DNA from: Streptomyces sp. NBC_00659
GTDB taxonomy: Bacteria > Actinomycetota > Actinomycetes > Streptomycetales > Streptomycetaceae
NCBI RefSeq assembly: GCF_036226925.1
Contig: NZ_CP109031.1
Span: 5,084,001-5,148,000, forward strand
Reading direction: 5' to 3'
Length of the DNA stretch: 64,000 nucleotides
Shown: one piece after another, positions 1 to 64,000 of the stretch
How positions within the stretch are numbered: position 1 is the first letter of the stretch
Layout: each line of letters starts with the position of its first letter
Notes under the pieces: model-generated
The model's input: the letters and a program-made list of their open reading frames with translations, nothing else
The model's database searches: none
Told to the model about the DNA's origin: nothing
Made by a program: the position numbers and the translations under genes

Positions 1-1690
1 CCGAGTCGAGCACGCAGTTCCACAGCAGCCACCGGCTGACCGCCTGGAAGTCGTTCAGCAGGCAGCCGCGCCCGAACCACACCGGCTCGCCCTGCTTGCC
101 GGTCGGCAGGTCGTAGGGGACCACGCTGTCGTTGCCGGACATCACCCACACGGTGGTGCCCCAGATCGCCCGCACGCTCTCCGTCGTGGTGAACACCGTG
201 TGTCCGGAGTCGACGTCGACGATCCGGGTCTCGGTCACCCCGTTGCTGTCGTACGGCCTGGCCAGGGCGGCGAAGCGGCCGTTCGCGGCGGTCGCGGTCT
301 GATAGCTGCGGGAGCTGTCGATCCGGGTGCCGGGCAGCGACTGGCCGGCCCCGAGGAGCTGGGGCTGCTGGGCGGTGCTCGTGCCGTAACCGGAGATGAC
401 GGTGCGGCCGTCGCCGGTGTCGAGGAGACGAGGGCGGCCCTGCGCGTAGTTCTCCATGGTGATCCGGCCACGGGTGGTGCGCGTTCCCGCCGTGGGGGAG
501 CCGGCCACCCCCGTCTCACGGGTGTGGAGATACGTCCAGTCGCCCACGGGGTCCAGCTCCAGGGTGGTCAGCCGCCCCTGGGAGAAGGTCAGCTGGGAGA
601 CCGTGTGGGCGGCCTTGCGGGGGTACGCGTCCGCGATCCGGCGCACGGTGACCCCGCCGCCCGGGGCGGCCTCGACGAGGGAGACGCCCCAGTGGTCCGT
701 GTCGGCGCCGCCCGGTACGAGGAGCCCGCCGTCCGGAGTCGCCATGGCCCGCACCGACGTCCTGGCCATCAGCGTCCGCGGAGCGGAGCCGTCGAGGGGG
801 ACGGCCTCGACCCGTGAGACCGCGCGGTCGGTGCCGGACCTGCCCAGGGAGGAGTCGTACCGGGCCACGATCACGGTGTCGCCGACCAGGCCCAGCACCT
901 GCGAGATGTCGCCGACGCGCACGGTCCGCACGGTGGCGTCCGGGTTCTGGCGGGAGGCGACGTGCAGGACACCGTCGTAGCACCACACCAGGTGGGTGGG
1001 GCTGAGCGCGACCATGTCGTACCACGGCAGCACCTCGTACGGCAGGGCGGTGAAGCGCGCCTGCGCGACGTCGAGCCACCCGGTGACCTCGTCGTCGCCC
1101 TTGCGGTACCGCACGACCTGCCCGTGCGCGTCGCCCAGACCGGCGGCGGACTGCGTGTAGACACCGGAGGGGACGCCCTCCACCGCGCGGTCGGAGACGG
1201 AGCCGTCGTCGCGGGCGTCCAGCAGATGCCACCGGGAGTCGCCCGGGGTACCCGTCGTCGTGACGACCGTCGACCCGAGCGTGCTGAAGTAGAAGTGTCC
1301 GTCGGGCAGCGCCACCGTGCCGACCTGACCCGACGTCATGTTCCGCAGCGTCACGGTCCGGGCGGAGCTGTCGAAGCGGGCGACGACGTCCGAACCCGCG
1401 CCGGCACTCGTGACGCCGTACGCGTCCGTGCCCGAGGCGTCGACGACGGTGTCGACACCGTCGTACGTCGTCCACAGCTGGCCGCGTCCCTCCTCGTACC
1501 GGAGGAATCCCGAGGGTCCCGCGCTCAGCAGGCCCGTCCGGGGAACCAGGGACGTCGTGGCCGGCACGACCACCTCTCCGGTGACCGGTTCACCCTGCGC
1601 GACGCCGGCCGTGAGCGGGCTCAGTCCGAGAGCGAGCGTGAAGGAAACAGCGGCGGCGGTTGCGCATCGTACGAGCGCGCGTCTGCCCAT
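1..1690 (-). CDS. Secreted propeller-like protein, C-terminus outside window
   Basis: The frame is open from the ATG at 1690 to the window edge (563 codons visible), so the gene is cut off. The N-terminus MGRRALVRCATAAAVSFTLA, ending near a GVAQGEP segment, is a typical Sec signal peptide. The mature part is beta-rich with recurring short blocks (DGHFYFSTLGSTVV, DTVIVARYDSSLG, DGRTVISGYG), as in the Streptomyces FG-GAP/VCBS-like secreted proteins that begin with a VVVPATT...VPRT stretch. No catalytic motif is visible in this part. The function is unknown; a cell-surface or extracellular role is inferred from the signal peptide. It is divergent from the small membrane gene at 2069. Confidence 0.75.
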   Translation of the reverse strand, partial: MGRRALVRCATAAAVSFTLALGLSPLTAGVAQGEPVTGEVVVPATTSLVPRTGLLSAGPSGFLRYEEGRGQLWTTYDGVDTVVDASGTDAYGVTSAGAGSDVVARFDSSARTVTLRNMTSGQVGTVALPDGHFYFSTLGSTVVTTTGTPGDSRWHLLDARDDGSVSDRAVEGVPSGVYTQSAAGLGDAHGQVVRYRKGDDEVTGWLDVAQARFTALPYEVLPWYDMVALSPTHLVWCYDGVLHVASRQNPDATVRTVRVGDISQVLGLVGDTVIVARYDSSLGRSGTDRAVSRVEAVPLDGSAPRTLMARTSVRAMATPDGGLLVPGGADTDHWGVSLVEAAPGGGVTVRRIADAYPRKAAHTVSQLTFSQGRLTTLELDPVGDWTYLHTRETGVAGSPTAGTRTTRGRITMENYAQGRPRLLDTGDGRTVISGYGTSTAQQPQLLGAGQSLPGTRIDSSRSYQTATAANGRFAALARPYDSNGVTETRIVDVDSGHTVFTTTESVRAIWGTTVWVMSGNDSVVPYDLPTGKQGEPVWFGRGCLLNDFQAVSRWLLWNCVLDS

Positions 1691-2068
1691 GCGGGACCTC
1701 TCCGGGAAACGGTGGCTGAAAGCGTGGAGAGACATGTGCGTGGGCCGTCGCACCGCAGGTCACAGACGTGCGGGCATATGACGTTCGGACACCCCCCCAG
1801 GCGAGTGGCCGGATCTTAGCATTTTGCTTGCGCATGACCATTGCCCCGGCCGGGGAACGGGCGGTGATCTGCCGTGGCACCGGGGCACGTTGAGCGCGTT
1901 CCGTGAATCGACCAGTGCCTGCCCGGACCGGTCCGAGATTCCTCGAACCCGGTCGGGGATTTCGTGAACCGATCGGAGGGGCTCGTCCGATGAGGGGGTG
2001 AGCGCCGCTCCCGCGGAGCCCGAGCCCGAGCCCGAACCTGAACCCGAGTCCGAGCAAGGAGAAGACGG
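1691..2068. other. Intergenic region between divergent genes
   Basis: About 378 bases with no convincing gene. It should hold the promoter of the secreted protein gene to the left; a TAAGAT hexamer on the minus strand at 1813-1818 is a weak -10 candidate. The last 45 bases before the next ribosome binding site are an imperfect array of the hexamer CCCGAG/CCCGAA (about 2016-2054). Confidence 0.5.
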
Positions 2069-2323
2069 ATGCTGCACATGGTGGACCTGACGTCCCTCGC
2101 GCTGATCGCCCTCACGGGCTTCATCTGGCTGTGGGGTCTGATCGACTGCGCCCGCACGCCCCGTGACCGCGTCCGCTTCCTGCCGAAGCTGCTGTGGCTG
2201 CTCATCCTGCTCAACGGCTCGGTCCTCGCCACCCTGGCCTGGGTCTACTTCGGCAGAAAGCCGGCAGCGGACGCGGCGAAGGTCCCGGCCGGGCGGACCG
2301 GGTCCCTCGCCCAGGCGCGGTAG
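2069..2323 (+). CDS. PLDc_N-type small membrane protein
   Basis: Eighty-four residues with two hydrophobic helices (about residues 6-24 and 41-62) and the linking motif GLIDCARTPRD, followed by a polar C-terminal tail. This arrangement matches the PLDc_N (phospholipase D nuclease N-terminal) domain found alone in many small actinobacterial membrane proteins. No phospholipase HKD motif is present, so it is not itself a phospholipase. An AAGGAGA Shine-Dalgarno at 2056-2062 sits seven bases before the ATG and fixes the start. It converges on the propeller gene at 2391, with a short GC hairpin between them. Confidence 0.8.
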   Translation: MLHMVDLTSLALIALTGFIWLWGLIDCARTPRDRVRFLPKLLWLLILLNGSVLATLAWVYFGRKPAADAAKVPAGRTGSLAQAR

Positions 2324-2369
2324 CGCAGGGGCGTGCGTACGGGACCGGCCGGCCGCGCCCGACAGTGAT

Positions 2370-2385
2370 CCCGCCGCCCGGCGGG
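2370..2385. terminator. Short GC hairpin between convergent genes
   Basis: Perfect 6-bp arms CCCGCC/GGCGGG around a 4-base loop in the 67-base gap between two convergent genes. There is no T-tract, so a bidirectional terminator role is only inferred from position. Confidence 0.4.
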
Positions 2386-2390
2386 AGGCC

Positions 2391-4067
2391 CTACTGGTAG
2401 AACCGCACTCCGCCGTGCGACCCGAGGGCGTTGAGTTCCAGCACGCTCCCGTCCGAGGTGACGTACACCGTGCCCGAGGTGAAGCCCCACTTGCCGGTCC
2501 CCACCGGCAGGCCCGCGACCGGGGTGGTGCGACCGGTGCGCGCGTCGATGGTGACGAGCTGCGGGGAGCCGGACGTGGTGATGGCGTACACCTTGCCGTC
2601 CGCGCCGGACGCGGGGACGGCGAGCACGGCGGAGCGCTGGGTCCAGAGTTTGGCGCCGGTGGTGGTGTCGAAGCCGTCGATCACCGGGCTGCCGGCGGCT
2701 GTGGCCGGGGTGACCAGGACCTTGCCGTAGAGCCGGGCGGAGTGGTCGGCGCCGGTCTCGTTGCCGGTCGTGAGTTCGTCGTTGCCCACGGCCAGTTTGC
2801 GGCCGGTCCCCTTGGTGTCGAAGACCTGCACGGAGTCCTGGCGCGCCGTGTGGACGGCGGCGACCAGCGGGGAGCCGGACAGGATGTGCGTCACATCCGA
2901 GTGGGCCCTCTCGGACTTCCGCCAGATCACCTTCCCGGTCTTGCCGTCGAACGCGGTGAGGATGAACCTGGTCTTCTTGTCGAGGCAGAAGTCGTCCACC
3001 ATCACGACGCCGTCGGCGCCCCAGCCGTAGGCGTTGCAGTAGTGACCGCGGGCCTGGTAGCCCCATACGCGGCTGCCGGTGCGGAGGTCCACACCGCCGA
3101 GGAAGTTCACGCCGACGACGGTGGCGACATCGCCCTGCAGATAGGTCGTGGCGGTCGCCGCCACGGGGTGCTTCTTGCTGGTCAGCGGCAGGGACCAGAG
3201 AATCTTGCCGGTGGACGCCTTGACGCCGGCCAGCCAGGTGCAGGTGCTGCCGTCCTTGCCGAAGGCGACCGTGCCGATGCCCTGGGCGCTGACCGTCGGC
3301 GACATCCCGCAGGGGACGGTGCCGCGCCCGGCGGCGGTGGCGGGGGACGCGGCGCGCCACACCTGCTTGCCGTCGCTGAGGTCGTAGGCCCGCAGGCCGC
3401 CTCGGCTGCTGGCCCGGACGAGCAGCTTGTCGGTGAGCCAGCTGCCGATGAGCGCGTCGTCGGCGGCCGGCGCCGGTATCTGCCACACCCGCGTCAGCTT
3501 CTCCGAGGCGACGGCAGCGGCCTCCTCCTGCTTGAACATGACGGTGGCGACCCCGCCGGCGGCGGCGAGGACGGCGAGGGTGAGCACGATCCTGCCCACC
3601 CGCCTGGTCTTCCCGGCTCGTTCGCCGCCCGCAGGGGGCCCCGGCTGCGCGGCGCCGGGCCCGGGGTGGCGAAGGGCCTCCCGGTCGAGGACGGCGGTGG
3701 CCGCCGACGGGTATCCGGACTCCTGGTCCGCCCACCCGCTGTCGCGCAGGATGTGCGGAGATGTCCGGTGCCCCGGCTCGCGCACGGCCTCGTGGGCGTC
3801 GGCGCGCAACTCGGAAACCCCCAGCGGCATGGTCCCGTCCCACCGCGTGTCGGACGACCTGCCGTCCCGCTCGGCCGGAGACCTGCCGTCCCACGACGGG
3901 ACGGCCGGCTCCGGCTGCCGCTGCTCCCGGTACGGCTGCGGCCGGTCGGCCGAGTCTGCCGGCGTTCCCGGGTACGGCTGCGGGCCGGCAGCCGACTTAC
4001 GGGGCTGGAAGGCCCAGCCGAGGTCCTCCTGCGGCGCACCCTGGCCCGGCGACGATTCCGTCGTCAT
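2391..4067 (-). CDS. Membrane-anchored PQQ-like beta-propeller protein
   Basis: 558 residues. The first ~150 are Pro/Gln/Arg-rich and predicted cytoplasmic. One TM helix follows (RIVLTLAVLAAAGGVATVMF), then an outside domain with repeated propeller blades: LRAYDLSDGKQVWR, DLRTGSRVWGY, DGKTGKVIWRK, DTTTGAKLWTQ. The repeated D-xx-TGK-xxW pattern is diagnostic of the PQQ_2/YfgL-like quinoprotein fold, usually a scaffold rather than a PQQ enzyme in such proteins. I chose the ATG at 4067 over an upstream one at 4142 because GGGGAG lies just before it and orthologue-like N-termini begin MTTE. The function is unknown; a surface or envelope scaffolding role is inferred. Confidence 0.85.
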   Translation of the reverse strand: MTTESSPGQGAPQEDLGWAFQPRKSAAGPQPYPGTPADSADRPQPYREQRQPEPAVPSWDGRSPAERDGRSSDTRWDGTMPLGVSELRADAHEAVREPGHRTSPHILRDSGWADQESGYPSAATAVLDREALRHPGPGAAQPGPPAGGERAGKTRRVGRIVLTLAVLAAAGGVATVMFKQEEAAAVASEKLTRVWQIPAPAADDALIGSWLTDKLLVRASSRGGLRAYDLSDGKQVWRAASPATAAGRGTVPCGMSPTVSAQGIGTVAFGKDGSTCTWLAGVKASTGKILWSLPLTSKKHPVAATATTYLQGDVATVVGVNFLGGVDLRTGSRVWGYQARGHYCNAYGWGADGVVMVDDFCLDKKTRFILTAFDGKTGKVIWRKSERAHSDVTHILSGSPLVAAVHTARQDSVQVFDTKGTGRKLAVGNDELTTGNETGADHSARLYGKVLVTPATAAGSPVIDGFDTTTGAKLWTQRSAVLAVPASGADGKVYAITTSGSPQLVTIDARTGRTTPVAGLPVGTGKWGFTSGTVYVTSDGSVLELNALGSHGGVRFYQ

Positions 4068-4177
4068 CTCCGTGATCTCCCCTGGTCGGGCATCCGCATG
4101 CGCCAGCCGCAGTGATGCGCCATGAAAAACGTCGTCCCTCACGGGCTTGCGCCCGGCTTCCCCTGCCCCGCCCTGGA

Positions 4178-5182
4178 TCAGCCGTTCTTGAACGAATGAC
4201 CGAACTTGTTCCGGGCCGTCTCCACCTGGAACGCGGCCAGCGCACCCACCGAGGTGCTGATCCGCCAGTCCATCAGCTGCTTGCCGCCCGGCCAGTCCTT
4301 GCGCTGGTCGTACCAGACGAGCCCGATGACGCCGGCCTTCGCGGCGCCCCGGAGCAGGTCACGGATGTGCGCCTCCTTGCGGTCGCTCTGCGCCACCCCG
4401 GTCTCCGCGATCAGCACCGGCTTGCCGGAGAAGCCCGCGATCTGACGCAGTGTGGGGGTGAACAGGCTGGAGAAGGCGGCGCCGTCGATCGGCCCGTAGT
4501 AGCCGATGAGGCCGACCCAGTCGACGTAGGCGCCGCCCGGATAGTACGGGCGCAGTTTCGCGGTCGTGCCCGAGTCGACCACGTGCGGAGTCCACACCCA
4601 GATCACGTTGGTGACGCCCTGTGCGGCAAAAGTGTCGTGTACATGCTTCCACGCCGCGACGAAGTCGGCGGGCTTGGCGTGCCCGGGGCCCCAGGAGTTC
4701 CACGGGCCGTTCATCTCGCCGGCGAAGGAGAGGGCCAGTGGGCCGTCGTAGGCGGCGATCTGGTCCGCCAGCCGGCGGATGTAGGCGTCGTCCTCGCCCT
4801 GGGCGATGTGTGCGAGCGAGGTGTCGGAGGGCACCAGCGCCATCATGGGCAACTGGCCGCGCTGCCACAGGAAGGCGTTGCCCTCCGTGTCGAAGTCGTC
4901 GCCCCAGGAGCTGTAGTACTCGCGGATGTCGGGCGTCCGCCCGGCCTCTTCGGCGAAGGCGTCGACGATGTCGTACTGCCAGGGCGTCTTGTCGTCGACG
5001 ACGCCCAGCGCGCGGCCGGACGGCTCGAGCATGGACGAGACCTGGAAGTGCGCGGCCGGGGCGCCGGCTCCACCCGCCTTGGCGTCGCCCTCGCTTCCCG
5101 CGCCACCGCAGGCGTCCACCAGGAACGAGACGGCGACCATCAGGATCGCGGCGACCGACAGGCGGCTGCGGCGGCGGGTCAT
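4178..5182 (-). CDS. GH26-type glycoside hydrolase lipoprotein
   Basis: A basic n-region, a hydrophobic stretch and the lipobox-like LVDAC (Cys25 from this start) indicate a lipoprotein. The body resembles family GH26 (beta-mannanase-like): FAGEMNGPWNSWG carries the putative acid/base Glu156, and VLIAETGVA carries the putative nucleophile Glu260 (VWVWTPH and GLIGYYG lie between). It would hydrolyse a beta-linked glycan outside the cell; the substrate cannot be told. It is divergent from the glycan-synthesis operon starting at 5418, so it may trim or process that polymer. No start has a good ribosome binding site; 5188 and 5254 are alternatives. Confidence 0.8.
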   Translation of the reverse strand: MTRRRSRLSVAAILMVAVSFLVDACGGAGSEGDAKAGGAGAPAAHFQVSSMLEPSGRALGVVDDKTPWQYDIVDAFAEEAGRTPDIREYYSSWGDDFDTEGNAFLWQRGQLPMMALVPSDTSLAHIAQGEDDAYIRRLADQIAAYDGPLALSFAGEMNGPWNSWGPGHAKPADFVAAWKHVHDTFAAQGVTNVIWVWTPHVVDSGTTAKLRPYYPGGAYVDWVGLIGYYGPIDGAAFSSLFTPTLRQIAGFSGKPVLIAETGVAQSDRKEAHIRDLLRGAAKAGVIGLVWYDQRKDWPGGKQLMDWRISTSVGALAAFQVETARNKFGHSFKNG

Positions 5183-5277
5183 GGCCATGCGGGAAGGTCC
5201 GATCGGGCAGGAGGCAAGCGACGTCACCGGAACTCTACGAGACCCTCGTGACATTCACCGATTCTTCATATGTAATC

Positions 5278-5306
5278 TTGTGCACGATCGGGAGTGGTCG
5301 GATAAT
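5278..5306 (+). promoter_or_regulatory. Candidate housekeeping-type promoter for glycan operon
   Basis: TTGTGC (5278-5283), a 17-base spacer and GATAAT (5301-5306) form a good vegetative-type promoter in an unusually AT-rich intergenic patch. Transcription would start about 105 bases before the first gene. The leader also contains the palindromic ACACGTGT near 5380. Confidence 0.5.
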
Positions 5307-5417
5307 CTCCCCTTCCTTGCATATGCATCACTTTTTCGCGCTACTCACAGCTTTCGGCGTCGTCGAACCGGCAGTGGTAACACGTGTAACACGACGCAGG
5401 AAGGCTCGAGGCCGTCG

Positions 5418-5909
5418 ATGACCAGTACCTCCACGGAGGTCGAGCCCGCTCCCGTCTTTGTGGACCAGACCGGTGCCCGTGGCCGCCGTCTGCGCGGTCT
5501 CGGCTGGCTGGTGGGCGTCCTCTGCGCCGGGTGCGTGGTGGCGATGGTCACCGGCCTGGTCGGAACCCAGTCGCAGGCGCCCGCGCTCACCGTCCCCGCC
5601 ACCGCTGACACCACGCCGCCGAGCCAGTACCTGAACGCGCCGCTGCCCGCGGCTCCCGGCGCCGCCGAATCCGGACAGAGCGCCACCGCCACAGCGACCA
5701 CCACCGATGGCACCGCGTCGGCCACCGCGACGACGGCGGCCGGTACCACGGAGTCGACCACCGTCATCGACACCGAACCGTCGGCCACCGCGACGACGGC
5801 GGCCGGTACCACGGAGTCGACCACCGTCATCGACACCGAGCCGTCGGCCACCGCGACGACGACGGCCGGCACGGCGGCGTCAACCCCCGCCACCGCCACC
5901 GTGCCATAG
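5418..5909 (+). CDS. MatA-like small membrane protein of glycan operon
   Basis: 163 residues with a short cytoplasmic N-terminus, one TM helix (GWLVGVLCAGCVVAMVTGLVG) and a long Thr/Ala/Ser-rich outside tail containing 21-residue tandem repeats. It precedes the deacetylase/glycosyltransferase gene by 24 bases and so occupies the matA position of the Streptomyces matAB mycelial-aggregation locus. I cannot confirm sequence homology to MatA itself. The start is the ATG at 5418 preceded by AGGAAGG; the frame is open further upstream, but through the promoter region. The tail looks like an extracellular linker or glycosylated stalk. Confidence 0.7.
   Translation: MTSTSTEVEPAPVFVDQTGARGRRLRGLGWLVGVLCAGCVVAMVTGLVGTQSQAPALTVPATADTTPPSQYLNAPLPAAPGAAESGQSATATATTTDGTASATATTAAGTTESTTVIDTEPSATATTAAGTTESTTVIDTEPSATATTTAGTAASTPATATVP
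5718..5879 (+). repeat. 63-bp in-frame tandem repeat in MatA-like gene
   Basis: Two nearly identical 63-bp units (5718-5780, 5781-5843; one silent A/G change seen) and a partial third (5844-5879). Each encodes 21 residues starting SATATT and ending VIDTEP. Such recent repeats often vary in number between strains. Confidence 0.9.
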
Positions 5910-5933
5910 CCAGACGCGACCACCAGGAAATCC

Positions 5934-8108
5934 ATGTCCCGCACCCGCCGTCAACGCTCACGGCAGTCCATAGCGCGGCCGCGCCGACTCGCCGCACCTC
6001 CCCTGCGCTTCTTTCTGCCGGTGACCGTACTGGCGACCCTGCTGGCGCTGATGGTGCTCCGCGGCATGGCGAACAACGAGGTCTTCCACGACGAGGCCAT
6101 CGCCACCTCGGTGGACAAGATCACCGTCCCGACCAGCGTTCTGGAGGGCGGCCCGATCGTCGACGCGCGCGGCGACAAGAAGAACAAGCCGGTCAACTAC
6201 TCGATTCCGGACAGGACCGTCGTCCTCTCCTTCGATGACGGACCGTCCGCCGAGTGGACGCCGAAGATCCTCAAGGTGCTGAAAGAGGAGAACGTCCGCG
6301 CCGACTTCTTCGTCACCGGTTCGATGGTCACCCGTAACCCGGCGCTGATCCGCCAGATCGTGGCCGAAGGCCATGAGATCGGTCTGCACACCTTCACCCA
6401 CCCCGACCTCGCGATGCACTCCGGCTCCCGGCTCACCTGGGAGCTGGGCGAGACCCAGCTCGCGCTGGCCGGTGTCGCCGGCATCCACTCCAGCCTGTTC
6501 CGCCCGCCCTACTCCTCCACCGTGGACGCGCTGGACGACTGGTCGTGGCCGGTGACCAAACAGGCCGGGTCGGAGGGGTACCTGACCGCCTTCATCGACA
6601 AGGACACCGACGACTGGAAGCGCCCCGGCGTCGACTCCATCGTCAAGGCAGCCATGCCCGACCTCCCCGGCCAGGGCGAGATGATCCTGCTGCACGACGC
6701 GGGCGGCAACCGGGCGCAGACGCTGGCCGCGCTGCCGATCATCATCGACAAGCTCAAGGACCAGGGCTACGCCTTCAAGACCACCGGCGAGGCGCTCGGC
6801 ACCGGCTCCGCCAACGCCAAGGTCACCAGCTACAACCTGTGGGTCGGCAAGGCGTTCCTGTGGTGCACCACCTTCTCGGTGCGGCTGCTGCCGTGGCTGG
6901 TCGGCCTCCTCGCGGTCGTCGGCGTGCTGGTCATGCTGCGGTTCGCGCTGATGCTGGTGCTCTCGGCCATCCACGTGCGGCGCATCCGCAAACCGGGCTT
7001 CACCTGGGGCGACCCGGTCACCGAACCGGTCACCGTGGTGGTGCCCGCGTACAACGAGCAGGAGTGCATCACCAACACCCTGCTCTCCCTGGCCAGAAGC
7101 GAGCACCCCGTCGAAGTGATCGTGGTCGACGACGGGTCGACCGACGACACGTCCGCCATCGTGGAGGAGCTCGACCTGCCGATGGTCCGGCTGATCCGGC
7201 AGCCGAACAGCGGCAAGCCGACCGCCCTCAACACCGGTGTGGCCGCCGCCTCGTACGACCTGATCGTCATGATGGACGGCGACACGGTCTTCGAACCCGC
7301 CACCGTCGGTGAGCTGGTGCAGCCCTTCGCCGACCCGCGCGTCGGCGCGGTGGCCGGCAACGCCAAGGTCGGCAACCGCGACACGCTGATCGGCGCCTGG
7401 CAGCACATCGAGTACGTGATGGGCTTCAACCTCGACCGCCGGATGTACGACGTGCTCAACTGCATGCCGACCATCCCCGGCGCCGTGGGCGGCTTCCGCC
7501 GCTCGGCGCTGGAGCAGGCGGGCGGCATGAGCGACGACACGCTCGCCGAGGACACCGACGTGACCATGGCCCTGCACCGGGCCGGCTGGAAGGTCGTCTA
7601 CGCCGAGAACGCCCGGGCCTGGACCGAGGCGCCCGTCAGCATGAAGCAGCTGTGGTCACAGCGCTACCGCTGGAGCTACGGCACCATGCAGGCGATGTGG
7701 AAGCACCGGCACGCGGTGCTGGAGCGCGGCCCGGCCGGCCGCTTCGGCCGGGTGGGCCTGCCGTTCGTCGCCCTGTTCATGGTGGTCACCCCGCTGCTCG
7801 CACCCGCCATCGACATCGGCATGGTCTACGGCGTGGTCTTCGTCGACGCGTACAGGACCCTGGCCGCCTGGTTCGCGGTGATGACCCTTCAGGCCGTCTG
7901 CGCCTGGTGGTCCTTCCACCTCGACAAGGAGAAGGCGTGGCACCTGATCACGCTGCCGGCCCAGCAGGTGGTCTACCGGGTGCTCATGTACATGGTGCTG
8001 CTGCAGTCCACCATCACCGCGATGACCGGGGGCCGGTTGCGCTGGCAGAAGCTGAAGCGCACCGGTGAGGTCGGGCTTGAGCACACAACGGGGGCGACGT
8101 CTTCATGA
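5934..8108 (+). CDS. matB: Bifunctional polysaccharide deacetylase / GT2 synthase (MatB-like)
   Basis: 724 residues. A TM helix near 26-44 is followed by an extracellular NodB-type deacetylase domain: SFDDGP at 99-104, HTFTHP at 152-157, RPPYS at 190-194, LLHDAG at 252-257. Helices at about 303-346 lead to a cytoplasmic family-2 glycosyltransferase: VVVPAYNEQE near 370, DDGSTDD near 400, the DGD metal motif at 448-450, AEDTD near 540, QRYRW at 576-580. Several C-terminal TM helices follow. This is the layout of MatB, which with MatA makes a poly-beta-1,6-N-acetylglucosamine-like surface polymer causing mycelial aggregation in Streptomyces. The fusion couples synthesis to partial deacetylation. 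It overlaps the next gene by 4 bp (ATGA). Confidence 0.85.
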   Translation: MSRTRRQRSRQSIARPRRLAAPPLRFFLPVTVLATLLALMVLRGMANNEVFHDEAIATSVDKITVPTSVLEGGPIVDARGDKKNKPVNYSIPDRTVVLSFDDGPSAEWTPKILKVLKEENVRADFFVTGSMVTRNPALIRQIVAEGHEIGLHTFTHPDLAMHSGSRLTWELGETQLALAGVAGIHSSLFRPPYSSTVDALDDWSWPVTKQAGSEGYLTAFIDKDTDDWKRPGVDSIVKAAMPDLPGQGEMILLHDAGGNRAQTLAALPIIIDKLKDQGYAFKTTGEALGTGSANAKVTSYNLWVGKAFLWCTTFSVRLLPWLVGLLAVVGVLVMLRFALMLVLSAIHVRRIRKPGFTWGDPVTEPVTVVVPAYNEQECITNTLLSLARSEHPVEVIVVDDGSTDDTSAIVEELDLPMVRLIRQPNSGKPTALNTGVAAASYDLIVMMDGDTVFEPATVGELVQPFADPRVGAVAGNAKVGNRDTLIGAWQHIEYVMGFNLDRRMYDVLNCMPTIPGAVGGFRRSALEQAGGMSDDTLAEDTDVTMALHRAGWKVVYAENARAWTEAPVSMKQLWSQRYRWSYGTMQAMWKHRHAVLERGPAGRFGRVGLPFVALFMVVTPLLAPAIDIGMVYGVVFVDAYRTLAAWFAVMTLQAVCAWWSFHLDKEKAWHLITLPAQQVVYRVLMYMVLLQSTITAMTGGRLRWQKLKRTGEVGLEHTTGATSS

Positions 8109-9370
8109 GTACTGCGGATCGAGGTGCCTTCGGCACCCGGAACTCCTCCGACACCGTCGCCCTGCGGGTGGACCCTGCCGTGCTTGCCGCGCACTTCGAC
8201 CCGCAGCCCGAGGAGGCCGCCCCCGCCCCCGCGCACAAGCCCGGCCGTGACCGCTACCTCGACCTGCTGCGAGCGCTCGCCCTGGTCCGCGTGGTGATCT
8301 ACCACAACTTCGGCTGGACCTGGCTGCCGATCGTCTTCCCCTCCATGGGCGTCATGTTCGCGCTGGCAGGGTCGTTGATGGTGCGGTCCCTCAACCGGCC
8401 GGCACTGGGCGTGATCCGCGGCCGGCTGCGCCGTCTGCTGCCGCCGATGTGGCTGTTCGGCGCGGTCGTGGTGCCGCTGATGCTCCTGGAAGGCTGGAGG
8501 CCCGACGCCCTTCACACCAACTGGTGGTGGGGCGACCTGGCCTACTGGATCCTGCCGTTCAGCGAGCCGCCGTTCGGGGCCTCGCTGCACACCTTCGGCG
8601 GGCACCTGCCGAGTTCCTGGGCCGAACAGATCTGTGTGCCGCTGTGGTACCTGCGCGCCTACCTCTGGTACGTCCTGCTGTCGCCGCTCATGCTCAAGGC
8701 GATGCGGAAGCTGCCCTGGGTCACCCTGATGGTGCCGCTGGCGCTCGCGGTCTTCATCAACTCCGGACTGGTCGACCAGTCCGGCCGCCTGATGGAAGCC
8801 GTCACCGACTTCACCACCTTCGGCTCCTGCTGGCTGCTCGGCATGGCCCACCAGGAGGGGCTGCTCCGCAGGATCCCGCAGTACATCGTGCCGTCCCTCG
8901 CACCGCTGGTGCTCATGTTCGGCTACTGGTGGCTGATGCAGTCGCCCGTGGACAACCCGCGGTTCGGGCACGATCTGGAAGCGGTACCGGTCGCCCAGGC
9001 GATCTGGTCGTTCGGCGCGGTGCTGCTGCTGCTCCACCTGAGCCCGTCCTGGGAGAGGTGGCCCAAGCCGCTGGAGCGGTTCAACGGCGTGATCACCCTG
9101 CTCAACTCCCGCGCGGTCACCGTCTACCTGTGGCACGCCGTCGCGCTGGTGGTGACCGAGCCGCTGATCGACCCGCTGTGGAGCAACAGTTTCCTTTACC
9201 ACCACGCCCAGTGGCTGCTGTCGAGCCAGTGGACCCCGCTGGTGCTCGCCGTTCCGCTGATCTGCCTGGCGATCCTGCTCTTCGGCTGGATCGAGGACGT
9301 GGCCGCCAAGCGCCGCCCGCGGCTCTTCCCCTATCCCCGCCGCTCCAAGGGCCGCCGCCGCAGTCGCTAG
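8105..9370 (+). CDS. Acyltransferase-3 family membrane protein
   Basis: 421 residues with a ~45-residue polar N-terminus, then YLDLLRALALVRVVIYHNFG, the typical start of the acyltransferase-3 (OafA/NolL) domain with its Arg and His. About ten TM helices follow, including the conserved pattern WYLRAYLWYVLLSPL and a C-terminal VYLWHAVAL helix. Members O- or N-acylate extracellular sugars. Translational coupling to the MatB-like gene suggests it decorates the same polymer, for example by O-acetylation or succinylation; this is inference. The C-terminus is strongly basic (RRSKGRRRSR). Confidence 0.85.
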   Translation: MSTADRGAFGTRNSSDTVALRVDPAVLAAHFDPQPEEAAPAPAHKPGRDRYLDLLRALALVRVVIYHNFGWTWLPIVFPSMGVMFALAGSLMVRSLNRPALGVIRGRLRRLLPPMWLFGAVVVPLMLLEGWRPDALHTNWWWGDLAYWILPFSEPPFGASLHTFGGHLPSSWAEQICVPLWYLRAYLWYVLLSPLMLKAMRKLPWVTLMVPLALAVFINSGLVDQSGRLMEAVTDFTTFGSCWLLGMAHQEGLLRRIPQYIVPSLAPLVLMFGYWWLMQSPVDNPRFGHDLEAVPVAQAIWSFGAVLLLLHLSPSWERWPKPLERFNGVITLLNSRAVTVYLWHAVALVVTEPLIDPLWSNSFLYHHAQWLLSSQWTPLVLAVPLICLAILLFGWIEDVAAKRRPRLFPYPRRSKGRRRSR

Positions 9371-9477
9371 TACCGCGTCAGCTGCGACGACCTTCCCGTA
9401 CCCCGCGCTTATCTGGTTCTTACATCTCGTGTAGCGTGCGCGCGTTCGATTCCCTGCAAGATCCAGGAAGACCGCAG

Positions 9478-9891
9478 ATGAGCGCTCCCACGCCCCCCGC
9501 CCCGCAGGACCCGCAGTTCTCCCAGAGCCCGGGGCAGCCCGTACCCGGGGCCGCGCCCGCGGCTGCCGCCCCCGTCAGGGAGAGCAAGCTGAAGAAGGTT
9601 CTCGGTGTCGTCGTCCTGATCGTCGTCGCGGTGGTGGTGAAGCTCGGTATCGGCTACGTCTTCGACTCCCCGGTACGCGCCGAGGTCGGGGACTGCGTCA
9701 AGGTCACCGGCTCCGAGAACAACCCCGACGTGGAGACCAGGAGCTGCGACGACAAGGGCGCCAACTACAAGGTCCTCAAGGTCGTCGAGAACACCTTCGA
9801 CATCAACGCGTGCAAGGTCGGCGAGGCCGCGCTCGCGCAGCAGTGGGACGCCGACAAGTTCGTCCTCTGCCTGGACCCGGTCAAGAAGTAG
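9478..9891 (+). CDS. LppU-like small membrane protein
   Basis: 137 residues: a Pro/Ala/Gln-rich cytoplasmic N-terminus, one TM helix (VLGVVVLIVVAVVVKLGIGYVF) and an outside domain with four Cys (GDCVKV, RSCDDKG, INACKVG, VLCLDP) that probably form two disulfides. This matches the LppU/SCO3897-type family common in Streptomyces, whose function is unknown. An AGGAAG element lies about 8 bases before the ATG. The gap of 107 bases from the acyltransferase gene and a TAGCGT-like hexamer near 9431 suggest its own promoter. Confidence 0.8.
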   Translation: MSAPTPPAPQDPQFSQSPGQPVPGAAPAAAAPVRESKLKKVLGVVVLIVVAVVVKLGIGYVFDSPVRAEVGDCVKVTGSENNPDVETRSCDDKGANYKVLKVVENTFDINACKVGEAALAQQWDADKFVLCLDPVKK

Positions 9892-9919
9892 GACCCCTCT
9901 GCGGCCCGGCCCGAGACGG

Positions 9920-10969
9920 CTAGGTCGTTTCGTCCGGAACACCGTGCGCGGCAGGAGGAGATGTCTGCCGGCCCGGCACGGGTGGCGCTGCCCAGCCGTG
10001 CCGGACGGCATGACCGCCGAGCTGCATCCGGGTACGGACTCCGGCCATGTCCATGAGGTGGCGCAGGCGTCGGTGCAGCGTGCGCGGTGACAGGCCCAGC
10101 TGTGCGGCGACCGTCTGGTCGGTCGGGCCGGCCAGCAGGAGCGCGAGGATCCTGCGGTCGAGGTCGCTCGGGCCTTCCGCACCGAGCTCCACGGTGGTTT
10201 CGGCCTCTGCGCCGGTGCCCGACAGTTCGAGCGGGTGGGCGGTGCGCCATACCGTCTCGAACAGCGCGTCCAACGCGTCCAACAGGCCGCTGCGGTGCAG
10301 TAGTACGGCGCCGGGCTCTCCCGCCGGTGTGACCGCGAGCGGGACCAGGCCGAGCTCGGCGTCGGCCAGCACGAGCTTCATCGGCAGCCGGTCGGCCACA
10401 CGCAGCTGGACGCCGTTGCGCAGTGAGGCGATGGCATCGGTGACGATGCCCGGCTCTGCCAGCACGGCCCGGTCCAGCACCGCCCGGAAGTGCACGCCGC
10501 GGTCGATGGCCATGGGTTCGGCCGTGTTCTCTTCGGGCGGGACGGCGAGGAACGGCGCGGTGATGAAGCTGCGGACCTGCGTACGGGCCGCCTGCTGCAC
10601 CTGGAGGAAGCGATGGCGGATGGCGTCGCGGCCCGTGACGACTTCGATCAGATCGTTGATGCTGTTCCCGGTCATCGCGGCCCGGTGCTCCTCGGCGAGG
10701 GTCACCAGTGCCTGCTCGGCCATCCGCAGCCCGTCCCGGCGCTGACTGATGAGAGCGCCGAACGCCATGGCCGGCGGCGCGGCGGTGAACCGCTCGTCCG
10801 CCGACCTGATCACCAGTTCCCACCCGACCAGCCGGGACAAGGCCTTGTCGACGTGGGCCCGCGGTACGGCGAGCAGATCCGACAGCAGCGTCGCGGTGGA
10901 GTCCGGCCGTCCGACCAATGCCCGGTAGACCAGCTCGTCATCGGGTTCGAGGCCCAGAACGTCCAGCAT
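9920..10969 (-). CDS. TrmB-like/LuxR C-terminal HTH transcriptional regulator
   Basis: 349 residues. The N-terminus (LGLEPDDELVYRALVGRPDST) is a TrmB-like winged helix; the middle resembles the effector/PLD-like region of that group; the C-terminus (LDRRILALLLAGPTDQTVAAQLGLSPRTLHRRLRHL, residues about 270-315) is a LuxR/GerE-type HTH. This two-HTH layout is a common Streptomyces family of unknown ligands. The ATG at 10969 is preceded by AGAAGG. It lies downstream of, and in the same direction as, the exoprotease gene, but a strong terminator separates them. Confidence 0.8.
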   Translation of the reverse strand: MLDVLGLEPDDELVYRALVGRPDSTATLLSDLLAVPRAHVDKALSRLVGWELVIRSADERFTAAPPAMAFGALISQRRDGLRMAEQALVTLAEEHRAAMTGNSINDLIEVVTGRDAIRHRFLQVQQAARTQVRSFITAPFLAVPPEENTAEPMAIDRGVHFRAVLDRAVLAEPGIVTDAIASLRNGVQLRVADRLPMKLVLADAELGLVPLAVTPAGEPGAVLLHRSGLLDALDALFETVWRTAHPLELSGTGAEAETTVELGAEGPSDLDRRILALLLAGPTDQTVAAQLGLSPRTLHRRLRHLMDMAGVRTRMQLGGHAVRHGWAAPPVPGRQTSPPAAHGVPDETT

Positions 10970-11065
10970 CGGCGACCGACCTTCTTCCACTTGCCGCAGC
11001 GGGGAGAGTATGTGCCAAGGCGGCAGACCCTGAACAGTCCCTGCTGGGAGCAGGTGTGACGGGAA

Positions 11066-11095
11066 GGGCCCCGGGGAGGTGACTCCCCGGGGCCC
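11066..11095 (-). terminator. Terminator after exoprotease gene
   Basis: Perfect 12-bp arms GGGCCCCGGGGA/TCCCCGGGGCCC with a 6-base loop, 12 bases beyond the stop of the subtilisin-family gene. The strong GC stem without a T-run is typical of Streptomyces terminators. Confidence 0.7.
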
Positions 11096-11106
11096 GGCAG
11101 TGCGGT

Positions 11107-14100
11107 TCATCGCAGGCCGTACGCCCGGACGATCTCGTTCTTGACGCTGTAGCCGCGGTCCGTCCCGGCGCTCGCGCGCACCGAGACGAAGCCGCCGGGC
11201 TTCTTCGCCGTCCTGAACGAGCCCTTCCAGTAACCGCCGTCGCCCTTGGTCAAGGTCACCTTCTGCCAGGTGGCACCGTCGTCGTACGAGACGTCCAGCT
11301 TCACCGTGGTGACCTTGCCCGGCACGGTGCCGAGGTCCATCGACACCGGCTTGAGCGCGATCTTCTGGGTCGCATCGGCCTTCACGTCGCCGTGCAGGTC
11401 CGACTCCAGCTTGTAGTCCAGGTTCAGCACCGAGAACGGCTCGAAGTCGTCCGCGTCTACGGTGCCGGACCTGAACGTCCACTCGGAGTGGGTGCGCGTC
11501 GACAGCCGGAAGACGTCACCGGGCCGCTCCACGTCGAGGACGGCGCGGTAGGGCAGGTCGCCCGCCGGTACCTCCTGCCACTGCATGTCCCCGCCGGCCG
11601 GGTTGTCGTGGATGAGCGTGTCGCCCTGGAAGATCTGCAGGTGGGACGGCGTCTCACCCCACGGCAGGTAGCCGCCCAGCCGCATGGTGTCGCTCGCGGA
11701 GGCCCACGCCTGCACGTTCCAGGTCATGTAGTTCTGCCAACGGGAGTTGTACACGCCGAAGGACTCGCTCTGGGCGGGCCGGGTCGCCGGAGCGAACCAG
11801 TCAAGACGGGTGATGCTGCCCTTGGCGTACGTGTTGTCGCCCGACACCATCACCCACGGCAGGGCTCCGTCGACGCCCTGCGCGTGGAACTCTCTCCAGT
11901 TCTGGCCCGGGGTCACCCATTCGGTGCGGGTGCCCGGGTGCCACTCGGCCTCGGGGAGGTTGAACGACGGGCTGAGGGTGAAGTCGGACCGGTAGCCCTC
12001 CGCCGACGTGCCGCCCGCGGCCGAGTAGTAGCGGGCGTCGATCCGGGCGAGGTCACGCTTGGCCGGCGTGTAGACCAGGGCCCGGTCCGGCACCTGGCCG
12101 GGATAGTCCCGGGTCAGGTCGTACACGAACGGCGTGTACTCGGTCTGCTTCGCGGTCAGCTTGAAGTGGCCGGTCCTGGCCATCGCGACCAGTGCCCTGC
12201 CCTCGTCGCGGTGCACGGTGGCGACCGGGACGGCCGTTTCACCGACGTACTCCATCAGGGCGCCCACACCGTCGTTGACCACGATCAGCGCCTTGGCGCC
12301 TGCCGCCACCGCGGCCTCGGCGCGCTCCTGCGGCGAGACCTCGTCGCTGCGCTCGACGACGACGAGCTTGCCCTTGGCCCTGATCCTCTCGTACGCGGCC
12401 GCCGAGCCGTCGCCCGCGTAGACGGTGTCCAGCCTGTCCGTGACGGTGCCCAGCGTGCTGCCCGCCTGCACCAGGGCGTCGAAGCTGCGGTGACCGCCCG
12501 CCGTGCTCAGACCGAGCTGCGGTTCGCCCTTGCGCCAGCGGGTGGTCAGCATGAACTCGCCCTGCTTCATCGGCTGCGTCGGCGCGACGTAGACGTCGTC
12601 GTACGTCGGCGGCAGCACGTACGCGCTGCGGTAGTCCAGGTACGGGTCGAGGCCCTTGTAGTGGACGTTGAAGTCGACCTTGCGCTGGCGGTCCTCGGTG
12701 CGCTGCGGCGCCTCGGTCCGCAGCAGGTGTGCCCTGCTCGCGTCCAGCACCACGTCCGCGGAGCCGTCCTTGAGCACGGTCTCCGGATCGACCAGCACGG
12801 CCAGACCCGAGCGGTCCGCCTTCTCGCCCGCCACGTCGAGGTACCCCGCGACGGTGTAGGTGCCGGGTGCCATGCGCATGGTGGTCGAGCCGTCGACGTA
12901 GACGTTCCACGGCCAGACGTCGCCGGCCAGGTTGATGCCCACCCAGCCGGCGGCGGGCTTGCCGTCCCGGCCGACCAGCTTGATGTTCAGGTCGTAGCGC
13001 TCCTCCTCCTTGAGCAGCGCCACGGACGTGCGGGTCACCGGCTTCCCGGTGGCCGCGTCGGTGCCGATCACGTAGCCGACGTGCCGGCCTGCCGAGGCGG
13101 CCTGCGGGTCGCCGGTCACCGGGACGGCGGCGGTGCCGCCCGCCGGGACGGTCACCTCGGTGTCTCCCAGCGCGAACGGACCGCCGTCCTCGGTCAGCGT
13201 CAGGTTCAGCGTGACGTCGGCGGAACCGGTGTTGGTGAAGGTCAGGTCCTTCGTGACGGCGGCGTCGCTCGGCTCGTGCGGCCAGGTGTAGTTGCCGAAG
13301 AAGAGCGATCCGGTGCCGCGGACCGTGGTGCGCACGGCGGCGGCCACGTCGACACGGCCGGTGCCGACCTCGTACGGCGAGTACCCGCCGTCCAGGCCCT
13401 TCGCGGTGCTCATCAGGTGTTCCTTGAGCTGTGCGCCGGTCCAGTCCGGGTGCCGCTGGGCCAGGATCGCCGCCGCGCCGACCACGTGCGGGGTGGCCAT
13501 GGAGGTGCCGCTGAGGGTGCGGTACAGGCCCTCGCCCCCGTCGGTCATGTCCTGCGAGCGGGCCGCGGTGATGTCCACGCCGGGCGCCGCGATGTCCGGC
13601 TTCATACCGCCGGACCAGGCCAGCGGGCCGGTGCTGGAGAAGGACGCGAGCTGGTCCTGCTTGTCCGTGGCGGCCACGGTCAGCGCCGAGGCGGCCGCGC
13701 CCGGGGCGGAGACGCTCTCCGGGCCCGCGTTGCCGGCGGCTATGACGAACAGCGTGCCGTACTGCTCGGACAGCGCGTCGACGGTCTGCGACATCGGGTC
13801 GCTGCCGTCCGTCGGGTAGGTGTCGCCGAGGCTCATGTTGACGACGTCCGCACCGGACTCGGCTGCCCACTGCATGCCGGCCATGACCCAGGAGTCCTGG
13901 CCGTAGCCCTCCGCGCCGCCGAGCACCTTGCCGACGAACAGGTCGGCGCCGGGGGCGACACCCTTGTAGTCGCCTCCGGACGCGGCGCCGGAGCCGACGA
14001 TCGTGCTCGCCACATGCGTGCCGTGCCCGTTGACGTCGGTGACGCCCTCGCCCGGCACGAAGCTGGTCGTTCCGTCGATCACGCCCGCGAAGTCGGGGTG

Positions 14101-14841
14101 GTTGACGTCGATGCCGGTGTCGAGCACCGCGACCTTGACGCCCTTGCCGGTGTAGCCGTCCTTCCAGGCCTCGGGCGCGCCGATCAGCGGCACGCTCTCC
14201 TTCAGGCTGGCCTTCACGCGTCCGTCGAGCCACAGCTTCGACACACCCGCGCCCAACTTCGCGCCCCCCTGCGGCGCGATGGTGGTCCAGAAGGTGCGGG
14301 CCTGCCGCTTCTCGGTGCTGAGCGCGGCACCGTGGATGCCCTTGAGCTTTCGGGTCAGCCTGCTGCCGCGGGGGGCCTTCGGCTCGACGGCGGAGCGGGA
14401 CTTCGGCTGGGTGTACGCCGCGATCAGCGGCACGGCGGCCGACTTCGCGTCGTCGTAGCCCATCTCGATCAGGTCGGTGACGTCGAACAGCCGCCGGTCC
14501 AGCTTCCCGGCGCCCAGCAGCGGAGCCGCCTCGTCCGGGACGACGAACAGGTCGCCCTTGATCTCCTGGATCTTCACGCCCCCGACGGCGCTGTCCGGAC
14601 GGTGGACGTCGGCGGTCTGCCGGCCGTCGGCCATCGTGGTGACGGTGACGACGTCGCCGGTGACCAGGGTGACCTTGTGGGTCGCCGAGGGCCTGGCGGG
14701 AACCGTGGGTTTGGCCGGAGCGGCTTGTGCGGGCGCTTGCAGAAGTGCGAGCCCCGACGCCAGCAGCGGCAACGCGGTGGCGGCGGACACGAGCCGCCGG
14801 CGTCTGCGCCGAAAGGCGGAAGACTGAGAGGGGGAGGACAT
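11107..14841 (-). CDS. Secreted S8 (subtilisin-family) serine protease
   Basis: 1244 residues. A signal peptide with a run of Arg and an AQA-AP cleavage site is followed by a propeptide-like region and the S8 catalytic domain: Asp241 in AVLDTGID, His273 in NGHGTHVAS, oxyanion Asn371 in AAGNAG, Ser447 in SGTSMATPHV. All four are intact. Beyond it lie beta-sandwich regions and a PA-like insert (VAAGAKALIVVNDGVGAL) near residue 850, as in the large Streptomyces exoproteases. It digests extracellular protein, probably for nutrition or development. No strong ribosome binding site precedes the ATG at 14841. Confidence 0.92.
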   Translation of the reverse strand: MSSPSQSSAFRRRRRRLVSAATALPLLASGLALLQAPAQAAPAKPTVPARPSATHKVTLVTGDVVTVTTMADGRQTADVHRPDSAVGGVKIQEIKGDLFVVPDEAAPLLGAGKLDRRLFDVTDLIEMGYDDAKSAAVPLIAAYTQPKSRSAVEPKAPRGSRLTRKLKGIHGAALSTEKRQARTFWTTIAPQGGAKLGAGVSKLWLDGRVKASLKESVPLIGAPEAWKDGYTGKGVKVAVLDTGIDVNHPDFAGVIDGTTSFVPGEGVTDVNGHGTHVASTIVGSGAASGGDYKGVAPGADLFVGKVLGGAEGYGQDSWVMAGMQWAAESGADVVNMSLGDTYPTDGSDPMSQTVDALSEQYGTLFVIAAGNAGPESVSAPGAAASALTVAATDKQDQLASFSSTGPLAWSGGMKPDIAAPGVDITAARSQDMTDGGEGLYRTLSGTSMATPHVVGAAAILAQRHPDWTGAQLKEHLMSTAKGLDGGYSPYEVGTGRVDVAAAVRTTVRGTGSLFFGNYTWPHEPSDAAVTKDLTFTNTGSADVTLNLTLTEDGGPFALGDTEVTVPAGGTAAVPVTGDPQAASAGRHVGYVIGTDAATGKPVTRTSVALLKEEERYDLNIKLVGRDGKPAAGWVGINLAGDVWPWNVYVDGSTTMRMAPGTYTVAGYLDVAGEKADRSGLAVLVDPETVLKDGSADVVLDASRAHLLRTEAPQRTEDRQRKVDFNVHYKGLDPYLDYRSAYVLPPTYDDVYVAPTQPMKQGEFMLTTRWRKGEPQLGLSTAGGHRSFDALVQAGSTLGTVTDRLDTVYAGDGSAAAYERIRAKGKLVVVERSDEVSPQERAEAAVAAGAKALIVVNDGVGALMEYVGETAVPVATVHRDEGRALVAMARTGHFKLTAKQTEYTPFVYDLTRDYPGQVPDRALVYTPAKRDLARIDARYYSAAGGTSAEGYRSDFTLSPSFNLPEAEWHPGTRTEWVTPGQNWREFHAQGVDGALPWVMVSGDNTYAKGSITRLDWFAPATRPAQSESFGVYNSRWQNYMTWNVQAWASASDTMRLGGYLPWGETPSHLQIFQGDTLIHDNPAGGDMQWQEVPAGDLPYRAVLDVERPGDVFRLSTRTHSEWTFRSGTVDADDFEPFSVLNLDYKLESDLHGDVKADATQKIALKPVSMDLGTVPGKVTTVKLDVSYDDGATWQKVTLTKGDGGYWKGSFRTAKKPGGFVSVRASAGTDRGYSVKNEIVRAYGLR

Positions 14842-14885
14842 GCCATGGGTCTATCGGCCGGTTCACACCGACGTGAAGGCCGGAC

Positions 14886-14921
14886 GGCGGCAAGTCCTCG
14901 CCATGGCAAGGACTTGCCGCC
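14886..14921 (-). promoter_or_regulatory. Leader hairpin of exoprotease gene
   Basis: Perfect 12-bp arms GGCGGCAAGTCC/GGACTTGCCGCC enclose a nested GCCATGGC palindrome, 45 bases before the protease start. It could be an operator or an mRNA hairpin controlling translation or stability. Confidence 0.45.
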
Positions 14922-15191
14922 CGCAAACCGCGCACGCCCAGGCGACCCGCACTTTTCGGGCACGGGCGGGCTCACGTCACCGGGCGGCCCGGTGTCGAAG
15001 GGTGAGTTCCGCGACGTGGGTCGGCGTGGGACGGGGGATGGCCGTCGAGCTCGGACGCGCCGAGGGCGGACGTGTTCCGGCGGTCGCCGACGTGGATGTA
15101 CCTGGTACCGGAGGTGCCGTTGACCGTGATGATGCCGTTGGTTTGACTGCCGTTTGTGTGCCGTCTGTGACTGGATGCCGTTTTTGAGACC

Positions 15192-15227
15192 AGTGGCCAT
15201 CGATTCTGGACAGAATCGATGGCCACT
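15192..15227 (-). terminator. Perfect 16-bp palindrome after COG1470-like gene
   Basis: Arms AGTGGCCATCGATTCT and their exact complement around a 4-base loop, 55 bases past the stop of the gene at 15282. By position it is most likely that gene's terminator; an operator is the alternative, as no T-run follows on the minus strand. Confidence 0.6.
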
Positions 15228-15281
15228 CTTTACAGGTGTAGTCGGCACCAATCAAAAATGATCGGGAGCTTGAGGTTCCGT

Positions 15282-16619
15282 TCACTCGGTGCGGCTGACC
15301 ACACCGCTCACGTTCAGGACTTCGTGGCATCCCTGCGCCTGGCGGCCGGTGGCCGGAGTGCCCGGCTTCGTGCAGGTCACTTCGATGGTCACGGTGTTGT
15401 TCGCGGGGATCTTGATGGGGGTGACCCAGTGGTAGTCCTGGTTGCGGAAGGTCTCCAGGGCGATCGTGGTGATCTTGCGGTTGCCGAAGCTGATCGTCAT
15501 CACCCCTTCATCGCCCTGGAAGTTGGCGACGACGATGTCCGTCACACCGAAGACGCTCTTCTCGGGCACCTTGTAGGTGCCGGCCTCGGTCGTCCCGCCG
15601 GAGGTCTTCAGGTCGATGGTCGCCGAGCTCTGCTGACCGCCGCCGACAGCGGTGCCGTCTCCGGCCGAGGTGCCGTCGCCGCCCGCTCCGGAACCGGTGC
15701 CCGTGCCCTGGCCGTCGGGCGAGGCGCTGGCGCCGCCGGAACCGTTGCCAGGGGTCTGCCCGTTGCCGCCCTGCTCTCCTGCGGGCGTGGGGCGCGGCTG
15801 AACCACCTCGTTGGCGGCCTCCTTCGCGGCGCTGCGCACCGCCGGGCGGACCAGCGTGAACCAGGCGAGCAGCAGCGCGAGCAGCGCCGCGAGCACGGCG
15901 AGCAGCCACTTCGGGAAGATGGGGATCTGGACGAACTCCGCGTCCAGCGGCGGCGGGTCGGCGGTCTCGTCCCGCTGGTTCCCGTCCCGGTCACCGGTCT
16001 CGGCGGTGGCCAGGGTGAACGGCCACACCGCCGGGGAGCCGAACCACACGGGCTTGCCCGTACGGACCCGCAGCCCGACCTCGACCACCTCGCCGGGCTC
16101 CAGCTTCGGCTCGGCCGGGTTGAAGGTGAACGCCAGCTCCTCGCCCGCCTGGCCGGGAGTGAAGCCCACCTGCACCGGGGTGTTGCCCTGGTTGCGTACC
16201 GCAAGCCGGTAGCGGCCGCGCAGCCAGCCGCGCCGGCGGCGCGGGGCCAGCTCGGTCCGCAGCTCGTGGAACTCCTCGATGTGCACAGTGGTTTCGGGGA
16301 CCGTCACCGCGTCGGGATGCTCGGCCGGCAGGACCCGTACGCCCAGAGGCAGGTCACCGGCGCGTATCTCCGGGGAGCGTGGCGGCTCCAGACGGATCGT
16401 CACCGTCTCGGAGGTGCCGGGGTAGAGGGAGACCCTTGGGGGTTCCACGGTGGCCCAGGAGGCGCAGTCCCCGACGACCTCCAGGCTGTACGCCTCGACG
16501 ATGTCGCTGTCGTTGCGGACGGTCAGACTGGTCGTGGCGGTGCTGCCGGGCGCCACCGTCACGGCCGGGAAGTCGAGGCTGGGCGCATCGGGGCCGGAAG
16601 AGGCTGCAGAAGGCGTCAC
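15282..16619 (-). CDS. COG1470-like membrane protein next to CIS locus
   Basis: 445 residues. Two Ig-like beta domains come first (VAPGSTATTSLTVRNDSDIVEAY; GNTPVQVGFTP), resembling the COG1470-type proteins often annotated only as 'hydrolytic protein' in Streptomyces. A TM helix (FPKWLLAVLAALLALLLAWFTLV, about residues 230-252) follows, then a Gly/Ser/Thr-rich linker and a C-terminal beta domain with two Cys. There is no signal peptide, so the Ig-like part is probably cytoplasmic and the C-terminal domain outside. It sits beside the CIS regulator, as in other Streptomyces CIS loci, but its role is unknown. Start: GTG at 16619. Confidence 0.7.
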   Translation of the reverse strand: MTPSAASSGPDAPSLDFPAVTVAPGSTATTSLTVRNDSDIVEAYSLEVVGDCASWATVEPPRVSLYPGTSETVTIRLEPPRSPEIRAGDLPLGVRVLPAEHPDAVTVPETTVHIEEFHELRTELAPRRRRGWLRGRYRLAVRNQGNTPVQVGFTPGQAGEELAFTFNPAEPKLEPGEVVEVGLRVRTGKPVWFGSPAVWPFTLATAETGDRDGNQRDETADPPPLDAEFVQIPIFPKWLLAVLAALLALLLAWFTLVRPAVRSAAKEAANEVVQPRPTPAGEQGGNGQTPGNGSGGASASPDGQGTGTGSGAGGDGTSAGDGTAVGGGQQSSATIDLKTSGGTTEAGTYKVPEKSVFGVTDIVVANFQGDEGVMTISFGNRKITTIALETFRNQDYHWVTPIKIPANNTVTIEVTCTKPGTPATGRQAQGCHEVLNVSGVVSRTE

Positions 16620-16847
16620 GCGACCACGGTAGGAGCGAGCCCGGTCCGCGACGAGGGATGCAAGGGCAACACGCGGGCAGTCGTGATGCCTTTGAAGCCC
16701 AAGTCAACTCCTTTACGTTTGTAAGCCGTTGATGTGGCCCGCCGTCGTGCCCACTCCGTTTTCCGGCCTTTCCGGCCTTTCCGGCGATCGCCCCGCCCGC
16801 CGTGTCCCGCTCCCCCACGCACTCATGTATCAGGTGGTAATCCGGCC

Positions 16848-17567
16848 ATGTCCCGTTCGGACGAGTACAACCCGGCCGTATCGGCCCTCACGACACCTGT
16901 GGCCGTCCCGGCCCGGGTCACGCACCAGTTCTCCCGCTCCGATCGTCCGGTCCGGGTGACCCTGGCCGTCTACGCCGCCGATCCGGTCCTGCGCGTCGGC
17001 GTCGTCCAGCAGTTGCGTCAGCGCCCCGAGATAGACCTGCTCGACGACGCCGATGTGGAGCAGGCCCAGGCGTCGCTGGTGGTCGTGGACCACGTCGACG
17101 ACGATGTGGCCGCCCTGCTGCAGCGGCTGCGGCACACCGGCAGCCCTGCGGGCCTCGTGATCGGCACCCTCGGGTCCGGCGCACTGCAACGCGTCATCGA
17201 GTGCGGCGTGTCGGCGGTGCTGCGGCGCGCCGAGGCCGACCAGGAGCGGCTTCTCCACCTGGTCCTGGCGATCGCCAACGGCGAGGGTGTGCTGCCCGGC
17301 GACCTGCTCGGCAAACTGCTCAGCCACGTGGGCAGCCTCCAGCGCTCGGCGCTCGACCCACGGGGCCTGTCCCTGTCCACACTGACCACCCGCGAGGCGG
17401 ACATGCTGCGCCTGGTGTCGGAGGGCCTGGACACCGCGGAGATCGCCCGCAAGACCGCGTACTCCGAACGGACCGTCAAGAACGTCCTGCACGAGGTCAT
17501 CACCCGGCTGCAACTGCGCAACCGGGCCCATGCGGTCGGCTACGCGCTGCGCAACGGGCTGATCTGA
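16848..17567 (+). CDS. LuxR-type response-regulator-like protein of CIS locus
   Basis: 239 residues. The N-terminal half resembles a degenerate receiver domain (LAVYAADPVLRVGVVQQLRQRPEI ... VVVDHVDDD); the usual phospho-Asp context is not clear, so phosphorylation is doubtful. Residues about 175-235 are a GerE/LuxR HTH (LTTREADMLRLVSEGLDTAEIARKTAYSERTVKNV). The ATG at 16848 follows AGGTGG; the frame is open upstream but lacks a better start. It is the first gene of the injection-system side of the locus and divergent from the COG1470-like gene, so it is a good candidate for the local regulator. Confidence 0.8.
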   Translation: MSRSDEYNPAVSALTTPVAVPARVTHQFSRSDRPVRVTLAVYAADPVLRVGVVQQLRQRPEIDLLDDADVEQAQASLVVVDHVDDDVAALLQRLRHTGSPAGLVIGTLGSGALQRVIECGVSAVLRRAEADQERLLHLVLAIANGEGVLPGDLLGKLLSHVGSLQRSALDPRGLSLSTLTTREADMLRLVSEGLDTAEIARKTAYSERTVKNVLHEVITRLQLRNRAHAVGYALRNGLI

Positions 17568-17758
17568 CAACGGCCCGCGACGAGCCGGTCCGACGGCGCC
17601 CGGGCACCCCGGCACTGCCCGAAGGCCAACCGCACTGCCCGAAAGCGCACCCCGCGCTTCCCCCGGATACGGCCCCGCCGCCCTGCCGCGTCGCGTGCGG
17701 CTGTCGCAGGGTGGCAGGGGACGTCCAGATGCTGCACCAGACTGCGAGGTGGACCGTG

Positions 17759-20700
17759 ATGCGCACCGCCGGCCCCGGTGGGCGGTACCGCCCGGGGAAA
17801 CTCGGGGCGTCGCTGCTGCTGCTGATCCCGTTGCTCGCGGTGACGGCGGCCTCAGGACAGGGCAGCGCCGAACCCCGGCCGCAGCCGGCGGCCGACACCA
17901 CCGGCACCCGGATCGCCTACGCCGGTACCGGGCACCGCAGCCTCGGCACGGTCGCCGGTACCACCTCCAGCAACCCGCTGTTCGGTGCCGGCCCGGCACA
18001 CTTCGACGTCCAGCCGTCCGCCCTCGGCAGCCAGATGGTCTTCGCGAGCCGGCGTGACGAGAACACTCCGCAGATCTACCTCCGCGCCGCCGACGGTTCC
18101 GTACGACGTCTCACCACCGGCATGGACGCGGCGCACCCCCGGCTGACACCGGACGGGCAGTCCGTGGTGTTCGACGCGGCCGGGTCCGGAGGCCCGGACG
18201 ACGGGACGCAGCGCGACCTGTGGCTCGTACGCACCGACGGCACAGATCGTCTGACGCGGCTCACCGACACCCCCGCCGACGAGGAGGGCCCGACGGTCTC
18301 CCCCGACGGGCGGCAGCTGGCGTACGCCAGTGACAGCGACGTGTCGGTGGGACAGCAGATCTACGTACGGCTGCTGGCGGGCGGCACCCCCACCCGGATC
18401 ACCGATCCCGCGAACGGCACGGCGTCCGAGCCGGCCTGGAACCCGGTGAACGACGACGAGAACCGGGACTGGATCGCGTACACCGCCACGACCACCGTCG
18501 ACGGGAAGAGCGTGCCCCGGCTGCGGGTGGCGAACGCGGCCGGGACCGGCGACGAGCCGCTGTTCGGGGGGACGTACGCGACCTGGCGTGCCCACGGGGC
18601 GGCGTGGAAGCCCGACGGGGACGGGGTGGTGTTCCTGAGCCCCGAGACCACCTGCACGTGCGAGGGCGACTACGACCACGTGTTCGGTTCGCCCGCGCAC
18701 TCCGACCAGGAACCCGCGCTGGTGCTCAACGAGGACCGGGAGGTCCTCTCGCCCACCTGGCTCGGCCCGCTCGACGGCGGCGGCGTGGTGGTGGAGCGCA
18801 CCTCGGCGGCGGCTCCTGACAAGAACCACCCCGGCGCGCACGTGGTGACGCTGCAGGACGCCCGGTCGGACGGGTCCGACCCCCGCGACCTGGGGCTGAC
18901 GATCCTGAACGAGGACCCGGCGGCCGACACCGACACCGATCCCGCCAAGGACCCGCTGTTCCAACCGGCGTCCGGGTTCGACCCGTGGACCGAGCGGCAG
19001 AACTACACGCCCGACGGACGCCGGATCGTCGTCACCCGCTTCGAGACCGACGCCGACGGCCGGCGGATCGAGCGGATCTGGATGGTGGACGCCGACGGTT
19101 CCAACGCGGCGCCCATGCCGCTCAAGGACCGCGCCGCGACGGACTGGGACACCGACCCGACGTTTTCCCCGGACGGCAAGCACCTTGCCTTCACCCGGAC
19201 TTCGCCGGGCGGCGTCGGTGAGGCCGCGGGTCCCAGCAGCATCCTCATCGCGGACGCGATCACCGGGGCGATCACCGGCGAGGTCACCCCGCCGGCCGGA
19301 CAGCTCCAGGGCCGGGACGCCCAGCCCACCTGGTCCTCCGACGGCACCACCCTGGCCTTCACCCGCAGCATGGAGATCAACGGGAGCGGCGGCAACAAGC
19401 ACATCTGGACCGTGCCCGTGAACGGCCTGACCCGGCAGGACGACCTGAGCGCCAGGATCTGCCCGGGTGACTGCGAGGTCATCGACGACAGCCCGGCGTT
19501 CTCCCCGGACGGTCTGCGTATCGCCTTCAACCGCAAGAACGGCGCCGGCCGGATCGACGAGCAGAACGGCATCCTCCTGACGTCGCCGTCGGGCGCCGGC
19601 TGCCAGGTGCTGCTGCCCACCGCCGCCCGTGACCAGCCCGGCGCCTGCGGCCGGGAACTGCCGGAGAACACCGGCCCGTTCCAGCCGCGGGACGCCGCCT
19701 GGACGGCCGACGGCAAGGGGCTGGTGATCAGCGCCCGCCCCAGTCGTGCGGTCAACACCCCCGAGAAACTGAAGCTTCTGGACATCGCGTCCGGCAAGCT
19801 CACGAAGCTCACGACCGAGCTCCCGGGCCGGCAGAAGGAACCCAGCGTCCAGCAGTCCGTGGACCTCGCGGTCCAGGCGCCCGGCACCGCCCCGGAGGTC
19901 ACGGTCGGCGACTCCACCACGGTGCAGGTCGGCGTGGTGAACAACGGCCCCGCCGCCTCCCCCGGCACCACGCTCACCATCGACCCGCCCGCCGGTGTGC
20001 AGATCACGAAGGTGACCTGGCCCGGGGACACCTGCGACGCCGCCTCGCTCCAGTGCGACGTCGGCGTGGTGGAGCCGGGCGCCACCGTTCCCGTGACCGT
20101 CACCCTCACCGGGGTCACCGCCGGCGACCAGCCGGTCGACTGGTCGGTCACCGGTACGGTTCTGGACCCGGCGCCCAGCGACAACGCCGGCCGGACCGTG
20201 GTGCCGGTGCGCGAGGCCACGCCGCCCCCGACGCCCACGCCCACGCCGACTCCGACGCCCACACCCACTCCGACCCCGACGCCGACACCCACTCCGACCC
20301 CGCAGGCGCCCGAGCCCGACGCCGGGCCCGGGGTGAGCGTTTCGGCCCGGCCGAACCCCGGCTACGTCGGCGGCCGTGTCGTGGTGACGTACACCGTGCG
20401 CAACGGCCGCAACGCGCTGGCGACCGGGCTGCGGCTGCGCATCGGCCTTCCCGACATCCCGAACAGCGGGCCGCCGACGGGCTGCGACACCTCCTGGGTG
20501 TGCGCGCTGCCGGATCTGACGCCTGGTGCGAGCACCGTCGTACGCGTCGTGCTCAGTCCCGACAAGGCGCTGACCGGCCAGGTCAGCGGAGTTCTCACCA
20601 CCACCGGGACGGACGCCGACAAGAGCGACAACACCGCCCGGCAGCGGCTGCGCATCCTCCAGCCCCGCATCGTCGCGGTGCCGGCGGTCGGCAAGCCCGG

Positions 20701-20962
20701 CTTCGTCACCTCGGTGCGCGGCAAGGACTTCCCGCCGGGAGTGCCGGTGCGGTTCACCTGGAATCCGGGGATCACCGCGACGGCGGCGCCGACCGTGCCG
20801 AAGCCGGACGGCACCTTCATCGGCCAGCTGCTCATCCTCGCCAAGGACCAGACCGGACCGCGCACCATCACCGCCAAGGGCCCCGGGTTCTCACCGGTGA
20901 AGACCGACTTCCTGGTGGTCAGCGGCAGCGTGCAGCCGCCCGACGAGGTGACCCGCCGGTGA
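17759..20962 (+). CDS. Secreted TolB-like propeller / DUF11 protein of CIS locus
   Basis: 1067 residues. A signal peptide (GASLLLLIPLLAVTAASGQG) leads into PD40/TolB-like propeller repeats (HPRLTPDGQSVVFDA, GPTVSPDGRQLAYAS, DPTFSPDGKHLAF, SPAFSPDGLRIAFNR). Two DUF11-like beta domains (about residues 705-820 and 865-970) are separated by a Pro-Thr repeat linker near residues 820-850. A C-terminal IPT/TIG-like domain follows. The ATG at 17759 has GAGGTGG seven bases upstream. The stop overlaps the next gene's GTG, so it is coupled to the CIS cap gene although it is predicted to be exported. Its part in the system is unknown; a surface or wall component is inferred. Confidence 0.8.
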   Translation: MRTAGPGGRYRPGKLGASLLLLIPLLAVTAASGQGSAEPRPQPAADTTGTRIAYAGTGHRSLGTVAGTTSSNPLFGAGPAHFDVQPSALGSQMVFASRRDENTPQIYLRAADGSVRRLTTGMDAAHPRLTPDGQSVVFDAAGSGGPDDGTQRDLWLVRTDGTDRLTRLTDTPADEEGPTVSPDGRQLAYASDSDVSVGQQIYVRLLAGGTPTRITDPANGTASEPAWNPVNDDENRDWIAYTATTTVDGKSVPRLRVANAAGTGDEPLFGGTYATWRAHGAAWKPDGDGVVFLSPETTCTCEGDYDHVFGSPAHSDQEPALVLNEDREVLSPTWLGPLDGGGVVVERTSAAAPDKNHPGAHVVTLQDARSDGSDPRDLGLTILNEDPAADTDTDPAKDPLFQPASGFDPWTERQNYTPDGRRIVVTRFETDADGRRIERIWMVDADGSNAAPMPLKDRAATDWDTDPTFSPDGKHLAFTRTSPGGVGEAAGPSSILIADAITGAITGEVTPPAGQLQGRDAQPTWSSDGTTLAFTRSMEINGSGGNKHIWTVPVNGLTRQDDLSARICPGDCEVIDDSPAFSPDGLRIAFNRKNGAGRIDEQNGILLTSPSGAGCQVLLPTAARDQPGACGRELPENTGPFQPRDAAWTADGKGLVISARPSRAVNTPEKLKLLDIASGKLTKLTTELPGRQKEPSVQQSVDLAVQAPGTAPEVTVGDSTTVQVGVVNNGPAASPGTTLTIDPPAGVQITKVTWPGDTCDAASLQCDVGVVEPGATVPVTVTLTGVTAGDQPVDWSVTGTVLDPAPSDNAGRTVVPVREATPPPTPTPTPTPTPTPTPTPTPTPTPTPQAPEPDAGPGVSVSARPNPGYVGGRVVVTYTVRNGRNALATGLRLRIGLPDIPNSGPPTGCDTSWVCALPDLTPGASTVVRVVLSPDKALTGQVSGVLTTTGTDADKSDNTARQRLRILQPRIVAVPAVGKPGFVTSVRGKDFPPGVPVRFTWNPGITATAAPTVPKPDGTFIGQLLILAKDQTGPRTITAKGPGFSPVKTDFLVVSGSVQPPDEVTRR
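20222..20304 (+). repeat. Pro-Thr dipeptide-coding repeat
   Basis: About 14 tandem CCNAC(G/C/T) hexamer-like units encoding alternating Pro-Thr, forming a rigid linker between the two DUF11-like domains. Confidence 0.85.
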
Positions 20963-21666
20963 TCCACGAGGTCGACGAGGGGCTGCGCCGGCTGCTCGGC
21001 GAGTCCGGCCTGCAGACGTCGGGCATCGACGTGGTGTTCGACGCCCCCACCCGGGACTGGGCGGCGCGCCGCAGCGCCCCGACGGTCTGCGTGTTCCTGT
21101 ACGACATCCGCGAGGACGCCGTCCGGCGCGGCAGCGGCGCCGGGGAGGTGTACGACGCGGACGGGCATCTGGTGGCGCGGCGCACCCCGCCCCGCTGGTT
21201 CGAGCTGACGTACCTGGTCACGGCGTGGGCGAGCCGCCCGCAGGACGAGCACCGGCTGCTCTCGCAGGTGCTCGCCACTCTGGTGGCCACCGACACGCTG
21301 CCCGCGCGGCTGCTCACCGGCACGCTCGCCGAACTCGGCCTGACCGTGAGCCTGGACGCCGGAGGGGCCGGGCTCGACGCGCCGGCCGCCTCCGACGTGT
21401 GGTCGGCGCTCGGCGGAGAGCTGAAGGTGTCGCTCGGGGTGCGGGTACGGGCGCCGCTCGCCGGGGTGACCACGGCCGTCGCGCCACCGGTCACCGAAGG
21501 GCTCGTCGTGCGCTCCGCCGCCCGCGGCGAGGACGGCGAACCGGCGCCGGGACGTCGGCTGCGCTACAGGGAGACGACGGACCCGGGCGCGGACGGCTTC
21601 GCCGGCCCGCGTGAGCGGGGCCTCGCCCCGGCCAAGCGGCGCCACCGGGGAGACCGCCAGCCGTGA
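20959..21666 (+). CDS. cis16: CIS tail-cap protein, DUF4255 / Pvc16-like
   Basis: 235 residues starting at a GTG that overlaps the preceding stop. The N-terminal ~185 residues (VIHEVDEGLRRLL; PTVCVFLYDIRED; WFELTYLVTAWASRPQDEHRLLSQVLATL) match the DUF4255/Pvc16 N-terminal domain, which caps and terminates the sheath-tube of extracellular-type injection systems. The charged C-terminal ~45 residues look disordered. It overlaps the ATPase gene by 4 bp; cap and ATPase adjacency is the usual Afp15/Afp16 arrangement. A cytoplasmic particle component. Confidence 0.85.
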   Translation: MIHEVDEGLRRLLGESGLQTSGIDVVFDAPTRDWAARRSAPTVCVFLYDIREDAVRRGSGAGEVYDADGHLVARRTPPRWFELTYLVTAWASRPQDEHRLLSQVLATLVATDTLPARLLTGTLAELGLTVSLDAGGAGLDAPAASDVWSALGGELKVSLGVRVRAPLAGVTTAVAPPVTEGLVVRSAARGEDGEPAPGRRLRYRETTDPGADGFAGPRERGLAPAKRRHRGDRQP

Positions 21667-23810
21667 CACACACCGCCGAACCCGTTGCCGTCACCGAACC
21701 CGTTGCCGTCACCGAACCCGCTGTCGTCACCGAACCCGTTGCCGTCACCGAACCCGTATCCGCCGACGCGGACCACCTGTGGGCGCGACTTCGCGTGGTC
21801 GAGGGGCGGGTGCGGCACGCCGTGGCCGTCCGTCGTGCCGTCGATCCCGATCCCGACGACCCGTACCGGGGGCAGTACCTCAGCCCCGAGGCGGTGGCCC
21901 GCATCCTGGACGAGCCGGGTGGTCTCGACGTACCCGGCCAGGAGCCGTGGCGCCCGCCGGCCGGGTCCGTTCTCGACGGCCTCGCCCGGCGGTTCGGGCT
22001 GTCCCCGCTGGAGCTGGACCTGCTGCTGGTCGTGGTGGCGCCCGACCTGGACGCCCGGTTCGAGCGGCTCTACGGCTATCTCAACGACGACCTGACGCGC
22101 CGTCGGCCCACGGTCGGGCTCGCCCTGGAGCTGTGCGGGCTCGCCGGCGCGGCAGCCGCCCGGTTCCGGCTCGCCCCCGGGGCACCGCTCGTCGCGGGCG
22201 GTCTGGTGGAGGTCACCGAGCCGGAACGGCCGCCGCTGTCCCGGGTGCTGGCGGTCCCCGACCGGGTCACCGCGTACCTGCTGGGCAACGCGCGGCCCGA
22301 CGCCCGGCTCGCCGGGGTGCTCGGCGAGGCCCGCGAGGACCTGACCGCCGAGGCGGCGGAGGTCCACCGGACGGCGGCCGCGGCCGGGACCGGCATGGGC
22401 CTCGTCCATCTGTGCAGCCGGGGCGGCGACGCCGAGGGGCTGGCCGTCACCGCCCTGCACACGGCCGGGCTGCGCCCGCTCGTCCTCGACGCGGTGGCCC
22501 TCGCCCGGCGCCCCGGAGACGTACCCGAGCTCGCCCGGATCGCCGCCCTCGAAGCCCGTCTGACCGGTGCCGGGGTCGTTCTCGGCCCGCTGGAGTCGCT
22601 GCCCGCGGAACCGGGCGAACGAGCCCGGACGCTGGGGGCGTTGTGCGCGGCGCTGCGCGGGATTCCCCTGTTCACGCACGGCACCGGCACCTGGGACCCG
22701 CTGTGGGCGGCCGACACCCCCGTCGTCCTGAACGTGCCGGCGCCTTCGCCCGAACGGCAGGCCGAGCGGTGGCGGCACGCCCTCGACCATGCCGCGGGTG
22801 ACGGCTTTGCGACCGGCGACGTAGAAGCGCTCGCCGAGGCTGTGGCCGCGCACCGCCTGGACTCCGGGCAGCTGCGCCGCGCCGCCGACGTGGCGACGCG
22901 TACGGCCGCCCTCGCGGGCCGCCCGGTCCGCGCCGACGACCTGCGCGCCGCCGTACGTGCCCAGAACGGCGCGGGGCTCGACCGGCTCGCCCGCCGGGTG
23001 GAGCCGGGCGTCGGCTGGGACGACCTGGTGCTGCCGCCGACCACCCACCGGCGGCTGCGCGAACTCGCGCTGCGGGCCCGCCACCGCGAGCAGGTGCTCG
23101 GGCAGTGGGGGATGCGGCCCGGCGGCGGCCGGGGGCGCGGCGTCATCGCGCTGTTCGCCGGCGAGTCGGGCACCGGCAAGACCATGTCCGCCGAGGTCGT
23201 CGCGGCGGACCTGGGCATGGACCTGTACGTGGTGGACCTGTCCACCGTTGTGGACAAGTACGTCGGGGAGACCGAGAAGAACCTGGAGCGGATCTTCACC
23301 GAGGCATCGGCGGTCAACGCGGTGCTGCTCTTCGACGAGGCCGACGCGATCTTCGGCAAGCGCTCGGAGGTGAAGGACGCGCACGACCGGCACGCCAACA
23401 TCGAGTCGGCGTACCTGCTCCAGCGCATGGAGTCCTTCGACGGCATCGCGGTGCTGACCACCAACCTGCGGGCCAACCTGGACGAGGCGTTCACCCGACG
23501 CATCGACGTGGTGGCCGACTTCCCGGTGCCCGACCCCGGCCAGCGCCTCGCCCTGTGGGAGCGCTGCCTGGGCGAGCGGCTGCCCCGGGCCGACGACCTG
23601 GACCTCGCCTTCTGCGCGGACCGCTTCGAACTCGCCGGCGGCTCCATCCGCGCCTGCGCGGTGACCGCGGCCTACCTCGCGGCGGAGTCCGGCGAGCCGC
23701 TCACCATGCGGCAGGTGGTGACGGCGGTCGCCCAGGAGTACCGCAAGCTCGGACGCCTGGTCCTGGAGGGCGAGTTCGGGCCGTACCTGGCGGAGGCCGT
23801 CGGGGCGTGA
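21663..23810 (+). CDS. cis15: CIS AAA+ ATPase (Cis15)
   Basis: 715 residues from a GTG overlapping the cap gene. After a repetitive N-terminal tail there is an alpha-helical region (residues 35-430), then the AAA+ module: Walker A GESGTGKT near residue 500, Walker B LLFDEADAIF near 555, sensor VLTTNL near 600, arginine-finger region FTRRIDVV near 615. It belongs to the Afp15/Pvc15 family thought to assemble or disassemble the particle or load effectors. Its 3' end is duplicated as a fragment at 25318. Confidence 0.93.
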   Translation: MTHTAEPVAVTEPVAVTEPAVVTEPVAVTEPVSADADHLWARLRVVEGRVRHAVAVRRAVDPDPDDPYRGQYLSPEAVARILDEPGGLDVPGQEPWRPPAGSVLDGLARRFGLSPLELDLLLVVVAPDLDARFERLYGYLNDDLTRRRPTVGLALELCGLAGAAAARFRLAPGAPLVAGGLVEVTEPERPPLSRVLAVPDRVTAYLLGNARPDARLAGVLGEAREDLTAEAAEVHRTAAAAGTGMGLVHLCSRGGDAEGLAVTALHTAGLRPLVLDAVALARRPGDVPELARIAALEARLTGAGVVLGPLESLPAEPGERARTLGALCAALRGIPLFTHGTGTWDPLWAADTPVVLNVPAPSPERQAERWRHALDHAAGDGFATGDVEALAEAVAAHRLDSGQLRRAADVATRTAALAGRPVRADDLRAAVRAQNGAGLDRLARRVEPGVGWDDLVLPPTTHRRLRELALRARHREQVLGQWGMRPGGGRGRGVIALFAGESGTGKTMSAEVVAADLGMDLYVVDLSTVVDKYVGETEKNLERIFTEASAVNAVLLFDEADAIFGKRSEVKDAHDRHANIESAYLLQRMESFDGIAVLTTNLRANLDEAFTRRIDVVADFPVPDPGQRLALWERCLGERLPRADDLDLAFCADRFELAGGSIRACAVTAAYLAAESGEPLTMRQVVTAVAQEYRKLGRLVLEGEFGPYLAEAVGA
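21675..21764 (+). repeat. 18-bp repeats encoding EPVAVT at ATPase N-terminus
   Basis: Five near-perfect 18-bp units (GAACCCGTTGCCGTCACC type) encode EPVAVT-EPVAVT-EPAVVT-EPVAVT-EPV. They form a likely disordered tail that may vary between strains. Confidence 0.85.
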
Positions 23811-23989
23811 GGAGGCAGGCCCACCCCGAACGGGCAGAGAACTCCGCCTCGGCGGACAGCGCCTGTGCCCTCGCGCGGCACTGTTCCCTCAGGAGGCCGC
23901 CGTCAGGGTCGAACCGTGATCTGACCGAACGGCGGGCGGCCCCCTCCGCCTTTGAGCACGCTGACCACGAGCGGAAGGAGCCGGCAACG

Positions 23990-25113
23990 GTGCACACCCA
24001 CAAGAAGCCCACGGTGCAGCGCTCGTCGGTGCATGGCGTTCTGCGCTCCGTCGGGCGGCCGCTGGACGAGCCCGTGCGGACCGAGATGGAGACCCGCCTC
24101 GGCGCGGACTTCTCGGACGTACGGCTGCACACCGGCGCGGCGGCCCGCGCGTCCGCCGCCGAGATCGGAGCCCGCGCCTACACCTCCGGCAGCCATGTCG
24201 TCATCGGCGAGGGCGGGGCGGACCGTCACACCCTGGCCCACTAGCTCACCCATGTCGTTCAGCAGCGCAAGGGTCCGGTTGCCGGGACCGATCAGGGCGA
24301 CGGGCTGCGGATCTCCGACCCGTCGGACCGGTTCGAACGGGAGGCGGAGGCGAATGCGACCCGCGCCCTCGCGACACCGCTCGCCCCGCTGCGGGACCAC
24401 GCGGGAGAGGAGAACGTCGCGGCTCCCGCGTCCGCTGACGCCGTACAGCGGATGCCTGCCAAACGGAACAGGGAAGCCGCCGGGCTGAAGGGCGGCAGCC
24501 CGCCGCCGACGCGCCGGAACACACGATCCAGCCAGCAGACACCACCCGACCTCGACCATCCGACCCTGACGTTCGCCTCCTCCTGCACAGGCCCGGCGAA
24601 CCAACAGCTCGACGCGGGCCAGAACATCGGATTCCATCAGGCCGCGGTGCTGAAAATCCGGCGAACGCGCCTCAGCGGGTGTCCAGCAACTACCACTTCT
24701 GGCAGCAGGTCACCGACCAGAACGTGCAGATCTACAGAACCGCCACCGGCTTTCGCGAGGGGTCCTCCGAACGGGACTGGGTGCAGGACGGCCCCTACAG
24801 GCCGCGCTACAACAACGCGGTCATCGCCGACCAGCAGAACTCCATCACGTTCAACGACGACCCCGGTTTCAGCACGACGGCACAGATGAGCCCCGGATAC
24901 TGGCTGAAGTCCTACAGCGTGAGCTTCCGCTGGAAGGTGGCGAGGAACACGGGCGCCTGGAACGCCAACCTTCCCGCCTGGACCAGCCCGGTGGTCACGC
25001 ACACGCTGACCTCGGCTTTCGACCCCGAGAACCCGGACGTTGCGGTGGAGATCGACCACCAGGCCGCAGGCGACAGGGAGTGGACGGTGGACCTGACGAA
25101 CCTGGGCGGCTAG
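23990..25113 (+). pseudogene. DUF4157 effector-type gene, inactivated by stop and frameshift
   Basis: A GTG at 23990 with GGAAGGAG upstream opens a frame starting VHTHKKPTVQRSSVHGVLRS and running through a DUF4157 (eCIS core) domain (DFSDVRLHTG, ARAYTSGSHVVIGEGG). At 24242 a TAG replaces the codon expected for the Glu of the HELTH zinc-protease-like motif (HTLAH-stop-LTHVVQQ). The frame continues homologously (GPVAGTDQGDGLRISDPSDRFEREAEAN) to about 24648, where the downstream module resumes in another frame (ENPANAPQR, then SNYHFWQQVTDQNVQIYRTA) until 25113. At least two lesions therefore separate it from a full product. The C-terminal module matches no family I know; it would have been the toxin or cargo part. 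Confidence 0.85.
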
Positions 25114-25626
25114 GGCGTGTCTGACAATTCTCGCCGGATCAGTGCGCGGCGTCCGATGCCGGGCCCCTCCATCGCCTCTTGGGCAGTGGGGCCGCTCCTG
25201 GCCGACCGCACGGAGAAGCGCGGTTACCCCTACGACTCGCGGCTGTGCTGATGGTGCGCCTGCTGATCCACGGCTGTACCACCGCGTGCGCTCCTCCCGG
25301 GCGATCCAGCGCCGTTGGCGGCAGCTGGTGACGGCGGTCGCGCAGGAGTACCGCAAACTGGGACGGCTGGTCCTGGAGAGCGAGTCCGGGCCTTATCCGG
25401 TGTCCGTCACCGGCCACCGGGCCAGAGGTGCGGTCGGCGGGTCAGGGCTTTCGGTGACGGCCGGGACCGGGGCCGGGACGGATCGGCCGGGCTTCCCGCG
25501 TCGTACTCGGACACGAGCTGCGGGACGTGCCCGATGAACTGCGGGTCTCGTCGCGGTGCGGGAGGCGCCGGGGGCCGGGAGCCGGGGGCGAGCAGGACCG
25601 CGCGGCGTGCGCCGGTCGTCCTGTCA
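25114..25626. other. Decayed DNA between the two DUF4157 genes
   Basis: About 510 bases without an intact gene. The stretch 25120-25230 (GGGCGTGTCTGACAATTCTC, then frames like SWAVGPLLADRTEKR) resembles the start of an IS5-type transposase unit and may be an IS scar; this is weak. A fragment of the ATPase 3' end follows at 25318. Confidence 0.45.
25318..25400 (+). pseudogene. Duplicated 3' fragment of the CIS ATPase gene
   Basis: The fragment encodes RWRQLVTAVAQEYRKLGRLV followed by LESESGPY, against MRQVVTAVAQEYRKLGRLVL/EGEFGPY at the end of the intact ATPase (23706-23790). At nucleotide level the two are about 85-90% identical over some 75 bases. No rest of the gene is present. It shows that an ATPase-end plus effector unit was duplicated or recombined here. 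Confidence 0.85.
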
Positions 25627-27099
25627 TCACACAGACACAAGTTCTTCCTGCTGGGACGAGGCAGGAACACCGGTCGGCAGGTCTTTCCCCGACCTGTTCT
25701 TCTCGAGTTCGACATTTTCGATGAACAGCTGGAAAAGCAGCTGACTCGCACCGAGCTCCCTGCCGTTTTTGCCGTTGTTCCCCTGTGCGATGCCCAAACT
25801 GTAGGGTTCCTTGTCCTCGGCCTTCACGCCGATGTACCCACCCAGCGTGCCCTCGTTCGGGCTCGCGTTCTTGTATGCGCCGCCGCTTTTGTTTGCCTCG
25901 CGGATCAGGTCGTTCTTATAGCCCGGTCCGAGAGCCATGTGGTCCTGGTTGAAGAGGAATTCGTGGGCGCCAGGCTTCAGCGTGAACTTCAGCTGGACCG
26001 CGTAAGAATCACCTTGGGTGTTGTGGTACCCATCGGCCTGGCCCTGGTCGCCGAGATGGGCCCCTATCGTCAAGCCCGTGAACCCTTGTTCCCGGAACTC
26101 TTTTCCCGAGCCCTCGCCGGAGGCGATGTACGCTTGCAGGTCGCGCCGTGCGGCTTCGTTGCCCCAGTAGGTAAGGGCGCTGTAGGCCTCATCGAAACTC
26201 ATGGACCGGTACAGCACCATCCTTTCGGCGTCCTCACCCTGCCGCTCCAGATCGGCCAAAAGCCGGGGGCCGACGGTCTTGACGATCTCATCTATCGAGC
26301 GCGGAGGCTTGCTGGCTTTGAACTTCTTCGCGCTCTTCTTGGATGCGGCAATTTGTGCGGCCTTGGCTTTTGCGGCTTGGCTGTTGGCTGCGCCCAGTCC
26401 CGCCTTGTTCTCCCAGTACTCGACTGTCAGCCGGTCCTGAGGGCTTTCGACACGCTGCACGGAGGGGTGAGAGCCGGAAGCGGGTGACGGTACCGCATGG
26501 TGCGGCACGTTCGTGGGGGCCTGGGGGCCGGCCGCCAGGACCCGGCCGGCATTCGCTTCCGCTTCGCGTTCGAACCGGTCCGACGGGTCGGAGACTCTCA
26601 GCCCCGCTCCGTTGTCGGTGCCTGCGACGGGCCCTTGGCGCTGTTGGACGACATGGGTGAGCTCGTGGGCGAGGGTGTGCTTGTCGCCGCCGCCGGCGCC
26701 GAGTACGACATGGCTGCCGGAGGTGTAGGCGCGGGCCCCGATGGCGCGGGCCGAACGGGCGGCGGCCGCCCCGGTGTGCAGTCGCACGTCGGAGAAGTCG
26801 GTGTCGAACCGGGACTCCATGTCCTGGCGCACCGGCGCGGCGAGGGGTTTGCCCGCGGAGCCCAGGACCTCGTTCACTCCGTGGTCGGGCCGCTCCGGGG
26901 CGGCCGTGGGGCGGACCCGGCGGGCGATCATGGCGGCCACCGCGGCGTTGCCCGCGCCGCGCTGGGACGCGCGGAGCGCGTCGGCGGTGAGCGGGGGCGG
27001 TACGGCGCTGCCCGCGGACGTCTCCCGGCGGGCGGCGGCGGTGCCGCGCGTCTGCTGCGGTGCCTCGTTCTGCTCGGCGTGCGCCCCGGACTTCCGCAT
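25627..27099 (-). CDS. DUF4157-domain CIS effector candidate
   Basis: 490 residues from an ATG at 27099 with a strong GAGGAGG. Residues 1-70 are disordered. Residues 75-190 are the DUF4157 domain with an intact HELTH (145-149) and DRFEREAEANA. A linker has one VQR motif (214-216). Residues about 220-480 form a separate module with VLYRSMSFDEAYSAL (296-310), FTGLTIGAHLGDQGQADGYH and GAHEFLFNQDHMALG. The YRSM start is reminiscent of ADP-ribosyltransferase toxins, but no clear STS/ExE set is visible, so activity is unassigned. DUF4157 marks many eCIS cargo proteins. The C-terminal module is visibly lower in GC than the N-terminal part, suggesting a swapped payload. It is inverted relative to the structural genes. 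Confidence 0.8.
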   Translation of the reverse strand: MRKSGAHAEQNEAPQQTRGTAAARRETSAGSAVPPPLTADALRASQRGAGNAAVAAMIARRVRPTAAPERPDHGVNEVLGSAGKPLAAPVRQDMESRFDTDFSDVRLHTGAAAARSARAIGARAYTSGSHVVLGAGGGDKHTLAHELTHVVQQRQGPVAGTDNGAGLRVSDPSDRFEREAEANAGRVLAAGPQAPTNVPHHAVPSPASGSHPSVQRVESPQDRLTVEYWENKAGLGAANSQAAKAKAAQIAASKKSAKKFKASKPPRSIDEIVKTVGPRLLADLERQGEDAERMVLYRSMSFDEAYSALTYWGNEAARRDLQAYIASGEGSGKEFREQGFTGLTIGAHLGDQGQADGYHNTQGDSYAVQLKFTLKPGAHEFLFNQDHMALGPGYKNDLIREANKSGGAYKNASPNEGTLGGYIGVKAEDKEPYSLGIAQGNNGKNGRELGASQLLFQLFIENVELEKNRSGKDLPTGVPASSQQEELVSV

Positions 27100-27346
27100 C
27101 TGCTGCCTCCTCGTTGGCGCACCCTTGCCGCGGCCCCCAGTGGACCGCCCGCGCGAACGGGACGTCCAGGTCCGTACGGGCAGAACGAGGGCAGGTCCGG
27201 GCGGCGGCCGGTCGGTTCGCACAGGCAGGGAAAGGCAGTGATCCTGCCCCTCACCAGGTCCCCGCGGCCCTGTCGTCCCGGCGGATCCCCGCGCAGACTC
27301 GCCCTGGACACAGGTGAACCGACCCGCAGGACGCGAAGGAGCAAGC

Positions 27347-28903
<1,557 letters not shown>

Positions 28904-28963
28904 CCGCGGGTCAGTAGAGAAGCAGAGAAAAAAAAGACCCGTACGGAAAGGTGACAGACAGTC

Positions 28964-29404
28964 ATGGCAACGGGCGATGCTCTTTCCACCCACGTCTTCG
29001 GCGTGCAGCTCGGCGGCTATCTGGTCGAGTCGATCCAGGAGATCAGCGGACTGACCGTCGAGGAGGAGGTCGTCGAGGTCAAGCAGGTCAGCGCGGAGGG
29101 CAAGCAGATCATCCGCAAGCAGCCCGGCGCCCGGCAGGCAGGTGAGATCACGATCACCCGGGGACTCGACCAGAGCAGCGAGTTCACCAAGTGGATCAAG
29201 GAGACCCTGAACAACGGCGCCGTGAACTCCGCGCGGCAGAACCTCACCATCGAGATCAAGGACACCGAGGGCAACACGGTCCGCCGTATCCAGCTGATGC
29301 AGGGCTGGGCCTCCAAGTGGGAGGGCCCGTCCCTGAAGGCGGGCGAGTCGTCTCCGGCCACCGAGTCGGTCACGATCGTGTTCGAGGAGATCATCGTCGA
29401 ATGA
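28964..29404 (+). CDS. cis1a: CIS inner tube protein 1
   Basis: 146 residues. VFGVQLGGYLVESIQEISGL, KQVSAEGKQIIRKQPG, ITITRGLDQSSEFTKWI and the ending VTIVFEEIIVE are typical of T4 gp19-like tail tube proteins (Afp1 family). It stacks as hexamers inside the sheath. GGAAAGGTGA precedes the start. It overlaps the next gene by 4 bp. The short gap from the sheath gene contains an A-rich loop flanked by CGGGTC/GACCCG. Confidence 0.92.
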   Translation: MATGDALSTHVFGVQLGGYLVESIQEISGLTVEEEVVEVKQVSAEGKQIIRKQPGARQAGEITITRGLDQSSEFTKWIKETLNNGAVNSARQNLTIEIKDTEGNTVRRIQLMQGWASKWEGPSLKAGESSPATESVTIVFEEIIVE

Positions 29405-29895
29405 GGCGTCGTACGGTGACGGCGGGCAACCTGGAGGAGATCCTCCAGGCGACGGAGCCCGCCCAGACGTCGGAGCGGGCGGCGGCACCTCCCGCCGCCG
29501 CTCCGCCGCGCCGCGAGGACCACGGGCTGCGCACCGAGTTCGAGTTCGAGCTGCCGCGCGGGTACGTCGACGAGGCGGGCACGGTGCACCGCCACGGCTC
29601 GATGCGCCTGGCCACGGCCCGTGACGAACTGCGGCCGCAGATCGACCTGCGGGTCAAGGAGAACCCGGCGTACCTGAGCGTGGTGCTGCTGAGCCAGGTG
29701 ATCACCCGGATCGGCTCGATCAGCGATGTGCACGCCGGGATCGTGGAGCGGATGTACGCCACCGACGTCGCCTTCCTCCAGGACTTCTACCGCCGGGTCA
29801 ACAGCGAGGGCCACACCCGTGCGGCGGTGACCTGTCCGCACTGCGAGGGTGGCTTCGAGGTCGACCTCTCGGGTGGGCGCCTGGGGGAATCGTGA
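29401..29895 (+). CDS. CIS tail-assembly-chaperone-like protein with CxxC
   Basis: 164 residues from an ATG overlapping the tube gene. The N-terminal ~40 residues are variable. The core (LRTEFEFELPRGYVDEAG; GSMRLATARDELRPQID; YLSVVLLSQVITRIGSI; LQDFYRRVN) resembles phage tail assembly proteins, and the C-terminus has a CPHC pair that could bind zinc with other ligands. Its place between the tube and DUF6760-like genes is conserved in eCIS-type loci. It probably aids tube or sheath assembly; not essential by any evidence here. Confidence 0.7.
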   Translation: MRRRTVTAGNLEEILQATEPAQTSERAAAPPAAAPPRREDHGLRTEFEFELPRGYVDEAGTVHRHGSMRLATARDELRPQIDLRVKENPAYLSVVLLSQVITRIGSISDVHAGIVERMYATDVAFLQDFYRRVNSEGHTRAAVTCPHCEGGFEVDLSGGRLGES

Positions 29896-30050
29896 CGTAC
29901 GCCCTTCCCCGGCTCCGGGAGGAGATCGCGTACATCGCCTACCACTTCCACTGGCGGCGCGAGGAGATCCTCGACCTGACCCACGACGAGCGCCGGCAGT
30001 GGGTGGCGGAGATCGCCCGTATCAACACCCGTGTGAACGAAGGCGGTTGA
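29892..30050 (+). CDS. DUF6760-like small CIS protein
   Basis: A 52-residue frame starting at a GTG overlapping the previous stop: YALPRLREEIAYIAYHFHW, then REEILDLTHDERRQWVAEIA. The aromatic/acidic pattern matches the tiny DUF6760-like proteins that follow the assembly-chaperone gene in phage and eCIS loci. It is short, but the translational coupling and clear coding bias support it. Function unknown. Confidence 0.75.
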   Translation: MTYALPRLREEIAYIAYHFHWRREEILDLTHDERRQWVAEIARINTRVNEGG

Positions 30051-30054
30051 GCAC

Positions 30055-33000
30055 ATGGCATGGCGGGACAGGCTGCGCCGCCGGGCCGCCGCGCCGGACG
30101 TCGCGGGCCCCGGGTCGCCGGTCGCGCCCGGCACCCCGGGTCCGTCCGTGACCGGCACCCCGGGGCCGTCCGCGGGCGGCGACCCGGGCTCCGCCGTGCC
30201 CGGCGACTGGGACGGCGGCTGGCGCCGCACCGCCGCGCCGGAACTCACCGTGTCCCGCGCCCCGTTGGGCGTCAGTGACGGTCTCGCCTTCCGTGCGGGC
30301 CTCGCCGCCTGGCAGAACCCGTCCTTCGACGCCGGCCTCGGCCACGCCCTGCTGCCCACCGCCCCGGCCGGCCTGGTGAGCGGCGTCACGCGCCCGGCCG
30401 CCGCCCCGCGGCACACCCACAGCGCCGGGGGCCCGCTGCTGCTCCGGGCACTGCGTCCGGAGGGGGCGGACTGGCCGGGGGAGAGCGAGGGCACGGCGGC
30501 CGCGCCGGCAACCCAGGTCTCACGCCGGACACGTCCGGGCGCGCGGTCATCCGGCCCGGCACCCCTCGCGCGGTCATCCGGCCCGGCACCCCTGGGGGAC
30601 CGTTCCGGCGACAACAGCACTGCGGGGAAAGGCCGTCCGGGCGACGCCGGGCGGGCCCGCGGCCTCACGTCCGCGCATTCGCCCGCCGTGCTCTCCTCGG
30701 CGCCTCCGGCTGCCCGACCCTCCGCGCGGCCGGACGCCGGCCCGGTGGTGACGCCGGCAGCTCCCGCGACTCCGCTGGTACGACGTGTGGCGGTGGTCCC
30801 GCCCGCGGCTGCCGACGGGGCCATGGCCCGGCCCGCCGCCAGGACCCGGCCCGCCCCGGCCGAGCCGTCCCCTCAACCGTCCGGTTCCGGGGGCCGTACG
30901 CCTTCCGGACCGGCCGTCCAACGCGCCGCAGCGCGGCCACAGCCCGCCGGGGGAGCCGGGCAGTCGGAGGCATCCCGTGCCGCCGGCTCCGACGTGTCCC
31001 ACCCGGCTGTCCGGCTCCGCCCGGTGGGGCCCGCGCTGACCGTCGCCCGGCGCCCCGCCGGACCCGCGCGCCGGGTTCCCGCCCTGCGGCCCGCCGCCGC
31101 ACCGGCGCCCGCGTCCGGCAGCGCCACCGCACCGGCGCCCGGCAGCGCCACCACCCCCGACCCACCCGGCCCGGCGTCCGCCCCCGTGCAGCGCGCCGCC
31201 ACGCGCGAGGCCGGCCGGGGGCCGCTCGGCGCCCCGCTGAGTGAACTGCCCTCCACGGCGACACCGTTGCCGCAGGGCACCCCCGCGTCCGGAGCCGGAT
31301 CCGCGACCGGTCCGGCGCTGCCCGTCGTCCAGCGCCAGGCGGAAGGCGGGAGCGGCACTCCGGGACCGTACGACGCCGGTACGAGGGCGGCGCCCGCCGT
31401 CCCGCGCCGGACCCCCGACCCCGGCAACCGCGGGGCACGCGCGCGTGGCGGCCTCGGTGCGCCACTGTCCGCGCTGCCGCCGAGCGCCGAGGTGCCCGGT
31501 ACCGCCGCGTCCGGTGCCCGAGCCTCCCGTCGTCCGGACATCCAGCGCGCTACGACACCTCAGGCCCCGGGGTCCGGTGCCGCTCCGGCGCCGCCCACGC
31601 CGGATCGCGACCGGACGCCCGCCGAGGCCGCACCCCGCACGCCGGGCGCGCCGTTGCTGGGGACGGGCGACGTCCAACGCCGCCTCGCGAACCCGTCCGC
31701 CACCGGGGGCACCATGCCGCCCGGCCCCGCGGACCACGGAAACGGGCCCGCCACACCGCTGGTGACGGCGTCCGCAGCCGCCCCGGCCCGCGGTCCGGCA
31801 GGCGCCGCAGGCATGGAAGGCCCGGCCGGGAACGTGCCACGACCCGGCACGACGTCCGGCGGGCAGCAGCTCCAGGGCCCCTCCGCTCCGGGCCCGGTCG
31901 TCGTCGCCCGGGCCGTGGCCGACGGCACCGGGGGCGGCCGGGCTCCCGGCGGGTCGGGCGCCGACGGGCGACGGCCCCGAGACGCCGCCGTCCAGGGCCG
32001 TGCCGCCCAGGGCCCGGCCGTCGTCGCGCGGGCGACGGCCGAAGGCACGGGAGCCGGCTCCGGCTCCGGCAGGCACCGGTCGCAGGGCCCCGCTGCCCCG
32101 ACTCCGGTCGTCGTCGCCCGGGCCGTGGCCCGAGGCACCGGAGGCGCCGGGCCCTCCGGCCCGGCAGGCCCGCACGGGCTCCCCGTGACCCGCTCCACGG
32201 CGCACTCCGCCCCGTCGGCACCCCGCACCCTCTCGCTGCTGGCCGAGCGTCGGCTCACCCTGAACACCCGTGCCCCGGAAGGGGTGGCACAGCCCGCCGT
32301 CTCCCGCTCCGGCGGCCGCCCCGTGGTGGCGGCGCGCTGGCCCGGCGCACCGGCCGCGCCCCGGAGCGACTCCGAGCCGCCCGCGCGCCGGTCCGGCACC
32401 TCGGTGCCCTCGCCGGGCGGCCCCGGGACCCCCGCACGCCCGGCGCCCGGCCCGTCCTCCCTCGCCCCGGCCACACCGCAGGTCCAGCGGGCAGCAGCTC
32501 CGTACCACCCCGGACCGGAGGGTTCGGGCGTGCCGACGGCCGGCTCCCCGGCCCCCGTTCAGCGCGTCCCGGTCGTCCGGCCCGCGCCGCCCCGCCAGGG
32601 GCCGGCCGCCCCGGTCGCCGCCGTACCGGCGAGGCCCCTGCCGGTGACCGGCCCGCAGGCGCCGCCGCTCGCGGACCGTCCGCCGGCCGGCTCGGCACCG
32701 GGAGGTGCTGTCCCCGTGGTCCGGCCGAGGACCTTTACGACGGCCGGCGGGACCGGCGAGGCGGCACTCGCGGTGCAGCGCGACGCACGCGGCCGCCCGC
32801 GGTCGTCCTCCGCGCCCCCCGCACCACCGACAGGCGCACCGGCCAAGGAGGTTCCGGCGCCCGGCCGGAAGCGGTCGTCGTCCGTGTCCTCCGCGGCCCC
32901 CGCGTCGGCCACGTCGTCCGCCGCCTCCGGCAAGAACGCGGCCCGCCGCACCGAGACACCCCAGGACGACCCCGGCCTGGACCTGGACGACCTGGCGCGC

Positions 33001-33090
33001 CGCCTGCTCGACCCGATGGCCCGGCTGCTGCGCACCGAGCTGCGCCGCGGCCGGGACCGCACGGGCCGCCCCTACGACGGACGCCGCTGA
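30055..33090 (+). CDS. Long disordered Pro/Ala-rich CIS protein with VQR motifs
   Basis: 1011 residues. Residues 1-115 contain the only ordered-looking part (WRRTAAPELTVSRAPLGVSD, FRAGLAAWQNPSFDAGLGHA). Residues ~120-970 are Pro/Ala/Gly/Thr-rich and predicted disordered, with eight VQR/IQR tripeptides and three related VVVARAVA-type repeats around residues 620-700. The C-terminus is a short charged helix (LDDLARRLLDPMARLLRTEL). It lies between the two tube genes, coupled to DUF6760 by a 4-base gap. A tape-measure, tether or cargo-adaptor role is possible; none is shown by sequence. Unusually GC-rich. Confidence 0.75.
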   Translation: MAWRDRLRRRAAAPDVAGPGSPVAPGTPGPSVTGTPGPSAGGDPGSAVPGDWDGGWRRTAAPELTVSRAPLGVSDGLAFRAGLAAWQNPSFDAGLGHALLPTAPAGLVSGVTRPAAAPRHTHSAGGPLLLRALRPEGADWPGESEGTAAAPATQVSRRTRPGARSSGPAPLARSSGPAPLGDRSGDNSTAGKGRPGDAGRARGLTSAHSPAVLSSAPPAARPSARPDAGPVVTPAAPATPLVRRVAVVPPAAADGAMARPAARTRPAPAEPSPQPSGSGGRTPSGPAVQRAAARPQPAGGAGQSEASRAAGSDVSHPAVRLRPVGPALTVARRPAGPARRVPALRPAAAPAPASGSATAPAPGSATTPDPPGPASAPVQRAATREAGRGPLGAPLSELPSTATPLPQGTPASGAGSATGPALPVVQRQAEGGSGTPGPYDAGTRAAPAVPRRTPDPGNRGARARGGLGAPLSALPPSAEVPGTAASGARASRRPDIQRATTPQAPGSGAAPAPPTPDRDRTPAEAAPRTPGAPLLGTGDVQRRLANPSATGGTMPPGPADHGNGPATPLVTASAAAPARGPAGAAGMEGPAGNVPRPGTTSGGQQLQGPSAPGPVVVARAVADGTGGGRAPGGSGADGRRPRDAAVQGRAAQGPAVVARATAEGTGAGSGSGRHRSQGPAAPTPVVVARAVARGTGGAGPSGPAGPHGLPVTRSTAHSAPSAPRTLSLLAERRLTLNTRAPEGVAQPAVSRSGGRPVVAARWPGAPAAPRSDSEPPARRSGTSVPSPGGPGTPARPAPGPSSLAPATPQVQRAAAPYHPGPEGSGVPTAGSPAPVQRVPVVRPAPPRQGPAAPVAAVPARPLPVTGPQAPPLADRPPAGSAPGGAVPVVRPRTFTTAGGTGEAALAVQRDARGRPRSSSAPPAPPTGAPAKEVPAPGRKRSSSVSSAAPASATSSAASGKNAARRTETPQDDPGLDLDDLARRLLDPMARLLRTELRRGRDRTGRPYDGRR

Positions 33091-33113
33091 GAGCCGGAAC
33101 GGATGACGGACGA

Positions 33114-33539
33114 ATGACGGACAACATTTTCGCGACGAGCGTGTTCTTCCGGCTCGCGATCGGCGGCAACGACCTGGGCGCCTTCCACACCTGCTCCGGC
33201 ATGGGCGCCGAGGTGGAGATGGAGAGCTACGCCGAGGGCGGCAACAACGGCTTCACCTGGCAACTGCCCGGACGCGTGACCTGGTCGAACATCACGCTCA
33301 CCCGGCCGGTCACCGCCGACACGGCGAAGATCGCCCGCTGGCTCGACGAGACGCTGAAGCGGGTGGAGCCCAAGGACGGCGAGATCGTGGCCCTGAAACC
33401 GGACCTGACGAAGATCATCAGCTGGCAGGTGTTCGGGATCGTCCCGGTGCGCTGGCAGGGGCCGTCCTTCGACCCCGCCAGTTCGCAGGCCGCGGTGGAG
33501 ACCCTGGAGATCGCCCACGAGGGGCTGCGCCCGTCCTGA
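33114..33539 (+). CDS. cis1b: CIS inner tube protein 2 (tube initiator type)
   Basis: 141 residues: IFATSVFFRLAIGGNDLGAFHTCSGMGAEVEMESYAEGGNN and ETLEIAHEGL are typical of the second, Afp5-like tube paralogue, which usually forms the first ring on the spike. It is clearly diverged from the tube at 28964 but has the same fold pattern. It immediately precedes the LysM hub gene, consistent with a tube-to-baseplate adaptor. Confidence 0.88.
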   Translation: MTDNIFATSVFFRLAIGGNDLGAFHTCSGMGAEVEMESYAEGGNNGFTWQLPGRVTWSNITLTRPVTADTAKIARWLDETLKRVEPKDGEIVALKPDLTKIISWQVFGIVPVRWQGPSFDPASSQAAVETLEIAHEGLRPS

Positions 33540-33597
33540 CACGCCCTCATCAACCAGTTCCCCAGCACGTATCGGCCCCCGGAAAGGAGGTCCCGCC

Positions 33598-34317
33598 ATG
33601 TCATCAGCGCGCGCCAGTCGGGCCAGGGCCAAGCTGACCCTGAAGGAGCCCCCGGCGTCGGTCGGCGCGAAGCCCGGCGGGACCGTCGCACAGCTCGACC
33701 TCCAGTTCAACCCCTCCACCCTGCAGCTGAGCAAGACCACCGAGTGGCGGCGCTCCCCGTCCCGGATGGCGGGGCAGTCGGCACTGCCCGAGTTCGTCGG
33801 CAGCGGCCCGCGCACGCTGAGCCTCGAGGTGTTCCTGGACGCCACCGCCCGACACGACAACTCGGTGGAGCAGGCGGTGGAGAAGCTGATGAAGGCGTGC
33901 GTGCCGACCCCGGCCAGCCTGGGCCGCAAGAAGCCGGCGAGCCCGTGGGTCCGGTTCACCTGGGGCACCGCCCGGACGACGTCGTTCGACGGGGTGCTCT
34001 CCAGCCTGTCGGTGTCGTACACGCTGTTCGACGTCGACGGCAGGCCGCTGCGGGCCACCTGCGCGCTGTCGATCGAGGAGGCGAGCGTCGACCCGCCGGG
34101 CCAGAACCCGACGTCCGGTTCGCGCACCGCCCGCAGTACGCACACCGTGGTGGCGGGCGACAGCCTGGCCATGCTGGCCTGGCGGGAGTACGGCGACGCG
34201 ACGGCCTGGCGGGTCATCGCGGAGGCGAACGGAATCGACGACCCGATGGCGCTCGCGCCCGGCACCGAACTGGTGGTGCCGGGGCTGCAGGACGCGGACG
34301 GTGAGGAGGAGCGATGA
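33598..34317 (+). CDS. cis7: CIS baseplate hub protein with LysM domain (Cis7)
   Basis: 239 residues. The N-terminal domain (VAQLDLQFNPSTLQLSKTTEWRRS; LSLEVFLDAT) resembles the Afp7/gp53-type hub. Residues ~180-230 are a LysM module (THTVVAGDSLAMLAWREYGDATAWRVIAEANGI ... LVVPGL). LysM here binds neighbouring baseplate parts rather than necessarily peptidoglycan. GGAAAGGAGG lies directly upstream. It overlaps the spike gene by 4 bp. Confidence 0.9.
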   Translation: MSSARASRARAKLTLKEPPASVGAKPGGTVAQLDLQFNPSTLQLSKTTEWRRSPSRMAGQSALPEFVGSGPRTLSLEVFLDATARHDNSVEQAVEKLMKACVPTPASLGRKKPASPWVRFTWGTARTTSFDGVLSSLSVSYTLFDVDGRPLRATCALSIEEASVDPPGQNPTSGSRTARSTHTVVAGDSLAMLAWREYGDATAWRVIAEANGIDDPMALAPGTELVVPGLQDADGEEER

Positions 34318-36137
34318 CCGCCGAGGCAAGGGGCCGGTTGTTCGCGGCGGACCCCGTGGTGGAGACACCCGGCGAACTTCCGCAGATCTGGGCGGCCCAG
34401 CTGGTGAGCTGTGTGGTGGACGAGAACGTGGGCCTGCCCGACGCGGCACAGCTCACCTTCCGCGACCCCGACCACGAGTTCCTGCAGGCGACGGGCATCA
34501 CCATCGGCACCCCGCTGAAGGTGTCGGTGGTGACCGTGTCCGGGCAGGCGCGCGAGCTGCTGTTCAACGGCGAGGTGACGGGCCTCGAACTGGACCGGGA
34601 CAGCACGGGCTCGTTCACCGTGGTGCGCGCCTACTCCAAGGCGCACCGCCTCCAGCGGGGCCGCAAGGTGGTGGCGTACCGGAACATGACGGCGTCGGCG
34701 ATCGTCCGCAAGGTGGCCGCCGGGGCCGGGCTGGCCTGCGGCACCGTGCAGGCCGCGCCGGTCACCTACAAGCAGCTCTCGCAGGCGAACGTGTCCGACT
34801 GGGATTTCCTGCAGTTCCTGGCGGGGGAGAGCGGCGCGCTGGTGCGCGTCGACGACAAGGGGCTGCTCCAGTTCACCAAGCCGGTCAAGGCGTCCGGCGC
34901 GCCCGCGCCGTCGACCTCGTCGTCCCGCAACCCGATGGTGCTGGAGTACGGGGCGAACCTGCTCGCGCTGCGGGCCTCGCTGTCGGCGGCGGACGGGGCG
35001 TCGCAGGTGGAGGTGCGCGGCTGGGACGTCACCACCAAGAAGCCGCTGGTGTCCCGGCAGCCGTCGGTGACCAGTGACACGGTGGTTCCGGGCCTGAGCC
35101 CGGCGCTCGCCGCCGGCCGGTTCGGCAAGTCGGCGAAGCTGACCGTCGCGGACACCCCGTACCGCACCCTGTCCGAGACGACCGCGGTCGCGGACGCGGT
35201 GTCCGGTCAGGTCAGCGCCGGTTTCGGTGAGCTGGAGGCGGTGGCAGAGGGCAACCCGCAGCTGCGGGCGGGCAAGCCCGTGGCGCTCGGCAACGTCGGG
35301 CAGGCGTTCTCCGGCAAGTACACGGCGACGGCGGTGCAGCACGTCCTCGAACCGCACGGCGGGTACCGGACGACGGTGTGGGTGAGCGCCGGCCCGGACC
35401 GCTCCCTGACCGGCCTGGTGACCGGCGGCGGCGCGCCCGGCCGCGGCTCGCGCCTGCCGGGTCTGGCGATCGGCGTGGTGACGGACGTACGCGAGATCGG
35501 CGGCGCCGAGAACGGCTCGGTGAAGCTGAAGTTCCCCTGGCTGGACGACACTTACACCACCGACTGGGTGCGCACCGTGCAGTGGGGCGGCAAGGGCGGC
35601 GGAGGCGTGTTCAGCCCCGAGGTCAACGACGAGGTCCTGGTCGGGTTCGAACAGGGCCTGCTGGACAGCCCGTACGTCATCGGCGGGCTCTACAACGGCG
35701 TCGACAAGCCGTCGCCCCACAAGGTCCCGCTGATCGACAAGGGCACCGGAAAGGTCAACCGCCGCTCCATCGTGTCGCGTTCGGGGCACCGGATGGAGCT
35801 CCTGGACGCGAGGGCTCCGGGCCAGTCCGGCCTCAGGCTCGTGAGCGGTGACGAGCGCCTCGAAGTGAGCCTCGACCAACGGAGGGGCCGGATCGAGCTG
35901 ACGGTGTACGCCGGGAAGGGCCGGCAGCCCCTCACCTCCGTCCTGCTCGACAAGAAGGGCATCACCCTGGACGCGGGACGGGGCGACGTGAGCATCTCGG
36001 GCGCGAACGTGGACATCCAGGGCCGGGTCGGCGTGAAGATCGGCGGCCGCAGGGTGAGCGTCACCGGCAGCTCGGACGTCACCGTCGACGGCGGTCTGCT
36101 CGGCGTCCTCAAGGCCAAGCTCATCCGGATCAACTGA
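34314..36137 (+). CDS. cis8: CIS VgrG-like spike protein (Cis8)
   Basis: 607 residues. The N-terminal half is gpD/gp27-like (VVRAYSKAHRLQRGRK, YKQLSQANVSDWDFLQFLAGESGA). An OB-fold region (IGVVTDVREIGGAENGSVKLKFPWLDDTYTTDWVR) follows, with QWGGKGGGGVFSPEVNDEVLVGFEQG, then a beta-helical C-terminal needle (DVSISGANVDIQGRVGVKIGGR; VTVDGG). This is the Rhs/VgrG plan of gp27-gp5 fused spikes. It carries the PAAR tip encoded next. No extra C-terminal effector domain is seen. Confidence 0.93.
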   Translation: MTAEARGRLFAADPVVETPGELPQIWAAQLVSCVVDENVGLPDAAQLTFRDPDHEFLQATGITIGTPLKVSVVTVSGQARELLFNGEVTGLELDRDSTGSFTVVRAYSKAHRLQRGRKVVAYRNMTASAIVRKVAAGAGLACGTVQAAPVTYKQLSQANVSDWDFLQFLAGESGALVRVDDKGLLQFTKPVKASGAPAPSTSSSRNPMVLEYGANLLALRASLSAADGASQVEVRGWDVTTKKPLVSRQPSVTSDTVVPGLSPALAAGRFGKSAKLTVADTPYRTLSETTAVADAVSGQVSAGFGELEAVAEGNPQLRAGKPVALGNVGQAFSGKYTATAVQHVLEPHGGYRTTVWVSAGPDRSLTGLVTGGGAPGRGSRLPGLAIGVVTDVREIGGAENGSVKLKFPWLDDTYTTDWVRTVQWGGKGGGGVFSPEVNDEVLVGFEQGLLDSPYVIGGLYNGVDKPSPHKVPLIDKGTGKVNRRSIVSRSGHRMELLDARAPGQSGLRLVSGDERLEVSLDQRRGRIELTVYAGKGRQPLTSVLLDKKGITLDAGRGDVSISGANVDIQGRVGVKIGGRRVSVTGSSDVTVDGGLLGVLKAKLIRIN

Positions 36138-36186
36138 GGCTCGACACCGTGACCAGCGAATGAGGATCGACACCGTGACCAGCGAA
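36135..36186 (+). repeat. 26-bp tandem duplication between spike and PAAR genes
   Basis: Two 26-bp copies (36135-36160, 36161-36186; one mismatch). The first includes the TGA of the spike gene; the second ends at the AAGGAG of the PAAR gene. It lengthens the spacer without touching either frame. Confidence 0.9.
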
Positions 36187-36197
36187 AGGAGCACCGC

Positions 36198-36515
36198 ATG
36201 CCGGCCGCAGCCCGTACCGGTGACCCCACCAACCACGGCGGCGTGATCGCCACCCCGCCGCCCGGCGCCGCCGCGGCGGTGGCCCGGGTGCTGATCGGCG
36301 GCCGTCCCGCCGCCGTCGTGGGCAGCCTGCACGCCTGCGTCATTCCCCCGCACGCGGCCCTGGGACCGGGCAACGTGATCATGCCCGACCCGGCCGGACT
36401 CGCCTCGGGCCAGGTCCTCATCGGCGGGCTGCCGGCCGCGCGGGCGCGCGACAAGACGACATGCGGCGCGATGATCGTGACCGGCGCCCTCAACGTCCTG
36501 ATCGGGGGCCTGTGA
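36198..36515 (+). CDS. cis10: CIS PAAR-like spike tip (Cis10)
   Basis: 105 residues with the PAAR pattern: AARTGDPTNHGG, RVLIGGRPAAVVGSLHACVIPPHAA, QVLIGGLPAARARDKTTCG, LNVLIGGL. His and Cys (H16, H48, C50, H55, C91 region) are positioned to bind the tip metal ion. The ATG has AAGGAG upstream. It sits directly after the spike gene, as expected. Confidence 0.92.
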   Translation: MPAAARTGDPTNHGGVIATPPPGAAAAVARVLIGGRPAAVVGSLHACVIPPHAALGPGNVIMPDPAGLASGQVLIGGLPAARARDKTTCGAMIVTGALNVLIGGL

Positions 36516-36631
36516 TGAGCGAGCGGTTCGATCGGCGTGGCTGTCCGCTCCCGTCGCGGGCCGGACGCCCCGCCCGCGGTGGCGTGGTCCTGCCCGGCGC
36601 TCCGGGCCTCCGGACGGGGAGCGTGTCATGA
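36515..36631 (+). pseudogene. 38-codon partial copy of the gp25-like gene start
   Basis: A short frame from an ATG at 36515 (overlapping the PAAR stop) to a TGA at 36629. Its first ~23 codons (MSERFDRRGCPLPSRAGRP) mirror the start of the next gene (MSDRFIGRGWAFPLRVGPT) in sequence and spacing. It appears to be a decayed duplication of the gene's 5' end; whether it is translated as a leader peptide is unknown. Confidence 0.65.
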
Positions 36632-37050
36632 GCGACCGGTTCATCGGCCGGGGCTGGGCGTTCCCGCTGCGGGTCGGGCCGACCGGCGGGATCGGCATGG
36701 TCGAACGGGAGCGGGAGATCGAGGAGGCGATCCGCCTGGTACTCGGCACCGCACCCGGCGAGCGCCCCATGCGCCCCGAGTTCGGCTGCGGCATCCACGA
36801 CTACGTCTTCGCCCCCGGCGACGGCGCCACCGCCGGACTCGTCGCACAGCAGGTGCGCGAGGCCCTGGAACGGTGGGAGCCGCGCATCGCGGTGGACGAC
36901 GTGGTGGTCGCCTACGACGCCGTCGAGGCCGGAACCCTCTACATCGACGTGCGCTACACCATGCGTTCCACCAACGACCGGCGCAACCTGGTCTTTCCCT
37001 TCTACACGATCCCCTCCGAGGAGGGGGCCGAGGAATTGGTCGCCGACTGA
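36628..37050 (+). CDS. cis9: CIS gp25-like baseplate protein (Cis9)
   Basis: 140 residues: GWAFPLRVGPTGGIGMVEREREIEEAIRLVLGTAPGERPMRPEFGCGIHDYVF is the classic GPW/gp25 signature, including the RPEFG motif. It joins sheath to baseplate and starts sheath polymerisation. The stop shares a base with the next gene's ATG (TGATG). Confidence 0.95.
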   Translation: MSDRFIGRGWAFPLRVGPTGGIGMVEREREIEEAIRLVLGTAPGERPMRPEFGCGIHDYVFAPGDGATAGLVAQQVREALERWEPRIAVDDVVVAYDAVEAGTLYIDVRYTMRSTNDRRNLVFPFYTIPSEEGAEELVAD

Positions 37051-39023
37051 TGGCCCTGCCCTCCCCCAACCTGGACGACCGGCGGTTCCAGCAACTCGTC
37101 GACGAGGCGAAGCGGTACGTGCAGCAGCGCGCCCCGGAGTGGACCGACCACAACGTCTCCGACCCGGGCGTCACCCTGATCGAGACGTTCGCCTACCTCG
37201 TGGACCAGTTGCTGTACCGGCTGAACCGGGTCCCGGACAAGAACTACACCGCGTTCCTCGACCTGTTGGGCATCCGCCTGTTCCCGCCCGCGGCGGCCGT
37301 GGCCGAGGTCGACTTCTGGCTGTCGGCGCCGCAGCCCGACACGGTGACGCTGACCCCGGGCACCGAGGTGACCACCGCGGGCGGCGAGAGCGACGAGGCC
37401 GTGGTGTTCACGACCGTGGACGAACTGCGCATCGTGCCAAGCGAGTTGATACGGCTGGTGACCGCGCCCCGGACCGGCGAGCAGACCGACCGGACCAGGA
37501 CGCTCGCCGAGGCCGGCGACGTACGGTGCTTCCAGCCGGCACCGGAGCCGGGCGACGCGCTGCTGTTCGGCCTGCCGACGGCCGTACCGCGCTGCGTGGT
37601 CGCCGTACAGCTGGACAGCCGCACGGAGGGCGTCGGCGTGGACCCGCGCCAGCCCCCGCTGGTGTGGGAGGCGTGGGCCGGCGGCGGCTGGCAGGTGTGC
37701 GAGACCGGTGAGGACACCACCGGCGGCCTGAACCGGCCCGGCGAGGTCATCGTGTACATACCGGCCGCGCACACGGCGTCGGTGATCGGCGGGACCCGGG
37801 CCGGCTGGCTGCGCTGCCGCGTCACCGAGCCGGAACCGGGCCAGCCGTTCTACTCGGAGTCCCCGACGGTGCGCGAGGCGGCGGTGTTCACCGTGGGCGG
37901 CACCATGTCCGTCGAGCATGCCGAGACCGAGACCGACGTACCGCTCGGCACCTCGGAGGGGGTTTCCGGGCAGACCTTCCGGCTCGCCCGCCCGCCGGTC
38001 CTCCTCGACGGCGAGCCCCCCGTGGTGGAGGTGTCCTCGGAGGAGGGCTGGCAGCGCTGGGAGGTGGTGGAGCACTTCGGCCGCTCCGGCCCCGCCGACC
38101 GGCACGTCCGCGCCGACGCCACCACCGGCGAGTTCAGCTTCCCGCCGGTGCTGCGCGAGCCGGACGGCACGCTACGGCAGTGCGGTGCCGTGCCGCCCAA
38201 GGGCGCCCAGATACGGGTGGCCCGCTACCGCACCGGCGGCGGACCGGCCGGCAACGTCGCCCGCGGAGCGATCTCCGTGCTGCGCAGCTCCGTTCCCTAC
38301 GTCGCCCGGGTCGTCAACCGGGAGGCGGCGCTCGGCGGTGTCGCCGGCGAGACCATCGACAACGCCAAGCTGCGGGCACCGGACGCGCTGCGGATGCAGG
38401 AACGCGCGGTGACCGCCGAGGACTACGAGATCATCAGCCGCCAGGCGGCACCCTCGGTGCGCCGGGTCCGCTGTCTGCCCGCGGCGGAGGGCGCGGGCGC
38501 GGTACGGGTCCTGGTGGTGCCGGACGCGGTGGCCGACGAGGGCGACGACCGGCTCCGCTTCGAGCAGTTGATCCCCTCCGACCAGGTGCTCGAAGCGATC
38601 ACCGCGAGCCTCGACGAACGGCGCCTGATCGGCACCCGCCTCGTCGTGGAACCGCCGGCCTACCAGGGCGTCACCGTGGTGGCCCGGCTCGCGGCGGCGC
38701 CGGGCGACACCGACCGGGTGCGCGACGCGGCGCTCGCCGCGCTGTTCCGGCACCTCAACCCGCTGCACGGTGGTCCGGACAGCACCGGGTGGCCCTTCGG
38801 GCGGCCGGTGCAGTACGGCGACGTGTTCGGCGTGCTGCAACGCGCCACCGGCAACGCGCTGGTGGAGGAGATCCTGCTGTTCGCCGCCGACCCGATCACC
38901 GGGCGGCGCGGAGCACCGACGGACCGCATCGACGTGGCCGCGGGCGCGCTGGTCTTCTCCTACCAGCACCAGGTGGTCGTCACGGCGGTCGAGCCGGGTG
39001 CAGGGACAGGGATCCGGGGATGA
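37050..39023 (+). CDS. cis11: CIS baseplate wedge protein, gpJ-like (Cis11)
   Basis: 657 residues beginning MALPSPNLDDRRFQQLVDEA, with YVQQRAPEWTDHNVSDPGVTLIETFAYLVDQLLYRLNRVP, the usual start of 'putative baseplate assembly protein' (Afp11/gp6-like). A large beta-rich insert lies at residues ~85-430, then the conserved ERAVTAEDYEIISRQAAPSV and LDERRLIGTRLVVEPPAYQGV. It builds the baseplate wedge with the next gene's product, to which it is coupled by an ATGA overlap. Confidence 0.92.
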   Translation: MALPSPNLDDRRFQQLVDEAKRYVQQRAPEWTDHNVSDPGVTLIETFAYLVDQLLYRLNRVPDKNYTAFLDLLGIRLFPPAAAVAEVDFWLSAPQPDTVTLTPGTEVTTAGGESDEAVVFTTVDELRIVPSELIRLVTAPRTGEQTDRTRTLAEAGDVRCFQPAPEPGDALLFGLPTAVPRCVVAVQLDSRTEGVGVDPRQPPLVWEAWAGGGWQVCETGEDTTGGLNRPGEVIVYIPAAHTASVIGGTRAGWLRCRVTEPEPGQPFYSESPTVREAAVFTVGGTMSVEHAETETDVPLGTSEGVSGQTFRLARPPVLLDGEPPVVEVSSEEGWQRWEVVEHFGRSGPADRHVRADATTGEFSFPPVLREPDGTLRQCGAVPPKGAQIRVARYRTGGGPAGNVARGAISVLRSSVPYVARVVNREAALGGVAGETIDNAKLRAPDALRMQERAVTAEDYEIISRQAAPSVRRVRCLPAAEGAGAVRVLVVPDAVADEGDDRLRFEQLIPSDQVLEAITASLDERRLIGTRLVVEPPAYQGVTVVARLAAAPGDTDRVRDAALAALFRHLNPLHGGPDSTGWPFGRPVQYGDVFGVLQRATGNALVEEILLFAADPITGRRGAPTDRIDVAAGALVFSYQHQVVVTAVEPGAGTGIRG

Positions 39024-39583
39024 GCCGCGCCGCCGTACCCGGCCTGCCCAGCCAGTACCCGATCGGCGGGCAACTGCCCGCCCTGTACGCCGACGACGAC
39101 TTCGCGCAGCGGTTCACGGCCGGCCTCGACACCGTCCTCGCCCCGGTGTTCGCGACCCTCGACAACCTGCCCGCCTACCTCGACCCCCGGGTGGCTCCGA
39201 CCGACTTCCTGACCTGGCTGGCGTCATGGGTGGGCGCCGCCGACCACCCGCAGTGGCCGGTGGAGCTGCGCCGCGAGGCAGTCCTCCGCGCGGTGGAGCT
39301 GCACCGGTGGCGCGGCACCAGGCGCGGCCTGGTCGAGGGACTGCGGCTCGCCCTCGGCGTGCACGCCGAGGTGAGCGGGGACGGCGGCGCGGCGTGGTCG
39401 AGCACCGCCGGTACCGACCTGCCGCCCGAGCCCGCCGCCGAGACCCTGGTCCGGGTGTGGCCGGGCCGCGAGGCACGGGTGGACGAGCGCCGGGTCCACG
39501 AGGTCGTCCGGGCCATGTGCCCGGTGCACACCGTCTGCCGGGTGGAGATCCTGCCCGGCCCGCCCACCGACGAAGGGAGGTGA
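39020..39583 (+). CDS. cis12: CIS baseplate protein, gpI-like (Cis12)
   Basis: 187 residues: LPALYADDDFAQRFTAGLDTVLAPVFATLDNLPAYLDPRVAPTDFLTWLASWVG and LRREAVLRAVELHRWRGTRRGLVEGLRLALG match the phage tail protein I/TIGR02242 family (Afp12, gp7-like part). It is the second wedge subunit. It is the last clear particle component; no tail-fibre gene follows. Confidence 0.9.
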   Translation: MSRAAVPGLPSQYPIGGQLPALYADDDFAQRFTAGLDTVLAPVFATLDNLPAYLDPRVAPTDFLTWLASWVGAADHPQWPVELRREAVLRAVELHRWRGTRRGLVEGLRLALGVHAEVSGDGGAAWSSTAGTDLPPEPAAETLVRVWPGREARVDERRVHEVVRAMCPVHTVCRVEILPGPPTDEGR

Positions 39584-39587
39584 CGTC

Positions 39588-41090
39588 ATGCGCGCATGTC
39601 CCGTGTGCGGGGCGTCCAACGGCTCCACGGACGACTTCTGCGGCAACTGCGGGTCGTACCTGGGCTGGTCGGACAGTACGTCGCCTTCGAGTACGCCCGC
39701 GGAGCCGCCGGCATCGAGTACGCCCGCGGAGCCGTCGCCTTCGGGTACGCCCGCTGAGCCGCCGGTCACGCCTGTGCCCCGGCCCACGGCTTCAGAGCCG
39801 CCGGTATCGAGCACACCTGCCGAACCCTCGGCGGCACCGGATACCACCCGGCCCGAGCCGCCGGCCGCCACTCCGGCGCCCTCGTCGCCCCCGGCCGAGG
39901 AGCCGGCGTCCGCCGCGCCCGCCCGCGGTTCGTCGCTGCGCACCCGGCTGACGGGTCGCGGCCGCGGTGAGGAGCGGCGGGCGAGCACGGCGCCGGCCGC
40001 GGGCACACGCGACGGCGACGGCGAGCGCGAGGGAGAGGGCTCCGGGACCACCTCCGGCCGGCACGGGGAGACGGCACGCCCCGCATCCCGGCCCGGCCCC
40101 GGCGACGCCGGTGCCGCGCCCTCCGCTGCCGCCCCCCGCCCGACCACCCGCGAGGCCTCCCACACCGACGAGGCCGCCCCCACGAGCGCGGCGCCCGCGG
40201 CCCCTGTAACCCACCCCGCTCCGGCCACTCCACCCACTCCGGCCCCTCGGAACTCGCCGGCCCCCCGGCCCCCAGCCGCTCCCGCCCCCACCCCCGACAC
40301 GCCGACTCCCGCGCCCATCCAGCCCGTACGCCCCGCGAAGCCGGTGACTCCCCGCCCGGTCGTACGCCCCGCAGAGGTCCCCGACGAGGTGGCAGGCGCC
40401 CCCTGCCCCTCCTGCGGCACCCCCAACCCGCCCGGCCGCCGGTTCTGCCGGCGTTGCGCGACCGCGCTGAACCCCGCCGCGAAGCCCGAACCGCTGCCGT
40501 GGTGGCGGACCGTGTGGCCGTTCCGCCGTCGGGTGCGGGCGGGTTCGGGCAGGGCGGTGCGGCTCCTGGTGATCCTGGCCGTGGTGGTGGCGCTGTGCGC
40601 CGGAGCTCTCCTGCTGCTCCCGGCCGGACGTGCCCTGTTCGAGGACACCCGGGACAAACTGGGCAAGCCCAAGCCCGTGACCCCGGTGGGGATCAGGGCG
40701 AGTGCCGAGGTCCCCGGGCACCCGGCGAAGAACACCACGGACGGACTGAGCAACAGCTACTGGGGCGCGCCCGCGCCCGGCGCCTCGGTGACCTACACCT
40801 TCGGCAAGCCGTTCCGGATGGTCGACCTCCTCATCACCAACGGCCCGTCCAAGAACCCGGAGGACTACCACGGCCAGGCACGCGCACTCCGAATGGACCT
40901 GGAGGTGACGACGGCGGACGGCGAGCGGCAGAACAAGCAGCTCACCCTCAGCGACAGACCGGGCGACCAGACGATCCCCACCGGGATCAGCGACGTGAAG
41001 ACGGTACGCCTGACCCTGCGCTCGCCCGTCGGCCTGACTTCGGGCCGCCGACTGGCCCTTGCGGAGGTGGAGTTCTTCCAGCGAAGCTGA
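39588..41090 (+). CDS. Zinc-ribbon / TM / discoidin-like membrane protein of CIS locus
   Basis: 500 residues. The N-terminal zinc ribbon is CPVCGASN...FCGNCGSYL (residues 4-25). A ~240-residue Pro/Ala/Thr-rich disordered stretch follows, then a second zinc ribbon CPSCGTPNPPGRRFCRRCATAL (about 270-291), one TM helix (AVRLLVILAVVVALCAGALLLL, about 324-345) and an outside beta-sandwich of the discoidin/NADase-type glycan-binding kind (NSYWGAPAPGASVTYTFGKP; VRLTLRSPVGL). Type and place fit a factor that holds the cytoplasmic CIS at the membrane, as reported for the Streptomyces protein CisA; homology to CisA is my inference. GGGAGG precedes the ATG. Confidence 0.78.
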   Translation: MRACPVCGASNGSTDDFCGNCGSYLGWSDSTSPSSTPAEPPASSTPAEPSPSGTPAEPPVTPVPRPTASEPPVSSTPAEPSAAPDTTRPEPPAATPAPSSPPAEEPASAAPARGSSLRTRLTGRGRGEERRASTAPAAGTRDGDGEREGEGSGTTSGRHGETARPASRPGPGDAGAAPSAAAPRPTTREASHTDEAAPTSAAPAAPVTHPAPATPPTPAPRNSPAPRPPAAPAPTPDTPTPAPIQPVRPAKPVTPRPVVRPAEVPDEVAGAPCPSCGTPNPPGRRFCRRCATALNPAAKPEPLPWWRTVWPFRRRVRAGSGRAVRLLVILAVVVALCAGALLLLPAGRALFEDTRDKLGKPKPVTPVGIRASAEVPGHPAKNTTDGLSNSYWGAPAPGASVTYTFGKPFRMVDLLITNGPSKNPEDYHGQARALRMDLEVTTADGERQNKQLTLSDRPGDQTIPTGISDVKTVRLTLRSPVGLTSGRRLALAEVEFFQRS

Positions 41091-41230
41091 CGCGACGCCG
41101 GAGTGCACCAGCTCCGTCACCGGGCTGCTGCCGAACACTCGACGGGCCGAGCCATGGGTCTGCTCATGGGATATGTGCCCCCGGTCGGCGGATCCCGGAA
41201 GACCGCCTCGGGGTCCAGCTGCCCCTGCGC

Positions 41231-41283
41231 GACAGCGAAAAGGCCCGGGTCGATGACCTGGGCCTCTGTCGTGGAGCGGGTGA
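41231..41283 (+). repeat. Left direct repeat (att-like, tRNA-Gly 3' end copy)
   Basis: 53 bases matching 44192-44244 except for 5 consecutive bases (TGTCG versus AATCA). The copy includes the tRNA terminator hairpin and TGGAGCGGGTGA, the last bases of tRNA-Gly(CCC) with its CCA, but no other part of a tRNA. It looks like one end of an integrated islet. Confidence 0.85.
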
Positions 41284-41335
41284 ACCGACGTCGGCGACGG
41301 ATACATCAATCCAGTACATGGACTAACCTTGGTAC

Positions 41336-41602
41336 ATGTCTATGAAGCGCACCAACGTCTACGCCGACCCGGAAGATCTGGCGATCATCAAAGAGGCCGC
41401 CAAGCGTCGCGGGATAAGCGAGGCCGAGATCATCCGCCAGGGGATCCATCTCGCGGCGATGGCGAACCGTGTCTGGGACGAGCCGCTGTTCTCACGGACC
41501 TTCGAGGGGCCGGGCCGTACGCCGTCCAAGGCCGAGGTCCGTGACACGGTCGCAGACGCCGTGCGACGTGAGGTGGGGTCCGGCTCCGGAACCGCCGCGT
41601 GA
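41336..41602 (+). CDS. VapB-type ribbon-helix-helix antitoxin
   Basis: 88 residues. The N-terminus MKRTNVYADPEDLAIIKEAAKRRGISEAEIIRQGI is a ribbon-helix-helix (CopG/MetJ-type) DNA-binding domain; the C-terminal half is acidic and flexible, as for toxin-neutralising tails. The stop overlaps the next gene's GTG, the usual antitoxin-toxin coupling. Two direct GTACATG copies at about 41313 and 41333, the second covering the start, are plausible autoregulatory sites. Confidence 0.88.
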   Translation: MSMKRTNVYADPEDLAIIKEAAKRRGISEAEIIRQGIHLAAMANRVWDEPLFSRTFEGPGRTPSKAEVRDTVADAVRREVGSGSGTAA

Positions 41603-42042
41603 TCATCGTCATTGCGGATACGTCCGGCCTCCTGGCCGCCCTCGACTCGGCTCACCCGGAGCACCGGGGGGCGAACGAGGCGATCATGGCTGCCGGACTC
41701 CTGATCATGTCGCCGCTTCTGCTGGCCGAACTCGATCACGTCGCCACACGCGAACTCGGCCGCGAGGCCGCCCTGAGCGCGGTCGACGACCTCCGGCGCT
41801 GGATGAGCCGGGGGCGCGTCGTCATGCCGGAGATCACGGAGGAGCACCTGGGCGCCGCCCAGTCGGTCCGCGCCCGCTATGGCGCGTTGGACCTCGATCT
41901 CGCCGACGCGGTGAATGTGGCGCTCGCCGCCGACTACGACACCGACGCGATCCTCACCCTCGACCGACGGGACTTCCGGGCTGTCCGACCGTTGGGCCGC
42001 CACAAGGAATTCAGGGTCCTGCCCGACGACCTCCCGCTCTGA
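41599..42042 (+). CDS. VapC-type PIN-domain toxin
   Basis: 147 residues from a GTG overlapping the antitoxin gene. The PIN acidic set is visible: Asp7 in IADTSGLLAALD, Glu44 in LLLAELDH, and the LDLDLADAVNVALA segment (Asp98-103), with DAILTLDRRDFRAVRP near the end. VapC proteins are Mg-dependent RNases, often cutting tRNA. The pair lies inside the islet bounded by tRNA-Gly repeats and may stabilise it. Confidence 0.9.
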   Translation: MIIVIADTSGLLAALDSAHPEHRGANEAIMAAGLLIMSPLLLAELDHVATRELGREAALSAVDDLRRWMSRGRVVMPEITEEHLGAAQSVRARYGALDLDLADAVNVALAADYDTDAILTLDRRDFRAVRPLGRHKEFRVLPDDLPL

Positions 42043-42058
42043 CGGGGGCTCGTGATGT

Positions 42059-42087
42059 CGAAGTCCCGGTCGCTGCGAGGGACTTCG
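42059..42087 (+). terminator. Hairpin after vapC
   Basis: Perfect 9-bp arms CGAAGTCCC/GGGACTTCG with an 11-base loop, 17 bases after the vapC stop; probable terminator. Confidence 0.5.
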
Positions 42088-42175
42088 GGGACTGTCGCCT
42101 CCGCGGTGCGCGAAAACTTCTTCAACCTTGTCGGGAGAACAGCAGACTGAGGGCCTCCCGTGCGGAAGGGGTGCG

Positions 42176-42322
42176 ATGTGTACTACGAAGCCGTTGAACG
42201 GCCGAAACATCAAGATCGACTACTTGTTCGGTCCGTCCTCCGCGACCATCTCGGCATGCGACGTGCTGGCTGACGCGGGGAAGTCGGACCACTATCCGAT
42301 CAAGGAGCACTTCGAGTTCTGA
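42176..42322 (+). pseudogene. C-terminal remnant of an EEP-type nuclease/phosphatase
   Basis: The 48 codons end with NIKIDYLFGPSSA ... SDHYPIKEHFEF. 'KIDY(I/V)F' and 'SDHYP' are the last two signature motifs of the endonuclease/exonuclease/phosphatase superfamily, including the catalytic His. Nothing of the N-terminal catalytic region is present upstream, so this is a truncated remnant. Confidence 0.65.
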
Positions 42323-42334
42323 GAGCAGTGACGC

Positions 42335-42377
42335 GACCTTGGTCCAGAACGCCCCGCAGGTGTTCCGGACCAAGGTC
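42335..42377. repeat. Inverted repeat with 11-bp arms
   Basis: GACCTTGGTCC and GGACCAAGGTC, with the stem extendable through GAAC/GTTC, loop about 11 bases. It is a strong hairpin that could be a terminator or a transposon-related end; not assigned. Confidence 0.5.
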
Positions 42378-42695
42378 CGACCGGCCTGTACGGTGCCGAA
42401 AGGCGGCAGCCCGGAAGGGTGCAGACCTCGGCATTCCTGGCAGCGGCTCGGGCTTCGGCGGACGCCACGACGATGGCACGGCCGTGGGGTTGAGCCTCAC
42501 TGAAGACGGGCGAGGGAACCCCGGCAGGAATACGGGGCAGCGGCTGCTCGGCCGTTCACCGGCACCCGCCGTGCACACATCGAGCCACCACCTGAACTTC
42601 ACCGCCGGATACCGGCAGTTCTCGGCCTCGCTCAAGAGCGCGGATTTCGGGAGAAGGCAGCGCTCGCAAGCGCGAAAGCACTCGGCAGCCAGGCG

Positions 42696-43400
42696 TCAGA
42701 CGGATTTGTGGCGGGCGCCGCCCTCGATGTGGATCGTCTCGCCGGAGACGAAACCCGCGCGGAGGAGCCACATCACCGTGTCGACGACGTCGTCGGTCTC
42801 GCCGTGGCGTCCGACGAAGGTTCCGGCCGCGCTCCTGCTCAACAAGCCGGTCTTGTTGTCACCAAGGCGGTCCCATGCGCCCGAGTCCACGACCCCGGGC
42901 GAGACGGCATTGACCCGTACCGGCGCCAGATCCGCCGCCAGGTGGCGCGCGGCGTACTCGACCGCACCGTTCGTGACCCCCTTGACGAGTGATCCCGGCC
43001 CAGGGCGCCAGCCGACAACACCGGAGAACAGCACCATCGACCCGGTCGGCCGCAGGACCGACGCGAAGTTCTTGGCCACCAGCATCGGGCCGACCACCTT
43101 CGCCGTGAACGCGGCCAGCAGCTTGTCGCGATCCAGCTCGGTCGCGCGAACGTCGTGCGGCGCCGAACCGGTCGTCACGATGTGGTCGATTCCGTCCTTC
43201 AGCCGTTCCGCCGCGGCCGCGAGCGTCGACTCGTCCTGCAGATCGACCCGCACCGCCGTGGCGCCGATCTCGCGCGCCAGCACGTCGGCCGCAGCCAGGT
43301 CGCGGGCACCGACAACCACCTCGTACCCGTCCTTCGCCGCACGCCTCGCGACGGCCGCACCGAGCGCCCGTGCGCCACCGATGACCAGGATCCGTTCCAT
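42696..43400 (-). CDS. Atypical short-chain dehydrogenase-like protein
   Basis: 234 residues: MERILVIGGARALGAAVARRAA (Rossmann start), VRVDLQDEST, HIVTTGSAPH, VLFSGVVGW and VRVNAVSPGVVDSG follow the SDR plan, ending WLLRAGFVSGETIHIEGG. The catalytic YxxxK is not recognisable: at that place the sequence reads PGSLVKGVTN, leaving the Lys but no Tyr. It may bind NAD(P) without ordinary SDR chemistry. GAGGGAG lies before the ATG. It is divergent from an HxlR regulator with an 80-base shared promoter, so it is probably that regulator's target. Confidence 0.8.
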   Translation of the reverse strand: MERILVIGGARALGAAVARRAAKDGYEVVVGARDLAAADVLAREIGATAVRVDLQDESTLAAAAERLKDGIDHIVTTGSAPHDVRATELDRDKLLAAFTAKVVGPMLVAKNFASVLRPTGSMVLFSGVVGWRPGPGSLVKGVTNGAVEYAARHLAADLAPVRVNAVSPGVVDSGAWDRLGDNKTGLLSRSAAGTFVGRHGETDDVVDTVMWLLRAGFVSGETIHIEGGARHKSV

Positions 43401-43446
43401 GTGTCTCGACTCCCTCTCGTAGGATCGAGCACCACGGTATGGATTT

Positions 43447-43458
43447 GATACCGGTATC
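43447..43458. promoter_or_regulatory. Palindromic operator candidate between SDR and HxlR genes
   Basis: GATACCGGTATC is a perfect 12-bp palindrome, overlapping a wider GGTAT...ATACC repeat (43436-43452), in the 80-base divergent promoter region. It is the natural candidate HxlR-binding site. Confidence 0.6.
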
Positions 43459-43480
43459 TTCAACGAAACTGGGAGCAGCG

Positions 43481-43840
43481 ATGGGCAAGGCGTACAACGT
43501 GATGGCGGCGACCTGCCCGAGCCGCACGGTGCTGCACCGTATCGGCGCCCGCTGGACGGTGTTCGTCGTCAACGCCCTCGACGATGGACCTCACCGCTTC
43601 ACCGAACTGAAGGGGCACATCCAGGGCATCACCCCGAAGGTCCTGACCGAGACCCTGCGCTCCCTGGAAGCCGACGGTCTGATCAGCCGCCACGAGTACG
43701 ACGAGAACCCGCCCCGCGTCGAGTACGCCCTGACACCCCTGGGCCGCTCTCTGCTCATCCCGCTCCGCGCCGTACGACTCTGGGCCGAAGAGCATGTCCC
43801 GGACATCGAGGCGGCCCGAGCCCGCCGGCCGATTCTCTGA
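43481..43840 (+). CDS. HxlR-family winged-helix regulator
   Basis: 119 residues: CPSRTVLHRIGARWTVFVVNALDDGPHRFTELKGHIQGITPKVLTETLRSLEADGLISR and VEYALTPLGRSLL are diagnostic of HxlR/MarR-like wHTH regulators, including the redox-type Cys near the N-terminus. GGGAGC lies four bases before the ATG at 43481. It likely controls itself and the divergent SDR gene in response to electrophiles or redox stress (family knowledge; inferred here). Confidence 0.9.
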   Translation: MGKAYNVMAATCPSRTVLHRIGARWTVFVVNALDDGPHRFTELKGHIQGITPKVLTETLRSLEADGLISRHEYDENPPRVEYALTPLGRSLLIPLRAVRLWAEEHVPDIEAARARRPIL

Positions 43841-44232
43841 CCCATGAGTCGACTGCCGGCATGAACCGGAGCGGCAAGACCGCCGCCACCGCCCTCGACG
43901 AGGCGGATCACACCGCCCGCCGGATCGCCGACCGACTCGGCCGGGCCAAGGTCTCCGTCATCCAAGCTCTGTCCGGGCCGCAAGGGCGGGCGGCGCCGGT
44001 TCGGTGCGATTCGGCGTCTCAAGTCCGGTCGCCATCAGGCCCGTTGTCCGGGGCCCGACGAGGTGACGCGTCCGGCGCCGTTCACCTTCGAAACGACGGC
44101 GGACGCGGACGATCGGCTCGCTGAGAAGCGGACCGAGATCCGTCGGGGGAGTTTCTGGCACGGATCCGGCACGCGGCGAATGATCGCAGCGGACAGCGAA
44201 AAGGCCCGGGTCGATGACCTGGGCCTCAATCA
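43841..44232. other. No gene assigned; right part of islet
   Basis: About 390 bases. A frame from 43861 (MNRSGKTAATALDEADHTAR) has coding-like bias for ~40 codons, then degrades. It has no ribosome binding site or known motif, so I leave it unassigned. The last 40 bases are the right repeat. Confidence 0.4.
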
Positions 44233-44244
44233 TGGAGCGGGTGA
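44192..44244 (+). repeat. Right direct repeat overlapping tRNA-Gly 3' end
   Basis: Copy of 41231-41283 (48 of 53 bases identical). It covers the 3' end of the intact tRNA-Gly and its terminator, the classic position for an integrase attachment site. Confidence 0.85.
44199..44225 (-). terminator. tRNA-Gly terminator
   Basis: On the minus strand, GGCCCAGGTC-ATC-GACCCGGGCC is followed by TTTT, about 8 bases past the tRNA 3' end: a standard intrinsic terminator. Confidence 0.8.
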
Positions 44245-44306
44245 CGAGAATCGAACTCGCACTCTCAGCTTGGGAAGCTGATGTTCTACCACTAAACTAC
44301 ACCCGC
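44233..44306 (-). tRNA. tRNA-Gly(CCC)
   Basis: Reading the minus strand, GCGGGTG pairs with CACCCGC as the acceptor stem. The D-loop contains TTTAGTGGTAGA, the anticodon arm TCAGC-TTCCCAA-GCTGA gives anticodon CCC, and the T-arm contains GAGTTCGATTCTC. Discriminator T is followed by an encoded CCA (44233-44235). The cloverleaf is complete. Confidence 0.97.
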
Positions 44307-44574
44307 GTAGACGCCGGTTTCGGCCGGTGTCGAATGCCCGCTCACTGTACCTCATGCCCGGCCCCCGGCGTCGAAGCCGCGGGGCCCGGTCGCGTTTCGG
44401 AGGGTGGACGCGGCTGCGAGGGGCCGGAGTTGGGGCGTACGGTGGGGACGTTGAAGTGGGTCCCGGCGGAGTCGGAGTGCCGTCTGGAGGGCCATCCCTT
44501 TCATCCCGTAATGTGGATTTCGTTGTCAGGGCATCAGCCTGACGCGGCTCTTGGGGAAGGGACTCTGGGACTTG

Positions 44575-44745
44575 ATGGAGCGCACCGTCGTTCGTTGTGC
44601 CGAGGGGCACGTGTTCAGCACCGCTTCGTTCCCGATGCAGCAGGCCGAGCGTCTCGGCCCCGGCCGGCTGCTCCGGTGTCCACGGTGTGCCCGGCTCCGC
44701 AGTGTGGTGCCGGTGGCCATGGAGAAGACAGTGTCGGAGCGCTAG
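44575..44745 (+). CDS. Small zinc-ribbon-like protein
   Basis: 56 residues: [45 protein letters not shown]. The CxxGH...CPRC ligands suggest one bound zinc. It lies just upstream of dcd, a position where small conserved Streptomyces proteins of this type occur. An in-frame TTG at 44551 is an alternative start. Function unknown. Confidence 0.65.
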
Positions 44746-44769
44746 TACGGGCGCGCGGGGCCGTCACGA

Positions 44770-44800
44770 TTGTGGTGGCTCCGCCCGCCTTGCGTATCCT
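44770..44800 (+). promoter_or_regulatory. dcd promoter, probably giving a leaderless mRNA
   Basis: TTGTGG (44770) and TATCCT (44795-44800) are spaced 19 bases apart. The dcd GTG begins 7 bases after the -10 hexamer and lacks a Shine-Dalgarno, so transcription and translation would start at the same base. Confidence 0.5.
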
Positions 44801-44806
44801 CAGGAC

Positions 44807-45382
44807 GTGCTTCTCTCAGACAAGGACATCCGGGCCGAGATCGACGCCGGGCGGGTCCGGATCGATCCCTACGACGAATCCATGGTGCAGCCGTCGAGCA
44901 TCGACGTGCGGCTCGACCGCTACTTCCGGGTGTTCGAGAATCACCGCTACCCCCACATCGACCCCGCGGTCGAGCAGGCGGATCTCACGCGGCTCGTCGA
45001 GCCCGAGGGCGACGAGCCGTTCATCCTCCACCCCGGAGAGTTCGTGCTCGCCAGCACGTACGAGGTCATCTCGCTGCCCGACGACCTCGCGTCACGGCTT
45101 GAGGGCAAGAGCTCGCTGGGACGGCTGGGTCTGGTCACCCACTCCACCGCCGGGTTCATCGACCCCGGGTTCTCCGGGCACGTCACCCTCGAGCTGTCCA
45201 ACCTCGCGACCCTGCCGATCAAACTGTGGCCGGGGATGAAGATCGGGCAGCTGTGCATGTTCCGGCTCAGCTCGCCGGCCGAGTTCGCGTACGGCAGCGA
45301 CCGGTACGGCTCCCGTTACCAGGGCCAGCGCGGACCGACGGCCTCGCGGTCCTTCCTGAACTTCCACCGCACCCAGGTCTGA
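44807..45382 (+). CDS. dcd: dCTP deaminase
   Basis: 191 residues: [74 protein letters not shown] and [12 protein letters not shown] are the signature blocks of Dcd, including the catalytic Glu in HVTLEL and the SSLGR phosphate site. It makes dUTP from dCTP for dTMP synthesis. Length and all motifs are complete. Start: GTG at 44807, probably leaderless. A phosphoribosyltransferase gene follows after 10 bases, a nucleotide-metabolism pair. Confidence 0.97.
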
Positions 45383-45392
45383 GGCGGTACCC

Positions 45393-45902
45393 ATGTCTCC
45401 CGTGCGTGAGAACCTCACCTACGAAGGGTTCGGCGTCGCCGTACGCGAACTCGCCCAGACCATCGCCGACGACGGGTACGAGCCGGACATCGTGCTCTCC
45501 ATCGCCCGGGGCGGCGTCTTCGTCGCGGGCGGGCTCGCCTACGCCCTCGACTGCAAGAACATCCACCTGGTGAACGTCGAGTTCTACACCGGGGTGGGGA
45601 CGACGCTGGAGATGCCGGTCATGCTGGCCCCCGTCCCCAACGCGATCGACTTCTCCGACAAGAAGGTCCTGATCACCGACGACGTCGCCGACACGGGCAA
45701 GACACTCAAGCTCGTGCACGACTTCTGCGTCGGCGAGGTCGCCGAGGTCCGCAGCGCCGTGATCTACGAGAAGACCCAGTCGCTCGTGAAGTGCGAGTAC
45801 GTCTGGAAGCGGACCGACGAGTGGATCAACTTCCCTTGGAGTGTTTTGCCTCCAGTACATAGGTCGGGAAGAGTGGCCAAGCCGAACAGAGAGGCCTTGT
45901 AG
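45393..45902 (+). CDS. Phosphoribosyltransferase, C-terminus replaced by element DNA
   Basis: 169 residues. IVLSIARGGVFVAGGLAYAL and the PRPP loop VLITDDVADTGKTLKLV identify a type I phosphoribosyltransferase (COG2236-like), probably purine-salvage-related. The native frame ends inside INFPWS at 45840, where foreign DNA begins; the last 20 residues (SVLPPVHRSGRVAKPNREAL) are encoded by the element. The displaced native end lies at 50121-50177 (SLDAEPPVVWRSGQVLDA). The replacement keeps PPV-x-RSG-x-V, so the enzyme is probably still functional. Confidence 0.9.
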   Translation: MSPVRENLTYEGFGVAVRELAQTIADDGYEPDIVLSIARGGVFVAGGLAYALDCKNIHLVNVEFYTGVGTTLEMPVMLAPVPNAIDFSDKKVLITDDVADTGKTLKLVHDFCVGEVAEVRSAVIYEKTQSLVKCEYVWKRTDEWINFPWSVLPPVHRSGRVAKPNREAL

Positions 45903-46121
45903 GCCCCCTCTGTCAAGGTCTGCGCGGAAGTGTCATCTGAAGTGCGCGAAATACCCACTGAAACGTCCCAAGTGTCGGTCGGGCACCGGGGATCAAGCCT
46001 CGGAGTATCAGCACCGACCGATATGCTTCTGCCGTCCACTTCCGGTCCATCCTGAGCTTCGGACCTAAGAGCCGAAGACCCCTCTAGTCGGGGGTTAGCA
46101 CGACCGGACTGGAAGTGTGAC

Positions 46122-46253
46122 ATGGCAGATCTGCGAAAGCCGGAAGAGCCGGACCGTGATCCTGGACGGGGCCCCAACAAGGCCGAGATCTTGATCGCGA
46201 TCCTCACGGCAATCTCGGCGCTCGCAGGCTGTGTGGAGCAGCTCGCGCGGTAG
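46122..46253 (+). CDS. Small hypothetical protein of the element
   Basis: 43 residues: MADLRKPEEPDRDPGRGPNK followed by a hydrophobic helix AEILIAILTAISALAGCVEQ. GGAAG lies 9 bases upstream. It could be a small membrane protein. Support is only a start, a weak ribosome binding site and composition; a terminator-like hairpin follows at 46352. Confidence 0.4.
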   Translation: MADLRKPEEPDRDPGRGPNKAEILIAILTAISALAGCVEQLAR

Positions 46254-46351
46254 TGCTGCGCAGCGAAGCGGTGCCGGAAGACAGGGCCCAAGAGAAACGG
46301 GCCCGACCGTCTGTTACTCGGCCGGACCCGCTTCGATAACTCCACGCACGA

Positions 46352-46383
46352 GCCCGGTCCTGGTCTAGCCACCAGGGCCGGGC
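46352..46383. terminator. Hairpin in element left arm
   Basis: GCCCGGTCCTGGT and ACCAGGGCCGGGC pair over 13 bp with one G:T, loop 6 bases. No T-run; terminator by position after the small ORF. Confidence 0.5.
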
Positions 46384-46416
46384 CTCCGTGCCGGAGGGCT
46401 TTGAGTCTGGGGTTGT

Positions 46417-46470
46417 CTGGCCAACCTCATTTTGTAAAACGCGCTTGGCCAACCCAGTTTGCTTGGCCAC
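46417..46470. promoter_or_regulatory. Three TTGGCCAA-type operator repeats
   Basis: CTGGCCAA (46417), CTTGGCCAA (46444) and CTTGGCCA (46462), each near-palindromic and spaced 18-27 bases apart. They resemble repressor sites of Streptomyces plasmid/AICE control regions; no repressor gene remains in the element. Confidence 0.45.
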
Positions 46471-46496
46471 TATATCTACCCTAGCCCCGGCTAGCT

Positions 46497-46560
46497 CTAG
46501 CGGTTCCTAGCGGTTCCTAGCGGTTCCTAGCGGTTCCTGGTGGTTCCTAGCGGAAACTAG
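46497..46560. repeat. Iteron-like 10-bp tandem repeats
   Basis: Six head-to-tail 10-bp units of CTAGCGGTTC: four perfect (46497-46536), then CTGGTGGTTC and CTAGCGGAAA, ending with CTAG. The 10-bp period puts each site on the same face of the helix, as for plasmid iterons. They lie in the same element as a Rep remnant. Confidence 0.85.
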
Positions 46561-47066
46561 ATGTTGTTAGCGGCGGCCCTCGGTGCGTTTTGCCTGGTCA
46601 GCGGCCTGCTGTGGCAGCACTGGACGTTCAATGCGGCGCTTGCTTTAAGTGGTGAGAGGTATACGTTCAGTGACATGGTGGGTGAATGTCACTCCCTGCC
46701 TCACCCGCCACCCTCCCCAGCTTCCATCCCGTCTGCCGTCGGTCCACACTCCGTGGAGCGGGCGTGGTTCAGGGCGTCAAGGTGGAGCGCGCCACTGTAC
46801 GAACGACTGTGAGGATTGGTTGCGGCATCGCTCGGGGGTCTGACCCACCGAACGATTGACGCTTTGGGCTGTCCTTTCAAGGAATCGTCGACCGGCCGAG
46901 CGGTGCCCCCGCCATCTCGGAGCCGGGGCGCCCCCGCCGGAGGCACGTTCTGGCCGAGGGTCCTCCCTGCCAAGGTTTCTGCTCAGGGCCGTAACTCGCT
47001 TGCGGCCCCAGGGGCCAGCCCGCGCTCGCGCGGGCACTTGATGAGGTAGAGAAACCCGTAACAGGA

Positions 47067-47672
47067 TCACCCTGCGAGGGGCTGCGGAGTCTCGTCCACG
47101 AAGCCGTGATCGGCTGGCCGTGCAGGGCGCTGCGCAAGCCATCCCGAGACTCGTGGCCCGCCATTCACGGCGTGACCTTCGGCAACGGTCCGAACATGCT
47201 CGAACCTATGCCTGAGGTAGTAGCGCTGAAGAGCGTCATTGGCCGTCCACGCGTCCAACCGCAGCCACTTCGCCGCTGATCGGTAGGCACGGTCACCTGC
47301 CCAGTCGAGGAGCCTGCCGCCTATGTCCTGGCCGGCGTGCTCACGAGAGACCGTGAGCTTGTTGACGAACATCGAGGGCTCGTTCAGCTCATCGTCAGAC
47401 CAGAGCCCATCTTCCGCCTCAGACGTCAGAGTGATCGTCGCCGCAGGTGCCTCGCCATCCCGAACCATGAACACAGTCCCGGCTTCGATGGTGGCCAGCA
47501 AGCGGTCTGCCGGGTACGGGCGGCTCCACTGATCGGAACCAAGTCGACTGAGCCAGGATGCGGCTTCCTCACGGAAGGAAAGGAGGCACGGCCCTCGACC
47601 TTGCCCGGTACGACTACGCAGGGGCGGTGCTGTGGAATAACCACGCCGGGACCTGTGGCGCCGCTTCACCAT
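47067..47672 (-). CDS. GNAT-family acetyltransferase, N-terminus uncertain
   Basis: The core FREEAASWLSRLGSDQWSRPYP, TVFMVRDGEAPAATITL, NEPSMFVNKLTVSREHAGQDIGGRLLDWAGDRA and ALQRYYLRHRFEHVRTV is a GNAT fold with the acetyl-CoA loop QDIGGR. The reading frame extends to an ATG at 47672, but the first ~30 residues are encoded across the oppositely oriented repSA remnant and are not GNAT-like. No good start is visible near 47590, so the 5' end is probably lost at a deletion junction. The substrate is unknown. Confidence 0.65.
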   Translation of the reverse strand: MVKRRHRSRRGYSTAPPLRSRTGQGRGPCLLSFREEAASWLSRLGSDQWSRPYPADRLLATIEAGTVFMVRDGEAPAATITLTSEAEDGLWSDDELNEPSMFVNKLTVSREHAGQDIGGRLLDWAGDRAYRSAAKWLRLDAWTANDALQRYYLRHRFEHVRTVAEGHAVNGGPRVSGWLAQRPARPADHGFVDETPQPLAG

Positions 47673-48490
47673 CTACCTGCGCCGTGAGGTCGCCGCTCGT
47701 GCGGGGCTGTCCCAGACGGCCATGCGGGAGGTGTGCCGGGTCTCCTTCGGCAAGGTCGCGGAGTTCCAGAAACGCGGCGCCGTGCACTTCCACGCGGTGG
47801 TGCGCGTGGACGGGCCCGACTCCCCGCCCCGGCCTGGGCGACGGTCGCGCTCCTGGATGACGCCATCCGTGCTGCCGCCGGTCGGGTCTCGGTTCCGTGC
47901 AGTCCGCCGGTGCCTTCGCCGCCCGTGTCCTGTGCTGGGGCAGTCAGGTCGACGTTCAGGCCATCGGCGGCATCGAGGGCATCGAGCTGACCGACGGGGC
48001 GGTCGCCTCCTACGTCGCCAAGTACGTTACCAAGGCAGCCGAGACGACCGAGACCGTGGACCGCCGGATCGGGGAGCTCTCGGAACTCGACGGTCTGCCG
48101 CTGCCCGCGCACACGCGACGGCTGGTCGAGGCATGCCGGGACCTGGACGACGCCTATCCGGACCGGATGCTGTGGCGCTGGGCCCACATGCTCGGCTTCC
48201 GGGGCCACTTCATGACCAAGTCCCGCGCCTACTCCTCGACCCTGGGCGAGCGGCGCCAGGTCCGCGCCGACTTCCGCGCACGCCAGGAACGCCGCGAACG
48301 GGGCCTGCCCGAGGATCTCGATGACTCGGAGGGCTCCACGCTGGTGCTCGCCCACTGGACCTACGTCGGACAGGGCCACACCCCCGGCGAATCCTGGCTC
48401 GCCGCCTCGATCGCAAAGGACATCCAGCTCAATCGCGAAACCGCACGCGAGGAGAGGGCAGGAGGTGCGTTCGACGAGCCGGTCGACTAG
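47601..48490 (+). pseudogene. repSA-type replication initiator, multiply frameshifted
   Basis: Frame 1 gives RYDYAGAVLWNNHAGT; after a lost base near 47654 another frame gives LWRRFTIYLRREVAARAGLSQ ... FQKRGAVHFHAVVRVDGPDS. A second shift near 47830 gives PAWATVALLDDAIRAAAGRVSV. A third frame from about 47897 runs VLCWGSQVDVQAI ... VASYVAKYVTKAAET ... to a stop at 48490. RGAVHFHAVVR and YVAKYVTKA are motifs of the RepSA-type rolling-circle initiators of Streptomyces integrating plasmids. The 5' end is missing and the gene is dead. Confidence 0.85.
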
Positions 48491-48524
48491 GTCGACATCC
48501 CCGAAGGATGGGGACAAAAAGCTG

Positions 48525-48623
48525 ATGACCGCGGAGGAGTGGATCAAGATGCATCTTCGGCGTGCACCTGAGCGCGACGAAGAGTGGGTGCGCCGTGCGC
48601 TCGTCTTGCAGGGGCGTGCGTGA
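48525..48623 (+). CDS. Very small hypothetical protein before recombinase
   Basis: 32 residues from an ATG at 48525: MTAEEWIKMHLRRAPERDEE followed by WVRRALVLQGRA. The sequence is helical and charged and ends 3 bases from the convergent recombinase stop. No clear ribosome binding site. It might be an excisionase-like or remnant peptide; unassigned. Confidence 0.35.
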   Translation: MTAEEWIKMHLRRAPERDEEWVRRALVLQGRA

Positions 48624-48626
48624 TCT

Positions 48627-50060
48627 TCAGCGCCACACGGGTTCGATGAGGCTCGGGTCGAACTTCCTCTTGCCTCTGCCTGCTGGATGGATGATCACGG
48701 CTGACAGGCTGTGCAACACGATCTCTTGTTGCCGTTCAATCGGCAGATCGAAGAACTCGTCCAGCGTCAGGTTCGCGGCGTCGCCCTTGGCCTCGGATTG
48801 CTTCAGTTCCTTGTAGAACCGGGCGCGCTCCAACTTCAGCTCGTCGCGCTCTCGCTCTTTGCCGGGAAGGAGCTGCAAGAGCGTGGTCACGGTGATCTGC
48901 TTCGAACGCTCGGCGTTCACTAGCTGGATGATGTCCTCGTTGACCTGTTCCAACTCGGCATCCCGCGCCCAGCGTTGTCCAATTGGAACGGTCGTGACGG
49001 CTGCTCGGGATCGCTGCTCCTCCAGTGCGAGTTGAGCTATCAGCCTGTCCACGGGTTCCCCAACGCGTCCCACCTTGCCGCAGCCGCCATTGACGACCGA
49101 GCACCGGTAGGTGAACTTCGTTGCTTTGGATCCCGGCTCCCACCGTTGGTTGGTCTGGCCCCGGATCTTCGACTTACACAGGCCGCAGCGAGCGATGCCC
49201 GACAGCATGTACTTGCGCGCGAGGAGATGCCCAGGGTGTTTCTGCTTTCGCTCGGCGACTGCGGCGCACACCGCTTCCCACTCTTCGAGGGTGTTGATCG
49301 GCTCCCACTCACCCATGACGGGTCGGCCGTCCTCGCCGTTCAGGATGTCGCCGTGGTAGGTCCGGTATCCGACCAACCTCGGGTTCGTGAGGATGTGCTC
49401 GACGTGGTGGTGAGCCATTCGCTTGGTGCCTGCGCGGGGATTCCCCAAGCCCTGTTCCTGCCAGCGCGTACGGATCGTGCCGATGCGGACGCCGGCGAGG
49501 ATTTCGCGCTGGGCCTCCCGGATGGCTACGGCTGCCTTCGGGTCGACCTTGCTTCGGTCTTCCTTGAGCCATCCGTAGGGTGCCGGTCCGCCGCTGTCCT
49601 TGCCCTGCTGGGCCAGCTCCAGATGCTTGCGCTTGATGCGGCGCGAGGCATCAAGCGACGACTTGTTGGCGAAAGCGACCATGATGCGCGACATGGTGCG
49701 GCCGTCCGGCGTTCCGAGATTGACGTCGTTCGTGACCGTTGCGAACTCCAGCCGTGGGCGCTCATCGAAGACCTCGATCAGCCGCTCAAGGTCTCGCGGC
49801 TGCCGCGCGAGTCGGTCTAGGTCGTACGCCACGATGCCGTCGATGAGGCCGGCGCTCAGGTCGCTCAGCATCAGTTCGAACTGCTCGCGTACGACGTGGC
49901 GCTTGTAGGCCGATACGTCGTTGTCCTCGTAGACCTTCACGGCCTGCCAGGAACGGAGATCCGCGAGACGCTCGCAGTCTCGTTGCTGGCGGGCTACGCC
50001 CAACGCGTCGCCCTCGTCGTCCCGCGAGATGCGGGTGTAGATCCCTACTCGGCGTGCCAC
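48627..50060 (-). CDS. Large serine recombinase (integrase)
   Basis: 477 residues. The resolvase domain starts VGIYTRISRDDEGDALGVARQ with catalytic Ser12 and continues with IVAYDLDRLARQPRDLERLI. A recombinase domain follows (APYGWLKEDRS; HHHVEHILTNPRLVGYRTY), then a zinc-ribbon (CGLCKSK...CSVVNGGCGKV, about 300-330) and a C-terminal coiled coil. All parts are intact, so it is probably active. It starts at a GTG 60 bases from the right junction. It would have integrated the element into the phosphoribosyltransferase gene. Confidence 0.95.
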   Translation of the reverse strand: MARRVGIYTRISRDDEGDALGVARQQRDCERLADLRSWQAVKVYEDNDVSAYKRHVVREQFELMLSDLSAGLIDGIVAYDLDRLARQPRDLERLIEVFDERPRLEFATVTNDVNLGTPDGRTMSRIMVAFANKSSLDASRRIKRKHLELAQQGKDSGGPAPYGWLKEDRSKVDPKAAVAIREAQREILAGVRIGTIRTRWQEQGLGNPRAGTKRMAHHHVEHILTNPRLVGYRTYHGDILNGEDGRPVMGEWEPINTLEEWEAVCAAVAERKQKHPGHLLARKYMLSGIARCGLCKSKIRGQTNQRWEPGSKATKFTYRCSVVNGGCGKVGRVGEPVDRLIAQLALEEQRSRAAVTTVPIGQRWARDAELEQVNEDIIQLVNAERSKQITVTTLLQLLPGKERERDELKLERARFYKELKQSEAKGDAANLTLDEFFDLPIERQQEIVLHSLSAVIIHPAGRGKRKFDPSLIEPVWR

Positions 50061-50120
50061 GTCCGGGCCTCCCCAGCCTCAAGAGCGGGGATCAGACTAC
50101 TACTGTCATCGAGTCAAGTC

Positions 50121-50177
50121 AGCCTGGACGCCGAACCTCCCGTCGTCTGGCGGTCCGGGCAGGTGCTCGACGCGTAG
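50121..50177 (+). pseudogene. Displaced 3' end of the phosphoribosyltransferase gene
   Basis: Eighteen codons and a TAG encode SLDAEPPVVWRSGQVLDA. Fused after INFPW at 45839 it gives a natural-looking C-terminus in frame. It has no start or ribosome binding site, so it is the host fragment left at the right junction of the element. Confidence 0.85.
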
Positions 50178-50216
50178 GCGCGGCTCGCGCCCATGACGGT
50201 TCGCGGTCATGACGTG

Positions 50217-50251
50217 AGAGGGACCCCCGGCGGTGTGCCGGGGGTCCCTCT
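50217..50251. terminator. Strong bidirectional terminator
   Basis: Perfect 15-bp arms AGAGGGACCCCCGGC/GCCGGGGGTCCCTCT with a 5-base loop, followed by TTTGT on the plus strand. It would have ended the dcd-phosphoribosyltransferase operon before the element inserted, and also ends the Yip1 gene on the minus strand. Confidence 0.85.
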
Positions 50252-50287
50252 TTGTCGGTTCCGGGTGGGGGTGTGTGCCCTACGGCG

Positions 50288-51256
50288 TCAGAACGTGCCC
50301 AGCTTGATGATCGACAGGATGGCGATCAGCTGGATGGAGGACGCGGCGAGGGCCTTCGGCCAGGGGAGGTCGTGGGACTTGCCGACCATCAGGGTCAGCA
50401 GGGCGCCCGCGGCGACCCAGGTGATCCAGCCGAGGAGCTTGACGAAGGACGCGTCGCCGCCGAGGAACATGGCGAGGAGCAGCCGTGGGGTGTCCGTGAT
50501 GGACATGATCAGCATGGAGAGGCCGACCGTGGGCTGCCAGGCACCGTTGCCGCCGAGCTGGCGGGCCAGGGTGTGGGTGACCACGCCGAGGACGAACGTG
50601 CTGAGCACGAGGGCGACAGCGGTCGTCAGGACGATCGGGACGGCGTTGGAGAGGGTCGCGTTGATGGCGTCCTCGCGGGCGCCGTCGAAGCCGAAGACCG
50701 CCAGCAGGCCGTAGAGGAACGTCACGATCAGGGCCGGGGCCCACATCGTGTAGTCGCGCATCTGGAGGAAGGTCCGGTTCGGGGCCGTCACTATGCCCTT
50801 GAGCAGGTCCTTCCAGTGCAGCCTGGGGCCGACCGGCGGAGCGGCCGCCTGGCCCGCCCGGTAGACGTCGCCCTGGTTGTAGGGGTCCTCGCCGATCGAG
50901 AAGGCCTGCGTATGGCCGGGGCTGTTCGCGGCGTACGGGTCCGGTCCCTGCTGCGGGTGACCGTCGCCGAAGTACTCCGGCTCGCCGTGCCCGCCGGCAT
51001 GTCCACCGCCCTGGGGCCAGCCGCCCTGCTGCCCACCACGGTAGGGCGGCCCGCCCTGCTGTCCGCCGTACGGCTGCTGTCCCCCGTACTGCGGCTGCGA
51101 TGGCGCGGGCGGATAGCCGTACGGCTGCTGCCCGCCTCCCTGGGGGGACTGTTGTCCACGTCCCTGGGAGGACTGTCCGTACGACGGTTGTTGTTGCGGT
51201 CGCCCTTGCGAGGCACGGTTGTCCCGGCCCCCGCGTCCGATCCTGAATCCAGCCAC
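50288..51256 (-). CDS. Yip1-domain membrane protein
   Basis: 322 residues. The N-terminal ~145 are Gln/Gly/Pro/Tyr-rich (QQPYGGQQGG type) and disordered. The C-terminal ~175 contain WKDLLKGIVTAPNRTFLQMRD, typical of bacterial Yip1 domains, and five or six TM helices. I take the GTG before AGFRIGRGG as start because that N-terminus is usual for Streptomyces homologues; an ATG at 51337 is the alternative. The function is unknown; a housekeeping chromosomal gene marking the left border of the tail cluster. Confidence 0.8.
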   Translation of the reverse strand: MAGFRIGRGGRDNRASQGRPQQQPSYGQSSQGRGQQSPQGGGQQPYGYPPAPSQPQYGGQQPYGGQQGGPPYRGGQQGGWPQGGGHAGGHGEPEYFGDGHPQQGPDPYAANSPGHTQAFSIGEDPYNQGDVYRAGQAAAPPVGPRLHWKDLLKGIVTAPNRTFLQMRDYTMWAPALIVTFLYGLLAVFGFDGAREDAINATLSNAVPIVLTTAVALVLSTFVLGVVTHTLARQLGGNGAWQPTVGLSMLIMSITDTPRLLLAMFLGGDASFVKLLGWITWVAAGALLTLMVGKSHDLPWPKALAASSIQLIAILSIIKLGTF

Positions 51257-51331
51257 GTCATCGAACGTACCTGGTTCCGAAGAATGACGTGCCCGGCCCG
51301 GGGCGACGGGCCCGCCATCGGTGCCGAGCTG

Positions 51332-51354
51332 TGACATCCCCTAAGGGGTTGTCA
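51332..51354. promoter_or_regulatory. 23-bp near-perfect palindrome upstream of Yip1 gene
   Basis: TGACA-T-CCCC-TAA-GGGG-T-TGTCA. The symmetrical arms suggest a dimeric repressor site or a hairpin between the Yip1 gene and the end of the tail cluster. Confidence 0.5.
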
Positions 51355-51498
51355 GGGGGCGTCAGGGTGGTCGTGCCTGTGTTGTACCCCAGGGGCGGTC
51401 GGGTGGCGGTGAGTGGAAGACACGGGCCGTGGGACGGGGGATCCGCAGGTGGGTGCGGGGTCCATGGCCCATGTCTTCCACCGGTGGGTCATCCGGAG

Positions 51499-51753
51499 TC
51501 ATCTGTGGGTGGTTTCCCACAGGGTCACAGCCAGTGCGGTGCAGGAGGTCACCGCTGCCAGGGACGGGAGTGGCCAGCGGGCGCGTTCGAGGGCGTCCAG
51601 GCGGTCCTCGTGTTCGCTGAGCATCTTGTCGGTCTGGTCGACGCGCTGGAGGAGCAGGGCGAGGTCGCCCTGGGTGGTGGCGAAGCCGACATCGACCGAG
51701 CGGCGCAGGCGTTCCAGCTCCAGGGCGACTCCTTCCGCTTCGCGTGTCGTCAC
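51499..51753 (-). CDS. Coiled-coil membrane protein ending the tail cluster
   Basis: 84 residues from a GTG overlapping the previous stop. A coiled coil (LELERLRRSVDVGFATTQGDLALLLQRVDQTDKMLSEHEDRLDALERA) precedes a C-terminal TM helix (LPSLAAVTSCTALAVTLWE). Such proteins follow holins in actinophage lysis cassettes. It may act as a second holin or regulator of lysis; function inferred from place. Confidence 0.65.
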   Translation of the reverse strand: MTTREAEGVALELERLRRSVDVGFATTQGDLALLLQRVDQTDKMLSEHEDRLDALERARWPLPSLAAVTSCTALAVTLWETTHR

Positions 51754-51956
51754 GTACGGCCCTCCTTGCGCAGCCAGGAGGGCAGGAGACGTTCCACCTC
51801 CGGCAGGGCCATGACACGGGTGAGCGCGGCGGCGATCGCCACCACACCCGCGACGGCGGGCGCGTTCCTGGCCGACGGCTCCCCGGCGAGCAGAGGGAGG
51901 AGCGCGAGCACGGTCTGCAAGGACGTCCGGAGCGTGCGGCGGGTCGAGTCGCTCAT
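51750..51956 (-). CDS. Holin-like small membrane protein
   Basis: 68 residues: TLRTSLQTVLALLPLLAG and APAVAGVVAIAAALTRVMAL form two hydrophobic segments, with a basic C-terminus (LLPSWLRKEGRT). Coupled by ATGA overlap to the amidase gene; this arrangement is typical of phage holins. Confidence 0.65.
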   Translation of the reverse strand: MSDSTRRTLRTSLQTVLALLPLLAGEPSARNAPAVAGVVAIAAALTRVMALPEVERLLPSWLRKEGRT

Positions 51957-52822
51957 CGGACGGCCTCCTCGGCCGTACGCGGCACCCGCAGCAGGTCCCA
52001 GCTCGTGCGCCCGGGGACGCCGTCGGCGGCCGGCCCGCGGTAGCCGAGTGCCAGCTGCCAGGCGGCGTACGAACGGACGTCCGCCGCACCCCAGACCGGA
52101 CCGGGGCCGACGGTGTAGCGGCCGCAGCCCTCGGTGACGAGGCGCCGGCCGATCGCCGTGATCAGTGGGCCGCGGCGGCCGGGGACGAAGTAGGCGGCGC
52201 CGGGGAAGGGTTCGTACGGCGCCGGGCCGGGGGCCGGCCGGAGGCCGAGGCGGGCGTCGATCCTGGTGCGCATGCCCGGCATCGAGAAGGACGGGTCGAT
52301 CTTGCGCCGCGTCCACTCCTTGTGGCCGATCACGCTCGCCGCGCTCCAGCCGTGGGCGCGGCACAGGGCGGTCGACAGGCGTTCGACGGCGTCGAGCTGG
52401 GCCGTCGGGTACGGGTCGCGGCCGGTGCCGAGATTCTCGATCTCGAAGCCGTAGAAGCGGGCGTTGCCGTCGACGGCGTCCGGGCCCGGGGCGGGCGGCG
52501 GGGTCTTCTCGGCGATCACGGCGGACAGTACGGCGGTGGAGCCGGAACCGGCGTGGTTGGTACGGCCGTGGCCCACCAGGTGCACGTCTCCGTCCTTGGT
52601 GATCAGGCCGGTGCAGAGCGGGCCGGGCAGGGCCGCGGTGCCGTCGAGGCAGAGGCGGAGGCTGTCCGAGCCGGCGGTGTGGTGGAGCATCACGCCGTTG
52701 ACGGGGCCCCAGGGGCCCTTGTGGTTGCGGTTGTGCGTCCGCCAGGCGCCGTGCTCGCGGACGACGACGCCCTCGGCGCGCAGAGCGCGCACGAGGGCGT
52801 CCGGGGTGAGGGGAGTGGCCAT
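51953..52822 (-). CDS. N-acetylmuramoyl-L-alanine amidase (endolysin)
   Basis: 289 residues. VNGVMLHHTAGS carries zinc His47/48, GFEIENLG the conserved Glu, and HKEWTRRKIDPS the second zinc His167 with Asp176, all of the Amidase_2/PGRP fold. The C-terminal ~80 residues (WGAADVRSYAAWQLALGYRGPAADGVPGRTSWDLL) form a peptidoglycan-binding-type domain. It cuts the peptide off MurNAc in peptidoglycan, for particle release. Followed by holin-like genes: a lysis cassette. Confidence 0.92.
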   Translation of the reverse strand: MATPLTPDALVRALRAEGVVVREHGAWRTHNRNHKGPWGPVNGVMLHHTAGSDSLRLCLDGTAALPGPLCTGLITKDGDVHLVGHGRTNHAGSGSTAVLSAVIAEKTPPPAPGPDAVDGNARFYGFEIENLGTGRDPYPTAQLDAVERLSTALCRAHGWSAASVIGHKEWTRRKIDPSFSMPGMRTRIDARLGLRPAPGPAPYEPFPGAAYFVPGRRGPLITAIGRRLVTEGCGRYTVGPGPVWGAADVRSYAAWQLALGYRGPAADGVPGRTSWDLLRVPRTAEEAVR

Positions 52823-52829
52823 GGCGTCC

Positions 52830-53471
52830 TCAGGTGACGGGGGTGACGGTCACGAACCGGTTGGTGAAGGTCGCGGTGCTGGTGGTGGCGGCCGACTTGT
52901 AGGCGAGGGTGGCGGTGTACGAGCTGTTCACCGTCAGGCCGGTCACCTGGAACTGGGTGGTGGCGGAGCACAGGTTGGTGCCGTAGGAGATCGCCGCCCG
53001 GGCGTCCGCGGCGGCGAGCGTGACGGTCGTGCTCAGGCGGATGTTCGCGGAGATGTAGGCGGCCGTCGCCGCGCTGCTGTTGATCCGGGCGCCCACCGTG
53101 ACCAGGACGGAGCCGGAGGCCGGTGCGGTGAAGGTGACCGCGGTCGGGTCGCCGGTGGAGCCGGTGAGGGTCTCCACGTACGTCGCCGAGGTGGTCGTGC
53201 CGGTGGTGGTGTTGGCCAGGTGGACCGGGCCGGGTGCGAGCTGCGCCCAGGCGCTGCCCGTGTGGTACCAGAACTGCTTGGGCGTGCTGAGCCAGACGAG
53301 CATGCCGGCCACCGGGGACGTCACCTTCGCGTCGCGGGTGGCGGCGTCGGCGAAGCGCAGCACGGTCCGGCCGTCGACGGCCTCGGCGAGGGACTGGATG
53401 TGCTGCGGGACGTTCGCCGCGTCGGCGGGCTGCGGGTAGGGGAGACTGCCGAGCGGGGTGAGCAGGGCCAT
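52830..53471 (-). CDS. Tail fibre / receptor-binding-type protein
   Basis: 213 residues beginning MALLTPLGSLPYPQPADAAN, common in actinophage tail fibre proteins, then AGMLVWLSTPKQFWYHTGSAWAQL and a C-terminal beta domain (ANTTTGTTTSATYVETLTGSTG; SVLVTVGARINSS). GGAGGAG precedes the ATG. It is the best candidate for target recognition in the cluster. Confidence 0.75.
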   Translation of the reverse strand: MALLTPLGSLPYPQPADAANVPQHIQSLAEAVDGRTVLRFADAATRDAKVTSPVAGMLVWLSTPKQFWYHTGSAWAQLAPGPVHLANTTTGTTTSATYVETLTGSTGDPTAVTFTAPASGSVLVTVGARINSSAATAAYISANIRLSTTVTLAAADARAAISYGTNLCSATTQFQVTGLTVNSSYTATLAYKSAATTSTATFTNRFVTVTPVT

Positions 53472-53507
53472 GACGGCTCCTCCTTGCGGTGTGCGGGCGG
53501 GGGGCGG

Positions 53508-53696
53508 TCAGGTGCCGAAGGGCGGCGGGAGCGTGTCGGACGGGCTGCCGCCGTCACCCGAGCGGGCGGCGGCGCTGTCCACCGGCACGGGCACGGCGAC
53601 GTCGCCGTCCTGGGCGGAGTCGTCCGGCGCGGACTCGGACGGCAGGACCACGGACGTGCCGTCGTCCTCCGCGGTCACTGCGGGCTGGTCGCTCAT
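53508..53696 (-). CDS. Small acidic tail-cluster protein
   Basis: 62 residues: MSDQPAVTAEDDGTSVVLPSE, then Asp/Ser/Pro-rich to the end. Overlaps the preceding stop by ATGA. Disordered; unknown function. Confidence 0.6.
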   Translation of the reverse strand: MSDQPAVTAEDDGTSVVLPSESAPDDSAQDGDVAVPVPVDSAAARSGDGGSPSDTLPPPFGT

Positions 53697-56071
53697 GCGG
53701 CGCCTCCTGGTGGCTGGAGCAGCTCGCGGTAGCTGAGCCTGCTCTTCGTGAGGTCGTCCAGGGTCGGGAACTGCGCGGCGACCAGGGCGTAGCTGCGCCG
53801 GGTGCCGTACTGCGGGTCCACCGGCGGGTCGGACGTGAGGCCGGAGTCGAGCGGGACGCCGTTGTAGGAGGTGCCGCGCAGGGTCAGGGTCTGCTGCGGT
53901 ACCGAGCCCGCCTGGCAGGTGGTGCGGATGCCGACGACCCAGGCCAGGGTGTCCAGGGCGGCGCCGGTGGTGTCCACCACGCGTACGACGTCGCCGAGCT
54001 GGATGCGCGGGTCGTGCAGGATGTCCACCTCGCCGAGCACCGGGACCGGGTAGCGGCCGGCGTCGAGCATGGCGTGGGAGAGGTCGGAGGCCACCTTCTG
54101 CTGCTGCACCCAGTCGGTCGCGGGCGCCTCGTAGACCTGCTTGCCGTAGTAGGACTGGCTGCCGCTGTTGTACCAGGCGTACTGACGCTGCGCCGGGTCC
54201 GCGGTCCGCTTCCGGGGCACGATCTGCACGGACGGCTTGCCGTCCTTGGTGACCGTCCACACGCTCGCCGTGCCGCGGTTGGCGAACCGGACTATGTAGT
54301 TCGGCCCGTCGCGCCGCGAACTGACCGTCACACAGCCCTTGACCGAGGTACCGCCGGTGACCGCGCTGCCGAAGCGGACCTTGTTCCCGAGCGTCGTGGC
54401 CGCGTCGTCCTCGATCTGCACGGGGCCGATGTCCAGCTCGTCCTCGGCCATGGCGTACGCCACCTCCACCACCGCGCCGGGCCTGATCTCCCGTACGGCC
54501 GTGTCGGTCGTGGTCTCGCCGTCGGTGGCACGCACGCCGGTGTAGTCCTGGTACGTCTGCTTGCAGTAGTTGCGGCAGGCGTCGATCTCCTCGGAGACGG
54601 TGAGCGCGGCGATGTCCCGCAGGGTCGTGACGGTGAGGTCCGGCTGGGCCGGGACCTTCTGGAACCGGGCCGGTCCGCGCCAGCGGAAGACGCCCTGCTC
54701 GTCGAATTCGGCCGTGGACATCGTGGCCCGGGCGATCTCGGTGATCGCCTCCCACTGGGATCCGGAGACCTTCGGCACGTCGTACAGCGGGACCGTGACC
54801 TCGTCGAGTTCGGCGGCCTTGGACCAGCGGCCCCGCTGCTCGTACTCGTCGGCGGTGTAGGAGGCGAGGTCGGGCCACGAGTTGTCGGTGACCTGGAGGC
54901 ACTCGACGGCCATGTCCGTCGTCAGTTCGATCCGGCAGAGCTCCGACGGCGGCTGGTAGGCGGCCGTGTTGTTGAAGGTGGCGGTGCCGAGCGGGAGGAA
55001 CTGCCCGTCGGGAGCGGTCAGCCGCGGGAGCACGGTCGCCGGGATGGTGGCGGACGTCGTCCCGGCGCTGGTGTCCACGGTGACGCCCACGTGCCAGGCG
55101 CCCTTGAGGGACGCCACCTTCGGCAGCGTCCACATCCAGGTCTGTCCGCTGCCGTTCAACGTGCCGGAGCTTATTCGTACGGCGCCGGCGGCGAAGTCGA
55201 CGTTCAGGCCGTAGTAGCCGTAGGCGCCCGCGCTGCGGTCGAAGACGAGCTTCAGATCCACGGTGTTGCCCACGGCACGGGCCGAGTTGGCGTACAGCTC
55301 GATCTGGAATACCTTGCCGGCCACCACGAACCGGGACCGCGGTGTCCAGGCCGCCGTCAGTCCCGGGGCGTTCGGCATCAGGGCCATCTCGTGCGGCGCG
55401 CCGTCCCGGATCCAGGAGTACGAGGTCTGGGCGGGCAGTGTCTCCGGCTGGCCGTGGGTGGGGTTGAAGCCGCCGTGCAGGGAGGCGTGCAGCACGGTGA
55501 ACGGTGCCGTGACATCCGTGGTGACCGCAGGTGCGCGGGGCGGCGGGCAGGTGTGGATGCCGCCCTGGCGCAGCAGTTCGTCCACGCACCAGGTGGCGCT
55601 CGCCACCGGCTGGGCGTACATCAGGCCGTGGTACGGCCGGGGCAGCAGGGCCGGTCCGCGCAGCCGCTCGGCGCCGTCCAGCGCCTGGACGGTCACGGTG
55701 TCCGTGCCGGAGGCCGCGGTGCGGGAGCGGACGGTGCCGCGGAAGGCGGGCAGGGTCGCGCCGGTGAGTCCGCTCTCGTGCGCGACGGACTGCCCCGGGC
55801 GTACCGCGTCGCCGGTGGCGCGCCCGGCCCACGCGGAGTAGAGCTGGGGGGCGGCCACCCCGTTCGCGCCGCCGAGCTGCATCTCCAGCTGGGCGGAGGC
55901 GCTGCCGGAGACGGCGCGCATGGCCTCGGGCAGATCGGTGCTGTAGGCCCGCTCGACCTTCCAGGACTGCACCTGGGCGCCGAGTTCCCGGCCGCCGCAG
56001 CGGGTGGTGTGCGCGGGGGTGCGGTCGGGGGCGGCGAGCGCTTCGGCCAGTGCCGGGTCAGAGCTGAGCAC
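53693..56071 (-). CDS. Tail hub / minor tail protein
   Basis: 792 residues from a GTG overlapping the distal-tail gene by 14 bp. The N-terminus (CGGRELGAQVQSWKVERAY; MRAVSGSASAQLEMQLGG), a beta-sandwich middle (ANSARAVGNTVDLKLVFDRSAGAYGYYGLNVDF, concanavalin-like) and a hub-like C-terminal part (RIQLGDVVRVVDTTG; LAWVVGIRTTCQAGSVPQQTLTLRG) fit a siphophage tail-associated hub protein. The order after the distal tail gene supports this. No protease or lysozyme motif is obvious. Confidence 0.75.
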   Translation of the reverse strand: MLSSDPALAEALAAPDRTPAHTTRCGGRELGAQVQSWKVERAYSTDLPEAMRAVSGSASAQLEMQLGGANGVAAPQLYSAWAGRATGDAVRPGQSVAHESGLTGATLPAFRGTVRSRTAASGTDTVTVQALDGAERLRGPALLPRPYHGLMYAQPVASATWCVDELLRQGGIHTCPPPRAPAVTTDVTAPFTVLHASLHGGFNPTHGQPETLPAQTSYSWIRDGAPHEMALMPNAPGLTAAWTPRSRFVVAGKVFQIELYANSARAVGNTVDLKLVFDRSAGAYGYYGLNVDFAAGAVRISSGTLNGSGQTWMWTLPKVASLKGAWHVGVTVDTSAGTTSATIPATVLPRLTAPDGQFLPLGTATFNNTAAYQPPSELCRIELTTDMAVECLQVTDNSWPDLASYTADEYEQRGRWSKAAELDEVTVPLYDVPKVSGSQWEAITEIARATMSTAEFDEQGVFRWRGPARFQKVPAQPDLTVTTLRDIAALTVSEEIDACRNYCKQTYQDYTGVRATDGETTTDTAVREIRPGAVVEVAYAMAEDELDIGPVQIEDDAATTLGNKVRFGSAVTGGTSVKGCVTVSSRRDGPNYIVRFANRGTASVWTVTKDGKPSVQIVPRKRTADPAQRQYAWYNSGSQSYYGKQVYEAPATDWVQQQKVASDLSHAMLDAGRYPVPVLGEVDILHDPRIQLGDVVRVVDTTGAALDTLAWVVGIRTTCQAGSVPQQTLTLRGTSYNGVPLDSGLTSDPPVDPQYGTRRSYALVAAQFPTLDDLTKSRLSYRELLQPPGGAA

Positions 56072-56903
56072 CGCGCACCTCCACCAGGTCGAGGCCGACG
56101 TTGCGGTAGGGCAGTGGGACGGTGGGCACGTCGGTGTAGCCGGTGACGCTCATGGCCGGGCAGCCGTCGCCGAGCGAGAACGCGATGGCCGGCTCGCCGA
56201 TGGTCAGGCACGCTCCGGCGAGCCCGTAGACGCCGGTGGCGCCCGGTCCGCCGATCGGGGTGACGAAGGCGGCGCCGGCCGGGGCGGTCCCGGTGACGCC
56301 GGTGCCGTTCGCGGACGTGGAGGCGAGGTATGAACCGTCCACGGCCTTCCAGTCGAGCTGGACGACGGCGGTCGCCGGGTTCCAGTCGGGCGGCAGCAGC
56401 CATGACACCTGCATACCGGGCATCACCGGCCACCCGGTCCAGACACCGTGCCGCCAGCCGAGGCGGCTGGCCGCGTCCTGGAAGTCGGCGACCACGGTGT
56501 CCGAGAGGGAGGGGCGGACGACGATCGTGCCCTGCACGGTGAACCAGTGGTCGGTCCCGCTGGACTGGGTGCTCTGCGCGGTCGCCTGGTACGGGTCGAG
56601 CAGGTTCACGGACGCCGGGTCGAGCAGGGCGAGCGGCCCGTACGGCGGCTGCGGCCCGCCCTGGGATCCGGGCTCGTTGATCCTGCGGGCCAGCCGGGTG
56701 AGGTGCTGGGCGTCGCCCGGGGACAGGGCGTCCCAGGACAGCTTGATACGGCGCACGGTGCGCGCCGGGGCGACGGTGGTGATGTTCCCTTCGAGGGACT
56801 TGAACTCGGTGACGTTCAGATCGGCGGTGCGGTCCCAGCTCTTCGCGGCCTGGGCGATCTCCCGCATGAATCCGGGCCGTCCGATCCACAGGTTCCTGGC
56901 CAT
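56058..56903 (-). CDS. Distal tail (Dit-like) protein
   Basis: 281 residues: MARNLWIGRPGFMREIAQAAKSWDRTADLNVTEF, TVRRIKLSWDALSPGDAQHL, then a beta-galectin-like C-terminal part (DWNPATAVVQLDWKAVDGSYLA). Placed between the tape measure and hub genes, the standard Dit position. GGAGGTGAGGGAG lies before the ATG at 56903. Confidence 0.75.
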   Translation of the reverse strand: MARNLWIGRPGFMREIAQAAKSWDRTADLNVTEFKSLEGNITTVAPARTVRRIKLSWDALSPGDAQHLTRLARRINEPGSQGGPQPPYGPLALLDPASVNLLDPYQATAQSTQSSGTDHWFTVQGTIVVRPSLSDTVVADFQDAASRLGWRHGVWTGWPVMPGMQVSWLLPPDWNPATAVVQLDWKAVDGSYLASTSANGTGVTGTAPAGAAFVTPIGGPGATGVYGLAGACLTIGEPAIAFSLGDGCPAMSVTGYTDVPTVPLPYRNVGLDLVEVRGAQL

Positions 56904-56913
56904 GGTCTCTCCC

Positions 56914-57849
56914 TCACCTCCGGGCGAGCTGGCGCTGTCCGACGAGGACGGCGCGGGCGATGACTTGCGAGTCGACCTCGACGTGCACGGGCCGTTCGGA
57001 GAGCCTCTCGACGGCGGCGGCGAGCCGGTGCATCCCGCCGCCCGAGCCGAGCACCCGCTCCAGCTTCGACAGCGGGATGACGGCCTCGGGCTCGCCGGCC
57101 TCGGCGAGCAGCGCGAGGGTGCCGCCGCGGCGGGCGGGCACGACACCGCCCTGGGCGAGGGTGGGGATGTTGGGGAGCATCGGCAGGTGGATGCCGAACT
57201 CCCGGCCGCCGAAGTGGGGCACCCAGTCGGGGATCTTGACGTGGATCCGGTTCAGGGCGCCGATCATGGCGTTGAGGCCGCCGATGTAGGCGCGGGGCAG
57301 CGCGGTGAAGGCGTTGATGATGCCCTTCAGCACCGACTTGATGGGCCCCGCGTGGTTCTTGATCGCGTTGTAGATGGCGTTCCAGGCCCACTTCACGCCC
57401 TTGGCGAGGGCGGCGGAGACCTTGTCCATGTTGATGAACTTCGAGATGAGCGGGGCGAGCAGGGCCATGATCAGCCCGAAGGCGTTCGCCTTCATGGCGG
57501 TGTTGAGGCCCTTCTGCGCGAGCGTCGCCCCCTTCAGCCCCGACCCGAACCCCTTCATGGAGGTACCGCCCGCCGTCGCTTTCTTGCCGGCGTTCCCGAC
57601 GGACTTCTCCACGGCGTCGGACTGGGCCTTGACATCGCGCAGGGCGTTCTTGGCGCCTGCGGAGGAGGTCTTGAGGTGGTCGAGGGAGGTCTTGAACTTG
57701 TCGCTGGAACCCTTGGACTTGGTCAGCGAGCTGTCGGCCTGCGCGACAGCGGTCTTGAACCCGCTGGTGGAAGTGGCGGCGCGGCCGGCGGCCGAGGCGA
57801 ACCGGCCGAAGGCACCGTCCGCGGTGCGCAGCTTCTGTATCAGGGACAT
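56914..57849 (-). CDS. Short tail tape measure protein
   Basis: 311 residues. The N-terminal ~130 are helical/coiled (GFKTAVAQADSSLTKSKGSSDKFKTSLDHL). A hydrophobic segment AFGLIMALLAPLISKFIN follows, then IKSVLKGIINAFTALPRAYIGG and the tape-measure-type tail FGIHLPMLPNIPTLAQGGVV, LALLAEAGEPEAVIPLSKL. It sets tail length; at ~1.5 angstrom per residue this predicts a tail of only about 45 nm. It is much shorter than usual siphophage tape measures (often >800 residues). GAGGAG before the ATG. Confidence 0.85.
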   Translation of the reverse strand: MSLIQKLRTADGAFGRFASAAGRAATSTSGFKTAVAQADSSLTKSKGSSDKFKTSLDHLKTSSAGAKNALRDVKAQSDAVEKSVGNAGKKATAGGTSMKGFGSGLKGATLAQKGLNTAMKANAFGLIMALLAPLISKFINMDKVSAALAKGVKWAWNAIYNAIKNHAGPIKSVLKGIINAFTALPRAYIGGLNAMIGALNRIHVKIPDWVPHFGGREFGIHLPMLPNIPTLAQGGVVPARRGGTLALLAEAGEPEAVIPLSKLERVLGSGGGMHRLAAAVERLSERPVHVEVDSQVIARAVLVGQRQLARR

Positions 57850-57908
57850 ACGGATGTCTCCTCGGTTCAGGGATCGGCGAGGTGCCGGGGTGGGCCTGCG
57901 CGGGCGGC

Positions 57909-58523
57909 TCAGATATGTGCCGCCAGTTCGTCGACACGTTTCTCCAGCGCGGTCAGGGCCTTGTTCGCCCTGGTGGCGGACTCCCCGGCCAGACGGGCGT
58001 GCTGCTTGGCGCTGGTCAGCAGGTTCTTGGCGAGTTCGCTGTTCTTATGGGCCTCGATCGCGTCGTTCTTTGCGTGGCCGGCGTCGCTCCTGGCGGCGGT
58101 GACCTGCCGTTTGAGGTCCTCCTCGAACTTCTTGGCCCGCTCGCGCTCCTGCTGTCTCGCGGTCGCGGCGGCTTTTTCCTCCGCCGCCTCTTTCTTCTTC
58201 TTCTCGTCCTTCTCCCGCTGGTCGCCCCTGCCGTAGACGGCGTTCTCGAGCGACCATTTCTTGCCGGGCCCGATGGGCCGTCCGGCGAAGGTGAGCCCTT
58301 TCTCGTCCCACTTGAACAGCGACTGGTCGAACTTGAAGAGCTGGCTGCTGAGGGTGGCGGCCTGGACGTCGGTCTTGAGGAGCGTGGTCTGGATGTCCTT
58401 GGTCCACTCGGCTTTGATCTTCGGCATTTCGGCGGCGATGACCGACAGCGCCGTCTTCGTTGCCTGCTTTGCGGCGGCGAGCAGCGCAGCGGTCTGGTCG
58501 TTGGGCTGGCTTTGGGATGACAC
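57909..58523 (-). CDS. Coiled-coil tail-cluster protein
   Basis: 204 residues from a GTG with GGAGG upstream. Highly charged and helical: REKDEKKKKEAAEEKAAATA, RQQERERAKKFEEDLKRQV; residues ~20-90 may be globular (FKWDEKGLTFAGRPIGPGKK). It sits directly before the tape measure gene and could be an accessory tape-measure or chaperone component. Not recognised as a known family. Confidence 0.65.
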   Translation of the reverse strand: MSSQSQPNDQTAALLAAAKQATKTALSVIAAEMPKIKAEWTKDIQTTLLKTDVQAATLSSQLFKFDQSLFKWDEKGLTFAGRPIGPGKKWSLENAVYGRGDQREKDEKKKKEAAEEKAAATARQQERERAKKFEEDLKRQVTAARSDAGHAKNDAIEAHKNSELAKNLLTSAKQHARLAGESATRANKALTALEKRVDELAAHI

Positions 58524-58601
58524 GTGATACCTCCGTGCGTGAGCAGGGCGCGACGAAGAACCCCTGACCGCACGGTCAGGGGTGTGAGGGGGAGGCAGTG
58601 A

Positions 58602-59036
58602 TCAGATGACGAGCAGGCTGAGCAGGCCGAGGACGATACAGATGTCGAGGACGGCGATGAGGAGCGCGATCGGTGCGACACCCACCAGTTGGCGCCGCCG
58701 GACACCGAGCGCGGGTTCCAGGCACTCGCGCAGTTCGGCTGTCGTCGGGGCGGCGGGGTCGTACACCACCGTCACGTCCGAGCCGGGCACCACGGTCGTG
58801 TGCTCCATCGGGAACGACTCCGCCTCGTGCTCGGTGCCGTCCGGAAGACGGTAGGAGAAGCGCACCAGGACCTGGTCCTGGTCCCAGGACAGTGCCGTGC
58901 AGGTTCCCGTGGTCTGCACACCGGACGCGTGCAGATGACGGGCCTGGCGATGCCGGCGGGCCGTGTGCACCACGGTGTGTCCCACGCCGGTGGACACCAC
59001 AGCCATGATGAGAGCCAGAACCAGGGCGCCACCCAT
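58602..59036 (-). CDS. DUF3592-like membrane protein inside tail cluster
   Basis: 144 residues with an N-terminal TM helix (GALVLALIMAVVSTGVGHTVV), a small beta domain (SGVQTTGTCTALSWDQDQVLVRFSYRLPDGTEHEAES; VTVVYDPAAP) and a C-terminal TM helix (IALLIAVLDICIVLGLLSLL): the DUF3592 plan. I chose the ATG at 59036 because GGGAGC precedes it; one at 59081 lacks a ribosome binding site. A non-structural passenger gene, perhaps host-protective; function unknown. Confidence 0.75.
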   Translation of the reverse strand: MGGALVLALIMAVVSTGVGHTVVHTARRHRQARHLHASGVQTTGTCTALSWDQDQVLVRFSYRLPDGTEHEAESFPMEHTTVVPGSDVTVVYDPAAPTTAELRECLEPALGVRRRQLVGVAPIALLIAVLDICIVLGLLSLLVI

Positions 59037-59127
59037 CACGTTGCTCCCGTTCGGTGTCCAACAGGTGTCCGAGTGCTTCATGGTGACGTACGTGATCGGT
59101 GCTGTCCACGGCCGCCGGTCGCGGAGG

Positions 59128-59541
59128 CTACGAGAAGAACGACCGCAGCTCCGCCAGGCCGGGCAGCCCCGGCGGATCGGGCGCCGGATCCTCCTCGGCC
59201 TCCGCTTCGGCAGGGCCGGGGCGCGGGACCGGACGGGGATACTCCAGCGGTTCGCTCTCCTCGTCGCGGTTGACCGTGGCGAACATCCAGTTGGCCTCGG
59301 CGAGTTGGTCGGCGATGAAGGCGAGCAGATGGTCGGTCACGGTCCACTCGGCGCCTTCGCCGTGCGCCTCACGGAAGAGCGCGCTGTCCCGTGGCAGATG
59401 CCGGACCAGCACCGCGAGCCGGCGTGAGGTGAGCCGGCCGCGGTGCCAGTCCAGCAGGTCGACGCCGTAGTGGCGGAGCAGGTCCGCTTCCAGGGCCTCG
59501 GCGTGCTCTTCGACGAGCTCGCCGAGGCTCAGCCTTCCCCC
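59128..59541 (-). CDS. Tail assembly chaperone, -1 frameshift extension
   Basis: This ~135-codon frame has no own start or ribosome binding site. It lies one base behind (-1) the gene at 59529, overlapping its end: GRLSLGELVEEHAEALEADLLRHYGVDLLDWHRGRLTSRRLAVLVRHLP ... LADQLAEANWMF-type ending with a Pro/Glu-rich tail. That is the pattern of the T part of lambda-like gpG-gpGT tail chaperones, produced by slippage on GGGGGAA at 59535-59541. Confidence 0.75.
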   Translation of the reverse strand, partial: GGRLSLGELVEEHAEALEADLLRHYGVDLLDWHRGRLTSRRLAVLVRHLPRDSALFREAHGEGAEWTVTDHLLAFIADQLAEANWMFATVNRDEESEPLEYPRPVPRPGPAEAEAEEDPAPDPPGLPGLAELRSFFS

Positions 59542-59819
59542 AGGCCCAGCCCCGTCTCCTTGCCGTAGGCCTCCAGGATCGCGGCGATGTCCTGCACGGT
59601 GACGTCGTGCCGCTCGAAGCGGGTGAACTGCTCCTCGCCGAGCAGCAGTCGGAGCAGTCCGTCGACGTCGTTGTCGTCGAGGTCGCGCAACTTGTGGGCG
59701 GTGGTGCGGGTGAGTTCGGTCGGCAGGGCGAAGGTGTCGCCGTCCAGTTCGAAGGTCCAGTCGCGGCCGAGCGCCTCCAGGCGCTGGGCGCGGGCCGCGT
59801 TGACGTTGAAGGTGGTCAT
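59529..59819 (-). CDS. Tail assembly chaperone, N-terminal part
   Basis: 96 residues: MTTFNVNAARAQRLEALGRDWTFELDGDTFALPTELTRTTAHKLRDLDDNDVDGLLRLLLGEEQFTRFE resembles actinophage tail assembly chaperones, which bind the tape measure during tail assembly. AAGGAG precedes the ATG. The last codons CTG GGG GAA GGC TGA contain the slippery run used to enter the -1 frame. Confidence 0.8.
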   Translation of the reverse strand: MTTFNVNAARAQRLEALGRDWTFELDGDTFALPTELTRTTAHKLRDLDDNDVDGLLRLLLGEEQFTRFERHDVTVQDIAAILEAYGKETGLGLGEG

Positions 59820-59897
59820 CTCGGGCTCCTTGTCGGTGGGTTCGGACGGTGCCCGGCGTGCGCGCGCACGCCGGGCACCACGGGGAGGTGCGGGGGA

Positions 59898-60491
59898 TCA
59901 GGCCAGCGCCGCCGGGTCGTTGACCAGCCAGGTGGCCATCGGCTTGGTCGGGTCGTCGCCCGACAGTGCGGTGAAGGTGACGCCGAGCTTGACCGCGCCG
60001 GTGCGGCTGAGCGACAGCTCCTCCACCTCGGAGACGGCGCCGTACGGGATCAGCAGCCGGTAGCGCAGGTCCTTGGTGCCGTTGTTGTCCGCGAAGTCGA
60101 TGGCGAGGGCCCGCTGGTCCTGGCCGCCCGGCATGCCGCCGATGTCGATCTTCTGCGCGGTGGTCTCCGTCTGGGAGCCCGCGGTGACGACCGAGGTCGA
60201 CGGGAGCCCCAGGTAGAACGGGAACGTGTCCTTGTTGATCTGCATCAGCTGGAACTTCAGGGTCAGGTCCCGGTCGGAGAGGACGAAGCGCGCCGGGGCC
60301 ATCGACTGCCAGGTGTCGACCGGGTCGTTCTTGTCCTTCTTGTTGAACTTGACCCCGTCGGAGGAGGTGAAGCCCAGGTTGACCCACGGGGAGGCCAGCG
60401 CGGTGGTCTCCTTGACGGTGGTGCCGGCCGGGGCCCACCAGACGTTGCCGGCGCCGGCGATGCGGATCTCGGTGTTCTTGAAGCCTGCCAT
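59898..60491 (-). CDS. Major tail tube protein
   Basis: 197 residues: MAGFKNTEIRIAGAGNVWWA, TTALASPWVNLGFTSSDGVKFN, RDLTLKFQLMQINKDTFPFYLGLPS and TGAVKLGVTFTALSGDD are typical of siphophage major tail proteins from actinobacterial phages. It is not contractile: no sheath gene accompanies it. GAGGAG lies before the ATG. Confidence 0.87.
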   Translation of the reverse strand: MAGFKNTEIRIAGAGNVWWAPAGTTVKETTALASPWVNLGFTSSDGVKFNKKDKNDPVDTWQSMAPARFVLSDRDLTLKFQLMQINKDTFPFYLGLPSTSVVTAGSQTETTAQKIDIGGMPGGQDQRALAIDFADNNGTKDLRYRLLIPYGAVSEVEELSLSRTGAVKLGVTFTALSGDDPTKPMATWLVNDPAALA

Positions 60492-60535
60492 GTGCGTGCT
60501 CCTCGGTGAGAGGGAGAGGGGAGTGGTGAAGTCGC

Positions 60536-60937
60536 CTACGCCGGGCGGATCGACAGCCGCAGGGTGGCCAGGTAGCGGTTGCCGGCCGGGCGGTTGTAGT
60601 CCGGCAGCCAGCGGGGTCCGTCCGCCTCGTCGACGTCGGTGACCAGCGCGGTGCCGTACCGGGTGCCCTGGAGTTCCAGGGCGCAGGCACGGGCCGCGTT
60701 GGCCGTCACGAGGGCGGTGGTCTTGTCCGGGCCGTACACCTCGAGGTCGACCAGCGGCCGGTCGAGGTTGAGGTCGTCGATCCAGGCGCCGCCGGCGCGG
60801 GAGACGAGGACGACCTGCTGGGTGCCGTCGAAGCCGGCGGGCGGCCTGTTGTCGACCGTGGTCCCGGCCATTTCGGTCCGGTTCTTCAGGAAGTCGACGA
60901 CGAGCCGCTCCACGTCGGGGAAGTTCAGGATCGCCAC
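60536..60937 (-). CDS. Tail completion / terminator-like protein
   Basis: 133 residues from a GTG with GAAGGGAG upstream: ILNFPDVERLVVDFLKNRTEM, QQVVLVSRAGGAWIDDLNLDRPLVDLEVYGPDKTTAL and AGNRYLATLRLSIRP. Placement just before the tail tube gene and general pattern match phage tail-terminator/completion proteins (gpU/DUF3168-like). In a capsid-less particle it would cap the tail. Confidence 0.7.
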   Translation of the reverse strand: MAILNFPDVERLVVDFLKNRTEMAGTTVDNRPPAGFDGTQQVVLVSRAGGAWIDDLNLDRPLVDLEVYGPDKTTALVTANAARACALELQGTRYGTALVTDVDEADGPRWLPDYNRPAGNRYLATLRLSIRPA

Positions 60938-61106
60938 ACGGGCGCTCCCTTCGGGAAGAGGGGTCCCGGATTCCGGGCAGCAGAAAGCGGCAGGTCCGCC
61001 GCCCGGGATCCGGGCGCAGCTCTGCCGCTGCTTCGAGTGTGACGGCGACTCCCGGATCTCGCAACTCACCTTTTTTCAGGGGGAGTTGATGGCCAGACAA
61101 ACGAAA
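60938..61106 (-). promoter_or_regulatory. Presumed tail-operon promoter region
   Basis: About 170 bases between a terminator and the first tail gene. It holds three CCCGGAT-type palindromic motifs (CCCGGATTCCGGG near 60964, CCCGGGATCCGGG near 61000, TCCCGGATCTC near 61051) and an A6 run on the minus strand near 61073. No clear -10/-35 is visible; binding by the cluster's own HTH protein is a guess. Confidence 0.4.
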
Positions 61107-61135
61107 GGGCCCCGTCGCGGCGGGCGACGGGACCC
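61107..61135 (-). terminator. Intrinsic terminator separating regulators from tail genes
   Basis: On the minus strand GGGTCCCGTCGC-loop-GCGACGGGGCCC is followed by TTTCGTTTGTCT, a textbook intrinsic terminator 41 bases after the HTH gene stop. Confidence 0.8.
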
Positions 61136-61175
61136 TGGTTCGTCGTGGGCGTGGGCCAGTGGATGCGGGCGGTGG

Positions 61176-61364
61176 TCAGCGGTTGCCGCGCAGGCGGTTC
61201 GTCGCGCGCTCGGCGGTGAACACGTCCTCCAGCCGGTACAGCTGCCGGCGGCCCTGTGCGCCGGCGGGCCGCAGGTGCCCGCGCTGCACCCACTTGCGGA
61301 TGGTGGCGGAGGTGACGCCCGCCTCGGCGGCGGCCAGCTCGGAGGTGACCATGGGGGCGTTCAC
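61176..61364 (-). CDS. MerR-type HTH DNA-binding protein
   Basis: 62 residues from a GTG overlapping the previous stop: MVTSELAAAEAGVTSATIRKWVQRGHLRPAG, then RRQLYRLEDVFTAERA. A single MerR/BldC-like winged helix without effector domain, as in excisionase-like and developmental DNA-binding proteins. It is likely a regulator of the tail genes downstream. Confidence 0.85.
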   Translation of the reverse strand: MNAPMVTSELAAAEAGVTSATIRKWVQRGHLRPAGAQGRRQLYRLEDVFTAERATNRLRGNR

Positions 61365-61870
61365 GCCGCCTCCTCGTCCGCCGGGGCGGCCACGTGCCCG
61401 CAGGGCGGGTTCACGCACCGCACCTCGGCCCGTTCCGGGAACGCCCGCAGCGACACCGAGTCGCAGGCCGGGCAGCGGCCGGGCAGGCGGACCATCTGCT
61501 CCGGGTCGCCGAGCGCACGGGCACAGCGCGCGGCCATCCGCCGGGTCTCGTCCTCGACGTGGGTGGCCAGCACCGGGTCGGGGGCGATCCGCTCCAGCAG
61601 TCCGGCGATCCGGCGCAGCCGAACCGGTACGGAGGCCGGGGGCACCGGACGCAGGCCGAGGCGTTCCCGTACGGCCTCCTCCAGTTCGACGACGCCGTCG
61701 GTGATGTCGCGCAGGGCGTCGGAGACATGCAGGCGTACGGGGGCACCGGTGCCGCCGACCGGCCCGCCGCCGCGCCGTTCCCGCAGCCCCCCGTGGGCGG
61801 CGGGTGCCAGCTCGGCGACCAGTTCGGGGAACCGGCGCAGCAGGGAGGTGATCCAGACGGCGGGGCTCAT
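61361..61870 (-). CDS. Zinc-finger protein of tail cluster
   Basis: 169 residues, overlapping whiB by ATGA. Helical N-terminal region (VWITSLLRRFPELVAELAP; DALRDITDGVVELEEAVRERLGL) and a C-terminal zinc site CPACDSVSLRAFPERAEVRC...PCGH. Similar proteins stand beside WhiB and HTH genes in actinobacterial prophages. Probably regulatory; exact function unknown. Confidence 0.7.
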   Translation of the reverse strand: MSPAVWITSLLRRFPELVAELAPAAHGGLRERRGGGPVGGTGAPVRLHVSDALRDITDGVVELEEAVRERLGLRPVPPASVPVRLRRIAGLLERIAPDPVLATHVEDETRRMAARCARALGDPEQMVRLPGRCPACDSVSLRAFPERAEVRCVNPPCGHVAAPADEEAA

Positions 61871-62088
61871 ACGGCGACCTCGCGTCCGTTGCGCCACAGC
61901 CGCCCGCCGCTGACGCCGTCGAACCATGTGTGCGAGGGGTCTACGACAGCCTCGCACTCACGTCGGATCGGGCACTGGTTGCATGCGCGCAACGTATGTT
62001 TTGCGTCGGAGGGATTACGAGTGAACACGTAGTGTTGTGGGAGATTGGCGCAGGCCGCAGCCCTGCGCCAGTCGAGTTTGCTGGTCAC
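61867..62088 (-). CDS. WhiB-family regulator
   Basis: 73 residues from a GTG with GGGGAGG upstream. Cys13, Cys36, Cys39 and Cys45 (ACANLP; ACNQCPIRREC) match the [4Fe-4S] ligands of Wbl proteins, followed by the turn GVSGGRLWRNGR in place of G(V/I)WGG. Wbl proteins bind sigma factor region 4 and control transcription; phage-encoded examples are known. It heads the minus-strand cluster. Confidence 0.9.
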   Translation of the reverse strand: MTSKLDWRRAAACANLPQHYVFTRNPSDAKHTLRACNQCPIRRECEAVVDPSHTWFDGVSGGRLWRNGREVAV

Positions 62089-62112
62089 GAGCGATACCTC
62101 CCCAGAGGATGG

Positions 62113-62126
62113 GAATATTCGTTCGA
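62113..62126. promoter_or_regulatory. LexA/SOS-like box upstream of whiB
   Basis: GAATATTCGTTCGA: on the minus strand TCGAAC-GAAT-ATTC, one perfect half-site of the actinobacterial SOS box TCGAAC-N4-GTTCGA and one half with changes. It lies 25 bases before the whiB start and is followed on the plus strand by TATATG. Confidence 0.5.
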
Positions 62127-62238
62127 TATATGCGGGCAGCAGTCAGCGTGGCACCGTGCGAGCGCGAGCGCAAGCGACTTGCGGGGGTGGCGAGGGCGCC
62201 AGGGGTGGTGGCTTGAACGCGACCAGCGGTGCAGCGTG

Positions 62239-62251
62239 CGAACGTATGTTC
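62239..62251. promoter_or_regulatory. LexA/SOS-like box between whiB and XRE gene
   Basis: CGAAC-GTAT-GTTC fits CGAAC-N4-GTTCG with only the last base changed (T). It is followed by TATATATGG, similar to the context of the box at 62113. The same core AACGTATGTT recurs inside whiB at about 61990. Confidence 0.65.
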
Positions 62252-62377
62252 TATATATGGTGGCCGGACTGTCCGTGGCGAGGTGAAGAAAAATGTGTTC
62301 CCTTACGCGCGTGCGCGCGCACTCCAGGTGCGTGCGCGATCGGTACGCTGCTCCCGACACGAGGGGAGATCGGGAAC

Positions 62378-62830
62378 ATGGGGCCCAGTCCACGCGCCGC
62401 GAGCACGGAACGAACAGAACGAACGGAACGAACCGACGCGTTGGAGGAGTTCGCCGTCTGGGTCGAGGACCTGATGCGGGACCGCGGCTATGTGATCGAC
62501 GGCCCACGCGGCGGTGGCAAGTCGCGGCTGGCCGACGACTCCGGTGTCCACCGGGCCGCGGTGACTCGGCTGCTGCAGCGGCAGAGCATGCCGGACCTCG
62601 AGACCATGCGCCGCCTGGCCGTGGTGCTCGGCGTGCCGCTGCGGGACATGCTGATCCGCTCCGGGCGGCTGTCCGAGGACGATCTGCCGCTCGAACCCGG
62701 CCCGGGAGCGGACCCGGGAGCGAGCAGGCGGCTGAGCCCGGAGGAGGCGGCGCGGCGCATGGGCGTACCGGAGGACCTGCGTGGTCTGTTCGTGAAGGTC
62801 GCCCGGCAGTTTCTGGGGGAGGGGTCTTAG
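62378..62830 (+). CDS. XRE-family HTH regulator divergent from whiB
   Basis: 150 residues with GAGGGGAG before the ATG. After a TERTERTERTD tail, residues ~25-90 are an XRE-like HTH (SRLADDSGVHRAAVTRLLQRQSMPDLETMRRLAVVLGVPLRDML). The C-terminus has PEEAARRMGVPEDLRGLFVKVA. It faces the whiB-tail cluster across a ~290-base promoter region and is a natural repressor candidate, though similar genes occur as ordinary chromosomal regulators. Confidence 0.82.
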   Translation: MGPSPRAASTERTERTERTDALEEFAVWVEDLMRDRGYVIDGPRGGGKSRLADDSGVHRAAVTRLLQRQSMPDLETMRRLAVVLGVPLRDMLIRSGRLSEDDLPLEPGPGADPGASRRLSPEEAARRMGVPEDLRGLFVKVARQFLGEGS

Positions 62831-62877
62831 GGAAAGAGACGCGGGACGGGGGAGCCGGGAGTGCAAGGAGTGCACAC

Positions 62878-63384
62878 ATGGGTGACGGGGGACGCCGGGA
62901 CGATGACAAGGACGGTACCGGTGGTGAAGGGTCGTACACCGAGGCGGAGCGGGTTACCCGGCTGCTGGGCGGTCTGCTGATCGCACTGGGTGAGAAGGTC
63001 CAGGAGGCGGGACCGGAAGGGGTCCGCATCCTCAGCGACGAGGAGGTGCAGCGGGCCAACCTCCAGTGGTACCGCACGGGTTGGGAGGAGCACGCACGGG
63101 CGGTCCGCCCGTCCGGCGAGCTCGAGTCGCCGGGGCATGTGGCGGCCGCTCCGGCTGATCCGGCCACCCCGGCGGAGCATCCGGCGGATCCCGACCCCCT
63201 GTCCGCCATGGGCCGGCTGCTCGACTTCCCCGGCCACGGCGCCCCGGCCGTCGGCCAGGGCGCCGAGCGCGCCCGGGCGGAGCTGCGGCACCGGCACGAC
63301 GAGCCCGGCGCCGGACGGCACGAGCGCGTCCGGGAACGCGGTGAGGGCGCCGATGCGGTACGGCGGCCCGACGGTGACGGATGA
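62878..63384 (+). CDS. Hypothetical protein downstream of XRE regulator
   Basis: 168 residues with AAGGAG before the ATG at 62878. Residues 20-75 look folded (YTEAERVTRLLGGLLIALGEKVQEAGPEGVRILSDEEVQRANLQWYRTGWEEHARA); the rest is Pro/Ala/His/Arg-rich and disordered. Probably co-transcribed with the XRE gene (47-base gap). Function unknown. Confidence 0.65.
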   Translation: MGDGGRRDDDKDGTGGEGSYTEAERVTRLLGGLLIALGEKVQEAGPEGVRILSDEEVQRANLQWYRTGWEEHARAVRPSGELESPGHVAAAPADPATPAEHPADPDPLSAMGRLLDFPGHGAPAVGQGAERARAELRHRHDEPGAGRHERVRERGEGADAVRRPDGDG

Positions 63385-63610
63385 GGGAGCAGGAAGAAGC
63401 CGTCGACGCAGTCGAGATCGGCCTCGTCCACACGCGCTGGCGTGACAAGGAGTCCTTCCGGGCGTGGACGGAAGGGCCGATGAAGTCCGTGCACCAGGGC
63501 GGCGGCGAGGGGAGAGAGCGGCCTGAGCCCGGGTCTCCGGCCCGATCCTGTGGTGCTTCGAGGTGGTGCAGCAGGCGGGCCGCCCGAAGGGCGAGGCGCA
63601 GGGAATGTCC
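63381..63610 (+). pseudogene. Remnant of an antibiotic-biosynthesis-monooxygenase-like gene
   Basis: IGLVHTRWRDKESFRAWTEGPMKSVHQ is like the second half of ABM/HmoA-type dimeric alpha-beta barrels. The expected ending SxLWxFEVVQ (here ILWCFEVVQQAG) appears in another frame about 50 codons later, and the N-terminal half is absent. So this is a truncated, frameshifted remnant. Confidence 0.45.
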
Positions 63611-63660
63611 TCCTGCGCGAGCTGTGCGAGCGCGCCACCGGCGTCCGGGGCAGGCCCCGC

Positions 63661-63703
63661 ACGACCGACGCCCCGCACCGGACAGGTGCGGGGCGTCGGT
63701 CGT
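63661..63703. terminator. Terminator with perfect 19-bp stem
   Basis: ACGACCGACGCCCCGCACC and its exact complement with a 5-base loop, 14 bases past the stop of the Fe-S protein gene. Very stable; serves both directions. Confidence 0.8.
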
Positions 63704-63717
63704 ACCGAACGGGGCGG

Positions 63718-64000
63718 TTACTTCACGGGTTCGGGTTCCGGCTCGTTCTCCGATTCCGCCTCGCCGGCCGGGGGTTCGTCCGCGACCGGCGTCTTGACGG
63801 ACTCCAGCAGCAGCTGCGCCACGTCCACGACCTGGACGGACTCCTTGGCCTTGCCCTCGTTCTTCTTGCCGTTGACCGAGTCGGTCAGCATGACGAGGCA
63901 GAACGGGCAGGCGGTGGAGACGATGTCGGGGTTCAGCGACAGAGCCTCGTCGACACGCTCGTTGTTGATGCGCTTGCCGATCCGCTCCTCCATCCACATC
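63718..64000 (-). CDS. Fe-S oxidoreductase (CCG-domain) protein, C-terminus only
   Basis: The gene runs in from beyond the right edge; 93 codons to a TAA at 63718 are visible. NPDIVSTACPFCLVMLTDSVN is the end of a CCG (cysteine-rich) domain found in heterodisulfide-reductase-like Fe-S proteins, followed by VQVVDVAQLLLES and an acidic Pro/Glu tail. Probably a membrane-associated electron-transfer protein; ordinary chromosomal gene marking the right border of the tail cluster. Confidence 0.8.
   Translation of the reverse strand, partial: MWMEERIGKRINNERVDEALSLNPDIVSTACPFCLVMLTDSVNGKKNEGKAKESVQVVDVAQLLLESVKTPVADEPPAGEAESENEPEPEPVK

Follow-up and report, generated by a model that had tools for sequence, protein, structure and literature searches.

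Much is known about the tailocins of Pseudomonas and Listeria. We take the F-type pyocins of Pseudomonas to be flexible, non-contractile, headless tails like the one considered here, set apart from it, by description, through their Gram-negative host, lambda-like genes and other regulation. These pyocins are mentioned in the part of PMC8910223 available to us. The monocins of Listeria, as described in the available portions of PMC6872733, are headless non-contractile tails with a holin-endolysin pair and a regulatory module containing a repressor; they have no excision genes and are kept across their genus, all features that the locus described below resembles. Monocins are also SOS-induced, as is predicted for the locus from an SOS box in its promoter region. 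The literature searched contained no earlier description of such a non-contractile locus in Streptomyces, and only contractile devices turned up.

The window analyzed here is a stretch of 64,000 nt from Streptomyces sp. NBC_00659 (NZ_CP109031.1, positions 5,084,001-5,148,000), to which all coordinates refer. Its minus strand carries a tail cluster at 51499-62088 with open frames throughout, most of which are GC-rich at the third codon position and start behind Shine-Dalgarno-like sequences. We consider it probable that this locus is a domesticated, capsid-less siphophage tail element, namely a non-contractile, F-type-like tailocin, a label that is our interpretation of the gene content. An earlier note had described many intact, contiguous minus-strand tail, lysis and regulator genes, and the open frames of this copy together with profile matches bore that description out, with the hub and, less surely, the Dit recognized by fold and the holin by position and hydropathy. 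The genes it named are all present, but it had missed a divergent repressor and two genes between the chaperone and the tape measure.

At the head of the tail module, profiles identified a tail terminator or completion protein (60536..60937; phrog_123, 1e-19), the tail tube (59898..60491; PF25681 Phage_TTP_17, 3e-45; phrog_117) and the 96-aa G part of a tail assembly chaperone (59529..59819; phrog_10551, 1e-26). Its T part (59128..59532) is presumably reached by a -1 frameshift at GGG GAA, a slip site that is identical in 25/25 loci, with the -1 frame open for 127-155 aa. The two additional genes encode a DUF3592-like two-TM protein in a variable slot (58602..59081; hydropathy and PF12158 at 1e-4, under the Pfam cut-off) and, directly upstream of the tape measure, a protein that looks coiled-coil-like by eye (57909..58523). 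The tape measure itself is very short, at 311 aa (56914..57849; phrog_3981, 3e-14). The place directly upstream of it is polymorphic in relatives, where the coiled-coil-like gene product has one TM stretch in several loci and is accompanied, also in several loci, by a small two-TM protein that is often encoded on the opposite strand. It is rather unlikely, in our view, that this gene encodes a polymorphic tail-lumen effector, which would make the device, genus-wide, a siphovirus-type tail injecting protein and not DNA; that the two-TM partner would confer immunity to the effector belongs to the same rather unlikely reading.

Neither the Dit-like distal tail protein (56058..56903) nor the baseplate hub (53693..56071; Tal/gp27-like) matched a sequence family in profile searches, and no phage match was found for the hub. 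The hub is predicted to fold as a gp27/Tal-type hub with a lectin-like domain inserted at about residues 180-420. Less surely, the Dit model (AlphaFold pLDDT 90.5; Foldseek/VIA, modest scores) suggests a Dit-like fold with an inserted carbohydrate-binding-module-like domain at about 98-237. A small acidic protein of 62 aa, an ORF with known relatives (53508..53696), and a fibre or minor tail protein (52830..53471; phrog_16452, 2e-12; phrog_7565, 9e-8) follow. The sheath, gp25 and baseplate J families were absent among the cluster proteins scanned by profile; the tail module is complete, without a sheath, with its hub and, less surely, its Dit assigned by fold. A contractile injection system (CIS) or R-type tailocin is ruled out for the cluster, which has no sheath or contractile baseplate among its scanned proteins. 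A CIS does lie elsewhere in the same window, at ~21-41 kb, apart from the tail cluster.

The cluster ends in its own lysis cassette. The endolysin is an amidase (51953..52822; PF01510, 3e-19; phrog_880, 4e-59), found in 19/23 loci, and is followed by a membrane protein that is holin-like by position and hydropathy (51750..51956; phrog_4316, 2e-14, a family of no known function) and by a last gene of unassigned function (51499..51753; phrog_5225, 9e-25), which adjoins the amidase in 19 of the 23 loci, window counted. At the other end stand a WhiB-like regulator (61867..62088; PF02467, 2.5e-6), found in just 15/23 loci, a Zn-finger-like regulator that shares 4 nt with it (61361..61870; cysteine pattern by eye; phrog_1467, function not known, 6e-13) and a MerR/HTH_17-type small DNA-binding protein (61176..61364; PF12728, 3e-6). 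Diverging from these, on the plus strand, is an XRE-type repressor (62378..62830; HTH_3, 1e-8; phrog_3949 transcriptional repressor, 3e-15), next to a possible second plus-strand gene (62878..63384; 168 aa, function unassigned, no Pfam match) that occurs in some relatives and is weakly conserved. A perfect SOS/LexA-type box, GAACGTATGTTC, sits between the divergent regulators (62240..62251). This GAACN4GTTC box occupies the same place in 8/10 loci of the window's type; outside the promoter, one further copy occurs in the window (26080) and seven copies in six other loci. The lexA promoter of this strain bears the S. venezuelae lexA-2 box.

The best reading of these genes is a maintained, SOS-inducible non-contractile tailocin, from which we infer both particles and killing. 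During growth, the XRE repressor and LexA would keep the promoter region 62089-62377 closed. DNA damage would relieve LexA repression, leading to expression of the WhiB, Zn-finger and HTH regulators and then of one long operon. Aided by the frameshifted chaperones, the tube would polymerize around the very short tape measure on the hub-Dit baseplate and be capped by the terminator. Tail length usually amounts to 0.15 nm per tape measure residue, which gives about 45-50 nm here; the tail would stay this short because no head exists. Amidase and holin may then lyse some hyphae and free tails that would bind cell-wall sugars of other actinomycetes via the carbohydrate-binding domains of Dit and hub, and bound tails might de-energize or perforate the target cells. 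The particles thus envisaged probably act on rival bacteria. We judge it quite unlikely that the tail is instead a cell-bound or cytoplasmic device acting on its producer in regulated cell death or developmental lysis, a role comparable to that of the Streptomyces CIS, which the available parts of the literature report as cytoplasmic and tied to cell death. A WhiB-type regulator would suit such a role, an SOS-fired lysis cassette kills the producer regardless, and two loci (L047 and L049) lack regulators and also the lysis genes that a released weapon needs. However, the amidase is present in most loci, and the carbohydrate-binding-like modules of Dit and hub point outward.

SOS control of the proposed tailocin finds a parallel in a relative. 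A cassette in the rpoC slot (L058) was assigned to S. venezuelae by three exact motif matches and holds the published LexA sites of vnz_21525 and vnz_21545/21550, the published box positions being off by 5-18 bases from those located here. According to the available parts of PMC9380542, these genes are among the LexA targets most strongly induced by mitomycin in S. venezuelae (526x for vnz_21525 and 190x for vnz_21545/21550), LexA ChIP signal is reported at the cluster genes, and the boxes lie outside the set marked as validated in vitro. The same source names vnz_21525-21550 a 'predicted prophage cluster', and the words tailocin, bacteriocin, tail-like, headless and capsid are absent from its main text. 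Like the tail cluster of the window, the S. venezuelae cluster belongs to a cassette family of regulator, terminator, tube, chaperone, amidase and holin with no head genes recognized; in contrast to the former, it has another hub and Dit, two tape-measure-like genes and the slot rpoC|rpsL. DNA-damage induction is measured only in this relative, with a tube identity of 42-44% and at another site, and is represented in the window by the SOS box only.

Homology to two empty sites (L127 and L128; clean empty sites were 2/10 Yip1 stretches examined) stops at 51348 and restarts at 63716, giving an inserted block at 51349..63715. Ordinary Yip1 and FeS genes adjoin this block, as had been noted earlier, and the claim that att repeats are lacking agrees with our repeat search, in which no exact repeat among the families listed brackets the block (51338-63717). 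A tube of at least 40% identity occurs in 25/150 Streptomyces genomes, the chaperone in 57/295 Streptomyces species (~one in five), and a related cassette beside rpoC in nine genomes, with the rpsL flank also seen in eight. Among eight cassettes in the rpoC slot, distances follow those of RpoBC in four of the five gene sets compared (Mantel r 0.45-0.75), with no significant tracking for the hub (Mantel r 0.27, p 0.12). Relatives share the cassette gene order. dN/dS is <1 in all tail-gene comparisons made with eight relatives, in alignments without stop codons, in line with the purifying selection that the earlier note had proposed looking for; values are high in places (0.6 for hub and tape measure in the closest pair, 0.87-0.93 for the tube versus L046 and L045, 0.96 for the tape measure versus L048). 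Widespread frameshifts in orthologues, which that note would have counted against its reading, were not seen: among 351 query-locus pairs there were two, in the hubs of L041 and L044 (2/10 loci of the window's type).

These comparisons make it very improbable that the locus is a decaying prophage that lost its head, replication and integration genes and kept tail and lysis genes by chance. Its siphophage origin is clear, the amidase being 52% identical to the lysin of phage Chymera, and the two frameshifted hubs and a truncated cassette (L059, in G012, without tape measure, baseplate and lysis genes) do occur. Against decay, the headless state is common to loci at several sites, even where tube identity falls to ~40%, the slip site is invariant and dN/dS is below 1, most loci have common regulators at the place expected for a head module, and the nearest phage tube is 33% identical, with the hub lacking any phage match. 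Apart from the exceptions in L059, L041 and L044, neither decay nor, at the locus, a member of the three head families searched or a recognized integration gene was found, and the locus was rejected as a prophage or prophage remnant. A maintained tailocin-type element is preferred to a remnant because of the shared headless order, dN/dS <1 and SOS control.

The headless state was assessed in 25 tube-carrying genomes with portal, capsid and terminase families (PF04860, PF05065 and PF03354), three families that do not span every head type. None was found at the locus in 25/25 genomes, in accord with the earlier claim of no terminase, portal or capsid and with the conserved headless synteny it had suggested checking, or anywhere in this strain's own genome; they did match in a true prophage (contig C155 of G041), beside its own tube. 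Likewise, the genes listed for 23 loci, 17 of which were also covered by a second stretch, included no recognized head gene, nor was an integrase recognized at the same site among the labelled genes of the nearest relatives. The cluster has no integrase or replication genes of its own, as previously stated, but a serine recombinase (48627-50060) lies 1.4 kb beyond the border then given, beside a RepSA fragment (47897-48490). Together they resemble what is left of a plasmid-like element distinct from the tail cluster. No such element was seen in L060, a close relative in which pRT, Yip1 and the cluster lie side by side. A gene transfer agent is ruled out by the absence of the three families from the strain's own genome. 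That the locus is a helper whose tails would be joined in trans to the capsids of a resident phage or a satellite is barely credible: terminator and tube, the parts that would face a capsid, are retained in 22/22 relatives compared (48-100% and 40-97% identity), but there is no portal match in 19/25 carriers (this strain included), no capsid match in 18/25 and no terminase match in 22/25.

If the tailocin reading is true, ~one in five Streptomyces species has a second, unrecognized tail-based device, at least partly under DNA-damage control, and an SOS response that ranks among the strongest in the model S. venezuelae gains an explanation. Narrow-spectrum anti-actinomycete particles would become open to study, and the role of an SOS-fired lysis operon in a multicellular bacterium would become testable. 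Like the Streptomyces CIS/SLP, the locus is a phage-tail-derived device in Streptomyces; those systems are contractile, with sheath, gp25 and baseplate J, whereas the locus has a siphovirus-type tube. Compared by description only, the Listeria monocins have, in the available account, proven killing and an MpaR metalloprotease with no counterpart recognized here, and the locus is set apart from them by its WhiB/Zn/HTH regulators, very short tape measure, polymorphic gene before the tape measure, carbohydrate-binding-like inserts and several chromosomal sites.

We compared the gene layouts of 23 distinct loci (the window, L039-L059 and L061), adding a further 20 kb to one side of 17, and labelled their other flanking genes only when these were similar to the query set. 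Upstream of the terminator, where phages carry head genes, regulators were present in most of the 23. We found a portal (PF04860) in six, a capsid (PF05065) in seven and a terminase ATPase (PF03354) in three of 25 tube-carrying genomes, a set outside which the L041 and L042 genomes fall. None of these three families lay at the tail locus, which agrees with the earlier note's reading of a cluster without head genes. The window's genome lacked all three. The smallest gap between a head family and a cassette on the same contig was about 0.54 Mb (G108), and in G041, G081 and G119 head-family matches and family cassette were on different contigs. As a positive control, contig C155 of G041 yielded a capsid and a terminase beside another tube of 37% identity.

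Tubes of at least 40% identity over almost the full length occurred in 25 of 150 Streptomyces genomes, the window's own included, and matches at E <= 1e-3, many of them remote, in 44. The 96-residue chaperone part was matched in 59 of 295 Streptomyces genomes, with at least 55% identity in 57 (one partial). Among 296 genomes of the class, covering 114 genera, it was matched in four, all Streptomyces and one at 34% only. Within 50,697 phage records the sole match of this part was to phage Rowa (two records, 33%). The best phage match of the tube was 33% (phage Kromp), and the hub had none. A pattern-based scan of IMG/VR yielded one confirmed locus, L086, an 11.3-kb cassette whose translations show the same gene order and contain no recognisable head gene; IMG/VR lists it as a viral contig. 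Embleya, Yinghuangia, Wenjunlia, Actinacidiphila, Actinophytocola and Amycolatopsis also appeared among the protein-search matches.

All 25 loci shared one chaperone slip region (GGG GAA G[G/A]C TGA GCC TCG), preceded by CTG in all except L043 (GTG). The first part measured 96 residues in every locus, and the -1 frame was open for 127-155 residues. In the comparison with L039, the closest relative, Nei-Gojobori dN/dS ranged from 0 to 0.62 for tail and lysis genes, in agreement with the maintained function argued for in the earlier note; the 62-residue protein reached 0.83, and the last gene was identical to its L039 copy, leaving the ratio undefined. Values rose to 0.76-0.80 when the baseplate was compared with that of L040, to 0.87-0.93 when the tube was compared with those of L046 and L045, and to 0.96 when the tape measure was compared with that of L048. 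Terminator, tube and chaperone were present in 22 of 22 relatives, the amidase in 18 and WhiB in 14. Over 351 query-locus pairs, frameshifts in orthologues were not widespread, but the hubs of L041 and L044 (the same locus as L077), two of the ten of the window's type, are split between frames. Stop symbols appeared in four best alignments: two cross-type tape-measure matches, the L071 amidase and the L056 terminator, the latter two having full-length frames all the same. Of the family's genes, L059 (G012) retains only terminator, tube and chaperone together with two small ones.

Similarity of the window to two empty sites ended at 51348 and restarted at 63716, which therefore delimit a block of about 12.4 kb between two chromosomal genes. 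Ten Yip1 stretches were drawn from genomes with Yip1 located. In G107 and G013, the two empty sites, Yip1 adjoined the Fe-S gene (311 and 260 bp apart) with no tail gene. Three stretches (G173, G218 and G005) had 1-6 other called genes separating the pair, and in five the Fe-S gene was not seen, one of these (G021) ending at 3.9 kb. Beyond Yip1, positions 47067-50060 hold what looks like a remnant of a pSAM2-like integrative element, comprising a RepSA C-terminal fragment (47897-48490; profile match 5e-46), a GNAT gene and a serine recombinase (48627-50060). The recombinase had no match in S. rhizosphaerihabitans (L039/L060), where pRT, Yip1 and the tail cluster sit together. The window also carries a contractile injection system (20959-41090), some 10 kb away from the non-contractile genes, with AAA ATPase (21810-23810), sheath (27347-28903), gp19-like tube (28964-29404), VgrG-like protein (34314-36137), gp25 (36628-37050) and baseplate J (37050-39023). 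A second, solitary amidase gene of this genome (L002, G000:C1:6305517-6309006) is 72% identical in DNA to the cluster amidase.

The Yip1/Fe-S site was occupied in G000 (the window's genome) and G024, in G101 with extra genes, and in G033, where only the Yip1 side was visible. Family cassettes ended next to rpoC in nine genomes (G003, G004, G015, G025, G066, G068, G076, G079 and G125), with the rpsL-rpsG-fusA side also visible in all except G079 and 1-3 additional genes at one edge in G025, G066, G068 and G125. Ten rpoC-rpsL stretches from other genomes lacked the cassette: two (L145 and L146, from G005 and G218) had no called gene in between, and eight, including the window's strain, had other genes. 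Further sites lay near holB/topA (G023) and before dnaE2 (G011, G140). L047 and L049 are minimal clusters, terminator to hub, immediately before dnaE2, in which no lysis genes or regulators were recognised. For eight rpoC-slot loci, Mantel comparison with RpoBC distances gave r 0.52 (p 0.008) for terminator, tube and chaperone, 0.45 (p 0.018) for Dit, 0.55 (p 0.004) for regulators and 0.75 (p 0.0002) for amidase; the hub, one copy of which was cut by the locus edge, showed no significant correlation (r 0.27, p 0.12). Because four gene sets track RpoBC and the hub does not significantly do so, the rpoC slot is consistent with a cassette inherited mostly vertically at one fixed position, with baseplate exchange. 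Exchange of modules is visible when loci are compared with the window: in L040 the tube is 91% identical but Dit, hub and fibre 48-58%, and in L046 the tube is 47% identical but Dit and hub 69-75%.

A GAACN4GTTC box lies at 62240, between the repressor and the WhiB/zinc-finger genes. The same position carried it in L039, L040, L041, L042, L046, L048 and L061, thus in eight of ten loci of the window's type, and it was not found there in L044 or L045. The relatives share descent and do not count as eight independent events, but the arms of the box are constant whereas its central four bases vary. Each of the seven relatives has no other such box in the 17-20.6 kb examined; the window has one further, at 26080 (0.45 expected in 64 kb), and the other 15 loci have seven in six loci (L044, L049, L050, L053 twice, L058 and L059). 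The S. venezuelae LexA motif is given as tCGAAC-N4-GNNCGa (PMC9380542), and the lexA promoter of the window's strain contains TCGAACGTGTGTTT, which is the lexA-2 site validated for S. venezuelae. Among the LexA targets most induced by mitomycin C are vnz_21525 (526-fold), labelled 'phage tail fiber protein', and vnz_21545/vnz_21550 (190-fold), named 'a predicted prophage cluster'; in the available text of that source their LexA boxes are not marked as in vitro-validated (PMC9380542). Among the loci compared, two published 14-mers of this cluster matched only L058, which is the cassette at the rpoC slot of G015; one match precedes the Dit gene and the other separates c21 from c15. A third (vnz_00275) occurred once in the G015 genome, at 60.9 kb. 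From these three matches we infer that G015 belongs to S. venezuelae or to a very near relative. Box-to-start distances were 184, 200 and 118, against published values of 174, 182 and 123, perhaps owing to different start calls.

In the mechanism that we propose, the XRE protein and LexA would keep the cluster repressed until DNA damage fires it. Tails would then assemble on a hub-Dit baseplate, with a very short tape measure setting their length, and amidase and holin would free them to bind cell-wall sugars of other actinomycetes, presumably killing these cells. The gene before the tape measure varies among loci, and six of its versions have a TM stretch. A small two-TM protein was called beside it in the window and five other loci, in these five on the opposite strand (L039, L040, L042, L054 and L057). 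The gene before the tape measure may be one piece of a tape measure that has been split, or it may encode a cargo effector that is paired with immunity. Seven rpoC-slot cassettes (L058, L053, L056, L052, L054, L057 and L051) and L050 (G023) carry two tape-measure-like genes side by side, each of about 360-430 residues. The rpoC-slot cassettes L053, L056 and L058 also have an opposite-strand gene of 274-277 residues, flanked by the HTH gene and the terminator.

In the open-licence literature searched, no publication dealing with Streptomyces tailocins of the non-contractile type was listed. The closest described system is that of the monocins, which, in the available text of PMC6872733, are head-less, SOS-induced and equipped with lysis genes, and are interpreted as vertically inherited.
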